Notes under the pieces: model-generated
Told to the model about the DNA's origin: nothing
Databases searched by the model: none
The model's input: only the letters and a program-made list of their open reading frames with translations
Program-made: the position numbers and the translations under genes
Part shown: positions 1-64,000 of the stretch, piece by piece
Position numbering within the stretch: position 1 is the stretch's first letter
Layout: the number at the start of each line of letters is the position of its first letter
Assembly: GCA_001972305.1 (NCBI GenBank)
Contig: BDDD01001358.1
Coordinates: 1-64,000 of the forward strand
Reading direction: 5' to 3'
Source of the DNA: Cephalotus follicularis
Lineage: Eukaryota; Streptophyta; Magnoliopsida; Oxalidales; Cephalotaceae
Length of the DNA stretch: 64,000 nucleotides

Positions 1-16
1 CGCTTTCAGTGCCTGG

Positions 17-119
17 GCGTTGATGTCTCCTCCCCTAAGCGTAGACATTTAAAACGCATTTAGTATATCAAACGCAGTTCACAATACAAAGTATCGACGC
101 TTACCAAAGGCGTCGACGG
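17..119. repeat. GCGTCGACGC palindrome array, G LTR inner array
   Basis: Decamers related to GCGTCGACGC begin at about 17, 39, 91 and 110. Several are CpG-to-TpG variants. The corresponding inner array in the 40639 LTR is at 41717-41907. Confidence 0.7.
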
Positions 120-1036
120 TTTTCAAGCAGCAGTCGTCTTCTTCCTCACGACATGATCAAACAGTGATATTTCCACAACAGTAGCATGCAATCCAACATG
201 CATAAAGCTCAGAAAACCGACATGCAACTTCATATTACACATCCAGTACAACATAGCATCATTTCAGTGACCAAAAATAGTTCAACAGGCCATGCGATCC
301 ATGCATAAACATCACTGAACAAACACAAATATTGTGCATAAAATACAAGTATGGCTTACCCTACCTCTGGCTTCAAGTTAGAAGCCGAAATTCTACCTCT
401 TTTAGTATCCAATCAGTCACTTTGAGTCCCCAGGTACGACTTGGAAGCTCCCTGGTTCGTTCCAACAGTTCCTGTACAAGCTCCAAGCTTCCTTTGCTAA
501 AAAATGGTGGTTTCTCTCTCTCTTTCACTTTCTGTTTTCTTACTCTGGCGTTTTAGCCAAACCAAGGACAAAGAGAGGAGCATTTATGCTTTGGGCAAGT
601 CTCTCTCTCCTTCTCCATTCCTGTTGCGTGCATTTCTTAGGTCCCAATTCCCCATTTCCCCTCTTTCCCAGTTTTTGTTCTTTTCCCTTTCTTTCTTTCA
701 GGTTGCAGGCCACAGTGTTTTGAATACTTCACACTCTCTTGAATGCATTGCTTAGGTTTGTTTTTCTACATTTGCATCAATCTTAAGCCAGACTATGCCA
801 CATTCACTCTATCCAATGTTTGCATGCACACATGTCCTTCCTCCCCTTTTTATTTATTGCATGCATATCCAAGTTTCACTCAATTTCTCACAACTCAGAT
901 ATTGCAGGTTCAGGGAGCTGCATTGCATGCTCAACACATCCCAACTCGTGTCGTAAAGCGCCTGCCAGAGACCTTAATTCACTCCATTTGCACGTTACTC
1001 TGTCAGCTGAGGAACGCGCCTGTTATTCATTGCAAA

Positions 1037-1186
1037 GCGTCGCCGTTTTCATGAAAGTGTTGACTCTTTGGACATCACATGTTATGGCAACGACGCTTTA
1101 TCTCACGTCGACGCTCAAGTGCGTTTCTTACTTAAGTGTGCGTTTTAAATGCTTAGGCGTCGACGCTTAATTCATGGCGTCGACGC
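1037..1186. repeat. GCGTCGACGC palindrome array, G LTR outer array
   Basis: Copies start at about 1037, 1057, 1087, 1105, 1157 and 1177. The last two are perfect GCGTCGACGC decamers 20 bp apart. This is the array nearest the LTR start and corresponds to 40837-40936. Confidence 0.75.
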
Positions 1187-1380
1187 TTTAGCCTCAAAAC
1201 TATACCGGTTTGAATTAATCTTACACTTTTAACTTTTCTTTAACATTTATACCCCAAAATCAACATCATTAGAGTTTGGAAAACATCATCAAAGTCATAA
1301 AATCCATCATTTTATTAATTCCACAACAAAAGTATAATTACATTGTGAAATTACAACACATGAAAATCCCGGGCGTTACA

Positions 1381-1761
1381 CTCTGGGTCGTTCCTTCTTT
1401 GTCTCTTCCAAAGTTGGAGGTGAAGGGGATTAAATGAGAGTGGGAAATGGGAGACAAGAAGTCTCTAGATAACTGCCCTCTCCTTGTCTCTTTCTCTCCA
1501 AAACAGCAGCAGTCGTCCCCACGCTCATCACTTCCTCTTTTATAAACACAATAGAAAGCTCTAGAATTCAGTACACATTTCCAGCCACCTCACTAAACGT
1601 GGGCTAAAGTGTGATTGTCGGCCCAACATTTTCTTTCTCTTCCTCGGATCAGATTCAGCCCAAGGCTTCCTTTCTCCATTTATCACAATTCGGCCCAATA
1701 CCATAAGGCTCATTTCCAAGCCCAAAACTATTACTTTCATTGTAAAATTTTGGGTGTTACA
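1381..1761 (-). mobile_element. Family-L LTR, start segment, antisense (unit 1)
   Basis: Read on the minus strand it starts TGTAACACCC at 1761 and matches the start of the uninterrupted copy at 22406. The G LTR at 1-1380 interrupts it and the remainder is off the window. The TSD base run ATAAA follows at 1762-1766 and is identical in unit 2. The LTR lies inside the Athila-like protease frame. Confidence 0.85.
1537..1544 (-). promoter_or_regulatory. Candidate TATA box of L LTR
   Basis: Minus-strand TATAAAAG lies about 220 bp inside the LTR start. It is conserved in the second copy at 22182-22189. It would drive transcription leftward through the LTR. Position and motif are seen; function is inferred. 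Confidence 0.5.
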
Positions 1762-3742
1762 ATAAATTCACACTTGCTCCTAAATCGAGCAGAGCATGTT
1801 CAATTCTGGTGTTGCCGATAATGCAAGAGATTGTTAGACAGTCAGGATCTTTATACTTTTCCACCATGGGTTATGAAAACATCGCATTGATATTGGCTAC
1901 CAAGAAAGCCTTTTTTGGAGTCTGAAGCATCCTCCTTTTAGTGCATAAGTCTTTTAGAACTTTTGCGTAAGAGAGCACCTGAGCAATTACTTCCAGTATT
2001 GGAATGTTGATTTGGACTTGCTTAAACATTTCAATGATCTTTTCCATTGCTGGGGCTTTCTTATTTTTCTCTAATCTTATTGGAAAAGGAACTTGGGGAT
2101 CATATGAACTCTCGGGTACCACCGCTGGTTGTTCCTTATCCTTTTCCTCTTCTTTTTCTCTAATTTTTTCGTGTGCGCTTGAATTTGTTAGTTGCACAGA
2201 GGAGTCAACCAACTATTCATTTAAATTTTCATGCAACGAGGACTCATCCAATTGCTCACTCACATTTTCTGTTTGATCTGCTGGTTAGTACTCATTTCCA
2301 CCCCTTAGGACAAAAACTTGTTTTGATAGGCCTGAGGAGGAAGAAGAGACTTGCGGAGTAGATGTCGGTTGGGTATAAGCAGAATGCTTCATGGCCGACC
2401 TCGGATTCGGGGTTGGCTGAGAAGGCATCTTGCCTTTCTCTTTTTCGTGTTGAGTAGATGCTAGGTACGAGATTTGCTTCTCCATGTTATGCTGACTAGT
2501 CATCATAGTGCTCATGAGAAGCTCCATGCTCTTTTCTACGGAGGAAATCCAAGATGTGTCCTCCCTTTGGTTCAACAATAACAACCCAGGTGATTGTTGA
2601 TTTTGAAACTAATTTTGTGGTGGGAAGGATGGTCGGACATTATTTGAATTTGGGGGAAACCATTGAAAGGTCTACTGAGGTGCAGACTAGCTAGTGAAGA
2701 TAGAAGGCTGCCCCAAAAAATTGCCAGGACCTCGTTGATTTTTCCCTTGACTACATGAGAAGTTTGGATGATTTCGCCAACCTGGATTGCAAGTGTTATT
2801 ATATGGTTTGTATTGATTCATTGCGGACACATTCTCAGAGAGAGTACTGATTGTCATAATAATTCGGGCATTGTTCAAAAATATGACTTGGTGACTGGCA
2901 CCAAAAACACATAGGGGTGCTTTGATCGATGTGATTTACTTGCGTGGAACCCCTAACTATCGACTCCAATCTCATGAGGAGGCTGTCTAAATGTGCATTC
3001 TTAGCCACTACTCCTTCTATGACGTACCCCTTACTTGGAAAAGCTCTCTCCAAAACTTGAGTGGACTCCCACTCCCTAGTTCGTTCCCCCAAATCTAAAA
3101 GGAAATTCCAAGCCTCATTTTCATCATTGTATGAGGTGAATCCATCATGACACATCGACTAGACCAATTGCTTGGTCTGGTAATCTATCCCTTCATATAT
3201 GATTTGGAATAAATTCCAAGTTTTCAGACCTTGATGAGGACACTCTAAGAGGAGATGTTTGAAACATTCCATACATCGAGTGAATGATTCATTGGGTTGC
3301 TGGCAAAACTGAAGAATGTCATTCCTAAGCTTATTTGTTTTGTGAAGCGGAAAGAATTTCTTTAGGCATGAAACAGTGAAATGATCCCATGTAGAAATTG
3401 AACCATTGGGCAGACTGTAGAGCCACTTCTTAGCTCCATCTTTGAGATAAAAGTTGATAAATCGCAATTTGATCGCATAATCCAAAAGTTGCTGAAGTTT
3501 CATGTGGGCACACACCTCCTCAAACTCGCGAAGGAAGAGGTATGCATCCTTATTGGGCAATCCATGAAAGTTCGGGAGCATGCTAATAAATTGGGATTTC
3601 AACTCAACATTGTTCCCTTGAGGTGCAGGAAACAGGATACAAGATTGTTGCGTTGTCCTCGTAGGATAGAATCTCTCGCGCAGAGTTTGGATGGGTCGTT
3701 CGATCGCCATTTGTGCCGGTTGATGGTTAATTCTTTCGAGAC

Positions 3743-4794
3743 TGAAAGACTACAAGAGGGGGGGTGAATTGTAGACTATAAATAAATTATGAACTTTTTC
3801 AAAAAATTAGCCAAAATAGAAATTAAATTAACAATTCAAAAACAATAATTAAATTCAAACAATTATACTAACAAAATAAAGAGATAGAGTAGAAGAATGC
3901 AAACACAGTTTTATAGTGGTGCGGCTTAATCTCTTGCCTACGTCCACTTTTCTCAAGGACCTCCTTGAGTTTCCACTAGTATCCGACCTCAAATACAATA
4001 GTTGTGATTGACCTCAATCAAACATACAAGGGTTCGCTCCCCTCAAATATTTGAACAAAATACAAGAATGAATAGCTTTTTGTATCACCTCTCAAAGGCT
4101 TGATATAGACTAAATTTCCTCACAATAATAGCTTGAAATAAGACAAGAACAACTCAAAGTAATTCTATGATTGCTGTATGACTTGGATGATTATTTCTTG
4201 GTTGTTCTTGAGCCCTATTTATACTGTTTTTGGTGATAGAATAGTGTTAGAGCCGTTGTGTAATGTCTTGTAGCCGTTGGAGTAATTTTGGAAACTTTGC
4301 CTTAATTTGTGCATTGATAAGATCCTATCTGACTGTAATTCCAGATCAAAGTGTCGCCGCTTTTAATATAAGCGTCGACTTCATGTGCTGCCAGCTTGAT
4401 ATTAACCTTCGCCTCTTAGTAATGTGTTATTCGTAGACATTGATCTTTGATGCTGGCGATTTGAATACTTTGTAAACCAAACTGCTGACTCTTTGTACTA
4501 GACTGTCACCATTTTAATTTTGAGTGCTGGCGCTTTATACTAGAGAGTCGCCAATTTCAATTTGAGAGATGGCACTTTGAGCGTTTTTAGTAGTCGACTC
4601 TTTCATATTAACTCTCGACGCCTTCAAACCCACAATCCCAGAAGCGCTGACGCTTTCAATTTGACTGTCGACAGTTTGTCTGGTTTAAACTGATTTGTAT
4701 CTGCTTTATGTTCTCGCTTATATTGCACAAAACAAACTCATTAGTTGCAAATGTGTTATCATCAAAATTGGGAATTGAGACATAAATGTCAAAA
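3743..4794. mobile_element. 1.05-kb insertion in gag (possible Copia-type solo LTR)
   Basis: It is flanked by GAGAC at 3738-3742 and 4795-4799. The empty site is visible in unit 2 at 24382-24386, so the borders are firm. It starts TGAAAGACTACAAGAGG followed by a G run and GTGAATTG, and ends near TGTTATCATCAAAA. A shorter relative lies at about 58100-58413. It has no coding capacity. The ends recall LTRs of some plant Ty1/copia elements, but that assignment is from memory of the family only. The last bases are AAAA rather than CA, so the terminus may be mutated. Confidence 0.7.
4351..4674. repeat. Degenerate GCGTCGACGC-type array, 21-bp steps
   Basis: Sites related to GCGTCGACGC or GCGCTGACGC start at about 4351, 4372, 4503, 4524, 4545, 4566, 4591, 4612, 4644 and 4665. 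Most adjacent pairs are exactly 21 bp apart. Other weak sites lie between 4386 and 4482. The array lies within the 3743-4794 insertion. Confidence 0.65.
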
Positions 4795-5001
4795 GAGACG
4801 ATGGTTTGGACCACGCACCCAATCAGTCATAAACTAACAGAAAGGCAAACCACTAACGAACATAAAGCAAACACTAAACAGAAGACACTAACATAAATCA
4901 GATAACACAAATTAAAAGAAAAGAACACCATTTTTTTTAAATCAATTAATTAAACTGAACTAAATACTACGAATCAGTTGAAACTAATCTAAAACGTTGT
5001 T

Positions 5002-5019
5002 TCCCCAACAACGACACCA
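5002..5019 (-). other. PBS (tRNA-Asp type) of Athila-like unit 1
   Basis: The minus strand reads TGGTGTCGTTGTTGGGGA. This matches the Asp-tRNA primer site used by Athila-type elements with C-to-T changes. It lies 6 bp from the LTR end at 5026. Confidence 0.85.
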
Positions 5020-5312
5020 AAAACTTGTTCACATGTTTTGAATGTTTTAAAATTTATACCGTAAGTGCACGGTTGTGCAATAACGGGTCGAAAGCTAGGA
5101 AACAAGCTAAATTAATTTTAATCTATTCAACCTAGGGGAAGTATGCAATATAGTAAGAATATTGAACTAACAAGAATAACGCATGCAAAATTATGAATTT
5201 AATCAGGCAGGAAATAAACTAAATAAAATATGCAAGAGAAAATCGATTTTAGGGTGTAGAAACTCACCATAGATTATATTGAACAACTCACTTACTTGAT
5301 TGATCAGACCTT

Positions 5313-5480
5313 GGTAACCAACGGTAGCTAGGTCGATACAGAGTGCTACTGTGATAACAAATCGTATGAGTAGTCATGCTAGGTCTATACGGAGTGTGGC
5401 AACGGCGAAAAATTGTATGAGTAGACATGTTATGTCTATACAAAGGGTGTTCGGCGTGACAAACTGTATAAGCAGACTCC
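5313..5480. repeat. 51-bp tandem repeat, about three units
   Basis: GTATGAG-type anchors occur at 5364, 5415 and 5466, exactly 51 bp apart. Each is followed by AGTMATG and TCTATAC segments. A partial earlier unit begins near 5313. The same repeat is in the right LTR at 24838-24957. It is part of the Athila-like LTR. Confidence 0.75.
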
Positions 5481-6429
5481 ATTGATCACATTAAAAACCA
5501 TTCATTCATCAAGAGTCTTATTCACAGACAAAGTGTTTGTGGGTTTTAATTAGACAGACAAAGTGTGTGTGAAGGCAAAAAATTGAAGAACAAATCAAAA
5601 CTTCAAGGATTTTATTGATGGAGTTGAATCAATACAATATAGGCTTTGTTCTAACCCTAAAAACCTTCAAGAGTTAGCTAGAAAACATTGTAATAAAGCT
5701 ACAAAAATTGAAGAAAAATGTAACACCCTGAAACTTTATGTTAAAGGAATGGTATTTTGGGCTGGAAATAATTCTTATGGTTTTGGGCCAAGCTTTGTTT
5801 GAAAGGAAAAAGGGAGTGTTGGGCCGACTACACCAGTGCTCAGCCAAATAATTGGGAGATGACAGCATGTGTCCAGTGAGTTCTAGAGCTTTCCATTTTG
5901 GGATAAAAAGAGAACGTGGTGAATGTGGGGACGGTTGTTGGCAATTTGAAGAGAAAGAGATAGGGGAAGGAGACAGGAGAATGTCAGTGTCTAGAGAATT
6001 CTTGTCTCACTTTTCCACTCTTGTTTTAAACCCTCACTCCCAACCTTGAGAGAGATGTGGAGTAAGCAACTCTGGAAGCAAAGGAGAAACAGTAAAGGAA
6101 AGAGCCTTGCGTAAAGTAAGAGGAGCGAGTGTTTGGGTTAGCAGCAAGAAGGAAAGTGTAGAGAAATATCATGAAAGTGCTAAAAGCTAGTCGAGACCGA
6201 GACTCGACCTTTGTGATGTAGGATCCACTACCTACTCAGCATTTGTATTTTAAATGTTACAAAGGTTATGCACTGCTTCTGTATTTGGCTAGATTTAGTG
6301 TGTTGAATGAATAATAAAGTTGAATGTATATAATCATCCTCTAGAACTTGTAGTAATTGACTACATACTGTGTTATGGACTGTAAAGAATGTATTAGTGT
6401 TTTGACACATGTTGGATGAAAGTTAATAG

Positions 6430-6745
6430 AAGGACTAGCACGCCCGAGCATGATTAGCTCATGGGTCTGAGAAGGACTAGCCCATCCGAGCACACCAAAG
6501 CATGCGTCTAAGCATGCTAGACCATATGTCCGTCAAGGCCAAAGCATGAGTCTGATCATGCCAAAGCACGTGCCCAAGTATACCCAAGCAAGCTTCTGAG
6601 CATGCTAAGGCATGTGTCTGATCATTCCAAAGCACGTGCCCGAGTATACCCGAGCATGCGTTCAAGCATGCCAAGGCATGTGTCCGAGCATGCCAAAGTA
6701 TGTGCCCGAGCATGCCAGAGCATAGGCCTGAGCTTGTCTAACTCA
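6430..6745. repeat. CATG-rich 22-bp tandem array in L LTR
   Basis: About a dozen degenerate units of the type CATGTGCCCGAGCATGCC plus four bases, mostly 22 bp long, each containing CGAGCATGC or a variant. Homologous arrays are at 25905-26190 and, antisense, at 21510-21770. Confidence 0.8.
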
Positions 6746-6901
6746 CACTTGCAGAGTTGACCTTCCCATAGGATCAGAGGATGAACTAGCTAATATACCG
6801 TTACGAAGAATGAGTGTAATGGTAGACTAAATGTAAAGATAAACAGACCTCTTAAAAAGGAAATAGAATTTTAATGTTAGAATGATTAATGTGTAATGTA
6901 A

Positions 6902-6961
6902 TGGGTCACCAATTGAGATGAAGCATAATTGGGTCACCGATTGAGATGAACCATAACTGGG
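6902..6961. repeat. 28-bp tandem array, left part
   Basis: Two 28-bp units beginning GGGTCACCRATTGAGATGAA are interrupted by the chromovirus after CTGGG. They continue on its other side at 14199-14330. Confidence 0.85.
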
Positions 6962-8783
6962 TGTAACACCCCCGATCTGCGGGAGTCGCCATAGTGCATA
7001 ATACCAAAACTAAACAAATCACATCATGTTAAAAAGGTTCATCTTTATTAAAAATGTGATGGTTTAAAGCATATCCATAACATATAAAAACTGATCATAA
7101 CTGAAACTTATCCAAAATCCAAAAGTCATAAACTGAAATAACACATTGTTTAATTATCGGGTTCCACTATGACCACATAACATAAAAGGATCAGCTACTA
7201 GACGATCCTCAAACATATGGGAGTCACTCTCATCACACATTGCCCCTTCGCTCCCGATAACCTGCCGCATGGAAACAAAAACGCGGCTGAGCAAACCTCA
7301 GTACGGATATAGAATATAAAACAGTAAATAATATTTTAAAGCAGGAAGATTTCCAAAAAGAGGTTATAAAAGCTCAGTATTTCACCATTTCCAAAAATAT
7401 GATTTCATCAAATCATTTGAAAACAAAAACGTTTCCCAAACCATTACCATAAATCGTATTCAAACGATATAGTTTCATATACTTTCATAATCAGAAAAAT
7501 CAACTCATTTAATTTCACAATAAGGAGATGATTGCTTATCATTTCGTAAACATATCGTAACTGATTTCATAAAGTCAGAATATTTACTTCATAAAATATC
7601 AAATAACTTTATTTCCAAAAATCCAAACATACGGAATTTATAAACCAAGGTAAACATATTTACAAACCGAGTGATATCAAACCAGAATCTGTATTTAATC
7701 TCAAACGGAACTGAATGTGTCAAGGAACGAAGAATTCCGTACCTTATGCGCTTGCAAAGTACTTACGAATAGACAATTTTAAACGGAATCCACTTGAAAC
7801 TCAACAATCTATAAAGACATTCAAAATCATATGTATAAGAGTTTAAAACACATTAGAAGCATTAAATAGACTCATAAAAGTGTTTGAAAAAGATTCGGAT
7901 CGATTCGGGGGTCAAAGGAATCAAAACGGTTGAAAACAGCATATTCCAGGGCATGATAGTCGACTAGAACAGGGGTCCAGTCGACTGGTTTGGCTTGGCA
8001 GTCGACTGGACCATATGAACAGTCGACTACTCAACCAAAAATGCAGGTAGTCGACAGTGTTCTTCAATCCAGTCGAATACCCAAACATTCCAGTTGACTG
8101 TCCACTAAAACAGTCGGCTGTTTTGGGCGACAGAACATTTGGAAATCCGACGATTTGCTACTGAAATTGGTTCAAATGATTTCTACATTAAACTAGAGAC
8201 ATATGGACATAAACATATGATTATATATGACTTGTAGGTGATTTACAAACACCAATTTGACAAAGAAACGACCTGATAGTGATTTAACTTGCAAAAAGGA
8301 ACTAAGAAGACATTGCATGAACATGTCCAGATTCTGTGTTTTATCAAATACAGATGTTATAAACTCAGTTTGTGACATATATAAGTGCATAAAACGTGCA
8401 GATAACATCACTAACACAATGGCAACATGTTTGGGCAAGAATCAAAGACTCCAAGATACCAAGAGCACAAAAACTCAAAGTAAGCCATTGAAACAAAAAT
8501 ATAATTAAAGGAGATGAATTTACTGACCTTTAGTGATGTTAGAGAACCCAGAAAAAAGTAGGAAGAACACAAGTACAACACACAATTCGGCTGTAAACAG
8601 AAACAAAGAAAGAAGAATACAAAACCATGGTATTTTTAGACATACATAGCAAATTAAGAGAATTCAATCCAAGGAAACAATTAAAGGATTGAGATTACCT
8701 CTTGAACCGAAAACACATATAAAATCCGTAAAATATATTTACGAACCCGTAAAAATACATTTACGAACGAACAGGGTATTACA
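6962..8783 (-). repeat. 3' LTR of C-related chromovirus
   Basis: The minus strand reads TGTAATACCC (8783) to GGGGGTGTTACA (6962), 1,822 bp. Against the 5' LTR it lacks about 510 bp near the LTR start (the part represented at 13607-14125). The middles of the two copies are also rearranged relative to each other. Confidence 0.9.
7958..8119. repeat. CAGTCGACTG palindrome array, eight sites
   Basis: Octamers AGTCGACT or one-to-two-base variants start at 7958, 7979, 8000, 8021, 8049, 8071, 8092 and 8112. Steps are 21, 21, 21, 28, 22, 21 and 20 bp. Confidence 0.9.
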
Positions 8784-8796
8784 TCCACCCCCCCTA
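8784..8796 (-). other. PPT of C-related chromovirus
   Basis: The minus strand reads TAGGGGGGGTGGA directly before the 3' LTR start TGTAATACCC. This is a standard polypurine tract for second-strand priming. Confidence 0.9.
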
Positions 8797-8837
8797 ATAA
8801 GAAGATTTCGTCCCGAAATCACAAACACAAACATACA

Positions 8838-10499
8838 TCAAACAAACAAGTGCGGATAACGCTCCCGAATATGCTCCTCAAGCTCCCAAGTAGCTTCACG
8901 TTCGGGATGATTCCTCCATAACACTTTCACAAACGGTACGGTCTTGCTACGCGTAACCCGCTCCCGTCGATCCAAAATAGCCTCGGCCTCCTCGTGACAA
9001 GATAGATCCTCACGAATACTGTCCAATGGATAGTGAACCACATGCAGGGGATGATACTGATAACCTCTCAGCAAAGACACGTGGAACACATTATGGACAT
9101 GTGCTAACTGTGGAGGCAAATCTAACCGATATGCAACCGCGCCTATCCTTTCCATAACTTCGAAAGGCCCGATAAACCGCGGACTCAACTTTCCTTTCAG
9201 CCCAAAACGTCGAACTCCTTTCCAAGGTGAAACTTTCAAGAACACATGTTCACCAACCTTGAACTCTAAGTCCCTCCGATGTCTGTCCGCATAACTCTTC
9301 TGTCGAGATTGAGCCGCTTTCAATCTCTCCCTTGCTATAGCCACTTTCTCCGTAGTGATCTGCACTAGCTCAGGTCCCTCGATAACACGCTCTCCAACTT
9401 TGTCCAAACATGTCAGAGCACGACATTTCCTCCCATACAGAGCTTCAAACGGAGCCATACTGATACTAGCATGCCAACTGTTGTTGTAGGCAAATTCCAC
9501 CAAGCTCAAATACTCATCCCAGCTCCCAGTCCACTCCAAAGCACAAGACCTCAACATATCCTTTAATGTCTGGATGGTCCTCTCAGTCTGCCCATCTGTC
9601 TGTGGATGAAAAGCTGTACTGTAACTGAGCCTAGTACCCCAAGCTTTCTGAAACCCTTTCCAAAACCGTGATGTGAAATGAGGATCCCGATCCGAAACAA
9701 TGGATACCGGAGTCCCATGTAGTCTCACAATCTCCTGCTGAAACACCTCAGCCAAACGGTCAACAGAAAAGTCTTCTCGGATAGCCAGGAAGTGAGCCGA
9801 TTTCGTCAATCGATCCACTACTACCCAGATAGCATCGTTCCTTCTATAAGTTCTCGGCAAACCCGTAACAAAGTCCATCGCAATACTCTCCCATTTCCAT
9901 ACTGGAACCTCCAAGGGCTGTAACAAACCACTAGCTCGCTGGTGTTCGATCTTAACCTGCTGACAGACCAAACACTTCCCAACAAACTCTGCTACATCCC
10001 TCTTCATTCCGCTCCACCAGAAATTTTCCTTCAAGTCCCTATACATTTTTGTAGAACCCGGATGTATAGAGAACGGAGAACTGTGTGCCTCAGACAAAAC
10101 AGCATCTCGGATAGAAGCATCTGCTGGAACACACAACCGACTACCAAACCAGATCACTCCATGCTCATCCACTCGGAACTCTGACCGTTTACCCTTTTCA
10201 ACATTCTGAACCAAGGCCCAAAGCTCACCGTCATCATTCTGAGCTGCCTTAATTCGAGATATAAGGGTAGGTTCCATATTCATACCAGCCATATACCCAT
10301 ATGAACTACGAACAAACATATTCAAATCCAATCGCTCCATATCTGCTATCAAATGCGACTGCGTAACCAAAGCCGCCACACTCCCAGAACTCTTCCTACT
10401 CAGAGCATCAGCTACCACGTTTTCTTTACCAGGGTGGTACTGAATATTCAGATCGTAATCTTTCAAAAGCTCCAACCAACGTCTCTGACGCATATTCAA
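8838..10499 (-). CDS. pol: RNase H end, integrase and chromodomain-like tail
   Basis: An uninterrupted frame of 553 codons, the best-preserved protein in the window. It is not a true gene start: the RNase H frame runs in from 11165 and is broken only by one stop at 10506-10508. Order: the last RNase H aspartate (VVADALSR, about residue 34), the integrase HHCC zinc-binding region ([10 protein letters not shown], then CLVC), and the DDE core with Asp in MDFVTGL, Asp in SDRDPHF and Glu in DGQTERT. Next comes a GPF/Y-type C-terminus (PRFIGPFEVMERIG) and a chromodomain-like tail (FVKVLWRNHPEREATWELEEHI). It would insert cDNA in the nucleus; the tail is thought to guide chromovirus targeting to heterochromatin. 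It needs no frameshift repair downstream and stops shortly before the PPT. Confidence 0.9.
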   Translation of the reverse strand: MNMRQRRWLELLKDYDLNIQYHPGKENVVADALSRKSSGSVAALVTQSHLIADMERLDLNMFVRSSYGYMAGMNMEPTLISRIKAAQNDDGELWALVQNVEKGKRSEFRVDEHGVIWFGSRLCVPADASIRDAVLSEAHSSPFSIHPGSTKMYRDLKENFWWSGMKRDVAEFVGKCLVCQQVKIEHQRASGLLQPLEVPVWKWESIAMDFVTGLPRTYRRNDAIWVVVDRLTKSAHFLAIREDFSVDRLAEVFQQEIVRLHGTPVSIVSDRDPHFTSRFWKGFQKAWGTRLSYSTAFHPQTDGQTERTIQTLKDMLRSCALEWTGSWDEYLSLVEFAYNNSWHASISMAPFEALYGRKCRALTCLDKVGERVIEGPELVQITTEKVAIARERLKAAQSRQKSYADRHRRDLEFKVGEHVFLKVSPWKGVRRFGLKGKLSPRFIGPFEVMERIGAVAYRLDLPPQLAHVHNVFHVSLLRGYQYHPLHVVHYPLDSIREDLSCHEEAEAILDRRERVTRSKTVPFVKVLWRNHPEREATWELEEHIRERYPHLFV

Positions 10500-10505
10500 C
10501 TCCTT

Positions 10506-11165
10506 TTACGTGAAGATGTACTTGAGACTCTTATGATCGGTAAAGACGTCACAAGTTTCTCCGTACAAGTAGTGCCTCCAAATCTTCAATGCGAACACTA
10601 TCGCTGACAACTCAAGATCATGCGTAGGATAGTTTACCTCATAAGGCTTCAACTGTCTCGAAGCATAAGCTATAACATGACCGTGCTGCATCAGAACACA
10701 TCCCAAACCCTTCTTAGAAGCATCGCTGAATATCTGGTATCCTCCCGACCCAGACGGTAAACGGAGAATCGGTGCAGACACAAGACCGTTCTTCAGCTTC
10801 TCGAAACTTGCATCCCGTTCATCATTCCACACAAACTTCGCTCCCTTATTACTCTTCTTTTCCTTAGCACGAGGATCCTGACAATCCTTTGCGAAGTGTC
10901 CCATTTGTCCACATATAAAACAAGCCCCACTGGCTTTATAACAGGTACCGACCGGATGATACCTACCACAAGCTTCACACCTAGCAATCTGAACCTCGGG
11001 GTTACCCCCATCAGCTCCCTGTGCATTTTTCTGGCCATTTCCTTGCTGACGCTGTTGATTTCCATCTTTATTCTGCTTGTGATCTTTTGTTATGTTGTTT
11101 GCCTCCTCTGCCCCTGTTCCATGAACTGCCTTGACCCTTGTTCTGCTGTCCAGAACCTTGTTCAT
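10506..11165 (-). pseudogene. gag-pol: Gag zinc knuckle fused in frame to RNase H
   Basis: The frame reads gag tail, then a CX2C segment ([13 protein letters not shown]) and a CX2CX4HX4C knuckle ([14 protein letters not shown]). About 10 residues later it enters [15 protein letters not shown], the RT connection domain. RNase H follows with catalytic Asp (FSDASKKG), Glu (HDLELSA) and Asp (FTDHKSL). Compared with the element at 44539, everything from the protease through the RT catalytic core is missing, about 1.45 kb. The join keeps the frame. An in-frame TAA at 10506-10508 replaces the glutamine of TQKEL in the related copy. The upstream edge overlaps the gag frame because of a frameshift near 11100. 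Confidence 0.85.
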
Positions 11166-11958
11166 TCCTATACCGCTTCTTATCTCCTTCCAGACGAGCT
11201 GCCTGAAAATCCAATCTCCCTAACTCAATGTTTTTCGCGGCATTGGCCACCTCAGCTACATCCGCAAACCTAGAGTTGATCAGCTTTCCCCAAAACTGGT
11301 AATGCAGCTTCCACTTGAATTTTTCAGCTTGCTCAGATGCTGACCCAGCCGCGGATCCAGCAAACCCAGCCAATCTAGTGAAACGAGCCAAGAACTCCGA
11401 AACTGTCTCTCCATATTTCTGCCTAGTATTTACGAACTCTCTAGCACAGGCCTCCTTATCAGCAGTGGGGAAATACTGCTGATAGAAGACATCCCGGAAC
11501 CCAAACCAAGACAGAGCATCTGCATAACCTCCACCCTTAGCTGAATTCAGAGTATTCCACCGTTTCTGGGCGTCTCCTTCAAGTTTGTAAGTCGCCAATC
11601 TTACCTTCTGCTGATCATCACACCTCAGAACATTAAAGATCTTCTCCATATGTTCTACCTAATGTTCAGCTTCCACCGGAGTCACAGCCGAACTGAAAGA
11701 CTGCGGCCTCAGTTTCTGAAACCGCTCAAGCCAAACATGAGTAGGTGTGCAATGCCTATCCCCAGCTTCCACACCCGCCTGAACCTCTGCCGGAGCATTC
11801 TCTTCAACAACTTGCTCTCGATTCTGTTGTTGCATAACACGATTCACTTCCTGAGAAACTGCCTGACGAACCAACTCCTCCACAGAAGGCTCGTTTCTGG
11901 CTTCATTTCGAGCCCCAGCTGGTGCAGTTCTCTGGGGAGTGTTTCTTGTACGTACCAT
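11068..11958 (-). pseudogene. gag: Gag of C-related chromovirus
   Basis: The start MVRTRNTPQRTAPAG is at 11958, matching MARTRNAARRTAPAE of the 44539 element. The capsid region follows (KLEGDAQKRWNTL, YFPTADKEACAREFVNTRQ, FLARFTRLAGF). One stop, TAG at 11659-11661, stands where the sister copy has Trp (TGG), a single G-to-A change. A frameshift near 11100 moves the end of gag into the frame of the 10506-11165 stretch. Full length would be about 350-400 codons up to the zinc knuckle, usual for this group. Confidence 0.88.
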
Positions 11959-12114
11959 CTACGAAAGAAACCAAACACGTGATATCAAATCGAAACACAA
12001 AACCAAGACAGAAAACATATCAGAAAGACCGAAATATAATAGAACAGTCCTAACCCAAGTCTACCCAATCTCACAGGTCAAACCTAGTTAGGTCTTCTAA
12101 GGAACAAAGCCTAT

Positions 12115-12126
12115 TCTCTGATACCA
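12115..12126 (-). other. PBS (initiator-Met tRNA) of C-related chromovirus
   Basis: Minus-strand TGGTATCAGAGA lies 5 bp from the 5' LTR end at 12132. It matches the plant initiator-Met tRNA 3' end. Confidence 0.9.
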
Positions 12127-12131
12127 TAAAC

Positions 12132-14198
12132 TGTAACCCCCCCGATCTGTGGGAGTCGCCACAGTGCATAATACCAAAACTAAACAAATCACATCATGTT
12201 AAAAAGGTTCATCTTTATTAAAAACGTGATGGTTTAAAGCATATCCATAACATATAAAAACTGATCATAACTGAAACTTATCCAAAATCCAAAAGTCATA
12301 AACTGAAATAACACATTGTTTAATTATCGGGTTCCACTATGACCACATAACATAAAAGGATCAGCTACTAGACGATCCTCAGACATATGGGAGTTACTCT
12401 CATCACACATTGCCCCTTTGCTCCCGATAACCTGTCGCATGGAAACAAAAACGCGGCTGAGCAAACCTCAGTACGAATATAGAATATAAAACAGTAAATA
12501 ATATTTTAAAGCAAGAAGATTTCTAAAAAGTACATTTGAAACTGAAATCTTAGCAATAAAATAATTTAAACATGTTTTATAAATTTCCACGGCAAAACAT
12601 ATAAACCATAAAGTGTACCTTTCCAAAACATAGGATCAATAAACTTTCAAAACGTAAAGCATATCTTTTCAAAAACATAGGTTCCATAAACTGAGCACCA
12701 AATCCCATAACATATCAGAAACACATAATAGCAAGGGGTTCGCGACACCCACATTGCAAAATAGAATTGCAGTGTACGGCACTACACATACAATTCCCAT
12801 ATCATATCATATCCCAAAACATATAACTAGGATCGATCCATACGCCTCTATCACAAATCCGATCCACGGATATCACAGAGAGACGCCGTAAACAAATCAC
12901 ACCGTTACGGAAAGTGTCATGCCCCCGTGCCAGGCTCACAGCATCAGGTAGTCGACTGTGTTCTTCAATCCAGTCGACTACCCAACCATTCCAGTCGACT
13001 GTCCACTAAAACAGTCGGCTGTTTTGGGCGACAGAACATTTGGAAATCCGACAATTTGCTACTGAAATTGGTTCAAACGATTTCTACATTAAACTAGAGA
13101 CATATGGACATAAAAATATGATTATATATGACTTGTAGGTGATTTACAAACACCAATTTGACAAAGAAACTACCTGATAGTGATTTAACTTGCAAAAAGG
13201 AACTAAGAAGACATTGCATGAACATGTCCAGATTCTGTGTTTTATCAAATACAGATGTTATAAACTCAGTTTGTGACATATATAGGTGCATAAAATGTGC
13301 AGATAACATCACTAACACAATGGCAACATGTTTGGACAAGAATCAAAGACTCCAAGATACCAAGAGCACAAAAACTCAAAGTAAGCCATTGAAACAAAAA
13401 TATAATTAAAGGAGATGAATTTACTGACCTTTAGTGATGTTAGAGAACCCAGAAAACAGTAGGAAGAACACAAGTACAACACACAATTCGGCTGTAAACA
13501 GAAACAAAGAAAGAAGAATACAAAACCATGGTATTTTTAGACATACATAGCAAATTAAGAGAATTCAATCCAAGGAAACAATTAAAGGATTGAGATTACC
13601 TCTTGAACTTTGAAGAATGATTTACATAGCAGATTATTGCACAATAACAAGGTAAATTCAGCTGACTTGCAAGAAGGAATGAAGGCAACATATAAAATGG
13701 CAAGATACTCCAAGAAAGCAAAAAGAAGGAGACATGATTTGACAAAAGGGAGAATAATGGGAACTTTTCTGGATTTTGAAATGGAAAAGGAAGGATTCTA
13801 ACATGTCTTTGATAGTGGGAATTGCTGGAAAGAAAGAGATGGTGGAAGGTAGTAGGAAGAAAGTGGGAGAAATGGATAAAATAAGAAAAGGAAATAAAAA
13901 GAATTGATAATGAAATGAATTAATAATGAAAAGAATTTGGAATTATAAAAATTAAAAGAATAATAATTGTTTTTAATAAAATAAGTTTTGGATTAAAATA
14001 AGTATTTATAAAACCCAACATAGCATAACATACCCAAATATCGGACCGGTATCATTCCGGACAATTCACATAAACCCGATTATTGGGCAACCGGACTTTT
14101 AAATTAAACAAAATTAAAAGCCCGAAAACACATATAAAATCCGTAAAATATATTTATGAACCCGTAAAAATACATTTACGAACGAATAGGGTATTACA
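12132..14198 (-). repeat. 5' LTR of C-related chromovirus
   Basis: 2,067 bp, from TGTAATACCC at 14198 to a CCCCCCGA-rich end at 12132 (minus strand GGGGGGTTACA). It keeps the 510-bp segment lost from the 3' LTR. In exchange, its middle jumps from the conserved GTCATGCCCCCGTGCC block (12916-12932) directly into the end of the palindrome array. Confidence 0.9.
12950..13020. repeat. CAGTCGACTG array remnant, four sites
   Basis: AGTCGACT-type sites start at 12950, 12972, 12993 and 13013 (steps 22, 21, 20). These are the sites beyond the 28-bp step of the full array. The other half was lost in the deletion noted for this LTR. Confidence 0.9.
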
Positions 14199-14330
14199 CT
14201 GGGTCACCAATTGAGATGAACCAGTAAAGCTATCACTCGAGATGAACCAGGAGGTCACTGAGGTAGATAGTCCACGTGGATCACCGATTGAGATGACCTA
14301 AGGGATCACCAATCGAGATGAGCCATAAAT
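14199..14330. repeat. 28-bp tandem array, right part
   Basis: Continuation of the GGGTCACCRATTGAGATGAACC units after the nested element, becoming irregular. The uninterrupted version is at 26345-26570. Confidence 0.8.
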
Positions 14331-15251
14331 GTTAAATGAATGTTACTTTATAGTTATAAGGTTATGGTATAAATGGTATAACTGTGTTGAGGTTTGATTA
14401 AACATTTGCATAAGTGCTAGTTCCCTCTCCTCTACCTGCAACATCTAGAGGGCGTATATTACTCTTCCTTAAGCCAAGGAGACGGAGGAACCCCGTCTCC
14501 CTAAAAGTGTAATAATTGTCCTATCTCGACTCTTCTACCTGTAACTTTTTGAATGCATTCTCTTCTCCTCCTAATGCAGAGGAAGCCGAGGAGAATTGTT
14601 AATGATTGTGGAATGGTTTTTGTAATGATATGGATGCTTTCATTGTATGGTTGAGCCCTATTGCATCTCTTATGACATGCTTATACTTGCTGCACTTGCA
14701 CTTCACACATGCATGAGTAGTAGTTCCTACACAACAAGTGGTTGCTGACCCATTCTAGGTAATGGGTCAGATGCAGGTGGAGTTTCACAGCAAGCAGAGG
14801 ATTAAAGTAGCCAAGTAAGTCTTCTCCTCCATTGCAGTCCGATTGCAAAAGAGTATAAGAATGATATTGTATATTATTGTATGACCTACCGGGTTATGGC
14901 AGAGCTTATTTTGAATAGTATTGTATACGTTGGGTTTTATCCATACAAAACATGATTTATTTGAGTTTTTCGCACGCACTGTTATATATATATTCTAAAT
15001 TTTCTATTTATGTTGCTGAATGCTTGACGGACTGGAATGGTACGCTTTTAACGCGTCAGGCCTTGGATTGACCCTTGGGGTTTGGGGCGTTATAAAAAAG
15101 GATGCGGCTAAGAGATTGCACTTGTTATTGCCCACCTCACAAGGTTTTTATACTATAAAACATTCATAAAAACGGAAAAAAATTTAACCTAATCATTTAA
15201 GGAAATAATTACAATCTGAAAAACTTTCCGTTTCGCTGCCAGGCGATGTAG

Positions 15252-15592
15252 GCGTTGACGCTTATGTTCTTGGCGTCGACGGTTTGAAGCTTTGGCGTTG
15301 ACACTTTGATGTAATGATGTGAACTATTTTAATGCTTTAGTTGTTAAGCATCAACAATAATGAGCATGTCATCGACGGTTTAGTATAGATAGTTGTGGGA
15401 GTTGCTCTACACGGCTTAAGCGTCGGCGCTAACGTGTAACCCGTCAACGCTTTAGAATGTCTGAGCTAAGCATTGATGCTTATGTTGAAAGCGATGACGC
15501 TTAAAGTGTGTAATTTGATTGTTAAGCTTTTGTACCAAAGCGTTGACGCTTTAATCTTAACTGCTGGTGCTTTGTGTCTAGGCGTCGACGCT
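15252..15592. repeat. GCGTCGACGC palindrome array in Athila-like LTR
   Basis: Decamers start at 15252, 15273, 15295, 15348, 15369, 15420, 15441, 15470, 15491, 15540, 15561 and 15582. Seven of the steps are 21 or 22 bp, and the others are 28-30 or close to their sums. Most sites are followed by TTT or TTA. Confidence 0.85.
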
Positions 15593-15717
15593 TTGGTCTG
15601 TTTTTCTGTAGAAAATTGCCATTCTTCAACCTTTGATCTTTTTGTCTCTAATTCGTGCCAATTTGACTAGTATTCATGCACTTTAATCTCTTTATCCTTG
15701 TACTTGAAAATCAATGC

Positions 15718-18105
15718 TGCAAAACCACATTGTAAGACTTTTGCCACTGTCATTGTTGGGCCAAAATGGCCACCACATGCATGATCATGGTAGAACGAAA
15801 GAATAGAACTACACTCATGATCCAGAATCCACCTTCGCATAATTTGGTCAGGACACGCTTTGAAAAGATAAGGGCATTACCGTAAAAGTGTTTGACTTGG
15901 GCAAGAAATTGACGATTATCTTGAGTAGACCACTTTGATTGTATGATCCCCGCAACAGCATAATTAACTATGTCCGCACACCATGGTTCGCTCTCGACAC
16001 GCAAAATCTGTTCATCAGGAAAATTCTCATTAATAGGACCCTTGATCTCTAGCGTATTGGGGAAACGGGATAAATGATCAGCCACTAAATTCTTAGTCCC
16101 TTGCTTATCTCTAATACCAAAACGCAACGGATGAGACGTGCTTTTGCATCATTTTTACTCACTAGGTACCGAATCGCAGCATGATCAGTATAAACAATGA
16201 CGTGGGATCCTAGTAAGTACGCCCCAAAATTTTCAACTGCAAAGACAACAGATAAAAACTCCTTCTCAGTGGTCATGTAATTTAATTGGGCGTCGGAAAG
16301 GGTCCTACTTGCATAGTAAATGATGTGAGGCAATTTATTTAGCCATTGCCCGAGAATAGCTCTTATCGCACTATTCGATGCATCACACATAATCTCAAAA
16401 GGCTCAGTCCAGATGGGTGCCTGAATGAAAGGAGCCGAGGTGAGTTCCTTCTTTAAAAGATTGAAAACTTCAAGGCACTCATCAGAGAAAACAAATTATT
16501 GATCTTTCGCTAGGAGCGGTGTCAAGGGTCGCGCCACCTTGCTAAAATCCTTGATGAACCTTCAATAAAAACTAGCATGTTTGAGTAATGCTCAGATGTC
16601 TTTCACATTTCGAGGTGCAGGAAAGTGGTTGATTACTTCGATTTTAGCTTTATCAACTTGAATTCCCTCTTTTGACACTACATGTCCGAGAACAATCCCC
16701 TTCTTCACCATGAAATTGAACTTCTCACAATTAAGCACCAAATTCTTCTCCCTACTTCTTTCTAGCATTAATTTCAAATGATGAGGACATTTAGAGAACG
16801 TGGAACCATGCACAGAGAAGTCATCCATAAAAACTTTGAGGAAGTGCTCCACCATATCAGAGAAAATACTCATCATGCACCTCTGGAAAGTCGTGGGGGC
16901 ATTGCAAAGGCCAAATGGCATGCGTCGATAAGCAAATGTTCTAAAGGGGCATGTGAACGTAGATTTCTCTTGATCTTCTGGACTGATGGGAATTTGATTA
17001 TATCCGGAGTACCCATCAAGAAAACAGTAATATTCGTGTCCAGCTAGCCTATCCAACACTTGATCAATAAACGGAAGGGGCAAATGTCCTTCCAAGTGGC
17101 CGTATTGAACTTACGGTAGTCGATGCGCACCCTCAATCCGGTTTGAATCTTAGTATGAATTAATCATTGGGGGAGGATTGCACTTCCGTTACTCCAAATT
17201 TCTTTGGAACTACGTGGACTTGACTCACCCATTAACTATCTGAAATTTCATAAATGATCCCATTGTCCAACTACTTCAAGATTTCTTTTTGTATGCTTAT
17301 TTCATCACGGGATTTGCCCTTCGCTGAGGTTCTTTAGAAGGTTTGGAACCTTCTATAAGATTTATATGATGCTCACAAATAGAAAGGCTGATTCCCTTGA
17401 TGTCAGCCATTGTCCAACCAATTGCCTCTCTATTTTCCTTCAGTAGGTTAATAACCTCCTCCTCCTGAAAGGGAGTAAGATCGGATGAGAGAATAACAGG
17501 AAGAGTTTGGTTTTCACCTAAGAATGAATATTTCAGAGTGGAGGGCAATTCCTTCAATTCAAGTTTCGGAGGCTCTTCTATTGATGGCTTAGGTAAAGAT
17601 GTGGACAAGGGGCCCACCGGCTCTAACGATTGTATGCTAAACACATCAAAGAAATCACCTCCTTCTACATCCTCTAATTCCCGCATACACACATTAAAGT
17701 TTTCTTCAAAATCAATGTCAAAATGCATATCCATGTGGTCAGTAATTGAATGGATTATGTTCCCATCATCAACATCAGCGGGATGCTCACCCAAGCGGAA
17801 GACATTAAAATCCACTGACGTGTTTCAAAAACTCAACTTCATCAGACCATTGTGACAATTAATTAAAGCATTACTCATCGCTATGAATGGTCTACCGAGG
17901 ATAACTGTGATTTGATCATTGAGATTCGCAATAGGTTGGGTATCTAAAATGACAAAGTCGATAGGAAAGAAAAACTCACCAACCTTCATCAAAACATCCT
18001 CAATTTTCCATCGTGGTACTTTCACAAACCTATCCGTTAATTGCAATGTCATCATGGTCGGGCGCAACTCTCCTAAACAAAGCTTTTTGTAGACCGAGGA
18101 TGGCA
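15718..18105 (-). pseudogene. pol: Athila-like pol, unit 2 (protease end, RT, RNase H, integrase start)
   Basis: In minus-strand order: the rest of the protease (LPSSVYKKLCLGEL to ILGRPFIAMSNAL, 17825-18105); a linker and RT N-terminus (17297-17815, IGWTMADIKGIS); RT fingers to thumb (16592-17095) with GLCNAPTTFQ and the catalytic VFMDDFSVHG near 16802-16833; RNase H (16085-16390, MCDASN, TEKEF, YTDHAA); and the RNase H end plus linker (15750-16127, VADHLSRF). The last recognisable piece is an integrase zinc-finger start (HDHACGGHFGPT) near 15730-15790. Integrase core and everything after it are deleted up to the LTR. Frameshifts and stops separate all pieces, and the GlyLys-rich part between 17095 and 17297 is also broken. 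The protease is cut off from its active site by the L LTR at 18111. Confidence 0.88.
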
Positions 18106-20400
18106 ATAAATGTAACACCCACAACCCCAAGGGTCAGCCCCCAAGGCCTGACTCGCTACGACCCGTACTATACCAGTCCATCAATCATCCGGCAGTATAA
18201 ATAAAACATTTAACATATAATAGTGCATGCGAAAAAACCAATTTGAACCATAACTTATGTGGATAAAACCCAATGCATATAATACTGTTCAATACAAGCT
18301 CTGCCACTACCCGGCAGGTCATAAAACAATATACAATCTCATTTTTATACTCTTAGGTCGTCGAACTGCATCTGGAAAGGGAGACTTACTCAAGTGCTTT
18401 AATCCTCTACTTGCTGAGAAACTCTTCCTGTACCTTACCCATTACATTACAATGCAATGGTTCATCAACCACTGGTTGTGTAGGAACTACAACCTATGCA
18501 TGCATTGAGTGCTCGGGTGCAGCAAGTGTATGCAATTATTGTAGCGCCCCCGACCCGAGTCCGCTTTAAGCTCAAAGCGAGCCCCGAAAATCGGTGCGTT
18601 ACGTGGGTGTAACCCTTGACCGTCAAATCATATAACCATTTAACGATCCATTTCATATCATTTAATCTTGGCTTAGATTTAAATCCTAACATTATTACTC
18701 AATAACTTCACAGGATCGCATAATGTCATATTTTCATTATCATATTTACATTTGTACATCACTAATCATATAACCTTACACAGCGGAAAAACGTAATCTT
18801 ATCACATCATCAAATAATCATATACTCGCCTTTTTCCATTAACATCTCATACTCTCAAGTATGTTCAATGACTTTTGTTATCATCATCTTACATAAAAAC
18901 ATCATAACCTATAGCATCTGTTTCTATACTATAACATCTATACACCGTCTATCATAAAACATTACACAGCGGAAAAACATACACATATGACATAAAACAT
19001 AACTTCATAGCATATACTTTCTTTCCTTACTCTTCTTTTGCGAACTTCCTCTAAAGCTCGCAACTTCACGTTCAACATTTCCTGGAAGATTTATTTGAAA
19101 ACAAAACATTGAAAGGAGTGAGCTTTTAAGAGCCCAGTAAGAAGCATAGTCATAAATCATTTTCGAAATCCATTGTTTTTTATAATCTTTATCAAAACGT
19201 TTCAACATCACACTTTTCAAAATATTTTTGGAAATCATTTTCTAGTTTTATAAAACCAGAACATTTCTAAAATCATACATTTTCTGGTATATATAACCAG
19301 CATACTTGAAAACAATCAAAACATTTTCCGTTTATACATTCTTGTGGCGTATATCTCAGCCAAACTTGAAAACATAATTTCTTTGAAAACCATTGTCTGG
19401 TTATAACCAGAACCTTTCGTAAAACTTGTGGTTTAAAAACCCTTAATGAACCCATTTACACCGCTTCACCGGGGCATTGTGCACTCCCCGATTACTATCC
19501 TTACATCACATGCATGTCCGTGAGCACTTTACGCTTCATTTACTTTGAGCATCTAGCTCCATTCCTAAAACTGGTTTTCCATATAGAAACCTTCATTTCA
19601 TTTCTTTTCACAATCCATAAAACATTTTCATTACTTTGAGTAATTTAACTCAAAAATCTTTATAAAACAGTTTTGCATCAGTTCACTAAAATAGATATTT
19701 CATATAGAAATAATCACTTTCATAGAAAACTTAAAACATCAAAGTTAAAGTAGACATCTCAATGAATCTATTGAGATAAAAATCATAAAATTCCATTGAA
19801 AAACGAAGCTGCAATGAATTTTTAAATTTGCAGTTTCCTTTTGAAAACAATACCTGAGCAGTGGAAGAAAACATGGATTTTCATCAAGAATTCGACAGAA
19901 TCTCGAGATGCATAAAACATAACAGTTAAAGTACACATCTTAAGGTTTTCAAAACATTAAACCATTCAAATTTTCATCAAGAACTCAGCAAGATATGAAT
20001 TAAAGTATCTGCTGTATAATTTTGAATCAAAACAGAGGAAAACTTTGATGAAATGGGTATAGAATTTCCTTACCTCACTTGATCTCCTTCTCTTCTTCTC
20101 TCCCACGAAATCTCCTTCTTCAACTCAGTAGAAACAAGCATTTTGTTCAGCTAACAAGGCACACATATATAAGGAGAAAGGGAAACTTGGAGGCTAAGCT
20201 TGTGTGGTGTCATCCATGACCTCATCCATGTGAGCTTGCCTCCATGTGATGAAATTAAAACAATTCAGCTGATGCCACCTGCCCTATAGTAGCAAAATAT
20301 CATAATTCATCCATTCCTTGCTTGACACGTGCCCTTAAAACCATTTAAATCCTCCAAAATGGGATAAAAACTCATAATTCTGCACCTGACACAGAGCAAA

Positions 20401-20596
20401 GCGTCGACCCTTTACCTTAAGCGTCGACCGTCACAGCCTTTTCCTGCTTTTTTCACCTCTATCCCGACTAAAGCGCTGACGCTTTGCTACAAGAATCGAC
20501 GCTTTAAGTCTCCTCCAGGTCAACTTTCAATTCTTGATCTCGAAGCATCGACTTTTACATTTAAAGCGTCGACCGTTACTGCCAAAGCGTCGGCGC
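20401..20596. repeat. GCGTCGACGC array in M LTR
   Basis: Sites start at 20401, 20421, 20473, 20493, 20545, 20566 and 20587, with adjacent steps of 20, 20, 21 and 21 bp and larger gaps of 52 bp. Confidence 0.85.
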
Positions 20597-20644
20597 TTAG
20601 GGACAGTTTTCCTTCTCAACACTTAGCCAAAAATTTTCTTCTAG

Positions 20645-20740
20645 GGGCGCTGTCCCCTGAACCCCCGCCCGCTGTCCGGGCAGCGGGACCCCCCGTCCAC
20701 TCACCGGGGAGCGGAACCCCCGTACTCCCCGAGCGTAGGG
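20645..20740. other. GC-rich island with hairpin in M LTR
   Basis: About 95 bp of very GC-rich sequence in an otherwise AT-rich LTR. The arms CCCGCTG (20668-20674) and CAGCGGG (20681-20687) can pair around a 6-base loop. Further C and G runs follow. Function unknown. Confidence 0.7.
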
Positions 20741-21187
20741 TCATACTACGGGTCCCTTAAACTTTCTGCCATCATACACAGTATCAATCATCTTTCCATT
20801 ATTAATATCTTTACTAGAAATTCGGGTCATTACAATTATGCCAATAGAGATACAAGCACGTACAACCATACAATCCATAAGTCCATAACATTTCACCCAT
20901 TCATTACAGTCACTTATATCACTCCTTGGCTTGCCTCTCTTAGGGAGGAGCAGAGAACGCACTCCAGGCGTTAAAGGCAGAGGAGCTGAGGTGGGAGGAT
21001 CATTACCTTTTAGGCAGACAGAGTTCCTCAGATTCCTTGGCTTTAGGAAGAGCAATATACGTGCTCTAGGCGTTATAGGCAGAGGAGAGGAACATGGAAA
21101 TTTTCAATACCTTAGGTCAAGCCTCATTACAATTCTATTATTTATACATTTTTCCTTACATTATATAGAAACATTCATTGAACATTG

Positions 21188-21330
21188 TGGCTCATCTCAA
21201 TTGGTGATCCTTCTGGCTCATCTCAATCGGTGATCCATTGGGCTACCTCGGTGACCGACCCATTGGTTCATCTCGGTTGGTGACCCATTGGTTCATCTCG
21301 GGGATAGCCTTACTGGTTACTCTCCATGGT
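21188..21330. repeat. 28-bp tandem array, antisense L copy
   Basis: Units of the type GGTTCATCTCGGTTGGTGACCC are the complement of the array at 26345-26570, with steps near 28 bp. Confidence 0.8.
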
Positions 21331-21509
21331 GACCTAGTACATTTCATTACTCATTATTACTTTAACATTACATTCTATATTCCTTAGGAGATCTGCCTTC
21401 ACTTCTTTTAAGTTGTATTACGGTACTTTCGTTTATCCTTCCACAATTTATATTTTCATTCACTTAGTCACAGTAGCCCTCCAAGGATGCCTAAGGTCTG
21501 GAATGATTG

Positions 21510-21770
21510 GGTTCACATGCTCCAAAGCATTCGGCATGAAGCTCGGCATGCTTGGGACTCACACGCTATGGCTTTCCAGGGTGCATAGCTTGGCATGCTC
21601 GTGTGCATGGAATGCTTAGGCACATAGCTTGGCATGCTCGGGCACATAGCTTGCTCGGGCACATTGCTGCTCGGATGCATAGCTTGGCATGCTCGGGTGC
21701 ATGGCATGCTCCAACGCCTCGCTTCCTCGGGCGCATACTTGGCATGCTCGGGCGCATCGCTTTATAAACA
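21510..21770. repeat. CATG-rich 22-bp array, antisense L copy
   Basis: Repeated GGCATGCTCGGGCGCATAGCTT-type units, about ten, complementary to the array at 25905-26190. The array creates spurious open frames on both strands. Confidence 0.8.
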
Positions 21771-22181
21771 TTCACTAGGTTCATGAACTCATTAATACTA
21801 GAGGGACATTGTACGCATCTTAGGTATATAGTTCGCCTAACTCTAGCCTGAGAAAACACAATATCCTAACATTCATAACAATACACATTAAGAGGAAAGG
21901 CTCTGAGTAAGAAGTAGATCCTACCTTAACTCTTATGAACTCGCTGCACACTTTCCTTTGCTCAGCATGCACCACGTTTCCTTGATATCAGTTTAGCACC
22001 CACCTTCACTTCTCTTCCCTTTGCTCTCTGGGTATTTCCTTCCTTGTGTCTTCCAAAGTTGGAGGTGAGGGGGATTAAATGAGAGTAGGAAAAGGGGGAC
22101 AATAAGTCTCTAGATAACTGCCATCTCCTTGTCTCTTTCTCTCCAAAACAGAAACAACCATTCCCACACTCATCACTTCCT

Positions 22182-22189
22182 CTTTTATA
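22182..22189 (-). promoter_or_regulatory. Candidate TATA box of L LTR (unit 2)
   Basis: Minus-strand TATAAAAG at the same place as 1537-1544 in the unit-1 copy, about 220 bp from the LTR start. Confidence 0.5.
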
Positions 22190-22411
22190 AACACAATGGA
22201 AAGCTCTAGAATTCACTACACATTTCTAGCCGCCTCACTAAACGTGGGCTAAAGTGTGATAGTTGGCCCAACATTTTCTTTCTCTTCCTTGGATCAGATT
22301 CGGCCCAAGGCTTCCTTTCTCCATTGATCACAATTCGGCCCAATACCATAAGGCTCATTTCCAAGCCCAAAACCATTCCTTTCATTGTAAAATTGTGAGT
22401 GTTACAATAAA

Positions 22412-24417
22412 TTCACACTTGCTCCAAAATCGAGCATAGCATGTTCAATTAGGGTGTTGCCAATAACGCAAGAGATTGTTGGGCGATCAGGCTCTTTATA
22501 CTTTCACACCATGGGTTGCGAAAACATCGCACTGATATTGGCTGCCAAGAAAGCCTTTTTTGGAGTCTGAAGGATCCTATTTTTAGTGCATAAGTCTTTT
22601 AGGACTTTTGCGTAAAAGAGCACCTGAGCAATTACTTCCAGTAATGGAATATTGATTTTGACTTGCTTAAACGTTTCAATGATCTTTTCCATTGCTGGGG
22701 CTTTCTTATTTTTCTCTAATCTCTTTGAAAAAGGAACTTGTGGATCATATGAACTCTCAGGTACTGCCGCTGGTTGTTCCTTATTCTTTTCCTCTTCTTC
22801 TTCTCTAATTTCTTCGTGTGCACTTGAATTTGTTGGTTGTATAGGGGAGTCAACCAACTGTTCATTTAAATTTTCATGCGCCAAGGACTCATCCAATTGC
22901 TCACTCACATTTTCTATTTGACCTACTGGTTGGTACTCATTTCCACCCCTTAGGGCAAAAACTTGTTTTGATGGGCCTGAGGAGGAAGAGGATACTTGTG
23001 GAGTAGATGTCGGTTGGGTATGAGCGGAATGGTTCATGGCTGACCTCGGATTCGGGCATGGCTGAGAAGGCATCTTGTCTTTCTCTCTTTCATGTAGAGC
23101 AGATGCTAGCTGTGAGATTTGCTTCTCCATGTTATGCTGACTAGTCATCACAATGCTCAAGAGAAGCTCCATGTTCTTTTCTAGGGAGGAAATCCAAGAC
23201 GTATCCTACCTCTGGTTCAACAATAACAATCCAGGTGATTGTTGATTTTGAAACTGATTTTGTGGTGGCAAGGATGGTCGGACATTATTTGAATTCAGGG
23301 GAAACCACTGAAAGGTCTGTTGAGGTGCAGACTAGCTAGTGATGCTAGAAGGCTGCCCCAAAAAATTTGCAGGACCTCTTTGATTTTGCCCTTGAATAAA
23401 TGAGAAGTTTGGATGATTTCGCCAACCTGTATTGCAAGTGTTACTATACGGGTTTTATTGATTCATTGCGGACACATTCTCAGAGAGAGTACTGATTGTC
23501 ATAATCATTCGGGCATTGTTCAAAAATATGACTTGGTGACTGGCACCAAGAACACATAGGGGTGCTTTGATCGATGTGATTTACTTGAGTGGAACCCCGA
23601 ACTATCGACTCCAATCTCATGAGGAGGCTGTCTAACTGTGCCTCCTTAGCCATTACTCCTTCTATAACGTACCCCTTACTTGGAAAAGCTCTCTCTGAAA
23701 CTTGAGTGGACTCCCACTCCCTAGTTCGTTCCCCCAAATCTAAAAGGAAATTCCAAGCCTCATTTTCATCATTTTATGAGGTGAATCCATCAGGACACAT
23801 CGACTAGACCAATTGCTTGGTATGGTAATCTATCCCTTCATATATGATTTGGTATAAATTCCAAGTGTTCAGACCATGATGAGGACACTCTAAGACAAGA
23901 TCTTTGAAATGTTCCATACATCGAGAGAATGATTCGTTGGGTCGCTGGAGAAACTAGAGAATGTCATTCCTAAGCTTATTTGTTTGTTAACCGGAACGAA
24001 TTTCTTCAGGAATGAAACAGTGAAATGATCCCATGTAGAAATGGAACCATTGGGCAGACTGTAGAGCCACTTCCTAGCTCCATCTTTCAGATAAAAGTTG
24101 ATAAATCGCAATTTGATCGCATCATCCAAAAGTTGCTACAGTTTCATGTGGGCACACACCTCCTCAAACTCGCGAAGGAAGAGGTATGCATCCTTATTGG
24201 GTAATCCATGAAAGTGCGGGAGGATGCTAATAAATTGGGATTTCAACTCAAAATTGTTCCCTTGAGGTGCAGGAAACAGGATACAGGATGGTTGCGCTGT
24301 CGTCGTAGGATAGAATCTATCGCGTAGAGTTTGGATGGGTCGTTCGTTCGCCATTTGTGCTGGTTGATGGTTAATTCTTTCGAGACGATGGTTTGGACCA
24401 TGCACCCAATCAGTCAT
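22412..24417 (-). pseudogene. gag: Athila-like gag and protease start, unit 2
   Basis: It starts MTDWVHGPNHR at 24417. The N-terminal part is open to a TAG at 24136, where unit 1 has Gln (CAG). The capsid-like part resumes at 24129 (LKDGARKWLYSLPNGS), is frameshifted after VPVNK, and continues at 23480-23737 with the knuckle CSWCQSPSHIFEQC. The tail 22504-23172 is rich in Ser, Glu and Gln and open for 222 codons. After a stop it runs into protease (CVIGNTLIEHAMLDFGASVNL; catalytic Asp in LDFGAS), where the L LTR cuts it. No insertion is present at 24382-24386, giving the empty-site reference for unit 1. Confidence 0.87.
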
Positions 24418-24597
24418 AAACTAATAGAAAGGCAAACCACTAATGAACATAAAGCACACACTAAATACAAGACACTAAGTTAAATCAGATAGCACAAATT
24501 AAAAGCAAAGAACACCATTTTTTTTAAATCAATTAATTAAACTAAACTAAATACTACGAATCAGTTGAATAAATTAAAACTAATCTAAAACGTTGTT

Positions 24598-24615
24598 TCC
24601 ACAACAACGGCGCCA
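24598..24615 (-). other. PBS (tRNA-Asp type) of Athila-like unit 2
   Basis: The minus strand reads TGGCGCCGTTGTTGTGGA, closer to the Asp-tRNA consensus than the unit-1 site. It lies 6 bp from the LTR at 24622. Confidence 0.88.
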
Positions 24616-24837
24616 AAAACTTGTTCACGTGTTTTGAATGTTTTAAAATTTATACCGCAAGTGCACGGTTGTGCAGTAACGGGTCAAACGCTAGAAAATA
24701 AGCTAAATTAATTTTAATATATGCAACCTAGGCGAAGTATGCAATATTGTAAAAATATTCAACTAACAAGGATAACGCATGCAAAATTACGAATTTAATC
24801 AGGCAGGAAATAAACATAGTAAAATATGCAAGAGAAA

Positions 24838-24957
24838 TCGTATGAGTAGTCATGCTAGGTCTATACGGAGTGTGGCAACAGCGACAAATTGTATGAGTAG
24901 ACATGTTATGTCTATACAGAGTGTGTTCGGCGTGACAAACCGTATGAGTAGACTCCA
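24838..24957. repeat. 51-bp tandem repeat (right LTR copy)
   Basis: Same repeat as 5313-5480 with the GTATGAGTAG anchor recurring; one unit fewer here because of a deletion at its left edge. Confidence 0.7.
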
Positions 24958-25904
24958 TCAATCAAATTAAAAACCATTCATTCATCAAGTTTCTTATTCA
25001 CAGACAAAGTGTTCGTGGATTAAAATCAGACAGAAAAAGTGTGTGTGAAGGCAGAAAATTAAAGAACAAATCAAAACTTCAAGGATTTTATTGATGGAGT
25101 TGAATCAATACAATTTAGGCTTTGTTCTAACCCTAAAAACCTTGAAAAGTTAGCTAGAAAACATTGTAATAAAACTACAAAAATTGAAGAAAAATGTAAC
25201 GCCCTGAAACTTTATGTTAAAGGAATGGTATTTTGGGTTGGAAATAATTCTGATGGTTTTGGGCCAAGCTTTGTTTGAAAGGAAAAAAGGGAGTGTTGGG
25301 CCGACTACACCAGTGCTCAACCCAATAATTGGGAGATGACAGCATGTGTCCAGTGAGTTCTAGAGCTTTCCATTCTTGGCTAAAAAGAGAATGTGGTTAA
25401 TGTGGGGGCAGTTATTGCCAATTTGGAGAGAAAGAGATAGGGGAAGGAGACAGGAGAATGTCAGTCTCTAGAGAATTCTTGTCTCTCTTTTCCCCTCTTG
25501 TTTTAATCCTGTACTCCCAACCTTGAAATAGACGTGGAGTAAGCAACTCTGGAAGCAAAGGAGAAACAGTAAAGGAAAGAGCTTGGCGTAAAGTCAGAGG
25601 AGCGGGTGTTTGTGTTAGCAGTAAGAAGGAAAATACAGAGAAAGATCATGAAAGTGGGGTAGAGAGTCGACCTTTGTGAGGTAGGATCTACTACCTACTC
25701 AGCACTTATATTTTAAATGTTACAAATGTTATCCACTGCTTCTATATTTATCTAGATTTAGTGTGCCGAATGAATGATAAAGTTTAATGTATATAATCGT
25801 CCTCTGGAGCTTGTAGTAAGTGACTACATACTGTGTTATGGACTGTAAACAGTGTATTAGTGTTTTGACACATGTTGGATGAAAGATCAGAGAAGGACTA
25901 GCAC

Positions 25905-26190
25905 GTCCGAGAATGATTAGCTCATGCATCCGAGAAGGACTAGCGCATCTGAGCACACCAAAGCATGCGTCCGAGCCTGCTAGACCATATGTCCGACCAT
26001 GCCAAAGCATGCATCCGAGCATGCCAAAGCATGTGCCCGAGCATGCTTCCAAACATGCCAAGGCATGTGTCTGAGCATTCCAAAGCACGTGCCTGAGAAT
26101 ACCCAATCATGCGTTCGAGCATGCCAGGGAATGTGTCCGAGCATGCCAAAGTATGTGCCCGAGCATGCCAGAGCATGGGTCCGAGCTTCC
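25905..26190. repeat. CATG-rich 22-bp tandem array in L LTR
   Basis: Consecutive 22-bp units such as AATGTGTCCGAGCATGCC plus AAAG. GCATGC or a one-base variant sits at the same place in each, with about a dozen units in all. Clean 22-bp steps are seen from about 26105 to 26180. Confidence 0.85.
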
Positions 26191-26344
26191 CTAACTCACA
26201 CTTGTCGACCTGACCTTCCCATAGGATCAGAGGATGAGCTAGCTAATATATCGTAAGGAAGACTGAGTGTAATGGTAGACTAAATGTAAAGGTAGACAGA
26301 CCTCTTAAAAAGGAAACATAATGTTAATGTTAGAATGATTAATG

Positions 26345-26570
26345 TGTAATGTAATGGGTCACCAATTGAGATGAACCATAATTGGGTCACCAATTGAAAT
26401 TACCCATAACTGGGGCACCGATTGAGATGAACCAGTAAAGCTATCACTCGAGATGAACAAATGGGTCCCCAGCTGAGATGAACCAGGAGGTCACTAAGGT
26501 AGATAGTCCACGTGGATCACCGATTGAGATGAGCCTAAGGGATCACCAATCGAGATGAGCCATAAATATT
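26345..26570. repeat. 28-bp tandem array in L LTR (uninterrupted)
   Basis: Repeated GGGTCACCAATTGAGATGAACC-like units, the first ones 28 bp apart, then degenerate copies with ATCACTCGAGATGAAC and GATCACCGATTGAGATGAGC. Confidence 0.8.
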
Positions 26571-28707
26571 AAATGAATGTTATTGTATAGTTATGAGGTT
26601 AAGGTATAAATGGTGTAACTGTGATGAGGTCTGATTGAACATGTGCATAAGTGCTAGTTCCCTCTCCTCTACCTACAACATCTAGAGCGCGTATATTCCT
26701 CTTCCTTAAGCCTTGGAGACAGAGGAACCCCATCTCCCTAAAAGTGTAATGATTGTCCCATCTCGGCTCTTCTACCTGTAACTTTTGGAGTGCGTGCTCT
26801 GCTCCTCCTAATGCAGAGGAAGTCGAGGAGAATTGTTAATGACTGTTGAATGGTTTTTGTAATGATATGGATGCTTTCATTGTACGGTTTAGCCCTATTG
26901 CATCTCTCATGACATGCTTATACTTGCTGCACTTGCACTTCACACATGCATGAGTAGTAGTTCGTACACAACCAGTGGTTGCTGACCCATTCTCGGTAAT
27001 GGGTCAGATGCAGGTGGAGTTTCACAGCAAGCAGAGGATTAAAGTAGTCAAGTAAGTCTTCTCCTAAAATGCAGTCTGACTACCCAAGAGTATAAGAATG
27101 AAATTGTATATTATTGTATGACCTTCCGGGTTATGGCAGAGCTTATTTTGAACAGTATTGTATACGTTGGGTTTTATCCACACAAAACATGGTTTATTTG
27201 AGTTTTTCGCACGCACAGTTATATATATTCTAAATGTTCTATTTATGTTGCTGAATGCTTGATGGACTTCAATGGTACGGTTTTAACGCGTCAGGCCTTG
27301 GGGATTGACCCTTGGTGTAACACCCCCGGACGGTAGGAGTCGTCACAGGTCATAATACAGAATCTATCAAAACATAACATAACATATCTGAACATAAACA
27401 TAACTTATCAGCCAAAAACGTGGCAGTCATAGCATAACTGAAAACTTAAAAACTTCACAATTTCTTAAAAACTTAAACGTTTTCTAGTTCAAAACTAAAA
27501 CACATGTATCTTATTGTTCATGACCACTAAACAGAATACATAATGGGATCACACTCCTAGGGTTCCAAAATTTAAGGTGGTCATCTCTCGTTCACACATT
27601 CCCTCGCTGCTCCTGATAACCTACCGCATGGAGCGGCTGAGCAAACCTCAGTACGGATAAGGGAATTAAAACAGTAAACGATAAATTTTAAAAGCAGTAA
27701 GATTTCAATAAAAATTCATAACAAGATTCTTAAGCAATTAAAAACAATTAAATATTCGTAGAGTCACATTTGTACTTTCATAAAAATCCATATAACTTCC
27801 GAAACATTTACAAAACATTTCAAAACATCATATCACGATTCATAAGTCATACTGAGCCACATACATATCACATAACATATATTTGGCAAGGGAGGCGCTA
27901 ATTCCATATGCCCACTAGAATTGAAGTGTATGGCACTACACAAATCAATTCTCACATATGACATATCATATCGCATATCATATACTAGAATCGATTCATA
28001 CGCCTCTATCACATAGCGGATCCATAAATCCACCTCATGGGATTTATTCATAACATTCAGAGACGTCGTAGACTAATCACACCGCTACGAAAGTGTCATG
28101 TCCCCGTGCCAGGCCTACGACATGCTTATGGTACGCCCCATAGGTGGGTACAATACTCAATATTCAATCATTTCAAAAACATTGATTTATCAAAATCAAT
28201 TTAAAAACACATAAATATGCTTTCACAAAACATATTTGAAAATCGATCACAACGGTATCATAACATACATTTCATAGTCAAATCATCAACTCATTTATAC
28301 TTCGCTATAAAGAGGTGATCATAACATATCGTCATATGAATAAAGTCAGAATCATTCATAAATGTCAAAAACCAACTTCATTTTCGAAACATGTCAAAAC
28401 CATAAAACATTACTAAGTCTATAAAATGAGAACATAGAATAAAACTGATTTTAGTTCGATAATCAGATAGCCAAGGAACGATAGAAATCCGTACCTTTTT
28501 GCGTTCACAAAACTCTTATGAAAAGATTGTTCACTCAACTCCCTTTGAAGCACAATAATCTAAAAGACACCCAAAACCATTCATATAAGGATCTAAGAAA
28601 CATTAAAGACATTAAATAAACTTATAACAGTGTTTGGAAAAGACCCAGATCGATTCGAGGAACAAACAAATCAAAACAGTTGAAAACAACACTTTTCTGG
28701 GCAAAAC

Positions 28708-28911
28708 AACCGACTATTGCAGAGCACCAGCCGACTGGGGAAGCTTGGCAGTCGACTAATCACAAGGGCCAGCCGACTACACAAGACAGACAGCAGGTAG
28801 TTGACTGTCACTTAGATCCAGTCGACTACACAACCGAAGACAGTCGACTGTGTTCATATGGCAGTCGACTACTCATCCAATCCAGCCGACTGTCCACAAG
28901 AACAGCAGACT
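28708..28911. repeat. CAGTCGACTG palindrome array, ten sites
   Basis: Octamers start at 28708, 28729, 28750, 28771, 28799, 28820, 28842, 28863, 28884 and 28904. Steps are 21, 21, 21, 28, 21, 22, 21, 21 and 20 bp. Read in LTR orientation the 28-bp step follows the sixth site, as in the D array (38415). Confidence 0.93.
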
Positions 28912-29689
28912 GTTCTGGATGATAGAACAGTAGAAACTTGACAATTTCATGCAGAAACTGGTTTAAATGATTACCACATTAAACCAGGAACAAAAGAGCA
29001 TAAACATATGACATTATATGGCATTTAGATGATGCAGAAACATATAATTGACATAGGAATATCTGGACAGTGGCTTAACTTCCAAGAGAAAGCAAGAAGA
29101 ACATTTACATGTGCATACAATTATGTCCAGATTCCTGTCCATTATCATATGCAGACTTTTAAAACCAGTTTGTGACAAGTCTAGGTATACAAAACATGCT
29201 GACAGACTTACTAACATCATGACAGAACATATATACACAGGAAATCAAAACTTAAAGGACATTAAGAACAAAACTGGAATTATAACATTGTAGCAAATCC
29301 ATCACAATAGGGAATGAATTAACTAACCTGCAATGGTTTAATAGATACTGTAATTGCAGGAAGAACACCACAAAGTAGTTGTAAAATGGCTGAACAACAG
29401 GAAATCAAAGGAAGAAAACAACACAACTCAAAGCTTGCCAAAGAAATACGATCAAAAGACAACAAAAGACAACGACCAAACCTGATTTTGATGAAGAACA
29501 AAACAATCACAAGAACACAGCAATTCCCACTTGCAACTTCGGCAGTGCCAGGCAGTGGAACAACGGATGACATACGGACAAAGACAAAGCACTCTTAAAC
29601 GGGAAGAAGAAGAGAGAATGGAGGGAAAGATAAGGAAATAAATGGGACAAAATCAGATTAATAAGGAAGAAGGAGATTATAAACGTGTG

Positions 29690-29830
29690 GAATTGATGAG
29701 GGGAGGAGAGAGTTTGGGAGAAAGAGAGGAAAGAAAGAAAGTAAAGAAAGAAAGAAGGAAAGAAGAAAGAAATGGAAAGAATAAAATAAAAGAATAAAAT
29801 AACATAAAATAAAATAACATAAGATAAAAA
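29690..29830. repeat. Long polypurine tract near LTR start
   Basis: About 140 bp almost entirely A and G (GGAGAGAG, GAAAGAAAG runs) grading into AAAATAAAAT. The complementary pyrimidine tract occurs at the same position in the C LTR (44800-44970). Such CT-rich patches are common near plant core promoters. Confidence 0.75.
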
Positions 29831-30283
29831 GGATTTTATAATAAAAAGAAATTATTTTAGTATTTTGAAAGTTGTAAAATTAAGTTTGATAAAAAAATAA
29901 AAATAAAAATACATAACATAGGCCCAACCCAACGTACATTAACATATAAACATACCCAAAAATTCAGGCTGGTATTAGTCAACCCAAATCACAAAGGCCC
30001 AAAACAAAGGGCAACCGGACTTTAAAATTAAACAAAATTTAAAAAGCCCAAAAACAAACACATAAAAAGTCTTTAAAAACACTTACGAACAAGCAGGGTA
30101 TTACACTTGGGGTTTGGGGCGTTACAAAAAAGGATGCGGCTAAGAGATTGCACTTGTTATGGCCTGCCTCACAATGTTTTTATACTGTAAAACATTCATA
30201 AAAACGGAAAAAAATTTAACCTAATCGTTTAAGGAAATAATTACAATCTGAAAAACTTTCCATTTTGCTGCCAGGCGACGTAA

Positions 30284-30625
30284 GCGTTGACGCTTATTAT
30301 CTGGGCGGTGACGGTTTGAAGCTTTGGCGTTGACGCTTTGATGTAATGACGTGAACTCTTTTCATGCTTTAGTTGTTAAGCATTAACGGTAATGAGCAAG
30401 GCGTCGACGGTTTAGTACAGAGAGTTGTGGGAGTTTCTCTACACGGCTTAAGCGTCGACGCTAAAGTGTAACTCGTCAATGCTTTAGAATGTCTGAGCTA
30501 AGCGTTGACGCTTATGTTGAAAGGGATGCCGCTTAAAGTGTGTAATTCGATTGTTAAGCTTATGTAACAAAGCGTTGACGCTTTTAATCTTAACTGCTGG
30601 CGCTTTGTGTCTAGGCGTCGACGCT
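30284..30625. repeat. GCGTCGACGC array in right Athila-like LTR
   Basis: First sites at 30284, 30305 and 30327 (steps 21, 22), then the same layout as 15252-15592, ending with a perfect GCGTCGACGC near 30615. Spacing agrees with the other LTR while individual sites carry different substitutions. Confidence 0.85.
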
Positions 30626-30749
30626 TTGGTCTGTTTTTCTGCAGAAATTTGCCATTCTTCAAGTTTTGATCTTTGTCTCCAATTCGTGCCAATTTGACTA
30701 GTATTCATGCACTTTAATCTCTTTATCCTTGTACTTGAAAATCAATGCA

Positions 30750-31188
30750 ACACAACAAAAGTAGTCTATTCCAAGCATAAACATATAACAAATATATATT
30801 TAAAAATTACACATTTTTATGCTAAACACTCATCCATTATTCCAGTACATTAAGACTTGGATCTAGTAGCTGATTTGGATCATCGAGAGGATAGCCCATG
30901 GTAGTGGACTGCAGTAAATCTGTGAGTGGGACATTCCCTTTCTCTATTCTATTATCCTTGAAATTCTTAATCTATATGCGCCGTTTTGAATTCATGATGT
31001 ATTATTGTGATTATGATAGCGTACTCTATATTCTGATGTTGGGTGCCATGTGAATTGTGACTTATGATATCGGTCGATTGGTGAGGTGTACGTTTGATGC
31101 CCAACTCTCATTAGTAGGTTCATTGTCTATGATGGGGTGCTATGTGGGAGTGCCTCCGGGTATCCGTAGCTTGGATCTGCAACATACC
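30750..31188. other. Unassigned repetitive sequence
   Basis: No coding potential, tRNA or known element terminus seen. The right edge (about 31120-31188) is one unit of a roughly 67-bp repeat (TCTATGATGGG-type start) whose next unit begins at 33985. The G solo LTR therefore landed in a short tandem repeat. Confidence 0.5.
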
Positions 31189-31387
31189 ATTGGTGTAACG
31201 CCCGAGATTTTTGCATATTGTAATATATGAATTTCAAATGTAATCTTATTATGGAATTAATGAGAATGGTGAAATTCCCAACTTTGATGATGTTTTCCAA
31301 ATTTTAAATGATAAATTTTGGAAGAGAAAAATACTAGAGATGATAAAGGAAATGTTTAAAGAAAAAGGGCACTGTTTTGAGCCTAAT

Positions 31388-31511
31388 GCGTCGACGCTTT
31401 GTGAGCGTCGATGCCTAAGCCAATAAAACATGCGCCAAATAAACATGCACATGCACGTCGACGTGGAAAATGTGTTGACGCCATTGCAGGAAATGACCAA
31501 AGTGTCAACGC
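31388..31511. repeat. GCGTCGACGC array 1 of G solo LTR
   Basis: Sites start at 31388, 31405, 31455, 31472 and 31502. Spacing is less regular than in the full-length G element. Confidence 0.75.
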
Positions 31512-32310
31512 CTCCAGGTAAACATCAACTCTTAGTGTCGAATCTCAGGCATGTTCTAATGCTGACAGAAACGTGGTGCATGGGGGCAATTTAAGATTTC
31601 TTTGCAGGCGCCATTGCATGCGAAATGCGACGTGTTGAGCACGCTGGCATGTTACCAAACATGAAATTTACAGGAAGGAGAAGAGCATGACACTTGTGTG
31701 TGCACGCGGGTATGGAAAAGAGAGAAATGGGGAAATGGTCACCTGCAACCTGCAGAAAAACAAATGGGAAAGAAACTAGTGAAATGCATGCATGACCAGG
31801 AAGGAAGAAGAGAGAGCTTCTATCAGCATAAAATACTCCTCTCTTCTCCTCTTTCTCGCCCTGAACACCTGGAAGAAAAAGAGAGACATAGGAAAATAGT
31901 GAGAAATCGACAAGGGAGGAGAGAACCATTTTCCTCCATTGTTGAACCTTGAAGCTTTGGAGCTTGTGGGATTACAGCTACTGGACGAATCTTGGGGCTG
32001 CTGTGACCAGATTTTTTAAATGAAAAGAGGTGGACTTTCAAGGTTTCTAACTTGAAACCAGAGGTAGGGGATTGTAGTGGTTTTATACATGCAAAAATTG
32101 GAATTGAAGTTAATGTTCATGCCATTGATATTATGCAGGAATTGCTTGCTATTTTTGGATTGTTTGGATTGTTTAAATGATTGCTGTGATATGCAAACCA
32201 ATTATGCATGTGTAATCTAAGAGAATAAATGAACGGAATTGCATGATTATTTGAGTTATTTTCCCCTGGTTCGTTGAAATGAGGACGACAAAGTGTTCAA
32301 AATTACTTAA

Positions 32311-32715
32311 CCATCAACGCTCACGCTATAAGCGTCAACGCCTTCATGAGCAAAGGCAATGGACGTCGACGCTTAAGGAAAACGTCGCCGCCTTATAAGA
32401 TCATTTGTAGGATTGGTATGGTCATTTGTGGATTGCATGAATTATTGATGGATTGTTAAACTGGTTACCTGTATTGATAACTTTATATGCGTACTACACC
32501 TGTAAGGAACGTTTCTGGGATTGAATGTAAGTTTGAGGGCTGGATTTCCCCCTGGAATCGAGATTGGTGTAGTGATATCTCCTGATATCACAAAAGCATT
32601 GACGCCTTTGGGAAAGCGTCGACGCCTGTGGTTTTGCTGCGCCTGGGATTGAATGCATGAAACGTTGACGCTTAGAGGACACAAGCGTCGACGCCCAGAG
32701 GATAACCGTCGACGC
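32311..32715. repeat. GCGTCGACGC array 2 of G solo LTR
   Basis: Sites at 32311, 32332, 32363, 32382, 32596, 32616, 32662, 32685 and 32706, mostly in pairs 19-23 bp apart. Perfect or near-perfect decamers are frequent at the end of the array. Confidence 0.8.
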
Positions 32716-34074
32716 TTATCCCCCCTGGTTGGTATAATTTTGCTCAAATTGGACCCGTTAACTCAGAAACGACTCTAGGCATGTTCGAGCATATGATTGC
32801 ATTGCACTTGCATTGTATTGGGTCTGGATTGTGGATTATGGATTGAATTGGATTGTTATTGCTTTAAAAATGAATTATCATTTATAGGGAGTTGCATACA
32901 TGATTTATCGCAAATCATTATTTTGTATAGACTGTTATGTTGACACCGAAATGCAGTTTTAAAATGGGATTGAAGCATGTTTTGAACAAACATACAGTTT
33001 AAAAAGGATTGTTACATATTTTGAATAAATATGTTGTTACAAGTATCTTATGATGCAAATTTTACTTGGAAAATGGATTGTTATATATTTTGATAAATAT
33101 ATATGTTTTCAAGTATTTATTTCTATAAATGACTTGAATTGGATTGTGTTTGGATTGTGATGTTAGTCGCGTGGTGGAGGTTGCCATGGCCAGCTAATGG
33201 TGCGTTTCTCTCTAAGTGCCAGGAGTTGGCTAGAGATACCCACGGTGGATTGGTTACTTAGCTGCGTGCTAGTAACATTGAAATGTGGCCTGCTCCGTGT
33301 TGTCTGGGAGTCGGGACAAGAGTGAGGAGTACACATCTGGTCCAGGAGATGGCGATGTCCTCGTAGCTTTGTCTGCATATTGGATTGTTGGATTGTAGCC
33401 ATTTGGCATGTTTTCTCTATTTGCAGTTATACATGTATATACACACATAGATATGCATTATTATGGGATACTATGTATTACATCCACGATCGCATACATT
33501 ACATGACATGAATTATATTTAATCCCGAATTGCACTTACAAACTCTGCTACTTAGCCTAGTGAGGACAAAGGCTAACCCCCTACTATTTCAGATTGATGC
33601 AGCTGGTTTTACGGTTGCTCGCACTTGGGCTTGAAGAGAAGACTGGGATGTCCTCTCTTATATTTTGTAACCGGATAATGATTTATTACATTTGGGATTG
33701 CTGTACTCTTGATAATATGTTTATCATGTTTGATGGATATTTGGTTTTGTATTATTTCTCATGCTCTGTTTGAGGGCAATCGACGATGATGTTTAAAATT
33801 GTTATGGAACAATTTAGTATCACGTAGTATGGGATGCGTGATACGCATTTAATTCAGCTTATTTATATGATGCTTCCGTAAGTTTTTAATTTATTCGTAA
33901 AATTGCATAAGCTGGATAATGTCATTATGTTCATTGCCATATTACTACCACTTAAATATTGTATATCAGAAGCGGAGTGTGACAATTGGTCTATGATGGG
34001 ATGCTGAGTGTGAGTCCAACAGGGCATCCGTTACTCACTTATCAGACTATATTTGCTAATCTGATGACATATTG

Positions 34075-34422
34075 GCCTCTCGGTGAGGGTGAGCTACAGG
34101 CCCCTCGTGCGAGGTACAGTTGTTATGGATTAGCCTCTCGGTGAGGGTGAGCTGTAGGCCCCTCATGCGAGGTACGGTAGTTATGTAGTAGCCTCTTGTT
34201 GAGGTTGAGCTGCAGGCCCCTCGTACGAGGTATGGTTGTTATGGATTATCCTCTCAGCGAGGGTGAGCTGCAGGCCCCTCGTGCGAGGTACGGATGTTAT
34301 GGATAACCCTCTCGGTGAGGGTGAGCTGCAAGACACTCATGCAAGGTACAGTTGTTATGGATTAGCCTCTCGGCAAAGGTGAGCGGTAGGCCCCTCGTGC
34401 TAGGTAGGATTGTTGTGATTAG
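34075..34422. repeat. 58-bp minisatellite with two hairpins per unit
   Basis: Six head-to-tail units of 57-58 bp start near 34075, 34133, 34191, 34249, 34307 and 34365. Each holds CCTCTCGGTGAGGG and CCTCGTGCGAGG, both inverted repeats. Degenerate continuation with CGGACGAGG motifs runs to about 34623. Confidence 0.9.
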
Positions 34423-34623
34423 CCTCTCGGCGAGGGCTAGTTCCTTGCATTAAATACGTCGGCCCCTTGTGCGAGGTATGGTCACTATGGCTGAGTTTAT
34501 CGGACGAGGGCTAGGGTTCGTGTAGTGATATCCTGGCCCATCGGACGAGGTTGAGATATGTTGCATGTGGTTTCTCGGACTAGGGCTAGGGTCCATGCCG
34601 TGATACGCCAGCCCCTCGGATGA
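34423..34623. repeat. Degenerate continuation of hairpin minisatellite
   Basis: Units become longer and irregular (GCCCCTTGTGCGAGG, GGCCCATCGGACGAGG, AGCCCCTCGGATGA) but keep the CCTCG and CGAGG arms. Confidence 0.65.
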
Positions 34624-35379
34624 CACCAAGGAATAGGCACCCTGCACTAGTATGTGAATGATGATACACCACCTTTGTGTCTACCCTGAGGTTATGTGAT
34701 GGTGATATAATATATGATGATGTCAGAATAGTTATACCAACATTTCTGAATGGCATGAGTTATTGGGCACATTCCTTAATTCTTGGTTGTTGATTACCTC
34801 CGCAAAAATTGATGTTATCATTTTCTCTGATTTTATCGTGGGTTTTATTGATGTTTGCGGAGCTCTTATTTGTGTAATGAGATTATCCAGTGGATACTTG
34901 TGTTTCATCATTGGCTATGATATATCTCTTTATTCAGCGCATCCAGTTCTTCTATGGATGTAACAGAGAATGAATTGTCCAAACTCACTTAATCATTTGG
35001 ACTAATCCTCTGTTTTATATTTTTTAGTTGAGGCAGCAGTTGACGATCCATCTGATCCACTAGCCCAGTAGGATTTGTGCCTTCTAGAGGTAGACCACGA
35101 AATTCAGGCACCTTACTCTGGCAGCTCTGGCCAGTATCACATGCATGCATTGGGATATATGGGAGTTCATTTATGTTTAGTTGTGAGATATAGATTGATG
35201 TTATGTGCGTTATTATGGATTTAAAATTGTCATTATACATCGAAATGCATAATTAAATGATTGTGGTATCCATGTGAAGGATTTGGATTAATGAACTGCG
35301 GATTCCTCCTTCGAGAGTGTTGATATATATAAATATTGTGGTTGAACTGCAAATTTTAGCAACTGTTTTTGATGTTATG
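34624..35379. other. Unassigned sequence, no gene seen
   Basis: AT-rich with short open frames only. The stretch 35027-35110 (GAGGCAGCAGTTGACG and following) is not matched elsewhere in the window. Confidence 0.4.
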
Positions 35380-35640
35380 CTTAGGCAGAGTTCGAACAGC
35401 TGAAGGAATAGCTCAAAATGATAAGGCAGAGCTCGGACAATGGAAGGTAGAGCTCTAAATGCTAGGGTAGACCTCGGAGGTAGAGGTCAAAGTTCAAAAC
35501 TTGAAGTCAGATCTCAGTGCTTGTAGGCATAACTTTGAAGTAGAGGCCAGAGGTAGAGATCATAGCTCAAAGCTTGATGTCAGACCTCAGAGGTAGAGGT
35601 TAGGCATTAAAGTAAAGAAGCCAAGCCAGAGCTTGGAAAG
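35380..35640. repeat. Degenerate GGTAGAGGTCAGA-type repeats
   Basis: Recurring GCAGAGCTCGGA, GGTAGAGGTCA and CAGACCTCAG segments, roughly ten, with irregular spacing of about 20-35 bp. The repeats are strand-biased in purines. Confidence 0.6.
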
Positions 35641-36060
35641 CTAAGGCAGACCACAACACTTAGTGCCATGCTCTCTGCAAAACACGTTGTCTGGTGTGCG
35701 TAGTTATTATTTGTTGTAAAGCACAGCCTTGTGGGATGGGTGCTGTCATGGTGGTAAGTGCCACCATGTGCATCCTCAAATGATCAGGAGTCATCGTGTA
35801 TGCGACAGTAGTTAGTCAAGCAATACTACTTGATCAATGGATCAGTTAGCCAAACGTGTCAATCGAAAGTGGTACACAATTGACTGATATGCTGAAAGAT
35901 CAACATGACCTGCCTAACTAGAGGGAAAACAGTTTGAAAAGGGCTTGAATGATCTCAAGTGAAATCCGGTCAAGAGATCCTTTGAAAGCTATGCAAACGA
36001 TTTTAAAATGGGTAACTAGGTGCTAAGGGATAACCCAAATGGCGAAGGTTAGATTCCAGG
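35641..36060. other. Unassigned sequence left of TRIM
   Basis: No coding frame or repeat array recognised. It ends at the TRIM target AATCG (36061-36065). Confidence 0.4.
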
Positions 36061-36065
36061 AATCG

Positions 36066-36444
36066 TGTGACACCCCACTAAGAGTGGGCAAAGAGGAAAG
36101 GGCTATCCATGAGACGAAGCCGCCAAGAGGAATGTGATAGGAATGAACTGGATCCATCGAAAAGGGGAAAAGTATGGTTGTGCTCTATAAGAAAGGATCC
36201 TTGAACCTAATCATATAAGGCGCCTTTTAATGGATTGGTTGAGGAGTTAGTGGAAACTCCAATGTTAAGCATGCTACGCTCATGGCAAAACTAGGACGAC
36301 TGACCTCCTGGGAAGTCTGACCAATCCATCAAGTAGGACAACACCGTGATGGCCCACGTGGAAACGCAGATGTATGGGAGCTGTATGTTCTACGTGGGAC
36401 AAAAGCGGACAATTTCTCATGTGGTTAAGGTTCAGGTTGTTACA
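36066..36444 (+). repeat. TRIM left LTR
   Basis: 379 bp, TGTGACACCCCACT to GGTTGTTACA. It matches the right LTR except for a deletion of about 20 bp there and scattered substitutions. Confidence 0.9.
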
Positions 36445-36446
36445 AT

Positions 36447-36458
36447 TGGTGTCATAGA
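36447..36458 (+). other. TRIM PBS-like site
   Basis: TGGTGTCATAGA begins 2 bp after the left LTR. It resembles the initiator-Met site TGGTATCAGAGC with changes. Confidence 0.65.
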
Positions 36459-36496
36459 TGGACCCCCTCCAGTAGATGTGGTTCAGAGATGAACCA

Positions 36497-36514
36497 GACG
36501 GAAGCTGGTGGGCT
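36497..36514 (+). other. TRIM PPT-like tract
   Basis: GACGGAAGCTGGTGGGCT directly precedes the right LTR. It is purine-rich but not pure. Confidence 0.5.
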
Positions 36515-36871
36515 TGTGACACCCAACTAAGAGTGGGAAAAGAGGAAAGGGCTGCCCTTTGTGACAGGAATAAACTGGATCCATCAAAAAGGGGAAAAGT
36601 ATGGCTGTGCTATATAAGAAATGATCTTTGAACCTAATAATATGAGACGCCTTTTGATGGATTGGCTTAGGAGTTAGTGGAAACTCCAAGGTTAAGCGTG
36701 CTACGCTCAAGGTAAAACCAGGATTGGTGACCAACTGGGAAGTCTGACCAATCCATCAAGTAGGACAAAACCGTGATGGCCCACATGGAAACACATATGT
36801 ATGGGCGCTGTATGTTATGTGTGGGAAAAAAGCAGACAATTTCTCATGTGGTTAAGGATCGAGTTGTTACA
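36515..36871 (+). repeat. TRIM right LTR
   Basis: 357 bp, TGTGACACCCAACT to GAGTTGTTACA. It differs from the left LTR by one deletion after GGGCT and single-base changes. Confidence 0.9.
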
Positions 36872-36876
36872 AATCG

Positions 36877-37441
36877 GCACTTATCTCAGAGAACTAAGTC
36901 AAGTGTCGATGCTCAGGCTATTGACTCTAGGCGAAGAATACTCTGGATAGATCAACATCACTTAACAACCTAGAACCTTAGTTTTGTAAAGACAGACATT
37001 AAGTGATTACAACTAAGCTCAAGCAAAAATGCTTAGCAAAATGTGGTTGCATAATAACGTCGATCAATAAACATATGAAATATGTTGACACATGGTTAAA
37101 GGAAAGGTATTTGGGCCTTGGAAGCCTCCTATAGAAGATCGTTTGAGGAAAACAATTGAAAAGCCTCAAACGGTCTATTTCAAAGAAACCTCCGTAAAAC
37201 TTTACTTTTGAAATCCCTTTTGTTCAATTTGTCAATTCCTTGATAAAACATGCTAAAAAGGCTTGAGTGATCTCCAGAAATGATCAGGTCAAGTGGTTGT
37301 TTGAAAAAGATTGAAAATAGATCAAGTTGTAATAAACAGAGCCTTAAGCGGCGGTGCATGTAAGCCCTGAATTTTATAAGTATTTGTTGTAATATATGAT
37401 GTTATATAACATCCCAAAGCCCATAATTTTTGGTTAAGTCA
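36877..37441. other. Unassigned sequence between TRIM and D LTR
   Basis: It continues the TRIM target sequence. No coding frame, tRNA or array was recognised. Confidence 0.4.
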
Positions 37442-37446
37442 ATAAT

Positions 37447-40400
37447 TGTAATACCCCGCTTATTCATGTGCATATTTTCGGACCTTTAATTTAATTTGTT
37501 ATATTATGTTGGCCTATTTTGTTTTGGGCTCTTGTGTTTTGGGCTATATGATATGTTCTTTGGGCTTTTGATAATTGTGGAATAATGATTAAGGGAAAAG
37601 TAAAATTAATTGTTTTGTATTTTATTAGTTTTAAATAAGAATGTGATAAAAGTGTGGTATTTGGAAATAAAATAATGTAATATGGCAAAATTGTTTTAAT
37701 TGGAAAACAAAATCCTTTTATTTTGGTTAAAAGTTTATTTCCATTAATTTCTCCTCTCCCTCTCCCGTATGTCTCTCCCCTCTTTTCTCTTTATCACCGT
37801 TTGTTCCTCTCAATTCTCTCCCCCAATCCTGAATTTTATGCCCGTATTCCTTATCTTATCAGATTTTGTTCCCTCTTGCCTTATCTCACCCGACTTGGTT
37901 CTTTTCTTCTTGTTAAAAGTGCCTATGACATTGTTTTTGCATTGTTCTTATCTTCCTCTCCTGGTAGCCAAACCTGTATAATTTGGAATCTGTTTTCTTC
38001 TTCTTTGCTTCACCGAAATCAGGTTTGTTTTCCTTTAATGCTATGGTTTAGTTTATGGATAGTTTTATTTAGTTGTGTGCTCCCTAGACAATTGTTGAAT
38101 CCTTATGTTAAATCCTGCCACTCTATGAACTGTCATTGTTTTTGGAGTCTGTTGATCAGCCTGTAGGTGTCTAATATAGGTTGTAATCTGATTTTGATAG
38201 AAAAATTGGCCATATGACTAAGTATGCAATGAATTGAAATTTGCTTCTCCTTAAAGTGAGATCACCAGTGCATGATTCTGTGTGCCTAAATGCAACTGTT
38301 CTGTCACATAAGTCTTATTTTAAGTGATTATGATCCTCTAGTAAGTTGGTAAATTGTTTTTGACAGAAAATTTGCATAGGTTTGTTAGATTTCTACTGTT
38401 CTGTGGCCCAGAACAGTCGGCTGTCTATGTACACAGTCAACTGTTACGCTTTGAGTAGTCGGATGCCTTGTAAAATAGTCGACTGTTTTGCCTTGCACAG
38501 TCGACTAGACCCCTGTCACAGTCGACTGGCTGTAGCTCTGTTTGTGTAGTCGGCTGGCTATGTGATAGAGTCGACTACCATGCCCCAAACAGTCGACTGG
38601 ATTTAGTAACAGTCGGCTGGTTTTGTCCAGTAAATTTTTGGTTTCGAGTTTTGCTATCCGTTTGTTCTTCTAATGATTTGGAGTCTGTTTTAGACACTGT
38701 TTAATTGTTGATTGATGTTTGGAAGTGGTTTTTGAATCCTTATATGAATGATATTGCATCTTTTAGATTTTTGTGCTACGAGGGCAATTAGAAATTGTTG
38801 ATCAACTCATAAGTTATTTCTATGATCGCTTAAGGTACGTATGTCCTTCTTTCTTGGCTATCTCTCTGATTTTATTTGAGATAATTTCATATTTTGTATT
38901 TGGTATGGATTTCCTTTCCTTGGTTCCTCTATTTGTTTTATGGAGTTAAATTTGGACGATGTTTTTTAAGTACGGATTTTCGTTTCTTGATACATTCTTA
39001 CTGATTTTATTAGAGTGTAAATTCAGTTCTATTTTGCGAACAAAATATGGATTATTCATTTTGGTTAACATTCGGTTTTCTCTGAATTGAATCTGTTTTG
39101 TTTTAATGAAATGTGCGGATACTTTCGTTCTTTGACTATCATTTTGATTATGATCATAATAAATTTAGCTTTATGAATATGTAATCTTCGATTTAATGAA
39201 CTCCAATTTGCTCCATATTTTTAAATGTTTAGAAATAAAGTCGGTATGATATTTTAGTGAAAATGAATATTAGTTGGCTTTATATTTCGACTCTGAAATG
39301 TTTAAGCAATTGTTATGCAATCGTGTTTTATGGTGAAAATAAATAAGATGATTTTCTGATTATGAAAGTATAATGATTTTGATAATGAACATGACTTCTG
39401 CTATCGAAGTATGTTAAACGAACATGACTTTCACCATAGGAAGTATGTTAACTTTGAATAAGGATATACAGAGATATTTCCTGCCTAGGAAGGTACCATA
39501 GGGATGTCGTAGGCCTGGCATGGGGACATGACACTTCTGTAGCGGTGTGATTAGACTACGACATCTCTCTATGTTATAAATAAATCCCATGAGGTGGATT
39601 TATGGATCCGCTATGTATCATAGAGGTGTATGGGTCGACTCTAGTTATATGTTATATGTTATGTGATATGTTATGGATTCTGGGGATTGACTATGTAGTG
39701 CCGTACACATCTTTCCGTTTGGCATGTGGGCCTCATGAACCCCTTGCACCTATGCATATGTGTATGCACCTTGAATCTCGGTATGAGATTATGGAATCGG
39801 ATAAGTCTCTATTATTTGCTTTGGATCTCTGTGATGAGATTATGGAATCGGATAAGTTTTGTTTTGGAATCTTTAACTCGGATAAGGTTAAAGAAATTTT
39901 GAATATTGTTTTGGATACTCTTTTGGGATTTTCGATTGGCATTGAAAATTGGATTATGCTTTGAAAAACAGATTTTGATTTCAGATATCGTTTTGAGAAT
40001 TTGTTTACGTTTTAAAACTTGGATATTGGTTTTGAATTGATAGATTTGTATATGTGACTACTTTCCTTCGTTTTCTGAAATAATGTTGAATTATTTTATA
40101 CATGAGACATATGATATTTTAAGGTTCGGGTATTTTCTATTCTTTAAAGCATCATTTTATGTTTTATGAATTTATATCTGTACTGAGGTTTGCTCAGCCG
40201 CATTTTTGTTTTCCATGCGGCAGGTATTCTGGGACAGCATCCGGGCAATGTGTGATGAGCGAGATGTTACCTAAGTCTAAGGATCATCCAGGGGATTGGT
40301 CCGATTATGTTTAGTTATTTTATGGTTATGTTAGGACCCATTTTAAACAATGTTATGCCTTTTAGTTCATGACTTTGGTTTATGTTTTAGTTTTGGTTTA

Positions 40401-40626
40401 TGTTTAACCTTTCAGACTATGAATAAAGTTTCAGACTATGTTTTAGATTATGAATGTTAGAATCAGATATGCTATGAATGTTATGTTTAGACCATCACGC
40501 ATTTGAATAAAAGATAAGCTAAAATTTTGATAAAAAGAATAAAGTCGAGCCTTGATATATGTATATGTTATGTTCAGTTTTTGGTTAGGAAACCGTAACG
40601 ACTCCCGCAGTTCCGGGGGTGTGACA
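37447..40626 (+). mobile_element. Family-D solo LTR (C-related)
   Basis: TGTAATACCCCGC at 37447 to CCGGGGGTGTGACA at 40626, 3,180 bp. The TSD ATAAT is at 37442-37446 and 40627-40631. It shares with C LTRs the palindrome array, the GACACTTCTGTAGCGGTGTG block (39530-39549) and CTGAGGTTTGCTCAGCCGCA (40183-40202), but the rest has diverged. No internal region. Confidence 0.92.
38415..38618. repeat. CAGTCGACTG palindrome array, ten sites (D)
   Basis: Octamers start at 38415, 38435, 38457, 38477, 38499, 38520, 38548, 38569, 38591 and 38611. Steps are 20, 22, 20, 22, 21, 28, 21, 22 and 20 bp. The spacers between sites do not resemble those of C, but the register is the same. Confidence 0.93.
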
Positions 40627-40836
40627 ATAATAGTTTCTTGTAACGCTCGGGATTTTTGTATGTGTTGTAATTTCACAATATAAGCGTACTTTTAATTGTG
40701 GAATTAATTAAATGATGGATTTTTCTGACTTTGATGGTGTTTTCGAAACCCTTGTAATGTCAATTTGGAGAAAGAATGCTAAAGAAATGTTAAGAGAGTA
40801 AGATTAAATCGGAAACGGCACAGTTTGGAGGTTAAA

Positions 40837-40936
40837 GCGCTGGCGCCTGGATTTAGAGCATCGACCCTTAAGCCGTTGAAATGCGCGCTTAAATTCAAAC
40901 ACATAAGCGCCGACGCCTGCATGCAAACGTCGACGC
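40837..40936. repeat. GCGTCGACGC array, G 5' LTR outer
   Basis: Sites start at 40837, 40858, 40879 (weak), 40907 and 40927. Steps are 21, 21, 28 and 20 bp, identical to the 3' LTR copy. Confidence 0.85.
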
Positions 40937-41716
40937 TTTGCAGCGTGTTATGCATACACATAACAGCAGATGGACGTGTCGTAGGGAGGTGATTTCGTGA
41001 CACTTTTTAAGCATCGTAGCAGGCGCTTTAAGAACGTGGGATGCATGCCCTTAATGACAGAATTACCTGCAACAAAAAGGGCATGGGACAGAGGGACAAC
41101 CTCTGAGTGCATGGCCTGTGAAAGGGGAGGTTTGGGCACCTGTCACACTAGGCTACCAGTTTGAGAGAGGAAAAGAAGTTAGGAGAACATGCAGAGAAGA
41201 CACAAAGAAATCTGCATAAAAAGTCGACTCCTCTCACCCCTCTCATCCGTTACAGAAAGCTAGAGGGTCAGTGACACTGTGAGTGACAAAAGAGAGCAGG
41301 AGAACTTGAGAGAGGAAGCTCAACCACCATTGTTGAGCAAAGGGAGCTGGGAGCTTGCACACCAACTGCTGGGATGAACAAGGGAGCTTTTAAGCCGTAC
41401 CTGGGGACTCAAAGTGACCGATTGGATACTAAAAGAGGTGGACTTTCAGCTTCTAACTTGAGGCCAGAGGTAGGGGAAGCCATAACTATATTTTCTGGAT
41501 CCACTGATTGATGTTTGTTCAGTGATGTTTTGCATAGATTGCATGGCTTGTTGGACTATTTTTGAGTTAATGAAATGTTGCTATGCTATACTGGATGTAT
41601 GATGTGATATTGCATGCTAGTTTTCTGGGCTTTATACATCTTGGAATGCATGTTATGGGCATGGAAATGTCACTCTTTGCCCATGTCGTGACGAAAAAGA
41701 CGACCCCTGCTTGAAA

Positions 41717-41907
41717 CCGTCGACGCCTTGGATAAGCGTCGACGCTTAATACTGTGAACTGCGTTTTATATGTTGAAATACGTTAAAACGTCGACGTCTA
41801 AGGGAGGAGATATCGACGCCCAGACACTGAAAGCGCTGACGCTATGAAACTGAACATCGACGCGTAAGGGACATAAGCGTCGACGCCTAAGGAATAAACA
41901 CCTATGC
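41717..41907. repeat. GCGTCGACGC array, G 5' LTR inner
   Basis: Sites start at 41717, 41736, 41788, 41810, 41833, 41855, 41877 and 41898. The last five steps are 21-23 bp. Confidence 0.85.
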
Positions 41908-43222
41908 TTTAGAGTCCTGTTTGGACAGTTTTTACGGTTTTGATACCCGACAATCCCGATTTCACTTAGGGTGCATTAGAGCATTTGTATGCATTGTATA
42001 TACACTATTTACTGCCTATTTGGTTACTGTTTGTAAATCGTTTATGATTTCTAAAGTTGTGATGTTTAGAACTGCACATGCGAACTCGGAATGTGCTATT
42101 TTGAATATGAAAATATGTATTGGTTAATAACGTATTTTCTAACGAACTGGTAAACGATTTACACCACTGTTTTGTTCAAGGTATTTCTACTACTGAAATT
42201 ACATGTTTCAAATATTTATTGCTTTCAGAAATGTTTGAAAATGAACTGCCTGTTGTCGATCTAAACGATCACCACTGTAGTGTTTACTGTACTGTTTACT
42301 GTTTAATTCACTGTTTTCTCTATGAATTTCTATGTGGTTGTGTTTGAACCACTGGTTGAATGGCAGAGGCTGCCATCGCCAACTAGTGGTAGGGTTGACC
42401 TAGGGGCTAGGAGTTGGCTGGGTGACTCACTGTACTGTACTGTTGCCTCGCTTGGTTGCCTGGAGCAGGGACCGAAGTGGGAGTGTAGCGTGGGGCCAGG
42501 AGTTGGCGGAGTTACATATACTGCCTGACTGTTGTGGTCCTTTATGGACATACTGTACTGCATGTTGGTCCTTTTCGGGCATTACTGTGATTGTGGATGT
42601 GATCCTGGTCGGATCACTACTGTACTGTTCTTGCATACATATGTTTTCTTATATATGTACCCACTGTCATCCTTACTGTACTGCTTAAATATATATGTTT
42701 TTTGTATATATATAAACTGGTATTTCCTGCACTGCATCATTTATGCATACATTACATAACATACATTTATTGTTGTTCCCGAGCTACTTTTATGACTTAG
42801 CCGAGTGAGGACAAAGGCTAACCCCCTACTTTACAAATTGATGCAGTGGACCGGTTGGACTGGCATGAGCGAAGAACAAGATGTTATGTTGTTTTGTTCT
42901 TGGTTTTACTTTTCTCATGTTTTGTAATAAACCGAGTTTTATTTAAGGACTAATGTGTTGTACTATGGTTTGTTTAATGATGGGATTTAATATTGTACTG
43001 TGATCACGCTCCGTTTGAGGGCTATTAATAACGACGAACTTGTATTGGGTAGCGTGCAGTATGGGATGCACGGTACATGTTTTTCAACTTATGAATCGTA
43101 TGCTTCCGCAATTTATGTCTTGGTTATAAGTTTAAATTTTATGGTATTTGCATAAGCTGAATTTATATGTTAATTGCCTTACCGCCATAATGTTGTGTTA
43201 CCGAAACTGGGTGTGACAGGAG

Positions 43223-43234
43223 TGGTATCGGAGC
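43223..43234 (+). other. PBS (initiator-Met tRNA) of G
   Basis: TGGTATCGGAGC, one base off the usual TGGTATCAGAGC, 4 bp after the LTR end. Confidence 0.9.
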
Positions 43235-43330
43235 ATATTCCATATATGCTTAGCTAGGATACTTTCCTTGGCAATTAATGAATTGTTTTCCTAAAGTCGT
43301 GACTAACCGTCAACCTTCTTATAGGAACCA

Positions 43331-44533
43331 ATGGACCGAAGGAGAACACGTGCTAGGGCTAGAGCTGTTGGAGCTAATGCCCCTGAGGAAGCGAACGTTC
43401 CGCAAGGAATTAATGTTCCCCAAGATGACAGAGATCCGATGGCCGGAATTGCAGACTATTTTCAGCAACAGATGGCCTTTAATAGGGCTAATGCGGATGA
43501 GATGCGCCAGTACTACGCGCAAGCTCGGCCGTAACATAGAGCTCCTGATCACTGCCCGGGAGAGGATAATAACCAGTGTTGAAGGAACATTGAAAAGTTC
43601 ATGAGGCTGAATCCACCCAGCTTCCGGGGGGAACTTGATGCTACCATTGCTGAGAGATGGCTGGAGGACCTGGAGAAAATCTTTGAAGTGATGGACTGTA
43701 CTGACACTGAAAAGCTGAAGTTTGCAGTTTACCACCTATGGGGTGAGGCCACTCATTGGTGGGAAATGGTCGAAGCAAAATGGGAATCAGAGAGAGTGGA
43801 CAGCACTTGGGACAGATTCCAGACGGAGTTCTTGGAAACTTATATTCTGCGTATTGAGCAAGAGCGACGTGAGACGAAACTCTTGGAGCTGCGACGGGGA
43901 GAGATGACTGTGGCTGAGTATCAGGCAAGATTCATGCAGCTGGCCAGACATTCACCTTATCTGGTAGCTGATGAATAGAAGAAGATTCGGAGATTCCTGA
44001 GAGGTCTGCGACCAGATCTTCGATCAAGAATTAGAGCTATGGAACTGGGGACTTTTGTGGAGGTTGCTTAGAAAGCAAGACTGCTGGAGACAATATCCAG
44101 TGAAGACCGGGCGGAGAGAGCTCGCACACAGCAAAGTAAACAGAGTGCTACACAGTCCCGACCGGCATTATCGAAATGGCAAGATGGTGGTTCTCCGACG
44201 AAGTCATCTAAGAACAAGTCTCGACAGGCAGCTTCACAGGGTACTCCCAGCCAAGGGAGTAATGATAGATCTGGAGGTTGTTATTATTGTGGTCGTACAG
44301 GCCACCAATAGAAAGATTGCTGGAGTTCAATGGTTGGTGCTTGAGGTGCGGGGCACTTGGTCACTCAGTGAAGGACTGCCCGAAGAGTTCTGCTATAGCG
44401 CCTACTGGGCCGGGCAGTAGTAGTGGTACGGTGGCGGGACCGTCATAGAAGAAGGACACCAGCAAGGGCATCACAAAAGGTAGATTTTTTGTACTTGCTC
44501 AGACAGAGGTTCTAGAGTCGACTTCTGTTGTTG
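43331..44533 (+). pseudogene. gag: Gag of chromovirus G
   Basis: It starts MDRRRTRARARAVGANAPEE at 43331. The N-terminal frame ends in a stop at about 43534. The capsid region reopens at 43601 (LNPPSFRGELDATIAERWLEDLEKIF, HWWEMVEAKW, VAEYQARFMQLARHSPYL) and is open to a TAG at 43976. In-frame TAGs follow near 44070 and 44310; all three would be Gln after one C-to-T change. Two CCHC knuckles follow in different frames: CYYCGRTGH with a stop before KDC (about 44277-44325), and CLRCGALGHSVKDC (about 44338-44379). The frame then enters the protease leader (FFVLAQTEVLE) and is cut by element C at 44539. Confidence 0.87.
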
Positions 44534-45619
44534 GAGGTTGTAATAACCTGCTCGTTCGTAAATATATTTTACGGATGTAATGTGTGTTTTCGGGCTTTTA
44601 AATGTGTTTAATTTTCAAAAGTCCGGTTGCCCTTTGTTTTGGGCTTATGTGATTTGGGTTGACTGATACCAGTCCTAATAATTGGGTATGTTATGTTATG
44701 TTATGTTCGGTTTGGGTTTTATTTATTTATAATCCCAAAAAAATTATTTTATTTAAAACAAATTATTATCTTTTATTTTTAAAAATCCCTTTTATCATTA
44801 ATTGCTTATTTTTCCTTTTTCCTTATTTTCTTTTCTCTTCTTCCTTTTTCTTTCTTTCCTTTTCTTCTTATTTCCTATTCCTTTCCCTCCTTCACCCGAA
44901 GTCATCCCCTCCACCATAAATTCCACACGTTTTCTACATTCTTTTCCTTTCTAATTCCCCACGAATCCTCTCCTTTTCCTTATGTGGGCAGATTTGGTCT
45001 CCCCTTTTTCCTTTTGTTGTGCCATTGCCTTTTAAAAAGTGTGTCTCTCTTCTTTGTTATGTCACTGCCGATTCTGCCTTGTTAGTGTGTGATCATCTGC
45101 TGTGTAATTCGTTCTTCAAAATTCGAAGAGGTAATCTCGATCCTTAGTTGCCGAATTGTGACTGTGTGTTAGTGTTTCTTCTACTGTTCTTGTGTTCTGG
45201 AAATCATTACAGGTTAGTAGATTCGTCTTCCCAAGTGATAATTTTGTTCTAATGTCATGATTTGAGTTTTTATGCTCTTGGTGTCTTTGGTTTCAATTCC
45301 CATATCTAAATGTGTTGTCATTGTGTTAATATGATTGTCAACACGTTTTATGCACCTCGATATGTCACAAACTGAGTTTATAACATCCGTATTTGATAAA
45401 AGACAGAATCTGGATATATATACGCATTGTCTTCTTGCTTCCTTTTGTACGTAAACCCACTGTTGAATCGTTTTCATGTCGTTTATGTGTTTTTATGTCA
45501 CCTAGAAGTCATATATGATCATATAATTATGTCCATATGTCTCTGGTTTAATGTAGAAAACATTTCAATCAATTTCAGTAGTGAATTGACATGTTTCCAA
45601 CTGTTCTGTCGCCCAGAAC

Positions 45620-45802
45620 AGTCGGCTATCTCTGTGGACAGTCGGCTGCAATGGATGAGTAGCCGACTGCCACATGAATGCAGTCGACTGCCTTGGTTGT
45701 GTAGTCGACTGGAGGGATGAACACAGTCGACTGCCTACACATTAGTTTGAGTAGTCGACTGTCTTGCTTCCCCAGTCGACTGTAGCCCTGTTTTAGTCGA
45801 CT
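45620..45802. repeat. CAGTCGACTG palindrome array, nine sites (C)
   Basis: Octamers start at 45620, 45640, 45661, 45682, 45703, 45725, 45753, 45774 and 45795. Steps are 20, 21, 21, 21, 22, 28, 21 and 21 bp. The array lies about 1.1 kb inside the LTR and is preceded by CTGTTCTGTCGCCCAGAAC. Confidence 0.95.
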
Positions 45803-46154
45803 GTTTTGCCCAGAAATGTACTGTTTTCAACTGTTTTAATTCGTTTGATCCCCGGATCGATCTGAATCTTTTCCAAACACTGTTAAGAGTCTGTTTAATA
45901 CTTCTAATGTGTTTTAGACTCTTATACGTATGTTTTTGAATGCCTTTAGATTGTTGTGCTTCACGTGGATTCCGTTTAAATTGTCTATTCGTAAGTACTT
46001 TGTGAGCGCATAAGGTACGGATTATCTGTTCCTTGGCTATCTAATATTCGAAATGAAAACAGTTTTACTAAATTTCTTCGTTTATGAAATTTAAAATGTT
46101 TTATGACTTTGTCATGTTTCTAATTTAAAGTTGGTTTATGATTCCGACTTTATC

Positions 46155-46215
46155 GATACGATATGAAGTGATACGATATGTTATGATACGATATGTTATG
46201 ATACCGTTGTGAGCA
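46155..46215. repeat. GATACGATATG short tandem repeats
   Basis: GATACGATATG recurs about four times at steps near 16-17 bp, within the C LTR. Confidence 0.7.
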
Positions 46216-46484
46216 GTTTCCAAATATGTTAAGTGAAAACATATGTTATGTGATTTTGAATTGATTTCGATAAATCAATAATTTTGACATAAATACTGAG
46301 TATTGTACCCACCTATGGGGCGTATCCATAGGCACGTCGTAGGCTTGGCATGGGGACGCGACACTTCCGTAGCGGTATGATTAGACGACGGCGTCTCTGA
46401 GTGTACGAACGAATCCCATGAGGTGGATTTGTGGATCTGCTATGTATGATAGAGGCGTATGAATCGATTCTAGTTTATGTGATC

Positions 46485-46560
46485 TGAGGTGAATTCAGAT
46501 ATGTGATCTGAGGTGAATTCTGATATATGGTCTGAGGTGTGATCGGATATGTGTATGTGA
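46485..46560. repeat. TGTGATCTGAGGTGAATTC tandem repeats
   Basis: Three units of about 23-25 bp with TATGTGATCTGAGGTGAATT, the third diverged. Within the C LTR. Confidence 0.75.
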
Positions 46561-47217
46561 GAATTGACTTGTGTAGTGCCGTACACTTCAATTCTAGTGG
46601 GCATGTGGAATTAGCGCATCCCTTGCAAAAATTTATGATATGTGATATGTATATGGCTCAGTATGTTTTATGAACTATGTTTTATGATTTATGATCGAAA
46701 ATAATGTTTTGAAATGTTCCGTAATTGTTTCGAAAGATATGCAATTGTTATTTGAATATGATTAAACTGTTTTATCTGTTAAAGATTTCTGTTATGTTAT
46801 TATTGAAATATTAATGTTTTTAAATTACCGTTTACTGTTTTATTCCCCTTATCCGTACTGAGGTTTGCTCAGCCGTATTTTTGTTTCCATGCGGCAGGTT
46901 TTCAGGAGCAGCGGGGGACAGTGTGATTGAGTGATGACCACCTTATGTGTTGGATCCTTAGGAGAGTGATCCTTATGTTATGTTTAGTGGTCAGAAACAT
47001 GGATTATTATGTTATATGTTTTTAAATTGGAACTGAATTATGTTTTGAGTTTTCCGCAACTACTTAATATGTTAAATGGTTAAGTTTTAATGTTACGATA
47101 AGATTGTCACATTTTTGGCTGTTAATGGCTAATAAAGTAGACTTGTAATTTGATAATTAATGTTATGTATGATATGACCCTGTGATGACTCCCGCCGTCC
47201 GGGGGTGTTACAGATTA

Positions 47218-47229
47218 TGGTATGAGAGA
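47218..47229 (+). other. PBS of element C
   Basis: TGGTATGAGAGA, 5 bp after the LTR. A Met-type site with two changes; compare the clean TGGTATCAGAGA of the related minus-strand element. Confidence 0.8.
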
Positions 47230-47382
47230 ATTAGGTTTTGTTTCCTTAGAAGACCTAACTACGTTTGACCTGTGAGATTGGGTAGACACCGGGTTAGGCT
47301 GTTTCGGTTATGATTTTCTGATATGTTTTCTGTTTTGGTTTTGTTTCTTGTGATGTTTTATGTTTTGGATGCCTTTTCGTAG

Positions 47383-48455
47383 ATGGCACGTACAAGAAAC
47401 GCTGCTCGAAGAACTGCACCCGCTGAGGCTCAGGAAGTCAAAAATGAGCCTACCATGGAGGAGCTAGTACTTCAGGTTGTCGCTCAGGAGATACGGCGCG
47501 CGTTGAATGAGCAGAATCTGAATCAGGTCCGTAGGGAGCCGGTTGTTGCTAATGATGCTCCAGCTGATGTTCACTTGAAAGAGATGATGGGGATAGGATT
47601 GATACGCCCACTTATGTTTGGGTTGAGCGGTTCCAGAAGCAGAGACCGCAGTCTTTCAGCTCAGCCGTGATTCCTGTTGAGGCTAAGCACTGGATTGCTC
47701 ATATGGATAAGATTTTTGATGTGCTTGGCTGTAGTGATGAACAGAAGATCAAGCTAGCTGTGTACAAGCTTGAGGGAGATGCTCAGAAATGGTGGAAGGC
47801 TATGGATTTGGCTAAGGGTGGTAATTATGAGGAGAATTTGACCTGTTTCGAGTTCTGTGAAGTCTTTTATCAACAGTACTTTCCCACTGCTGATAAGGAG
47901 TCTTACGCCAGGGAGTTTATCAATACCAGACAGAGGGATGGTGAGTCGGTGACTGAATTTCTGACTCGTTTCACTAGGCTTGCTGGTTTTACTGGTTCTG
48001 CAACAGGGACAGCATTGGAGCAGGCAGAAAAGCTCAAGTGGAAGTTACATTATCAGCTCTGGGGTAAATTGATCAACACTAGGTTTGCTGATGTATCTGA
48101 GATGGCCAATGCGGCTAAGAACATTGAGCTGGAAAGGTTAGATTTCTAGGCTGCTCGACAGGAGAGTGACAGAAAGAGGAACAAAGGTGATTCTCAGGGG
48201 CAAGGTTCTGGACAGAATAAGAAAAGAAATGGTAAGCGAGAAAAGAGAAATGATAACCAGGGACAGCAACAGCCCGGTAATGACCAGAGGCAGACTCAGG
48301 GAGCTGCGGATGTTCAGATTGCCAAGTGTGATGTGTGTGGTAGACAGCATCCGGTGGGAGTATGCTATAAGGCTATCGGGGCCTGTTTTGTGTGTGGACA
48401 GAAAGGGCACTTTGTGAAGGATTGTCCTGACCCTCGTGCAAAGGAAAGGAAGTGA
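47383..48455 (+). pseudogene. gag: Gag of element C
   Basis: It starts MARTRNAARRTAPAE at 47383. After about 190 bases a frameshift near 47575 moves the reading to the frame of 47667-48149, which holds the capsid part (EAKHWIAHMDKIFDVLGC, KLEGDAQKWWKAMDL, YFPTADKESYAREFINTRQ, FLTRFTRLAGF). A TAG at 48147 interrupts it before the basic tail. The same frame then carries CDVCGRQHPVGVC and the knuckle CFVCGQKGHFVKDC (about 48327-48430), and meets TGA at 48453. The Trp that is a stop in the minus-strand relative is intact here (KHWIAH). Confidence 0.88.
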
Positions 48456-48720
48456 AACAATGCAGATCGTGGACAGCGCAACGTGGGAGGTCGTGTGTTT
48501 GCTATCACGGCTCAGCAGGCAGCTAACGCACCAGGTACTGTTTCGGGCTTTATTTATGTTCGCAACCGTAGGGCTTATGTTTTGTATGATACTGGATCGA
48601 CCCACTCGGTTGTAGTGAGGTTCGGCATCTTGGGATGTCTTCTCAATTGCTTGATCCAGCTTTGGTTCTTTCAACCCCTACGGGTTCTTCTGTTGTGATA
48701 TCTGAGTGCTGTTATGCTTG
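48456..48720 (+). pseudogene. pol: Protease start of element C
   Basis: The frame 48483-48620 (GRVFAITAQQAANAPGTV) leads to the aspartic protease active site YDTGSTHS near 48585-48610. A frameshift just after it moves translation to the frame that starts at 48635 ([12 protein letters not shown]). Cleavage of the polyprotein is the family role. Confidence 0.82.
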
Positions 48721-49747
48721 TCCTCTTGTTTTCGACGATCGGATTCGTGATGCGGACCTTTTGCCTATCGATATGTATGACTTCGATATGATTCTGGGAA
48801 TGAATTGGCTGAATCGACATCGGGCTACGATCGACTACTATGCTCGGAGGGTTCTGTTTGGGGATGTGAATAGTCCTGAGTTTGTTTATCAGGGTTCACA
48901 GCCGAGGAAGGAAGTGAAAGTTATATTAGCTCTGAAGGCTAGGAAATTGGTAGCTAAGGGCGCTGAAGCTTTCTTAGCGGTGGTGAAGGATGTCTCAAAG
49001 GTTGAGCCTCGCCTTGAAGACTATCCTGTGGTAAGAGAATTTTCTGATGTGTTTCCGGAGGAGTTACCGGGTTTGCCACCGCAACGGGAAGTGGAGTTTA
49101 CCATCGAACTCATTCCCGGAGCGGCACCTTTATCTAAGGCACCTTACAGAATGACACCGTTGGAACTGCAAGAGTTGAAGGAACATTTACAAGAGCTGTT
49201 GGATCGGGGTTTCATTCGGCCTAGTGTTTCGCCGTGGGGTGCTCCGGTTCTTTTTGTGAAGAAGAAAGATGGGTCTATGAGGCTATGCATAGACTACAGA
49301 GAGTTGAACCAAATCACTGTTCGGAATAAATACCCGCTACCTAGGATTGATGATTTGTTTGATCAACTCCAAGGTGCTTGGTATTTCTCGAAGATCGATT
49401 TAAGATCGGGATATCATCAGCTTCGGATAAAGGATGAAGATGTGCCTAAAACTGCTTTCCGTACTCGGTATGGGCATTATGAGTTTCTGGTGATGCATTT
49501 CGGACTCACTAATGCACCGGCAGTTTTCATGGATTTGATGAATAGGGTTTTTCATGAGTTCTTGGATCAGTTTGTTATTGTGTTCATAGATGACATTCTT
49601 GTGTATTCCAAGTCGAAGGATGAGCATGAAGATCAGCTTCGCATTGTGTTGAGTATTCTGAGGAAGAATCAGTTATACGCGAAGTTCTCGAAGTGTGAGT
49701 TCTGGTTGGAACAGGTGGCGTTTTTTGGGTCATATGGTTACAGCTGA
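48635..49747 (+). pseudogene. pol: Protease end and reverse transcriptase of element C
   Basis: A 370-codon open stretch. It begins inside the protease and includes its second motif ([11 protein letters not shown]). RT follows with [66 protein letters not shown] and the catalytic FIDDILVYS at about 49583-49609. The usual Pro of the MPFGL motif reads His. It ends by a frameshift near 49723, where a run of six T has one base more than the frame needs. Otherwise this RT core looks intact. Confidence 0.9.
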
Positions 49748-50081
49748 AGGTATTTGTGTGGATCTTGCTAAAGTTGAGGCTATTGCGAAATGCCCGAGAC
49801 CTACCATAGTGACGGAGGTTAGGAGTTTCTTGGGTTTGGCTGGATATTATAGGCGGATTGTGGAAGGCTTTTCCTCTATAGCCTTACCATTGACTCAGCT
49901 TATGAAAAAAGGAGCTAAGTTTGAATGGAATGAAGAGAGAGAAGCAAGCTTCGAGAAACTGAAGAATGGTCTTGTGTCAGCACCGATTCTTCATTTACCA
50001 TCTGGGTCGGGTGGATACCAGATATACAGCGATGCTTCTAAGAAAGGTTTGGGTTGTGTTCTGATGCAGCACGGCATGTGA
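49695..50081 (+). pseudogene. pol: RT connection and RNase H start of element C
   Basis: Continues the polyprotein in a second frame: [52 protein letters not shown], then RNase [18 protein letters not shown] with the first catalytic Asp. A single-base loss near 50078 (in HGHVIAYAS of relatives) shifts to the frame of the next segment. Confidence 0.88.
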
Positions 50082-51412
50082 TAGCTTATGCTTCGAGGCA
50101 GTTGAAGCCTTATGAAGTGAACTATCCTACACATGATCTCGAGTTGGCAGCGGTAGTGTTTGCATTGAAGATTTGGATGCACTACTTGCACAGAGAAACT
50201 TGTGACGTCTTTACCGATCATAAGAGTCTCAAGTACATCTTTACGCAGAAAGAGTTGAACATGCGTCAGAGAAGGTGGTTAGAACTTTTGAAAGACTATG
50301 ATATGAACATTGAGTACCATCCTGGTAAAGCAAATGTGGTAGCTGATGCTCTTAGTAGGAAGAGTTCTGGGAGTGTAGCGGCTTTGCTTACTCAGCCGCA
50401 GTTGATCGCTGATATGGAGCGGATGGATCTACATCTGTATGTTCGGGGTTCTGATGGTTGTGTTACTGCGATGAATGTTGAGCCTACTCTTATATCTAGG
50501 ATTAAGACAGCTCAGAGTGATGATGGTGAGCTTTGGGCCTTAGTCCAGAATGTTGAAAAGGGTAAGCAGTCAGAATTCCGCATGGATGAGCAAGGTGTAA
50601 TATGGCTGGGTAATCGGATGTGTGTTCCATCAAATTCTTCTATCAGAGATGCTGTTTTGTCTGAGGCACACAGTTCTCCATTTTCTATACATCCAGGTTC
50701 TACGAAAATGTATAGAGACTTGAAGAAGAACTTCTGGTGGAATGGAATGAAAAGGGATGTTGCGGAGTACGTTTTGAAGTGTTTGATCTGTCAGCAGGTA
50801 AAGATTGAATACCAGCGTGCTAGTGGTTTGTTACAGCCCTTGGAAGTTCCGGTATGGAAATGGGAAAGCATTTCGATGGACTTTGTCACGGGTTTGCCGA
50901 GAACATTCAGAAGGCATAATGCTATCTGGGTAGTAGTGGATCGATTGACGAAATCAGCTCACTTCTTGGCTATCCGAGAAGACTTTTCTGTTGATCGTTT
51001 GGCTGAGGTGTTTCAGCAGGAGATAGTGAGACTGCATGGGAGTCCGGTATCCATTGTTTCGGATAGGGATCCTCGTTTCACTTTGCGGTTTTGGAAGGGG
51101 TTTCAGAAGGCTTGGGGTACTAGGCTCAGTTACAGTACAGCTTTTCATCCACAGACAGATGGGCAGACTGAGAGAACCATCCAGACCTTAGAGGATATGT
51201 TGCGGTCTTGTGCCTTGGAGTGGACTGGGAGCTGGGATGAGTATTTGAGCTTGGTAGAGTTTGCCTACAATAACAGTTGGCATGCTAGCATTGGTATGGC
51301 TCCGTTTGAAGCTCATTTTATTCCCCTTATCCGTACTGAGGTTTGCTCAGTCGCGTTTTTGTTTCCATGCGGCAGGTTTTCAGGAACAGCGGGGGACATT
51401 GTGATTGAGTGA
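50054..51412 (+). pseudogene. pol: RNase H and integrase of element C, 3' truncated
   Basis: RNase H residues Glu (HDLELAA), Asp (FTDHKSL) and Asp (VVADALSR) are present. Integrase has the zinc-binding [10 protein letters not shown] and CLICQQ, then DDE residues in MDFVTGL, SDRDPRF and DGQTERT. At about 51315, after MAPFEA, the frame runs into LTR sequence and ends with 32 unrelated codons at 51412. The GPF/Y region and chromodomain-like tail seen at 8838-9400 in the relative are missing. The true integrase part ends near 51313. Confidence 0.9.
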
Positions 51413-51690
51413 TGACCACCTTATGTGTTGGATCCTTAGGAGAGTGATCCTTATGTTATGTTTAGTGGTCAGAAACAAGGATTATTATGTTATATGTTTT
51501 TAAATTGGAACTGAATTATGTTTTGAGTTTTCCACAACTACTTAATATGTTAAATGGGTAAGTTTGAATGTTATGATAAGACTGCCACGTTTTTGGCTGT
51601 TATTGGCTAATAAAGTAGACTTATAATTTGATAATTAATGTTATGTATGATATGACCCTGTGACGACTCCCGCCGTCCGGGGGTGTTACA
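51316..51690 (+). repeat. 3' LTR fragment of element C
   Basis: The last 375 bp of the LTR, aligned base for base with 46838-47212. The join to integrase is at TTTTATTCCCC with no clear microhomology beyond one or two bases. Confidence 0.92.
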
Positions 51691-51695
51691 GAGGT

Positions 51696-52115
51696 ACTCT
51701 GTATGTATATGGTTTTTCTGCTAGAGTATTGATGGATTCTGGAGCATCGCATTCTTTTATATCGGCACGTTTTGCATCTTGCTTAGATGTCACCCCTGAC
51801 TGCATGTCATACATACTTGACGTGAGTACACTGACCGGGACTTCTATGTACACTGACTCGGTATATAGAGGTTGCAAGATGTCTATGGCAGGCATTCCTT
51901 TGTATGCATATTTGATAGTGCTGCCTATCCGTGACTTCGAGGTTATATTGGTGATGGATTGGCTATCAGCACACCATGCTCGTATGGGCTGTTACAATAA
52001 AATTGTGGATTTTTGTCTGCCCGATGGAACGACTTTTCAGTTCAAGGGGGACAAAGGGTTCTCGACACTAATCATATCCTTTATTCGAGCCGAGATACCT
52101 AGAGAAGGGATTTGA
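51696..52115 (+). pseudogene. pol: Protease of chromovirus G
   Basis: Resumes directly after the TSD copy of element C. The aspartic protease active site is VLMDSGASHSFIS near 51727-51765, followed by the second motif VILVMDWLSAHHA near 51943. A stop at 52113 separates it from RT. The leader of this domain lies left of the nested element, near 44460-44533. Confidence 0.87.
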
Positions 52116-52131
52116 GGGATATCTGGCCTAT

Positions 52132-53090
52132 GTGATTTATCGAAGGAAAGAGAAAGGCTTGAGCTTGGAGAAAATTCCAGTTGTGTGCGAATTTCCAGAT
52201 GTATTTCCTGATGACTTGGGATCCTTGCCACCAAAGAGAAATATGGAGTTCGTTATCGATCTTATACCAGGTACAGCTCTTATTTCTAAAGCACCATATA
52301 GAATGGCCCCTACAGAATTGAGGGAACTGAAATTGCGGTTGCAAGATCTGATCGATAAGGGTTTTATTCGACCTAGTGTTTCTCCTTGGGGTGCGCCTGT
52401 ACTGTTTGTCACGAAGAACAATGGGTCGATGAGGCTCTGCATCGACTACAGAATGTTGAACAAGGCAACTATCAAGAACAAGTAAACTTTACCCCACATT
52501 GAGGAGTTATTTGACCATATGCAAGGATCAAGGGTGTTTTCCGAGATCGACTTGAGGTTAGGTTATCACCAACTGAGAGTAAGGGAAGGGGACATTGAGA
52601 AGACTGCCTTCCGGACACGGTATGGCCACTACGAGTTCTTAGTGATGCCGTTCGGTGTTACCAAAGCACCGACAGCTTTTATGTCATTAATGAATGACGT
52701 ATTCTGACCATACCTAGACCAGTTTGTTGTGGTATGTATCGATGACATACTGGTATATTCGAGGAGTGAGGAGGAGCACGCTCATCATCTGAGGCTAGTA
52801 TTGCAAGTTCTTAGAGAACATCGGTTGTACGCCAAGTTCGGCAAGTGTGAATTCTGGCTTGATCATGTGATCTTTCTCGGTCACATCGTATCTGGGGAAG
52901 GCTTGACGGTGGATCCGTCGAAGACTGAAGTGGTATGAGACAGGCCACAACCGAAGAATATGACGGAGGTGCGCAGTTTCCTTGGATTGGCTGGGTATTA
53001 CAGGAGGTTCATCTAGAACTTTTCAAGGATAGCGGAGCCCTTGACTAGACTGACCCAGAAAAAAGACCCCTTTTGTCTGGGACGAAGACT
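52132..53090 (+). pseudogene. pol: Reverse transcriptase of chromovirus G
   Basis: [17 protein letters not shown] leads into [21 protein letters not shown] and [18 protein letters not shown] at 52483 follows (Tyr expected), then [30 protein letters not shown] and a TGA after VF near 52706. The catalytic CIDDILVYS is near 52735-52761 and the thumb is [16 protein letters not shown]. More stops follow at about 52936 and 53014, and there is an extra base near 53065 (KKDPF). All four RT stops are single-base changes from sense codons. Confidence 0.87.
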
Positions 53091-53094
53091 GTGA

Positions 53095-53590
53095 AGCTAG
53101 CTTCCGTGAACTGAAGGACCGGTTAGTTTCCGCTCCTTTCTTGGCATTACCCGATGGTAATGAGGTCTTTGCGGTCTACAGTGATGCATCGGGTAGGGGT
53201 TTGGGCTGTGTATTGATGCAGTGAGGCAAAGTGATTGCATATGCCTCGAGGAAGCTAAAGCCGTATGAAGAAAACTACCCGACTCATGACCTCAAACTTG
53301 CAGCTATTATCTTCGCCCTTCAGAAGTGGAGGCACTATCTTCATGGGGCGCATTTTGAGATCTTTACCGACCACAAGAGTTTGAGGTACCTGTTTTGTCA
53401 GGACACACTGAACATGAGACAGCGCAGGTGGGTAGAATTATTTAATGATTATGATTGCAGTGTTCAGTACCACTCAGGGAAAGCGAATGTAGTCGCTGAT
53501 GCCTTGAGCCGCAAGGCTATGGTTGCCAGTGCGATGGTGTCACAATGGAAGATGTTAGAAGACTTCCAAGAGTGGTCTCCGTGCAATTAG
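53095..53590 (+). pseudogene. pol: RNase H of chromovirus G
   Basis: ASFRELKDRLVSAPFLALP, catalytic Asp in [16 protein letters not shown], then a TGA where relatives have Arg or His. The frame is open again from 53231: Lys in HDLKLAA stands where the catalytic Glu is expected, then Asp in [11 protein letters not shown] and VVADALSRK. The frame ends with TAG at 53588. The Glu-to-Lys change alone would disable the enzyme. Confidence 0.87.
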
Positions 53591-53674
53591 TCACCGGGGA
53601 TCTTTGTGGCTGACATGCGAGTACAACCTGTGTTATAGGATCACATCAGGGATGCACAACCGCACGATCCTGAA

Positions 53675-54505
53675 TTGCAACGAATTCGGGAGAACCTGGA
53701 CTCGGAATCTGATTTTCGAGTACATGCTGATGGCATTATGAGATTTCGGGGACGCGTGTGTCTTCCGAATGAACCAGGGTTGAAGAATGAGTTACTTCGC
53801 GGAGCTCATAAATCTCTATATAGTATACATCCTGGTAGCACTAAAATGTATCAAGATATGAAGAAGTCTTACTGGTGGCCTGGCATGAAACGAGAGATCG
53901 CCGAGTATGTGGCAAGGTGTTTAACTTGCCAGACAGTCAAGGCTGAGCACCAGAGACCGGCAGGTTTGCTACAACCTTTAACAATTCCAGAGTGTAAGTG
54001 GGAATATGTTACGATGGATTTTGTTTCGGGTTTTCCTCTGACTCGGAACCGTCATAACGCCGTGTGGGTTTTCGTGGATAGACTCACCAAATCAGCACAC
54101 TTTCTGCCTACACACGTTACCGATTCTACGAGCAAGCTAGCTCGTTTGTATGTGAAGGAGATAGTGAGGCTACACGGTGTTCCAGTCAGCATCGTATGTG
54201 ATAGAGATGCCATCTTCACTTCCAACTTCTGGAAGAGGTTTCAGACAGCTTTCGGGACGAAGCTAAGCCTGAGTACTGCCTTCCATCCTCAGACCGATGG
54301 GCAGTCTGAGCGTACCATCCAGACCTTGGAGGATATGCTACGGGCTTGCATTATTGATTTTGCTAGTACCTGGGAGGACCACATTCCTTTGATAGAGTTC
54401 TCTTATAATAACACCTATCATTCCAGTATCGGCATGGCACCGCTTGAAGCACTGTATGGGAGGAAGTGCAGATCTCCTGTATGTTGGGATGGGGTCGGGG
54501 AGTGA
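53675..54505 (+). pseudogene. pol: Integrase of chromovirus G
   Basis: 276 open codons. [15 protein letters not shown] and CLTCQTVK form the zinc-binding region. The DDE core is [18 protein letters not shown] and [13 protein letters not shown]. It ends at a TGA after WDGVGE, a position where the related element at 8838 has Arg (GERVIEG). Confidence 0.9.
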
Positions 54506-54538
54506 CCTTTACTCGGGACTGACTTAGCGGAGGAAACT

Positions 54539-55105
54539 TTGGAAAAGATCAGGATGATCAAAAAGAAGCTGCTTGCTGCTCAGAGCCGGCAGAAGAGCTA
54601 TGCGGACAGTGTCAAGAGGAGGCCATTGACCTTTAGTGTGGGCGATCATGTGTTCTTAAAAGTCTCACCATGGAAGGGCGTGCAAAGGTTTGGGAAAAAG
54701 GGCAAATTAGCTCCTCGCTACATTGGTCCTTTCGAGATTTTGGAGAGAGTTGGGGAGGTAGCCTACCAGCTTGCCTTACCTCCTGCACTGTCGAACGTGT
54801 ATGATGTCTTTCATATATCTATGCTTAGGAGATATATCCCGGACCCGTCACATGTCCTGAATTATGATGTTGTTCCGGTACAAGATGACCTATCTTGTGA
54901 AGAGTTGCCTGTACGGATTCTATATTGGGAGACGCAGATTTTGAGGAACCGAGCCATCCCCATGGTCAAGGTTCAATGGCAGTTCCACCGACCGGATGAA
55001 GCAACTTGGGAGCGTGAGGAGGATATCCGAGAACTCTACCCGTACTTCTTCTACTCTCGTTTTGAATTTCGAGGACGAAATTCTTTGAAGGAGGAGTGGA
55101 TGTAA
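54539..55105 (+). pseudogene. pol: Integrase C-terminus and chromodomain-like tail of G
   Basis: SRQKSYADSVKRRPLTFSVG, FLKVSPWKGVQRFG, the GPF/Y-type segment PRYIGPFEILERVG, then VYDVFHISMLRRY. A chromodomain-like end follows (ILYWETQILRNRAIPMVKVQ, DEATWEREEDI). The reading frame overlaps the PPT and ends at the first bases of the 3' LTR. Confidence 0.9.
55086..55100 (+). other. PPT of chromovirus G
   Basis: TGAAGGAGGAGTGGA immediately before the 3' LTR start TGTAACGCC at 55101. Confidence 0.88.
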
Positions 55106-55575
55106 CGCCAGGGATTTTTATATGTGTTGTAATTTCACAATATAAGGGTACTTTTAATTGTGGAATTAATTAAATGATGGATTTTTCTGACTTTGATGGT
55201 GTTTTCCAAACCCTTGTAATGTCAATTTGTAGAAAAAATGCTAAAGAAATGTTAAGAGAGTAAGATTAAATCGGAAACGGCACAGTTTGGAGGTTAAAGC
55301 ACTGGCGCCTGGATTTAGAGCGTTGATGCTTAAGCCGTTGAAACGCGCGCTTAAATTCAAACACATAAGCGCCGACGCCTGCATGTAAATGTTGACGCTT
55401 TGCAGCGTGTTCTTCATACACATAACAGCAGATGGACGTGTCGCAGGGAGGTGATTTGGTGACACTTTTCAAGCATCGTAGCAAGCGCTTTAAGAACGTG
55501 GCATGCATGCCCTTAATGCCAGAATTACCTGCAACAAAAAGGGCATGGGACAGAGGGACAACCTCAGAGTGCATG
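55101..55575 (+). repeat. 3' LTR of chromovirus G, first 475 bp
   Basis: Matches 40639-41113 closely, then stops at GCATG (55571-55575) where element H begins. The remainder should lie right of the window. Confidence 0.9.
55299..55398. repeat. GCGTCGACGC array, G 3' LTR outer
   Basis: Sites start at 55299, 55320, 55341, 55369 and 55389 with steps 21, 21, 28 and 20 bp, the same as at 40837-40936. Confidence 0.85.
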
Positions 55576-55843
55576 TGTCACACCCCGTTTTCGGTTCCAT
55601 ACCATAAGACAACATATATGGTGATTAAGTAGTTCTTGTGAATAATAATTCTTCATTTGAAAATCGTGTTTAAAACCATAAATTTGTGCATATAGCACAT
55701 AGTTTCATTCGATCAGTGAAATATCAGTAGTAATGATGTTAAATAACATCAAACAGTATATACTAGGTGGTGGTAGCATATACAATCAATAACAATTCAA
55801 ATCAGTAACAATTCAATCCATGGTATGCAATTTCTGCCCAGAC

Positions 55844-55912
55844 AGTCGACTGCCTTCAAGAACCAGTCGACTATTGGGTTGTGTAGTCGACTGTTTTCAA
55901 TGCCAGTCGACT
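55844..55912. repeat. CAGTCGACTG array, H 3' LTR distal
   Basis: AGTCGACT starts at 55844, 55865, 55885 and 55905 (steps 21, 20, 20). Confidence 0.92.
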
Positions 55913-57104
55913 GTTTTTGCCCAGAATGCAGGCAGAACAATGTAAATGAAATGCAAATTAAATGCCAATCAGTTCAATGCAAGTAGAAATTAACATACAT
56001 GAAATGCATGAACATATCTTCCAAAACATAACACTACCCCTACCTCAATTTGCTATCCCAAGATCAATTGAGTGATCTATCTCTTTAAGCTTCCAAGTCA
56101 CTTTTACACCAACATTCTTCAATCCAGCAGGTTCAATCAATGCATGCATGTTTATGGACACATGCATTAGCACAGGGAGTTCAACTAGATTACACAGCTA
56201 CAATTACCACTTTTATAGTAGCTTTTTACCAATCCTTTAAGTCTTAACATCCATTTTACAACTTCCTTTGCATTCTATGTCAACCATTAGTCAATCTCGG
56301 ATTCAATGATGTTATTGTTAACAGAAGATGTATGTATATACTTAGGAGAATCTGTAGGCATAACAACTAACAACAACAATTCGAAATGGAATCATTTAAA
56401 CTCTCTAAGCTTCATAGCTTCTTTCTTTTACCATTCCAAATCAATTCTCAAGTTGTTAACTTAATCATGTTTGACAGAAAGTATATGCATACTTAAGGAA
56501 TCAAGAAGCATATATTAAGTCATAACAGCAACTATAGATTGATTAGAGTTGTTAAGATTCTCTAAGTTGTCCATATTCTTACTTCCATTTACCAATTCAA
56601 TTCCATAATTCTAGAAGATGTTAAACATAACCATGTTAACAGAAGATTAACATCCTTATAGTTACCTTATCAACACATATCAGGGGGTTCGGATTTGGAA
56701 CTTACCAGGAGAAGTCCAAGCTTCCAAGTTTCTCTTTGAGCTCTAAACCCTCCACATGCAAGCTCCTCCAATCTTCTAGCAATTCTCTTCAAATCAGTGG
56801 TTTTTAACACTCAGTTTCAGCCCCTGGACAGCTGATATAGAGGTTAGGAACCTTTGAATTCGCCAGAGCATTTACTCAGCCTTCGTCCTTCCTTCTCTCT
56901 CTCACATGCATTCTTCTTTCCTTGTCATTTCTCACCTTTCTCTCTTTGATTTTGCAGGTGCCAGGTCTGTGACTTGCAGAGCACATGCAAGCATGTCTTT
57001 GCATGTTCTGGCAGCTTGTGTCGCCTTCCAACACTTGTCCCTTCATGCAAAGCCCCGTCATTCAGCTTACAGGCATGCACAGACACCTGTTCTGTCGAAT
57101 TTCC

Positions 57105-57182
57105 AGTCGACTGAATGCATCTGCCAGTCAACTGTCCTCAACACGCACTAGGCAGTCGGCTGTTCCCCTGTGACAGTCGACC
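57105..57182. repeat. CAGTCGACTG array, H 3' LTR proximal
   Basis: Sites start at 57105, 57126, 57154 and 57175 (steps 21, 28, 21), 170-250 bp inside the LTR start. Confidence 0.92.
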
Positions 57183-57356
57183 GTCCAAGGCTGTTTTAGG
57201 GTTTCATGAGTCCGGTTTTCACCAAACGAACCTCCCATCAATCCAAACAATTATCAATCACAAAATTATGATAATTTGGCAGATAATTCAATTAAAATGT
57301 ATATTTATTTTAAACATGGAAATGAATATACATTAATTGAATTTGCGGTTATTACA

Positions 57357-57370
57357 TTCCACCCTCCTTA
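57357..57370 (-). other. PPT of element H
   Basis: Minus-strand TAAGGAGGGTGGAA abuts the LTR start TGTAATAACC. Confidence 0.85.
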
Positions 57371-57404
57371 AAGAAAATTCGTCCTCGAATTTAGCTCTTA
57401 CATC

Positions 57405-57985
57405 ACATCTCAAAAAGGTGGGGAAAAATCTCCCTCATTCTGTCTTCACGTTCCCACGTAGCTTCCTCAGCTCCGTGGAAACACAAAAGCATTTTTACCA
57501 TAGGAATGGTCTTGTTCCTCAATACCCTTTCCATTCGATCCATTGTCACCTCGGCAATTCCGATACAAAGTCCATGGTCACATGTTCCAATTTCTATTCA
57601 ACCACTGGTAACGGTTGTAACATTCCAGCAGATTTCTGATGTTCAGCTTTCGTTCGCTGACAGATCAACATCTTGCCACATCTTCAGTAGTTTCCTGTTT
57701 CCTACCGCTCCACCCGAAACTCTTTTCCAGGTCGTGTCACATCTTGGTACTCCTTGGGTGGACACTGTAGCTCGACTGGTGAGCTTGTTGCAGTAGCTCA
57801 TCCTTGATAGTCTCATCATCAGGGACACATATCCTTCCTCGGAACCTCAATATGACATCCGTATGAATGGAGAACTCAGGCTTAGTGTCTAGGTTCTCAC
57901 GGATACTCCACAATTCAGAGTCGCTATTCTGAGCAATCAGAATACGCTCCAGAAGTTCCGGTTGTGCTCTCATATGTGTCACCAT
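57405..57985 (-). pseudogene. pol: Integrase remnant of H, catalytic core deleted
   Basis: 57737-57985 encodes the linker and zinc-binding start (RENLDTKPEFSIHTD, QAHQSSYSVHP). After further broken sequence, HVTMDFVSELPR near 57560-57600 holds the first catalytic Asp. It is joined directly to a chromodomain-like tail (RNKTIPMVKM, EEATWERED) near 57405-57550. The second Asp, the Glu and the GPF/Y region are absent. Confidence 0.8.
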
Positions 57986-58099
57986 AACCCCTCAGAAACC
58001 GTGAACGGATTCCATCTCTGAAACTCCTTCAATAGCTCCCACTGTGAAACCATTGCTCCAGCAATCATTGCCTTGTGACTCAGCGCAATGGTCACTGAA

Positions 58100-58413
58100 A
58101 TAAAACACTCTTGCAATATACAAGAGGGGGGGTGAATTGAATATTGAGGAATATGCGGAAATTTAAAAACTTTAAATGTAAAGAGATAAGGAAAGAAAGA
58201 CTTCTCCGAGTTTTAGAGTGGTTCGGCTAACTCTTGCCTACGTCCACTTTTCCCAAGGGAGCTCCTTGAGTTTCCACTAGCTCGATTTGATTAAGGCAGC
58301 AAATCGTTACACCTTACATTGATATTCAACTTGTAATTCCCTGCACATCAAGTAACTTAGTTAGATGCAAATATGTTATCATCAAAACAAGGATTGGGAC
58401 TTAATCGTCAACA
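58100..58413. mobile_element. Short relative of the 3743-4794 insertion
   Basis: It starts near TGCAATATACAAGAGG with a G run and GTGAATTG, shares the CTTGCCTACGTCCACTTTTC and TGAGTTTCCACTAG segments with 3925-3985, and ends near ATGTTATCATCAAAAC and GTCAACA. It interrupts the RNase H region of H. A clear TSD could not be fixed; CACT occurs on both sides. The palindrome array of the longer copy is missing. Confidence 0.65.
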
Positions 58414-58760
58414 GTCACTACATCCGTATTTTCGGGGTGGTATTGAATGTGGCAGTTGTAGTCATTGAAGAATTCCACCATCACCTTTGTCTCATGTTAA
58501 GCTCCTTCTGGGAAAACAAACATTTCAAGCTGAGCCTCATAAAGATAGTGCCTGCAAAGCAAACACTATGGCTGCCAGTTCTAGATCGTGTACGGAATAG
58601 TTTCCTTCGTACGGTTTTAGCTTCCTTGACGCGTATGCAATCACCCTACCATGTTGCATAAGAACGCATCCCAATCCCTTCCCAGAATTATCGGAATAGA
58701 CAGTAAATCCCTCATTACCTTCCGGTAATGCCAACACTGGAGTCGAACCAATCGACTCTT
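58414..58760 (-). pseudogene. pol: RNase H of element H
   Basis: 58537-58737 reads [19 protein letters not shown] (Asn where relatives have Ala), then [20 protein letters not shown] and [13 protein letters not shown] with the catalytic Glu. The end (MVEFFNDYNCHIQYHPENTD-like) is frameshifted, then cut by the 58100-58413 insertion. Confidence 0.8.
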
Positions 58761-58779
58761 CATCTCTTGGAAACTTGCC

Positions 58780-59160
58780 TCACAAGCATCGTCCCACACA
58801 GAACTTCACTTCTTCTGAGTCAACTGTGTCAGTGGTGTAGCAAGCTTTGCAACTCCTTGATGAATCTGCGGTAATAGCCAGCCAATCCCAAGAACCACGC
58901 ATCTTTGTAACGTTCCTCGGTTGGGGCAAGTTAATAATGCTTTCAATCTTCGAAGGATCCACTGACAATCCTTCACTCGACACTATGTGAACTAGGAACG
59001 TCACATGATCCAGCCAGGATTCACACTTGCTGAATTTGGCATACAGTTGTTCCTTCCGTAATATCTGCAACACAGTCTGCAAGTGCTGCATGTGTTCCTC
59101 AACGCTCTCTGAGTAGATCAGAGTGTCATCTAAAATATCACGACGAACTGATCAAGATAG
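58780..59160 (-). pseudogene. pol: RT thumb and connection of element H
   Basis: [21 protein letters not shown] (Cys-Glu-Ser for the usual Cys-Glu-Phe), SSEGLSVDPSKIESI and LPQPRNVTKMR, then frame breaks before the GLAGYYRR-equivalent. The catalytic YIDD-type segment near 59100-59160 is broken. Confidence 0.8.
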
Positions 59161-59224
59161 GGTTGGGACACTCTGTTCATCAGACATGTAGGTTGCAGGT
59201 GCATTAGTCAAACCAACGGCAGTA

Positions 59225-59563
59225 TTAAATTTCGTAGTGTCCATGTCTGGTTCGAAATGCGGTTTCCTCCACATCACTTTCTCTGATTCTCAACTGATGG
59301 TAACCTGTCCTCAGGTCAAGTTTGGAGGATACAGTTGAGCCTTGCAATTGGTCGAACAACTCCTCAATATGTGGTAGAGGATACTTGTTCTTTACCGTCA
59401 CTTGATTCAGCAACCTGTAGTCAATGCACAGACGCATTGTCCCATCCTTTCTTTTCACGAACAGGACCGGTGTTCTCCTCGGAGACACGCTCGGTCTAAT
59501 AAGGTCTTTATCAAGGAAATCCTGAAATTGAACCTTCAGCTCTTCCTGTTCAGCAGAAACCAT
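59225..59563 (-). pseudogene. pol: RT fingers and palm of element H
   Basis: [73 protein letters not shown] and [12 protein letters not shown], in one open frame of 112 codons. Upstream, 59550-59741 may hold the end of a protease-RT linker, but no protease active site was found. Confidence 0.85.
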
Positions 59564-59924
59564 TCGGTATGGTGCTCTGGATATAGGAGCAGTCCCAGAT
59601 CATCTTTTGATAAGGAACTCTGACTACCGGAATCGCACTCTCATCTATTCTCGCATCAGTCAGCAAGCGTTTACTAGTTGGAGCACTTGCCTCCAAACAT
59701 GTGTACACACACAGTGATGTAATGCAAGTTGTGCAGAGCATGATGCAATGAATGAGTATGTGGTTATGGAGTCAATCGATACACAAGAAATTATAACTTC
59801 ATATTAGTTATATCTTCTCTAGATGAGTATAACTTTACCTTGCATGATTCATTTGCCGGTATCACCTCGCGATTGTGTAGCCGCTCCACACCTACCAGCT
59901 CCATCATTACCGGGTCAAGCTTTC

Positions 59925-60045
59925 ACTAAAGGACATCCATTCATGCGATGATCCGATGAACCACATCTCAGGCACTTCCAAGCTTTCTTCCAGCACTTAG
60001 ACTCCTCATGATTCGAACGACCACAGAAATTGCATCGGGGAAGGG
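59925..60045 (-). pseudogene. gag: Paired CCHC zinc knuckles of H gag
   Basis: The minus strand reads CNFCGRSNHEESKC and, after a short basic spacer, CLRCGSSDHRMNGC. Two CX2CX4HX4C knuckles as in G gag (44277-44379). They follow the gag N-terminus almost directly, so the capsid part is deleted. Confidence 0.8.
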
Positions 60046-60076
60046 TCCTTGAACAAGAGGTATCTCGGGTAGCAGT

Positions 60077-60406
60077 CTATCGAGGCTGTTTGAAAGCTTG
60101 CCTAGACCGTCCCGAAGGTTGCCTAACCTGTTGCACTTGAACGTACAATCGTTGCATTTCCCCCATGTGAGCTGCACTAGCAGTCATCTGTTGTCGGAGG
60201 AAATCAGTCATCCGCTCCATATTTGCCGCGTTGGCTTGAATCTGTTGTTGAAAGAGGTCAGCCATGTGGTCAAAGTTACTCTTCTCATCATGCGCTGGAG
60301 GAACGTTCATTCCTTCATCCACTACCGGATCATTTCCAGGTACTGGCGGTGCATTGACACTTCCGTCGGCTCTATGCCTTACTCTTCTACCACTTCGCAA
60401 GTCCAT
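60077..60406 (-). pseudogene. gag: Gag N-terminus of element H
   Basis: Start at 60406 (MDLRSGRRVRHRADG) chosen by match to the G gag start MDRRRTRARARA; the open frame extends upstream to 60451. It contains FDHMADLFQQQIQANAANMER, like G (ADYFQQQMAFNRAN). It stops at 60077 after KQPR, before any capsid motif. Confidence 0.82.
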
Positions 60407-60494
60407 TCGGTTTCCTATATGGAATGACATAATCGTCAGGAAACAATTCACTTAATTTTCGAGAAACTTATCCTAGCTAGCATATATGGAATAT

Positions 60495-60506
60495 GCTCTG
60501 ATACCA
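60495..60506 (-). other. PBS (initiator-Met tRNA) of element H
   Basis: Minus-strand TGGTATCAGAGC, a perfect plant Met-type site, 3 bp from the 5' LTR end at 60510. Confidence 0.92.
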
Positions 60507-60509
60507 TGT

Positions 60510-61198
60510 TGTCACACCCCGTTTTCGGTTCCATAACATAAGACAACATCTATGGTCATATCAGTATTAAACATACATTCCAGCATTTCATTTAACAGAA
60601 AAAAAATAACAATATGCGAAAGCAGTCAATAAGCCAGAATATAAAATTTCAACCATCCGCACGCATCCCATACTACGTGCGGGTACAATTCAACATTATC
60701 CTTAACATAAGGAAAACAACATAACGAGGTATGATTCGTTCATTACATTACAATACATCAAAAGAAAAACAACAACCTTAAAACGACAAAAGTAGAAGCT
60801 CTCCAAGCTTCAGCCACAACTCCCAGTCTTCGCTTAATCTGAAACTGTAAAGGGGGGTTAGCCGTTGTCTTCACTTGGCTAAGTAGGAAGATAAAGTATG
60901 CTGAGGACTATATGAATGCATCATGTATGACAGTTTATATAAAATAATGTTTCAGTGTGCCAATATATAAGCAATCATGCCAAGTGGCCATAAACAATCC
61001 ATATGCAAGAATACCGCACAAGGGTACAATCAATTCATACAGTGGTTTCGGTGACGCATATCGCTAACTCCTAGCACAAACTGCGCACCACCTAATTCGT
61101 CACCCTACATTGCGGCTGATAGATCAGGTACGTTGACTACCGGCGTCGGCAGGTAGTTTAACAGTAAGTTCTGCAATTGCAGACAGTGTGGGTGATAC
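60510..61198 (-). repeat. 5' LTR of element H, end segment
   Basis: Matches the end of the 3' LTR starting at 55576 (minus strand ends CGGGGTGTGACA at 60510). It is interrupted at 61198 (GATAC, 61194-61198) by another H-type LTR; the rest is beyond the window. Confidence 0.88.
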
Positions 61199-62698
61199 TG
61201 TCACGCCCCGTTATTTCATTACCATCTTTGACCAGCATATGTGGTGATATCAGTATTAAACATACATTCCAGCATATCATAATAATAATATATAACAGTA
61301 TGCGGAAGCAGTCAATAAGCCAGAATATATAAAAAAAAATACAAGTCTTCGCACGTATCCCATACTACGTGCGGTTACAAGCCAAAACATCCTTATCATA
61401 AGGAATACAACAGTAAAACGAGGCATGATTCGTTCGTTCATTACAGTACGTAACAACATAAAAAAATAACAACCTTAAAACGGTAAACAGAAGCTTCCAA
61501 AGCTTCAGCAGCAAGCTCCTAATGTCCTTGCTCAATCTGTAATGGTAGGGGTTAGCCGTTGTCCTCACTTGGCTAAGCAGCAAGATAGTGTATGCAAGAG
61601 AATATATGAATGCAATTATGTATGACAGTTTATATCAAAATATCATTTCAGTGTGCCAATAGATAAGCAATCATGCCAATTGGCCATAAACAGTACATAT
61701 GCATAGATACCGCTCAAGGGTACAATCAATTCAATCGTTCAGTGGTTTGGGTGTCACATGTCGCTAACTCCTAGCCCCCAACTGTGCACCACCTAACTAT
61801 CACCCTACACTCCGAGAATGATAGAAAAGGTATCAGTTACTACCGGCGTTAGCGGGTAGTTTAACAGTAATTCTGCAATGGCAGACAGTAGGTGATACTC
61901 TGGCCAACTCCTGGCACCCAGAATCACATCCATAGCCAGTGATAACCTCCATCACCGAACTACGGCAGTAAGCATAGACAATCAATTCAATCAGTACAAT
62001 CAGTAGTAATATTACATATATAATCAATATGCAATATCAAGATGGTTTCTTTAAGAAACATATAACAGTTCAGTAATCATGCATCTCATGTGAGGAAACG
62101 ATATCAGTACAGTAGTGGTTTCCGATTTGGAAACAAAACAGTCGGTACCTCTCATGTGGAGGAAAATAGTAGTTCATTTAACAATAAACGTTATTTTGAA
62201 AATGATAGTAAATATCATAAATCGTGCATGTAGCACTTGGTTGATTCAATAATTAGAATCTAAAACAGTAGGTGAAAACAGTATTTCACAAATCATTAGT
62301 TAAGAAATCAGTGGTTATCTTAACAATAAGCTTCTTTTGAAAATGATAGTGAATTATCATGATTTTGGGTTCAAGTCCCATAAATGGTTTTGATCTTTGA
62401 AATTATCAGTAGAAGTGGTGTTCATATCACCAAACAGTTGATATATACTAACATAAGTAGCATATACCGTATCTTTAATCAAATCGGCAGTTCTTGCAAA
62501 TAGTAGTTTGCATTTGAACGAAGGTTTAAAACCATAATTGTGCATATAGCACATAATTCATTCAATCCGTGAAATATCAGTAGAAATGATGTAAACTAAC
62601 ATCATACAGTATGTGCATTATGTTGGTAACATATACAAATCATCAACAATGCAAAACAGTAGCAATTCAGTGATCATTATGCAGTTCCAGCCCAGAAC

Positions 62699-62767
62699 AG
62701 TCGGCTGCCTTCAAGAACCAGCCGGCTGTTGGGTTTAGCAGTCGACTGCAATACATGGCAGTCGACT
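62699..62767. repeat. CAGTCGACTG array, second H LTR distal
   Basis: Sites start at 62699, 62720, 62740 and 62760 (steps 21, 20, 20), identical to the H 3' LTR. Confidence 0.92.
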
Positions 62768-63793
62768 GTTCTTGCCCAGAAATGCAGGCATAACAGTTTT
62801 GTGTAATGCAATTTCAGTGCTAAATCATTCCAATGCAAAGAGAAAATTAACATACACATATGCATGATCATATCTTCCAATACATAACACTACCCCTACC
62901 TCAAAACGCTATCCCAAGATCAATTACAATGATCTTTCTCTTTAAAGCTTCCAAGCCTTTTTTTCCAACCAATCCTTTAATCTCAGCAATTCAGTCTAGG
63001 CATGCATGTTATAACATATGCATCAGTTCAGTTTGTTCAGTAACATTTATAATTATTCAAATCAGTAGCTTAATCCATTAGTTCATTAAGCTTTATATCC
63101 CTCCATTTTACTACTTCTTATGCATGTTCAACTATTTTAATTCCTAATCTCTGAGTGGATAGCAGGTGTACATGCATACTATGAAGGAAAACAGTAGTCT
63201 ATTATGGAACTATCAACAACCTTCTAATCCAATTAGAGGTTACCTACTCATTTACTTGAGTTGAGTGCTACATTCCATATAAATCCACCGTCTTAAGATG
63301 TTAACTCATCAATCTTACTGTAGGTTAAACAATTTCCTAACCCCATTATCAGTTTACAACAACACAGAAGTTAGAATTCGAACTTACCAGGAAGATTCAA
63401 GATCCCAAGTTCCCACTTTGAGCTTCAAGCTCCAACTCTCCAATGCAAGCTTTCAATCAATCCAGCAACAAACCTTTCTTCTTTTAGTGTTTAACAACAC
63501 TCACAATCAGTCCATTCACAGATGATATAGGCTCATCAATCTAGAATTTCGTTAGAGTCATTTACTTCAGAAATTTCTCATTCTCTCACTCACATGCATC
63601 TCTTCGTCTTGTCATTTCTCTTATCTTACCTTCTTGATTCTTGTAATTGCAGGGTCTGGAATCTTGCAGGGGTGCAGAGGACATGCAAGGCATCACTTTG
63701 CATGTCATGGCTGCTTAGGACACTTGTCCCATTAATTTCCACGCCTCAAGTTCAGTTTGACACCTGCACAGACCCATGTTCTGTCGAAATTAC

Positions 63794-63871
63794 AGTCGAC
63801 TGGATTCATGGGGCAGTCGACTGGACATTACACGAGTCAGGCAGTCGACTGATACCCTGTGTCAGTCGGCT
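63794..63871. repeat. CAGTCGACTG array, second H LTR proximal
   Basis: Sites start at 63794, 63815, 63843 and 63864 (steps 21, 28, 21), identical in spacing to 57105-57182. Confidence 0.92.
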
Positions 63872-64000
63872 GTCAAGAGGGAAATTAGGGTTTCTTAGGT
63901 TCGGTTTTCATCAAACGAACCGCCATTCATTCCAAGTAAAATTACCAATCATAAATTGAAATAATTGGACATTAAATTCAAATAAGTGCACATTTTATTA

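Follow-up and report, generated by a model that had tools for sequence, protein, structure and literature searches.

Arrays of palindromes in the LTRs of plant retrotransposons have been described in Sireviruses. The Sirevirus LTR repeated motif (RM) is a palindrome of 10–20 bp, present in 8–32 copies per element, that precedes the TATA box within the LTR and recurs ahead of the ENV-like gene (PMC2829016). RMs were called Sirevirus-specific and were absent from the classic elements compared, all of which were Ty1/copia; the passages of PMC2829016 considered here did not treat RM spacing or helical phase. In maize Sireviruses, palindrome clusters occupy a cis-region of the LTR with strong predicted secondary structure (PMC10760457, citing Bousios 2016). 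The maize palindrome is also the commonest motif in structured Helitron regions, outside its own superfamily, and the passages considered from that source (PMC10760457) contain nothing on sharing with Ty3 elements or on phasing. The Sirevirus papers were the closest found in the open-licence literature, as judged by title and the start of the abstract. No title among the matches listed for the word forms of the site described below concerned LTRs, and no paper in the open-licence literature combined LTR retrotransposons with helical-turn tandem binding-site enhancers.

The 64,000 bp stretch of DNA analysed here (the window) contained a 10 bp palindrome with a consensus of approximately (C/T)AG(T/C)CG(A/G)CT(G/A), the commonest cores being GTCGAC and GCCGAC. 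When up to two mismatches were allowed, the 10-mer matched 69 times in the window, compared to 17.3 ± 4.1 (largest 30) over 100 shuffles. Arrays of this site were found in the LTRs of elements A to E, as follows (steps are read in LTR orientation):

44539..47212, + strand: 5′ LTR of element C (TGTAAT...TTACA); the 5 bp duplication GAGGT flanks the element
45619..45803, + strand: C array, nine sites in blocks of 6+3, steps 20,21,21,21,22,28,21,21
51316..51690, + strand: 3′ LTR of C, truncated, without the array part
37447..40626, + strand: D, a solo LTR with target duplication ATAAT
38414..38619, + strand: D array, ten sites in blocks of 6+4, steps 20,22,20,22,21,28,21,22,20
27316..30105, − strand: B, a solo LTR with target duplication CCAAG
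28707..28912, − strand: B array, ten sites in blocks of 6+4, steps 20,21,21,22,21,28,21,21,21
6962..8783, − strand: 3′ LTR of element A, a Ty3 chromovirus; the duplication CCCAG flanks the element
7957..8120, − strand: array of the A 3′ LTR, eight sites in blocks of 4+4, steps 20,21,22,28,21,21,21; two units (42 bp) short of B
12132..14198, − strand: 5′ LTR of A, its middle about 270 bp shorter than that of the 3′ LTR and half of the array lost
12949..13021, − strand: array of the A 5′ LTR, four sites left
55576..57356, − strand: 3′ LTR of element E (Ty3 type), a separate LTR group
57104..57183, − strand: E array b, four sites, steps 21,28,21, upstream of the TATA-like word CTATATC
55843..55913, − strand: E array a, four sites, steps 20,20,21 (21,20,20 in window direction)
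63793..63872, − strand: array b in the second LTR of E, steps 21,28,21
62698..62768, − strand: array a in the second LTR of E, steps 20,20,21

Elements A, C and E carried Ty3-type pol, and the solo LTRs B and D, which have no pol, were placed by LTR likeness. The ORFs of A showed the Ty3 order of RNase H, integrase and C-terminal chromodomain (Pfam PF17919/PF17917, PF17921, PF00665, PF24626 and PF00385), with PF00385, the chromodomain, scoring 28.8 against a cutoff of 25.1 and PF00665 scoring 28.3, under its cutoff of 32.6; there was no Pfam match to reverse transcriptase within the two A ORFs tested. Among the best 120 of 8000 scored, the relatives of the A pol protein came mostly from daisy-family plants (Tanacetum, Mikania, Smallanthus, Helianthus, Arctium and Centaurea), and at lower ranks from a few other plants; on this basis the host is probably of the daisy family. 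The peptide patterns used found no relatives of the chromovirus in viral contigs, and an array flank word gave no hit. Element E, which was absent from the initial annotation, is a fifth carrier with two arrays in each of two LTRs. Its LTR had no blastn match of at least 80 bp at 1e-10 to the other LTRs of the window. The minus strand of E encoded RNase H and RVT_1 (one match above the cutoff and one just below it), no chromodomain was detected across eight broken E ORFs, and an E-related locus, L050, encoded Ty3 gag, protease, RNase H and integrase.

The two LTRs of E (55576–64000) differ by 20–30% and in length, which is more than the LTRs of one recent insertion would, and a 0.7 kb tandem duplication at 60510–61899 is the source of the length difference; E may be old or composite. 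Elsewhere in the window there is a 58 bp tandem repeat of about six copies (34013–34475) and a segment of about 380 bp that occurs as two direct copies, 427–449 bp apart and identical at 83% (36066–36872). Long near-collinear copies of approximately 90–92% identity lie 19–21 kb apart at 1381–6961 and 22026–26414 and continue at 14198–15725 and 26409–30756; these two copies are the apparent insertion targets of A and the solo LTR B.

The step series that the initial annotation had given for C, D, B and the A 3′ LTR were all reproduced exactly. Expressed as offsets from the first site in LTR orientation, the sites of B lie at 0, 20, 41, 62, 84, 105, 133, 154, 175 and 196 and those of D at 0, 20, 42, 62, 84, 105, 133, 154, 176 and 196, an agreement within 1 bp across 196 bp. 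C and A fit this grid to within 1 bp once losses of 21 bp and 42 bp respectively are allowed for. Apart from such unit-sized gaps (21 bp and 41–42 bp), the indels in the A–D arrays are single bases, and one-base step shifts are followed by compensating shifts, although these events are few and weak on their own.

A count across the genome (1.577 Gb, 9746 contigs) revealed 38,225 exact site pairs at steps of 18–24 bp, compared to 137 for a reversed-pattern control. A wider sample was made up of the window and 130 kb of the same genome (20 stretches of contig 1) picked around exact site pairs at 18–24 bp; because every such locus was selected by one exact pair at 18–24 bp, the share of 21 bp steps in this sample is inflated. 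The 130 kb held 46 arrays of at least three sites. In the window and the 130 kb together, 231 steps of up to 150 bp separated strong sites: 159 at 19–23 bp, 19 at 27–29 bp and none at 11–18, 24–26 or 30–38 bp, under a strong-site rule devised for this analysis (a looser rule yields single steps of 33 bp and 23 bp). The others were at 40–43 (23), 48–52 (15), 60–65 (7) and 72–93 bp (8), and these longer steps are in part multiples that span one weak site. Steps near 21 bp and 28 bp with a near-empty interval between them were common to two Ty3 LTR groups and to copia elements. Block sizes were even in 87 of 97 blocks (34 of two sites, 40 of four and 13 of six) and odd in 10, in a count that includes related copies and scores steps of 40–44 bp as one missed site.

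Matches from outside plants were taken as unrelated. All five viral-contig loci, when read out, had a single site pair each, and of the 37 bacterial loci the three read out consisted of near-identical tandem units. Bacterial loci L006, L010 and L035 are AGTCGACT tandem repeats at 21 bp or 22 bp with near-identical units. The bacterial repeats are unrelated, but they warn against relying on the bare pattern.

The proposal that all sites of an array lie on the same side of the helix is borne out within blocks, where phasing at 10.5 bp per turn gave R values of 0.88–1.00 in eight arrays and of 0.96–1.00 in the A–D blocks. It does not hold across the 28 bp step, which at 10.5 bp per turn shifts the phase by about 240 degrees; at that pitch whole-array phasing of A–D reached just 0.61–0.69 and was rejected. 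A fitted turn of 10.25–10.30 bp lifts the whole-array R of A–D to 0.85–0.90, so that a helical turn of about 10.3 bp would partly restore phasing across the whole array.

An alignment of the arrays site by site showed that sites were more alike than spacers in all six comparisons among A (3′ LTR), B, C and D, with 82–90% of site positions and 55–68% of spacer positions identical (sites and spacers respectively: 66/80 and 48/83; 61/70 and 48/73; 67/80 and 45/82; 81/90 and 61/94; 85/100 and 66/97; and, for C and D, 78/90 and 50/90). Fisher P values ranged from 6e-6 to 0.007, the former being that of C and D, for which spacer identity was scored after gapped alignment. The spacers of C and D had been described as largely unlike each other, which is roughly so, but those of A, B and C are clearly homologous. 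Units were paired with the help of spacer likeness and gaps were allowed in spacers, and each of these choices tends to raise spacer identity. The shortened array of the A 5′ LTR gave three comparisons in the same direction (35/40 and 23/32; 35/40 and 24/33; 34/40 and 16/32). Between A and B, the six central bases of the site were no better kept than the outer bases (37/48).

The two LTRs of A, which were identical at insertion, behaved differently: 37/40 site positions and 32/33 spacer positions were the same, with no protection of sites. This points to a constraint between active lineages and not on dead copies, as site decay that is as free as spacer decay after insertion is expected if selection acts on active copies alone.

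Comparing the divergence of sites with that of spacers, as had been suggested, was extended to five sets of copies, and sites diverged less in these as well as in the six A–D comparisons. Mean pairwise identities of sites, spacers and flanks were 0.949, 0.678 and 0.672 for E-b arrays; 0.863, 0.657 and 0.692 for six-site E-a arrays; 0.921, 0.624 and 0.619 for four-site E-a arrays; 0.924, 0.778 and 0.839 for A–C; and 0.921, 0.737 and 0.745 for copia arrays. The rows entering the identity and indel measures were 11/16 for E-b, 10/13 for E-a, 4/6 for the copia LTR and 4/7 for A–C; the E-b rows left out were the second LTR of one element, one misoriented row, one six-site row and two without a strand call, and three D-type, four copia-ENV and one L064 array lay outside the five sets. 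The central CpG was present in 306 of 324 sites, whereas the observed/expected CpG ratio was 0.13 in spacers and 0.45 in flanks; as sites were allowed up to two mismatches, a CpG loss was detectable unless joined by other changes. Although the counts include related copies and hence are not independent, the comparisons make selection on the sites well supported.

Selection on the spacing itself had been proposed from C and D, and from these two alone the argument is weak, since indels are at least as common in these arrays as in their flanks (4.4 per 100 bp between C and D, compared to 2.4 and 2.5 in the flanks). In a neutral simulation that took its indel rate and sizes from the flanks, and from whose size list two single-base B–D events were omitted, the probability of all nine steps staying within 1 bp was 0.03–0.61, so that chance fits. 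The wider sample is more favourable to the proposal. Indel events in the E-b set numbered 0.92 per 100 bp in the array and 2.45 in the flanks, and 0/40 array indels exceeded 1 bp compared to 94/170 flank indels, these being pairwise events among related copies that are not independent. E-a arrays had 0.30 and 0 events per 100 bp, with 1.69 and 2.39 in the respective flanks. The rates were 1.03 in the array and 0.31 in the flanks for the A–C set, and 1.08 and 1.02 for the copia set. We regard selection on spacing as supported, with the caveats given.

The copia-type carriers in the same genome were five elements, at loci L047, L051, L054, L058 and L059. Pfam analysis identified copia gag (PF14223) in L047, L054 and L059, where the arrays precede this copia-type gag, and RVT_2 (PF07727) in L058; in L051 a PF20167 ORF alone was detected. 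Their LTR arrays contained 12–18 sites, mostly in groups of four, or nine in one clipped by the end of the stretch. A TATA box lay 43–44 bp after the last array site in both LTRs of L047 and in L059; L051 and L054 had a like aligned flank ending at TAT, and the array L054_7717 extends past its locus. Further arrays of four or five sites adjoined PF20167 ORFs in L051, L054 and L058, the small array of L058 being situated between copia RT and the PF20167 ORF, and in L047 an array lay approximately 0.5 kb before a PF20167 ORF that scored 39.4, under the cutoff of 45. From its place, we infer that PF20167 marks the ENV-like ORF.

Polypurine tracts of the form AGGGGGAG were present three times each in L047 (+ strand), L051 and L054 and four times on the minus strand of L047. 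None were found in L058 and L059, whose fetched stretches may stop short of the element end, nor in the Ty3 loci L050 and L064 or the window. The Sirevirus LTR/PBS junction, CA/ATTGG...TATCAGAGC, together with a C-rich signal was identified in L054 (CCCCCCC...CTACAATTGGTATCAGAGA) and L059 (CCCCCCC...CAACAATTGGTATCAGAGC), and the junction of L047 deviates from it (TTTCAGTTGGTATCAGAGA). Taken as a set, the five copia elements display Sirevirus traits, and their layout matches the RM description in the passages considered from PMC2829016; the copia arrays are therefore of a known kind, Sirevirus repeated motifs. By pol type, the Ty3 arrays of A, C and E do not reside in Ty1/copia Sireviruses.

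Ty3 LTRs and Ty1/copia Sireviruses of one genome thus have this site array in common, together with spacer words that resemble each other. At eight or more letters, 18 of 51 copia spacers matched those of A–D and 26 of 51 matched those of E. Random 11-mers from the same loci gave mean counts of 5.8 (maximum 12) and 6.3 (maximum 13) respectively, and composition shuffles agreed. The flanks of all four E arrays matched the A–D arrays when inverted (0/1000 shuffles as good), while in transcribed orientation P was 0.002, 0.067, 0.531 and 0.179. Array b (57104..57183) matched solely when inverted and array a (55843..55913) matched best when inverted and weakly as transcribed (P 0.002).

The flanks of E-a, E-b, copia LTR and A–C arrays had no mutual match at E 1e-5 save via the outer flanks of the array L055_2567, and one 37 bp match linked a copia-ENV flank to a copia LTR flank. 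Flank comparison revealed D and L064 to be relatives of A–C, so the LTR contexts that are independent are few. Clustering of 50 arrays gave five clusters at 100 bits and eight at 150. A loose cutoff had joined all 55 arrays and was replaced by these stricter ones. The large mixed cluster at 100 bits hangs together by the outer flanks of L055_2567, which is probably a nested insertion. The likeness of the spacers and the inverted E flanks point to an exchange of site–spacer cassettes among LTRs; an alternative reading is that the spacers are alike because of shared binding needs within them.

Much of the regularity could have come about by descent with tandem duplication, a 21 bp (or 42 bp) unit having been copied in an ancestral LTR with no selection on spacing. 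This would fit the unit-sized differences from B (42 bp fewer in A, 21 bp fewer in C), the GCCCAGAA-like words at both ends of several arrays and the 28 bp step of A–D, which lies at one homologous place and is for that reason partly a matter of shared descent. The outcome of the neutral simulation, the array indels of the A–C and copia sets, which are not rarer than those of the flanks, and the similar 21 bp or 22 bp steps of the bacterial repeats are compatible with it too. However, the spacers of one array resemble each other at most slightly more than shuffled spacers do (0.588 in D compared to 0.528 ± 0.026 when shuffled, and a smaller excess in the other three), sites are near-identical within an array in a way that spacers are not, whereas the three bacterial repeats have near-identical whole units, and the same steps are seen again in the LTRs of E and of copia elements, which have no flank match to A–D. 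Descent of this kind is, in our judgement, unlikely to be the explanation.

Rather less likely is that the palindromes act in RNA, adjacent sites forming hairpins in the LTR transcript that serve packaging or dimerisation or, as has been proposed for maize Sireviruses, are a small-RNA source for silencing. Predicted folding is very strong compared to shuffles (z −9.3 for C and −5.9 for D), small RNAs gather at the palindromes of maize Sireviruses according to the portion of PMC10760457 considered (citing Bousios 2016), and the inversion of E is no argument against action in RNA, because the site reads the same both ways. When sites were fixed and spacers shuffled, however, folding energies were ordinary in seven of eight arrays (P 0.17–0.975; 0.020 for A), and with spacers permuted P was 0.045 for C and at least 0.20 for the rest. 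RNA structure was rejected as the selected property, as spacer shuffling showed that in seven of eight arrays the spacers add nothing beyond the self-complementary sites. The copia arrays come before the TATA box and E-b before the TATA-like word CTATATC, not the sole such word in that LTR, which would place them outside the main transcript, and hairpins need no 21 bp steps. Such folding may be a by-product of the sequence itself; if the arrays are transcribed, the modelled hairpins may matter for silencing. Conserved splice-donor-like words, AGGTTAGT and GGTAAGT, were also noted upstream of the A–C and E-a arrays, at 45211 in C, at the homologous places in A and B and at 56706 in E; the A–C and E-a arrays may consequently lie in a leader intron.

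Elements of these kinds are usually silenced, and a host chromatin or silencing factor might read the sites, with the elements keeping them by hitchhiking or because their loss is not favoured. The CpG depletion of the spacers (0.13) is consistent with methylated DNA, but losing the sites would benefit the elements, and the sites are the best conserved part in five of five copy sets. We consider this reading highly improbable.

Our preferred reading, which we hold to be probable from the sequence comparisons, is that the array serves LTR retrotransposons as a cis-regulatory module bound by an activating host factor, and that cassettes of it have moved between LTRs. A dyad site with its CpG kept, arranged in phased pairs and followed by a TATA box in copia elements or by a TATA-like word in E-b, resembles a homotypic enhancer read by a dimeric factor of the host. 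The palindromes would be bound by a DNA-binding protein, most probably an activator, that drives LTR transcription. Against this, the A–D arrays are approximately 1 kb into LTRs that contain other TATA-like words, and may be downstream of the transcription start. The palindromes would be used mostly in even blocks of two, four or six with sites two helical turns apart, such that bound dimers would be aligned on one face of the DNA, and blocks would be separated by 27–29 bp in Ty3 elements or approximately 48–65 bp in copia elements. The module would serve at least two Ty3 LTR groups (A–D with their relatives, and E) and Ty1/copia Sireviruses, its unit cassettes of site and spacer having been moved or inverted between LTRs. 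The sites, their spacing and conservation, their presence in both superfamilies and the TATA box just after the copia arrays were observed directly, and from them we infer protein binding, activation, a candidate protein and cassette movement. A more tentative proposal, which we are slightly inclined to doubt, is convergence of two superfamilies of one plant lineage on a single phased-palindrome cassette that is read by one host factor and exchanged between them.

To our knowledge, few plant retrotransposons have a known activating mechanism. In this genome, elements of two superfamilies are marked by a single short, tightly spaced word that makes up tens of thousands of exact pairs, and the host protein that would drive them is directly testable with one bait. 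Regulatory DNA may have been traded between unrelated retrotransposons, and binding sites of a host factor may have spread through a 1.6 Gb genome via mobile DNA. If cassettes have been exchanged in this manner, a large part of the mobile DNA of the genome would be under the control of a single host protein.

As to the protein, a lead is given by CRT/DRE words catalogued in PLACE as CRTDREHVCBF2 (GTCGAC), CBFHV (RYCGAC) and DRECRTCOREAT (RCCGAC), the cores GTCGAC and GCCGAC both fitting the CBF/DREB word RYCGAC as given in the passages considered (PMC9138379, PMC4886440). This word was fitted by 90 of 101 copia sites, 70 of 79 A–D sites and 119 of 132 E sites (L064 left out). In contrast to the DRE core, the present site is a longer, 10 bp dyad, CAG...CTG. 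CRTDREHVCBF2 presumably denotes barley CBF2, and we know of no need of CBF/DREB proteins for palindromes or 21 bp pairs; the match of words makes CBF/DREB a candidate host factor. The dyad-symmetry sites of EBNA1 in EBV oriP are palindromes 21 bp apart, centre to centre, that are bound cooperatively on one face of the DNA. The present arrays would work in a similar way, in an unrelated system and with an unrelated function.

The nearest likeness is to Sireviruses themselves. The Vitis Sirevirus RM, CGGTCGACCG, has GTCGAC in common with the present site, and the present word differs from the RM of the passages considered in that it also occurs in Ty3 LTRs and in steps near 21 bp and 28 bp (PMC2829016). 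The maize Sirevirus palindrome, CACCGGAC...GTCCGGTG in the portion of PMC10760457 considered, is a different word. By analogy, the Ty3 arrays would work like Sirevirus RMs, yet they sit outside Sireviruses; within the open-licence literature, Sirevirus palindrome arrays are known, and their sharing with Ty3 elements and their quantised spacing appear to be new.
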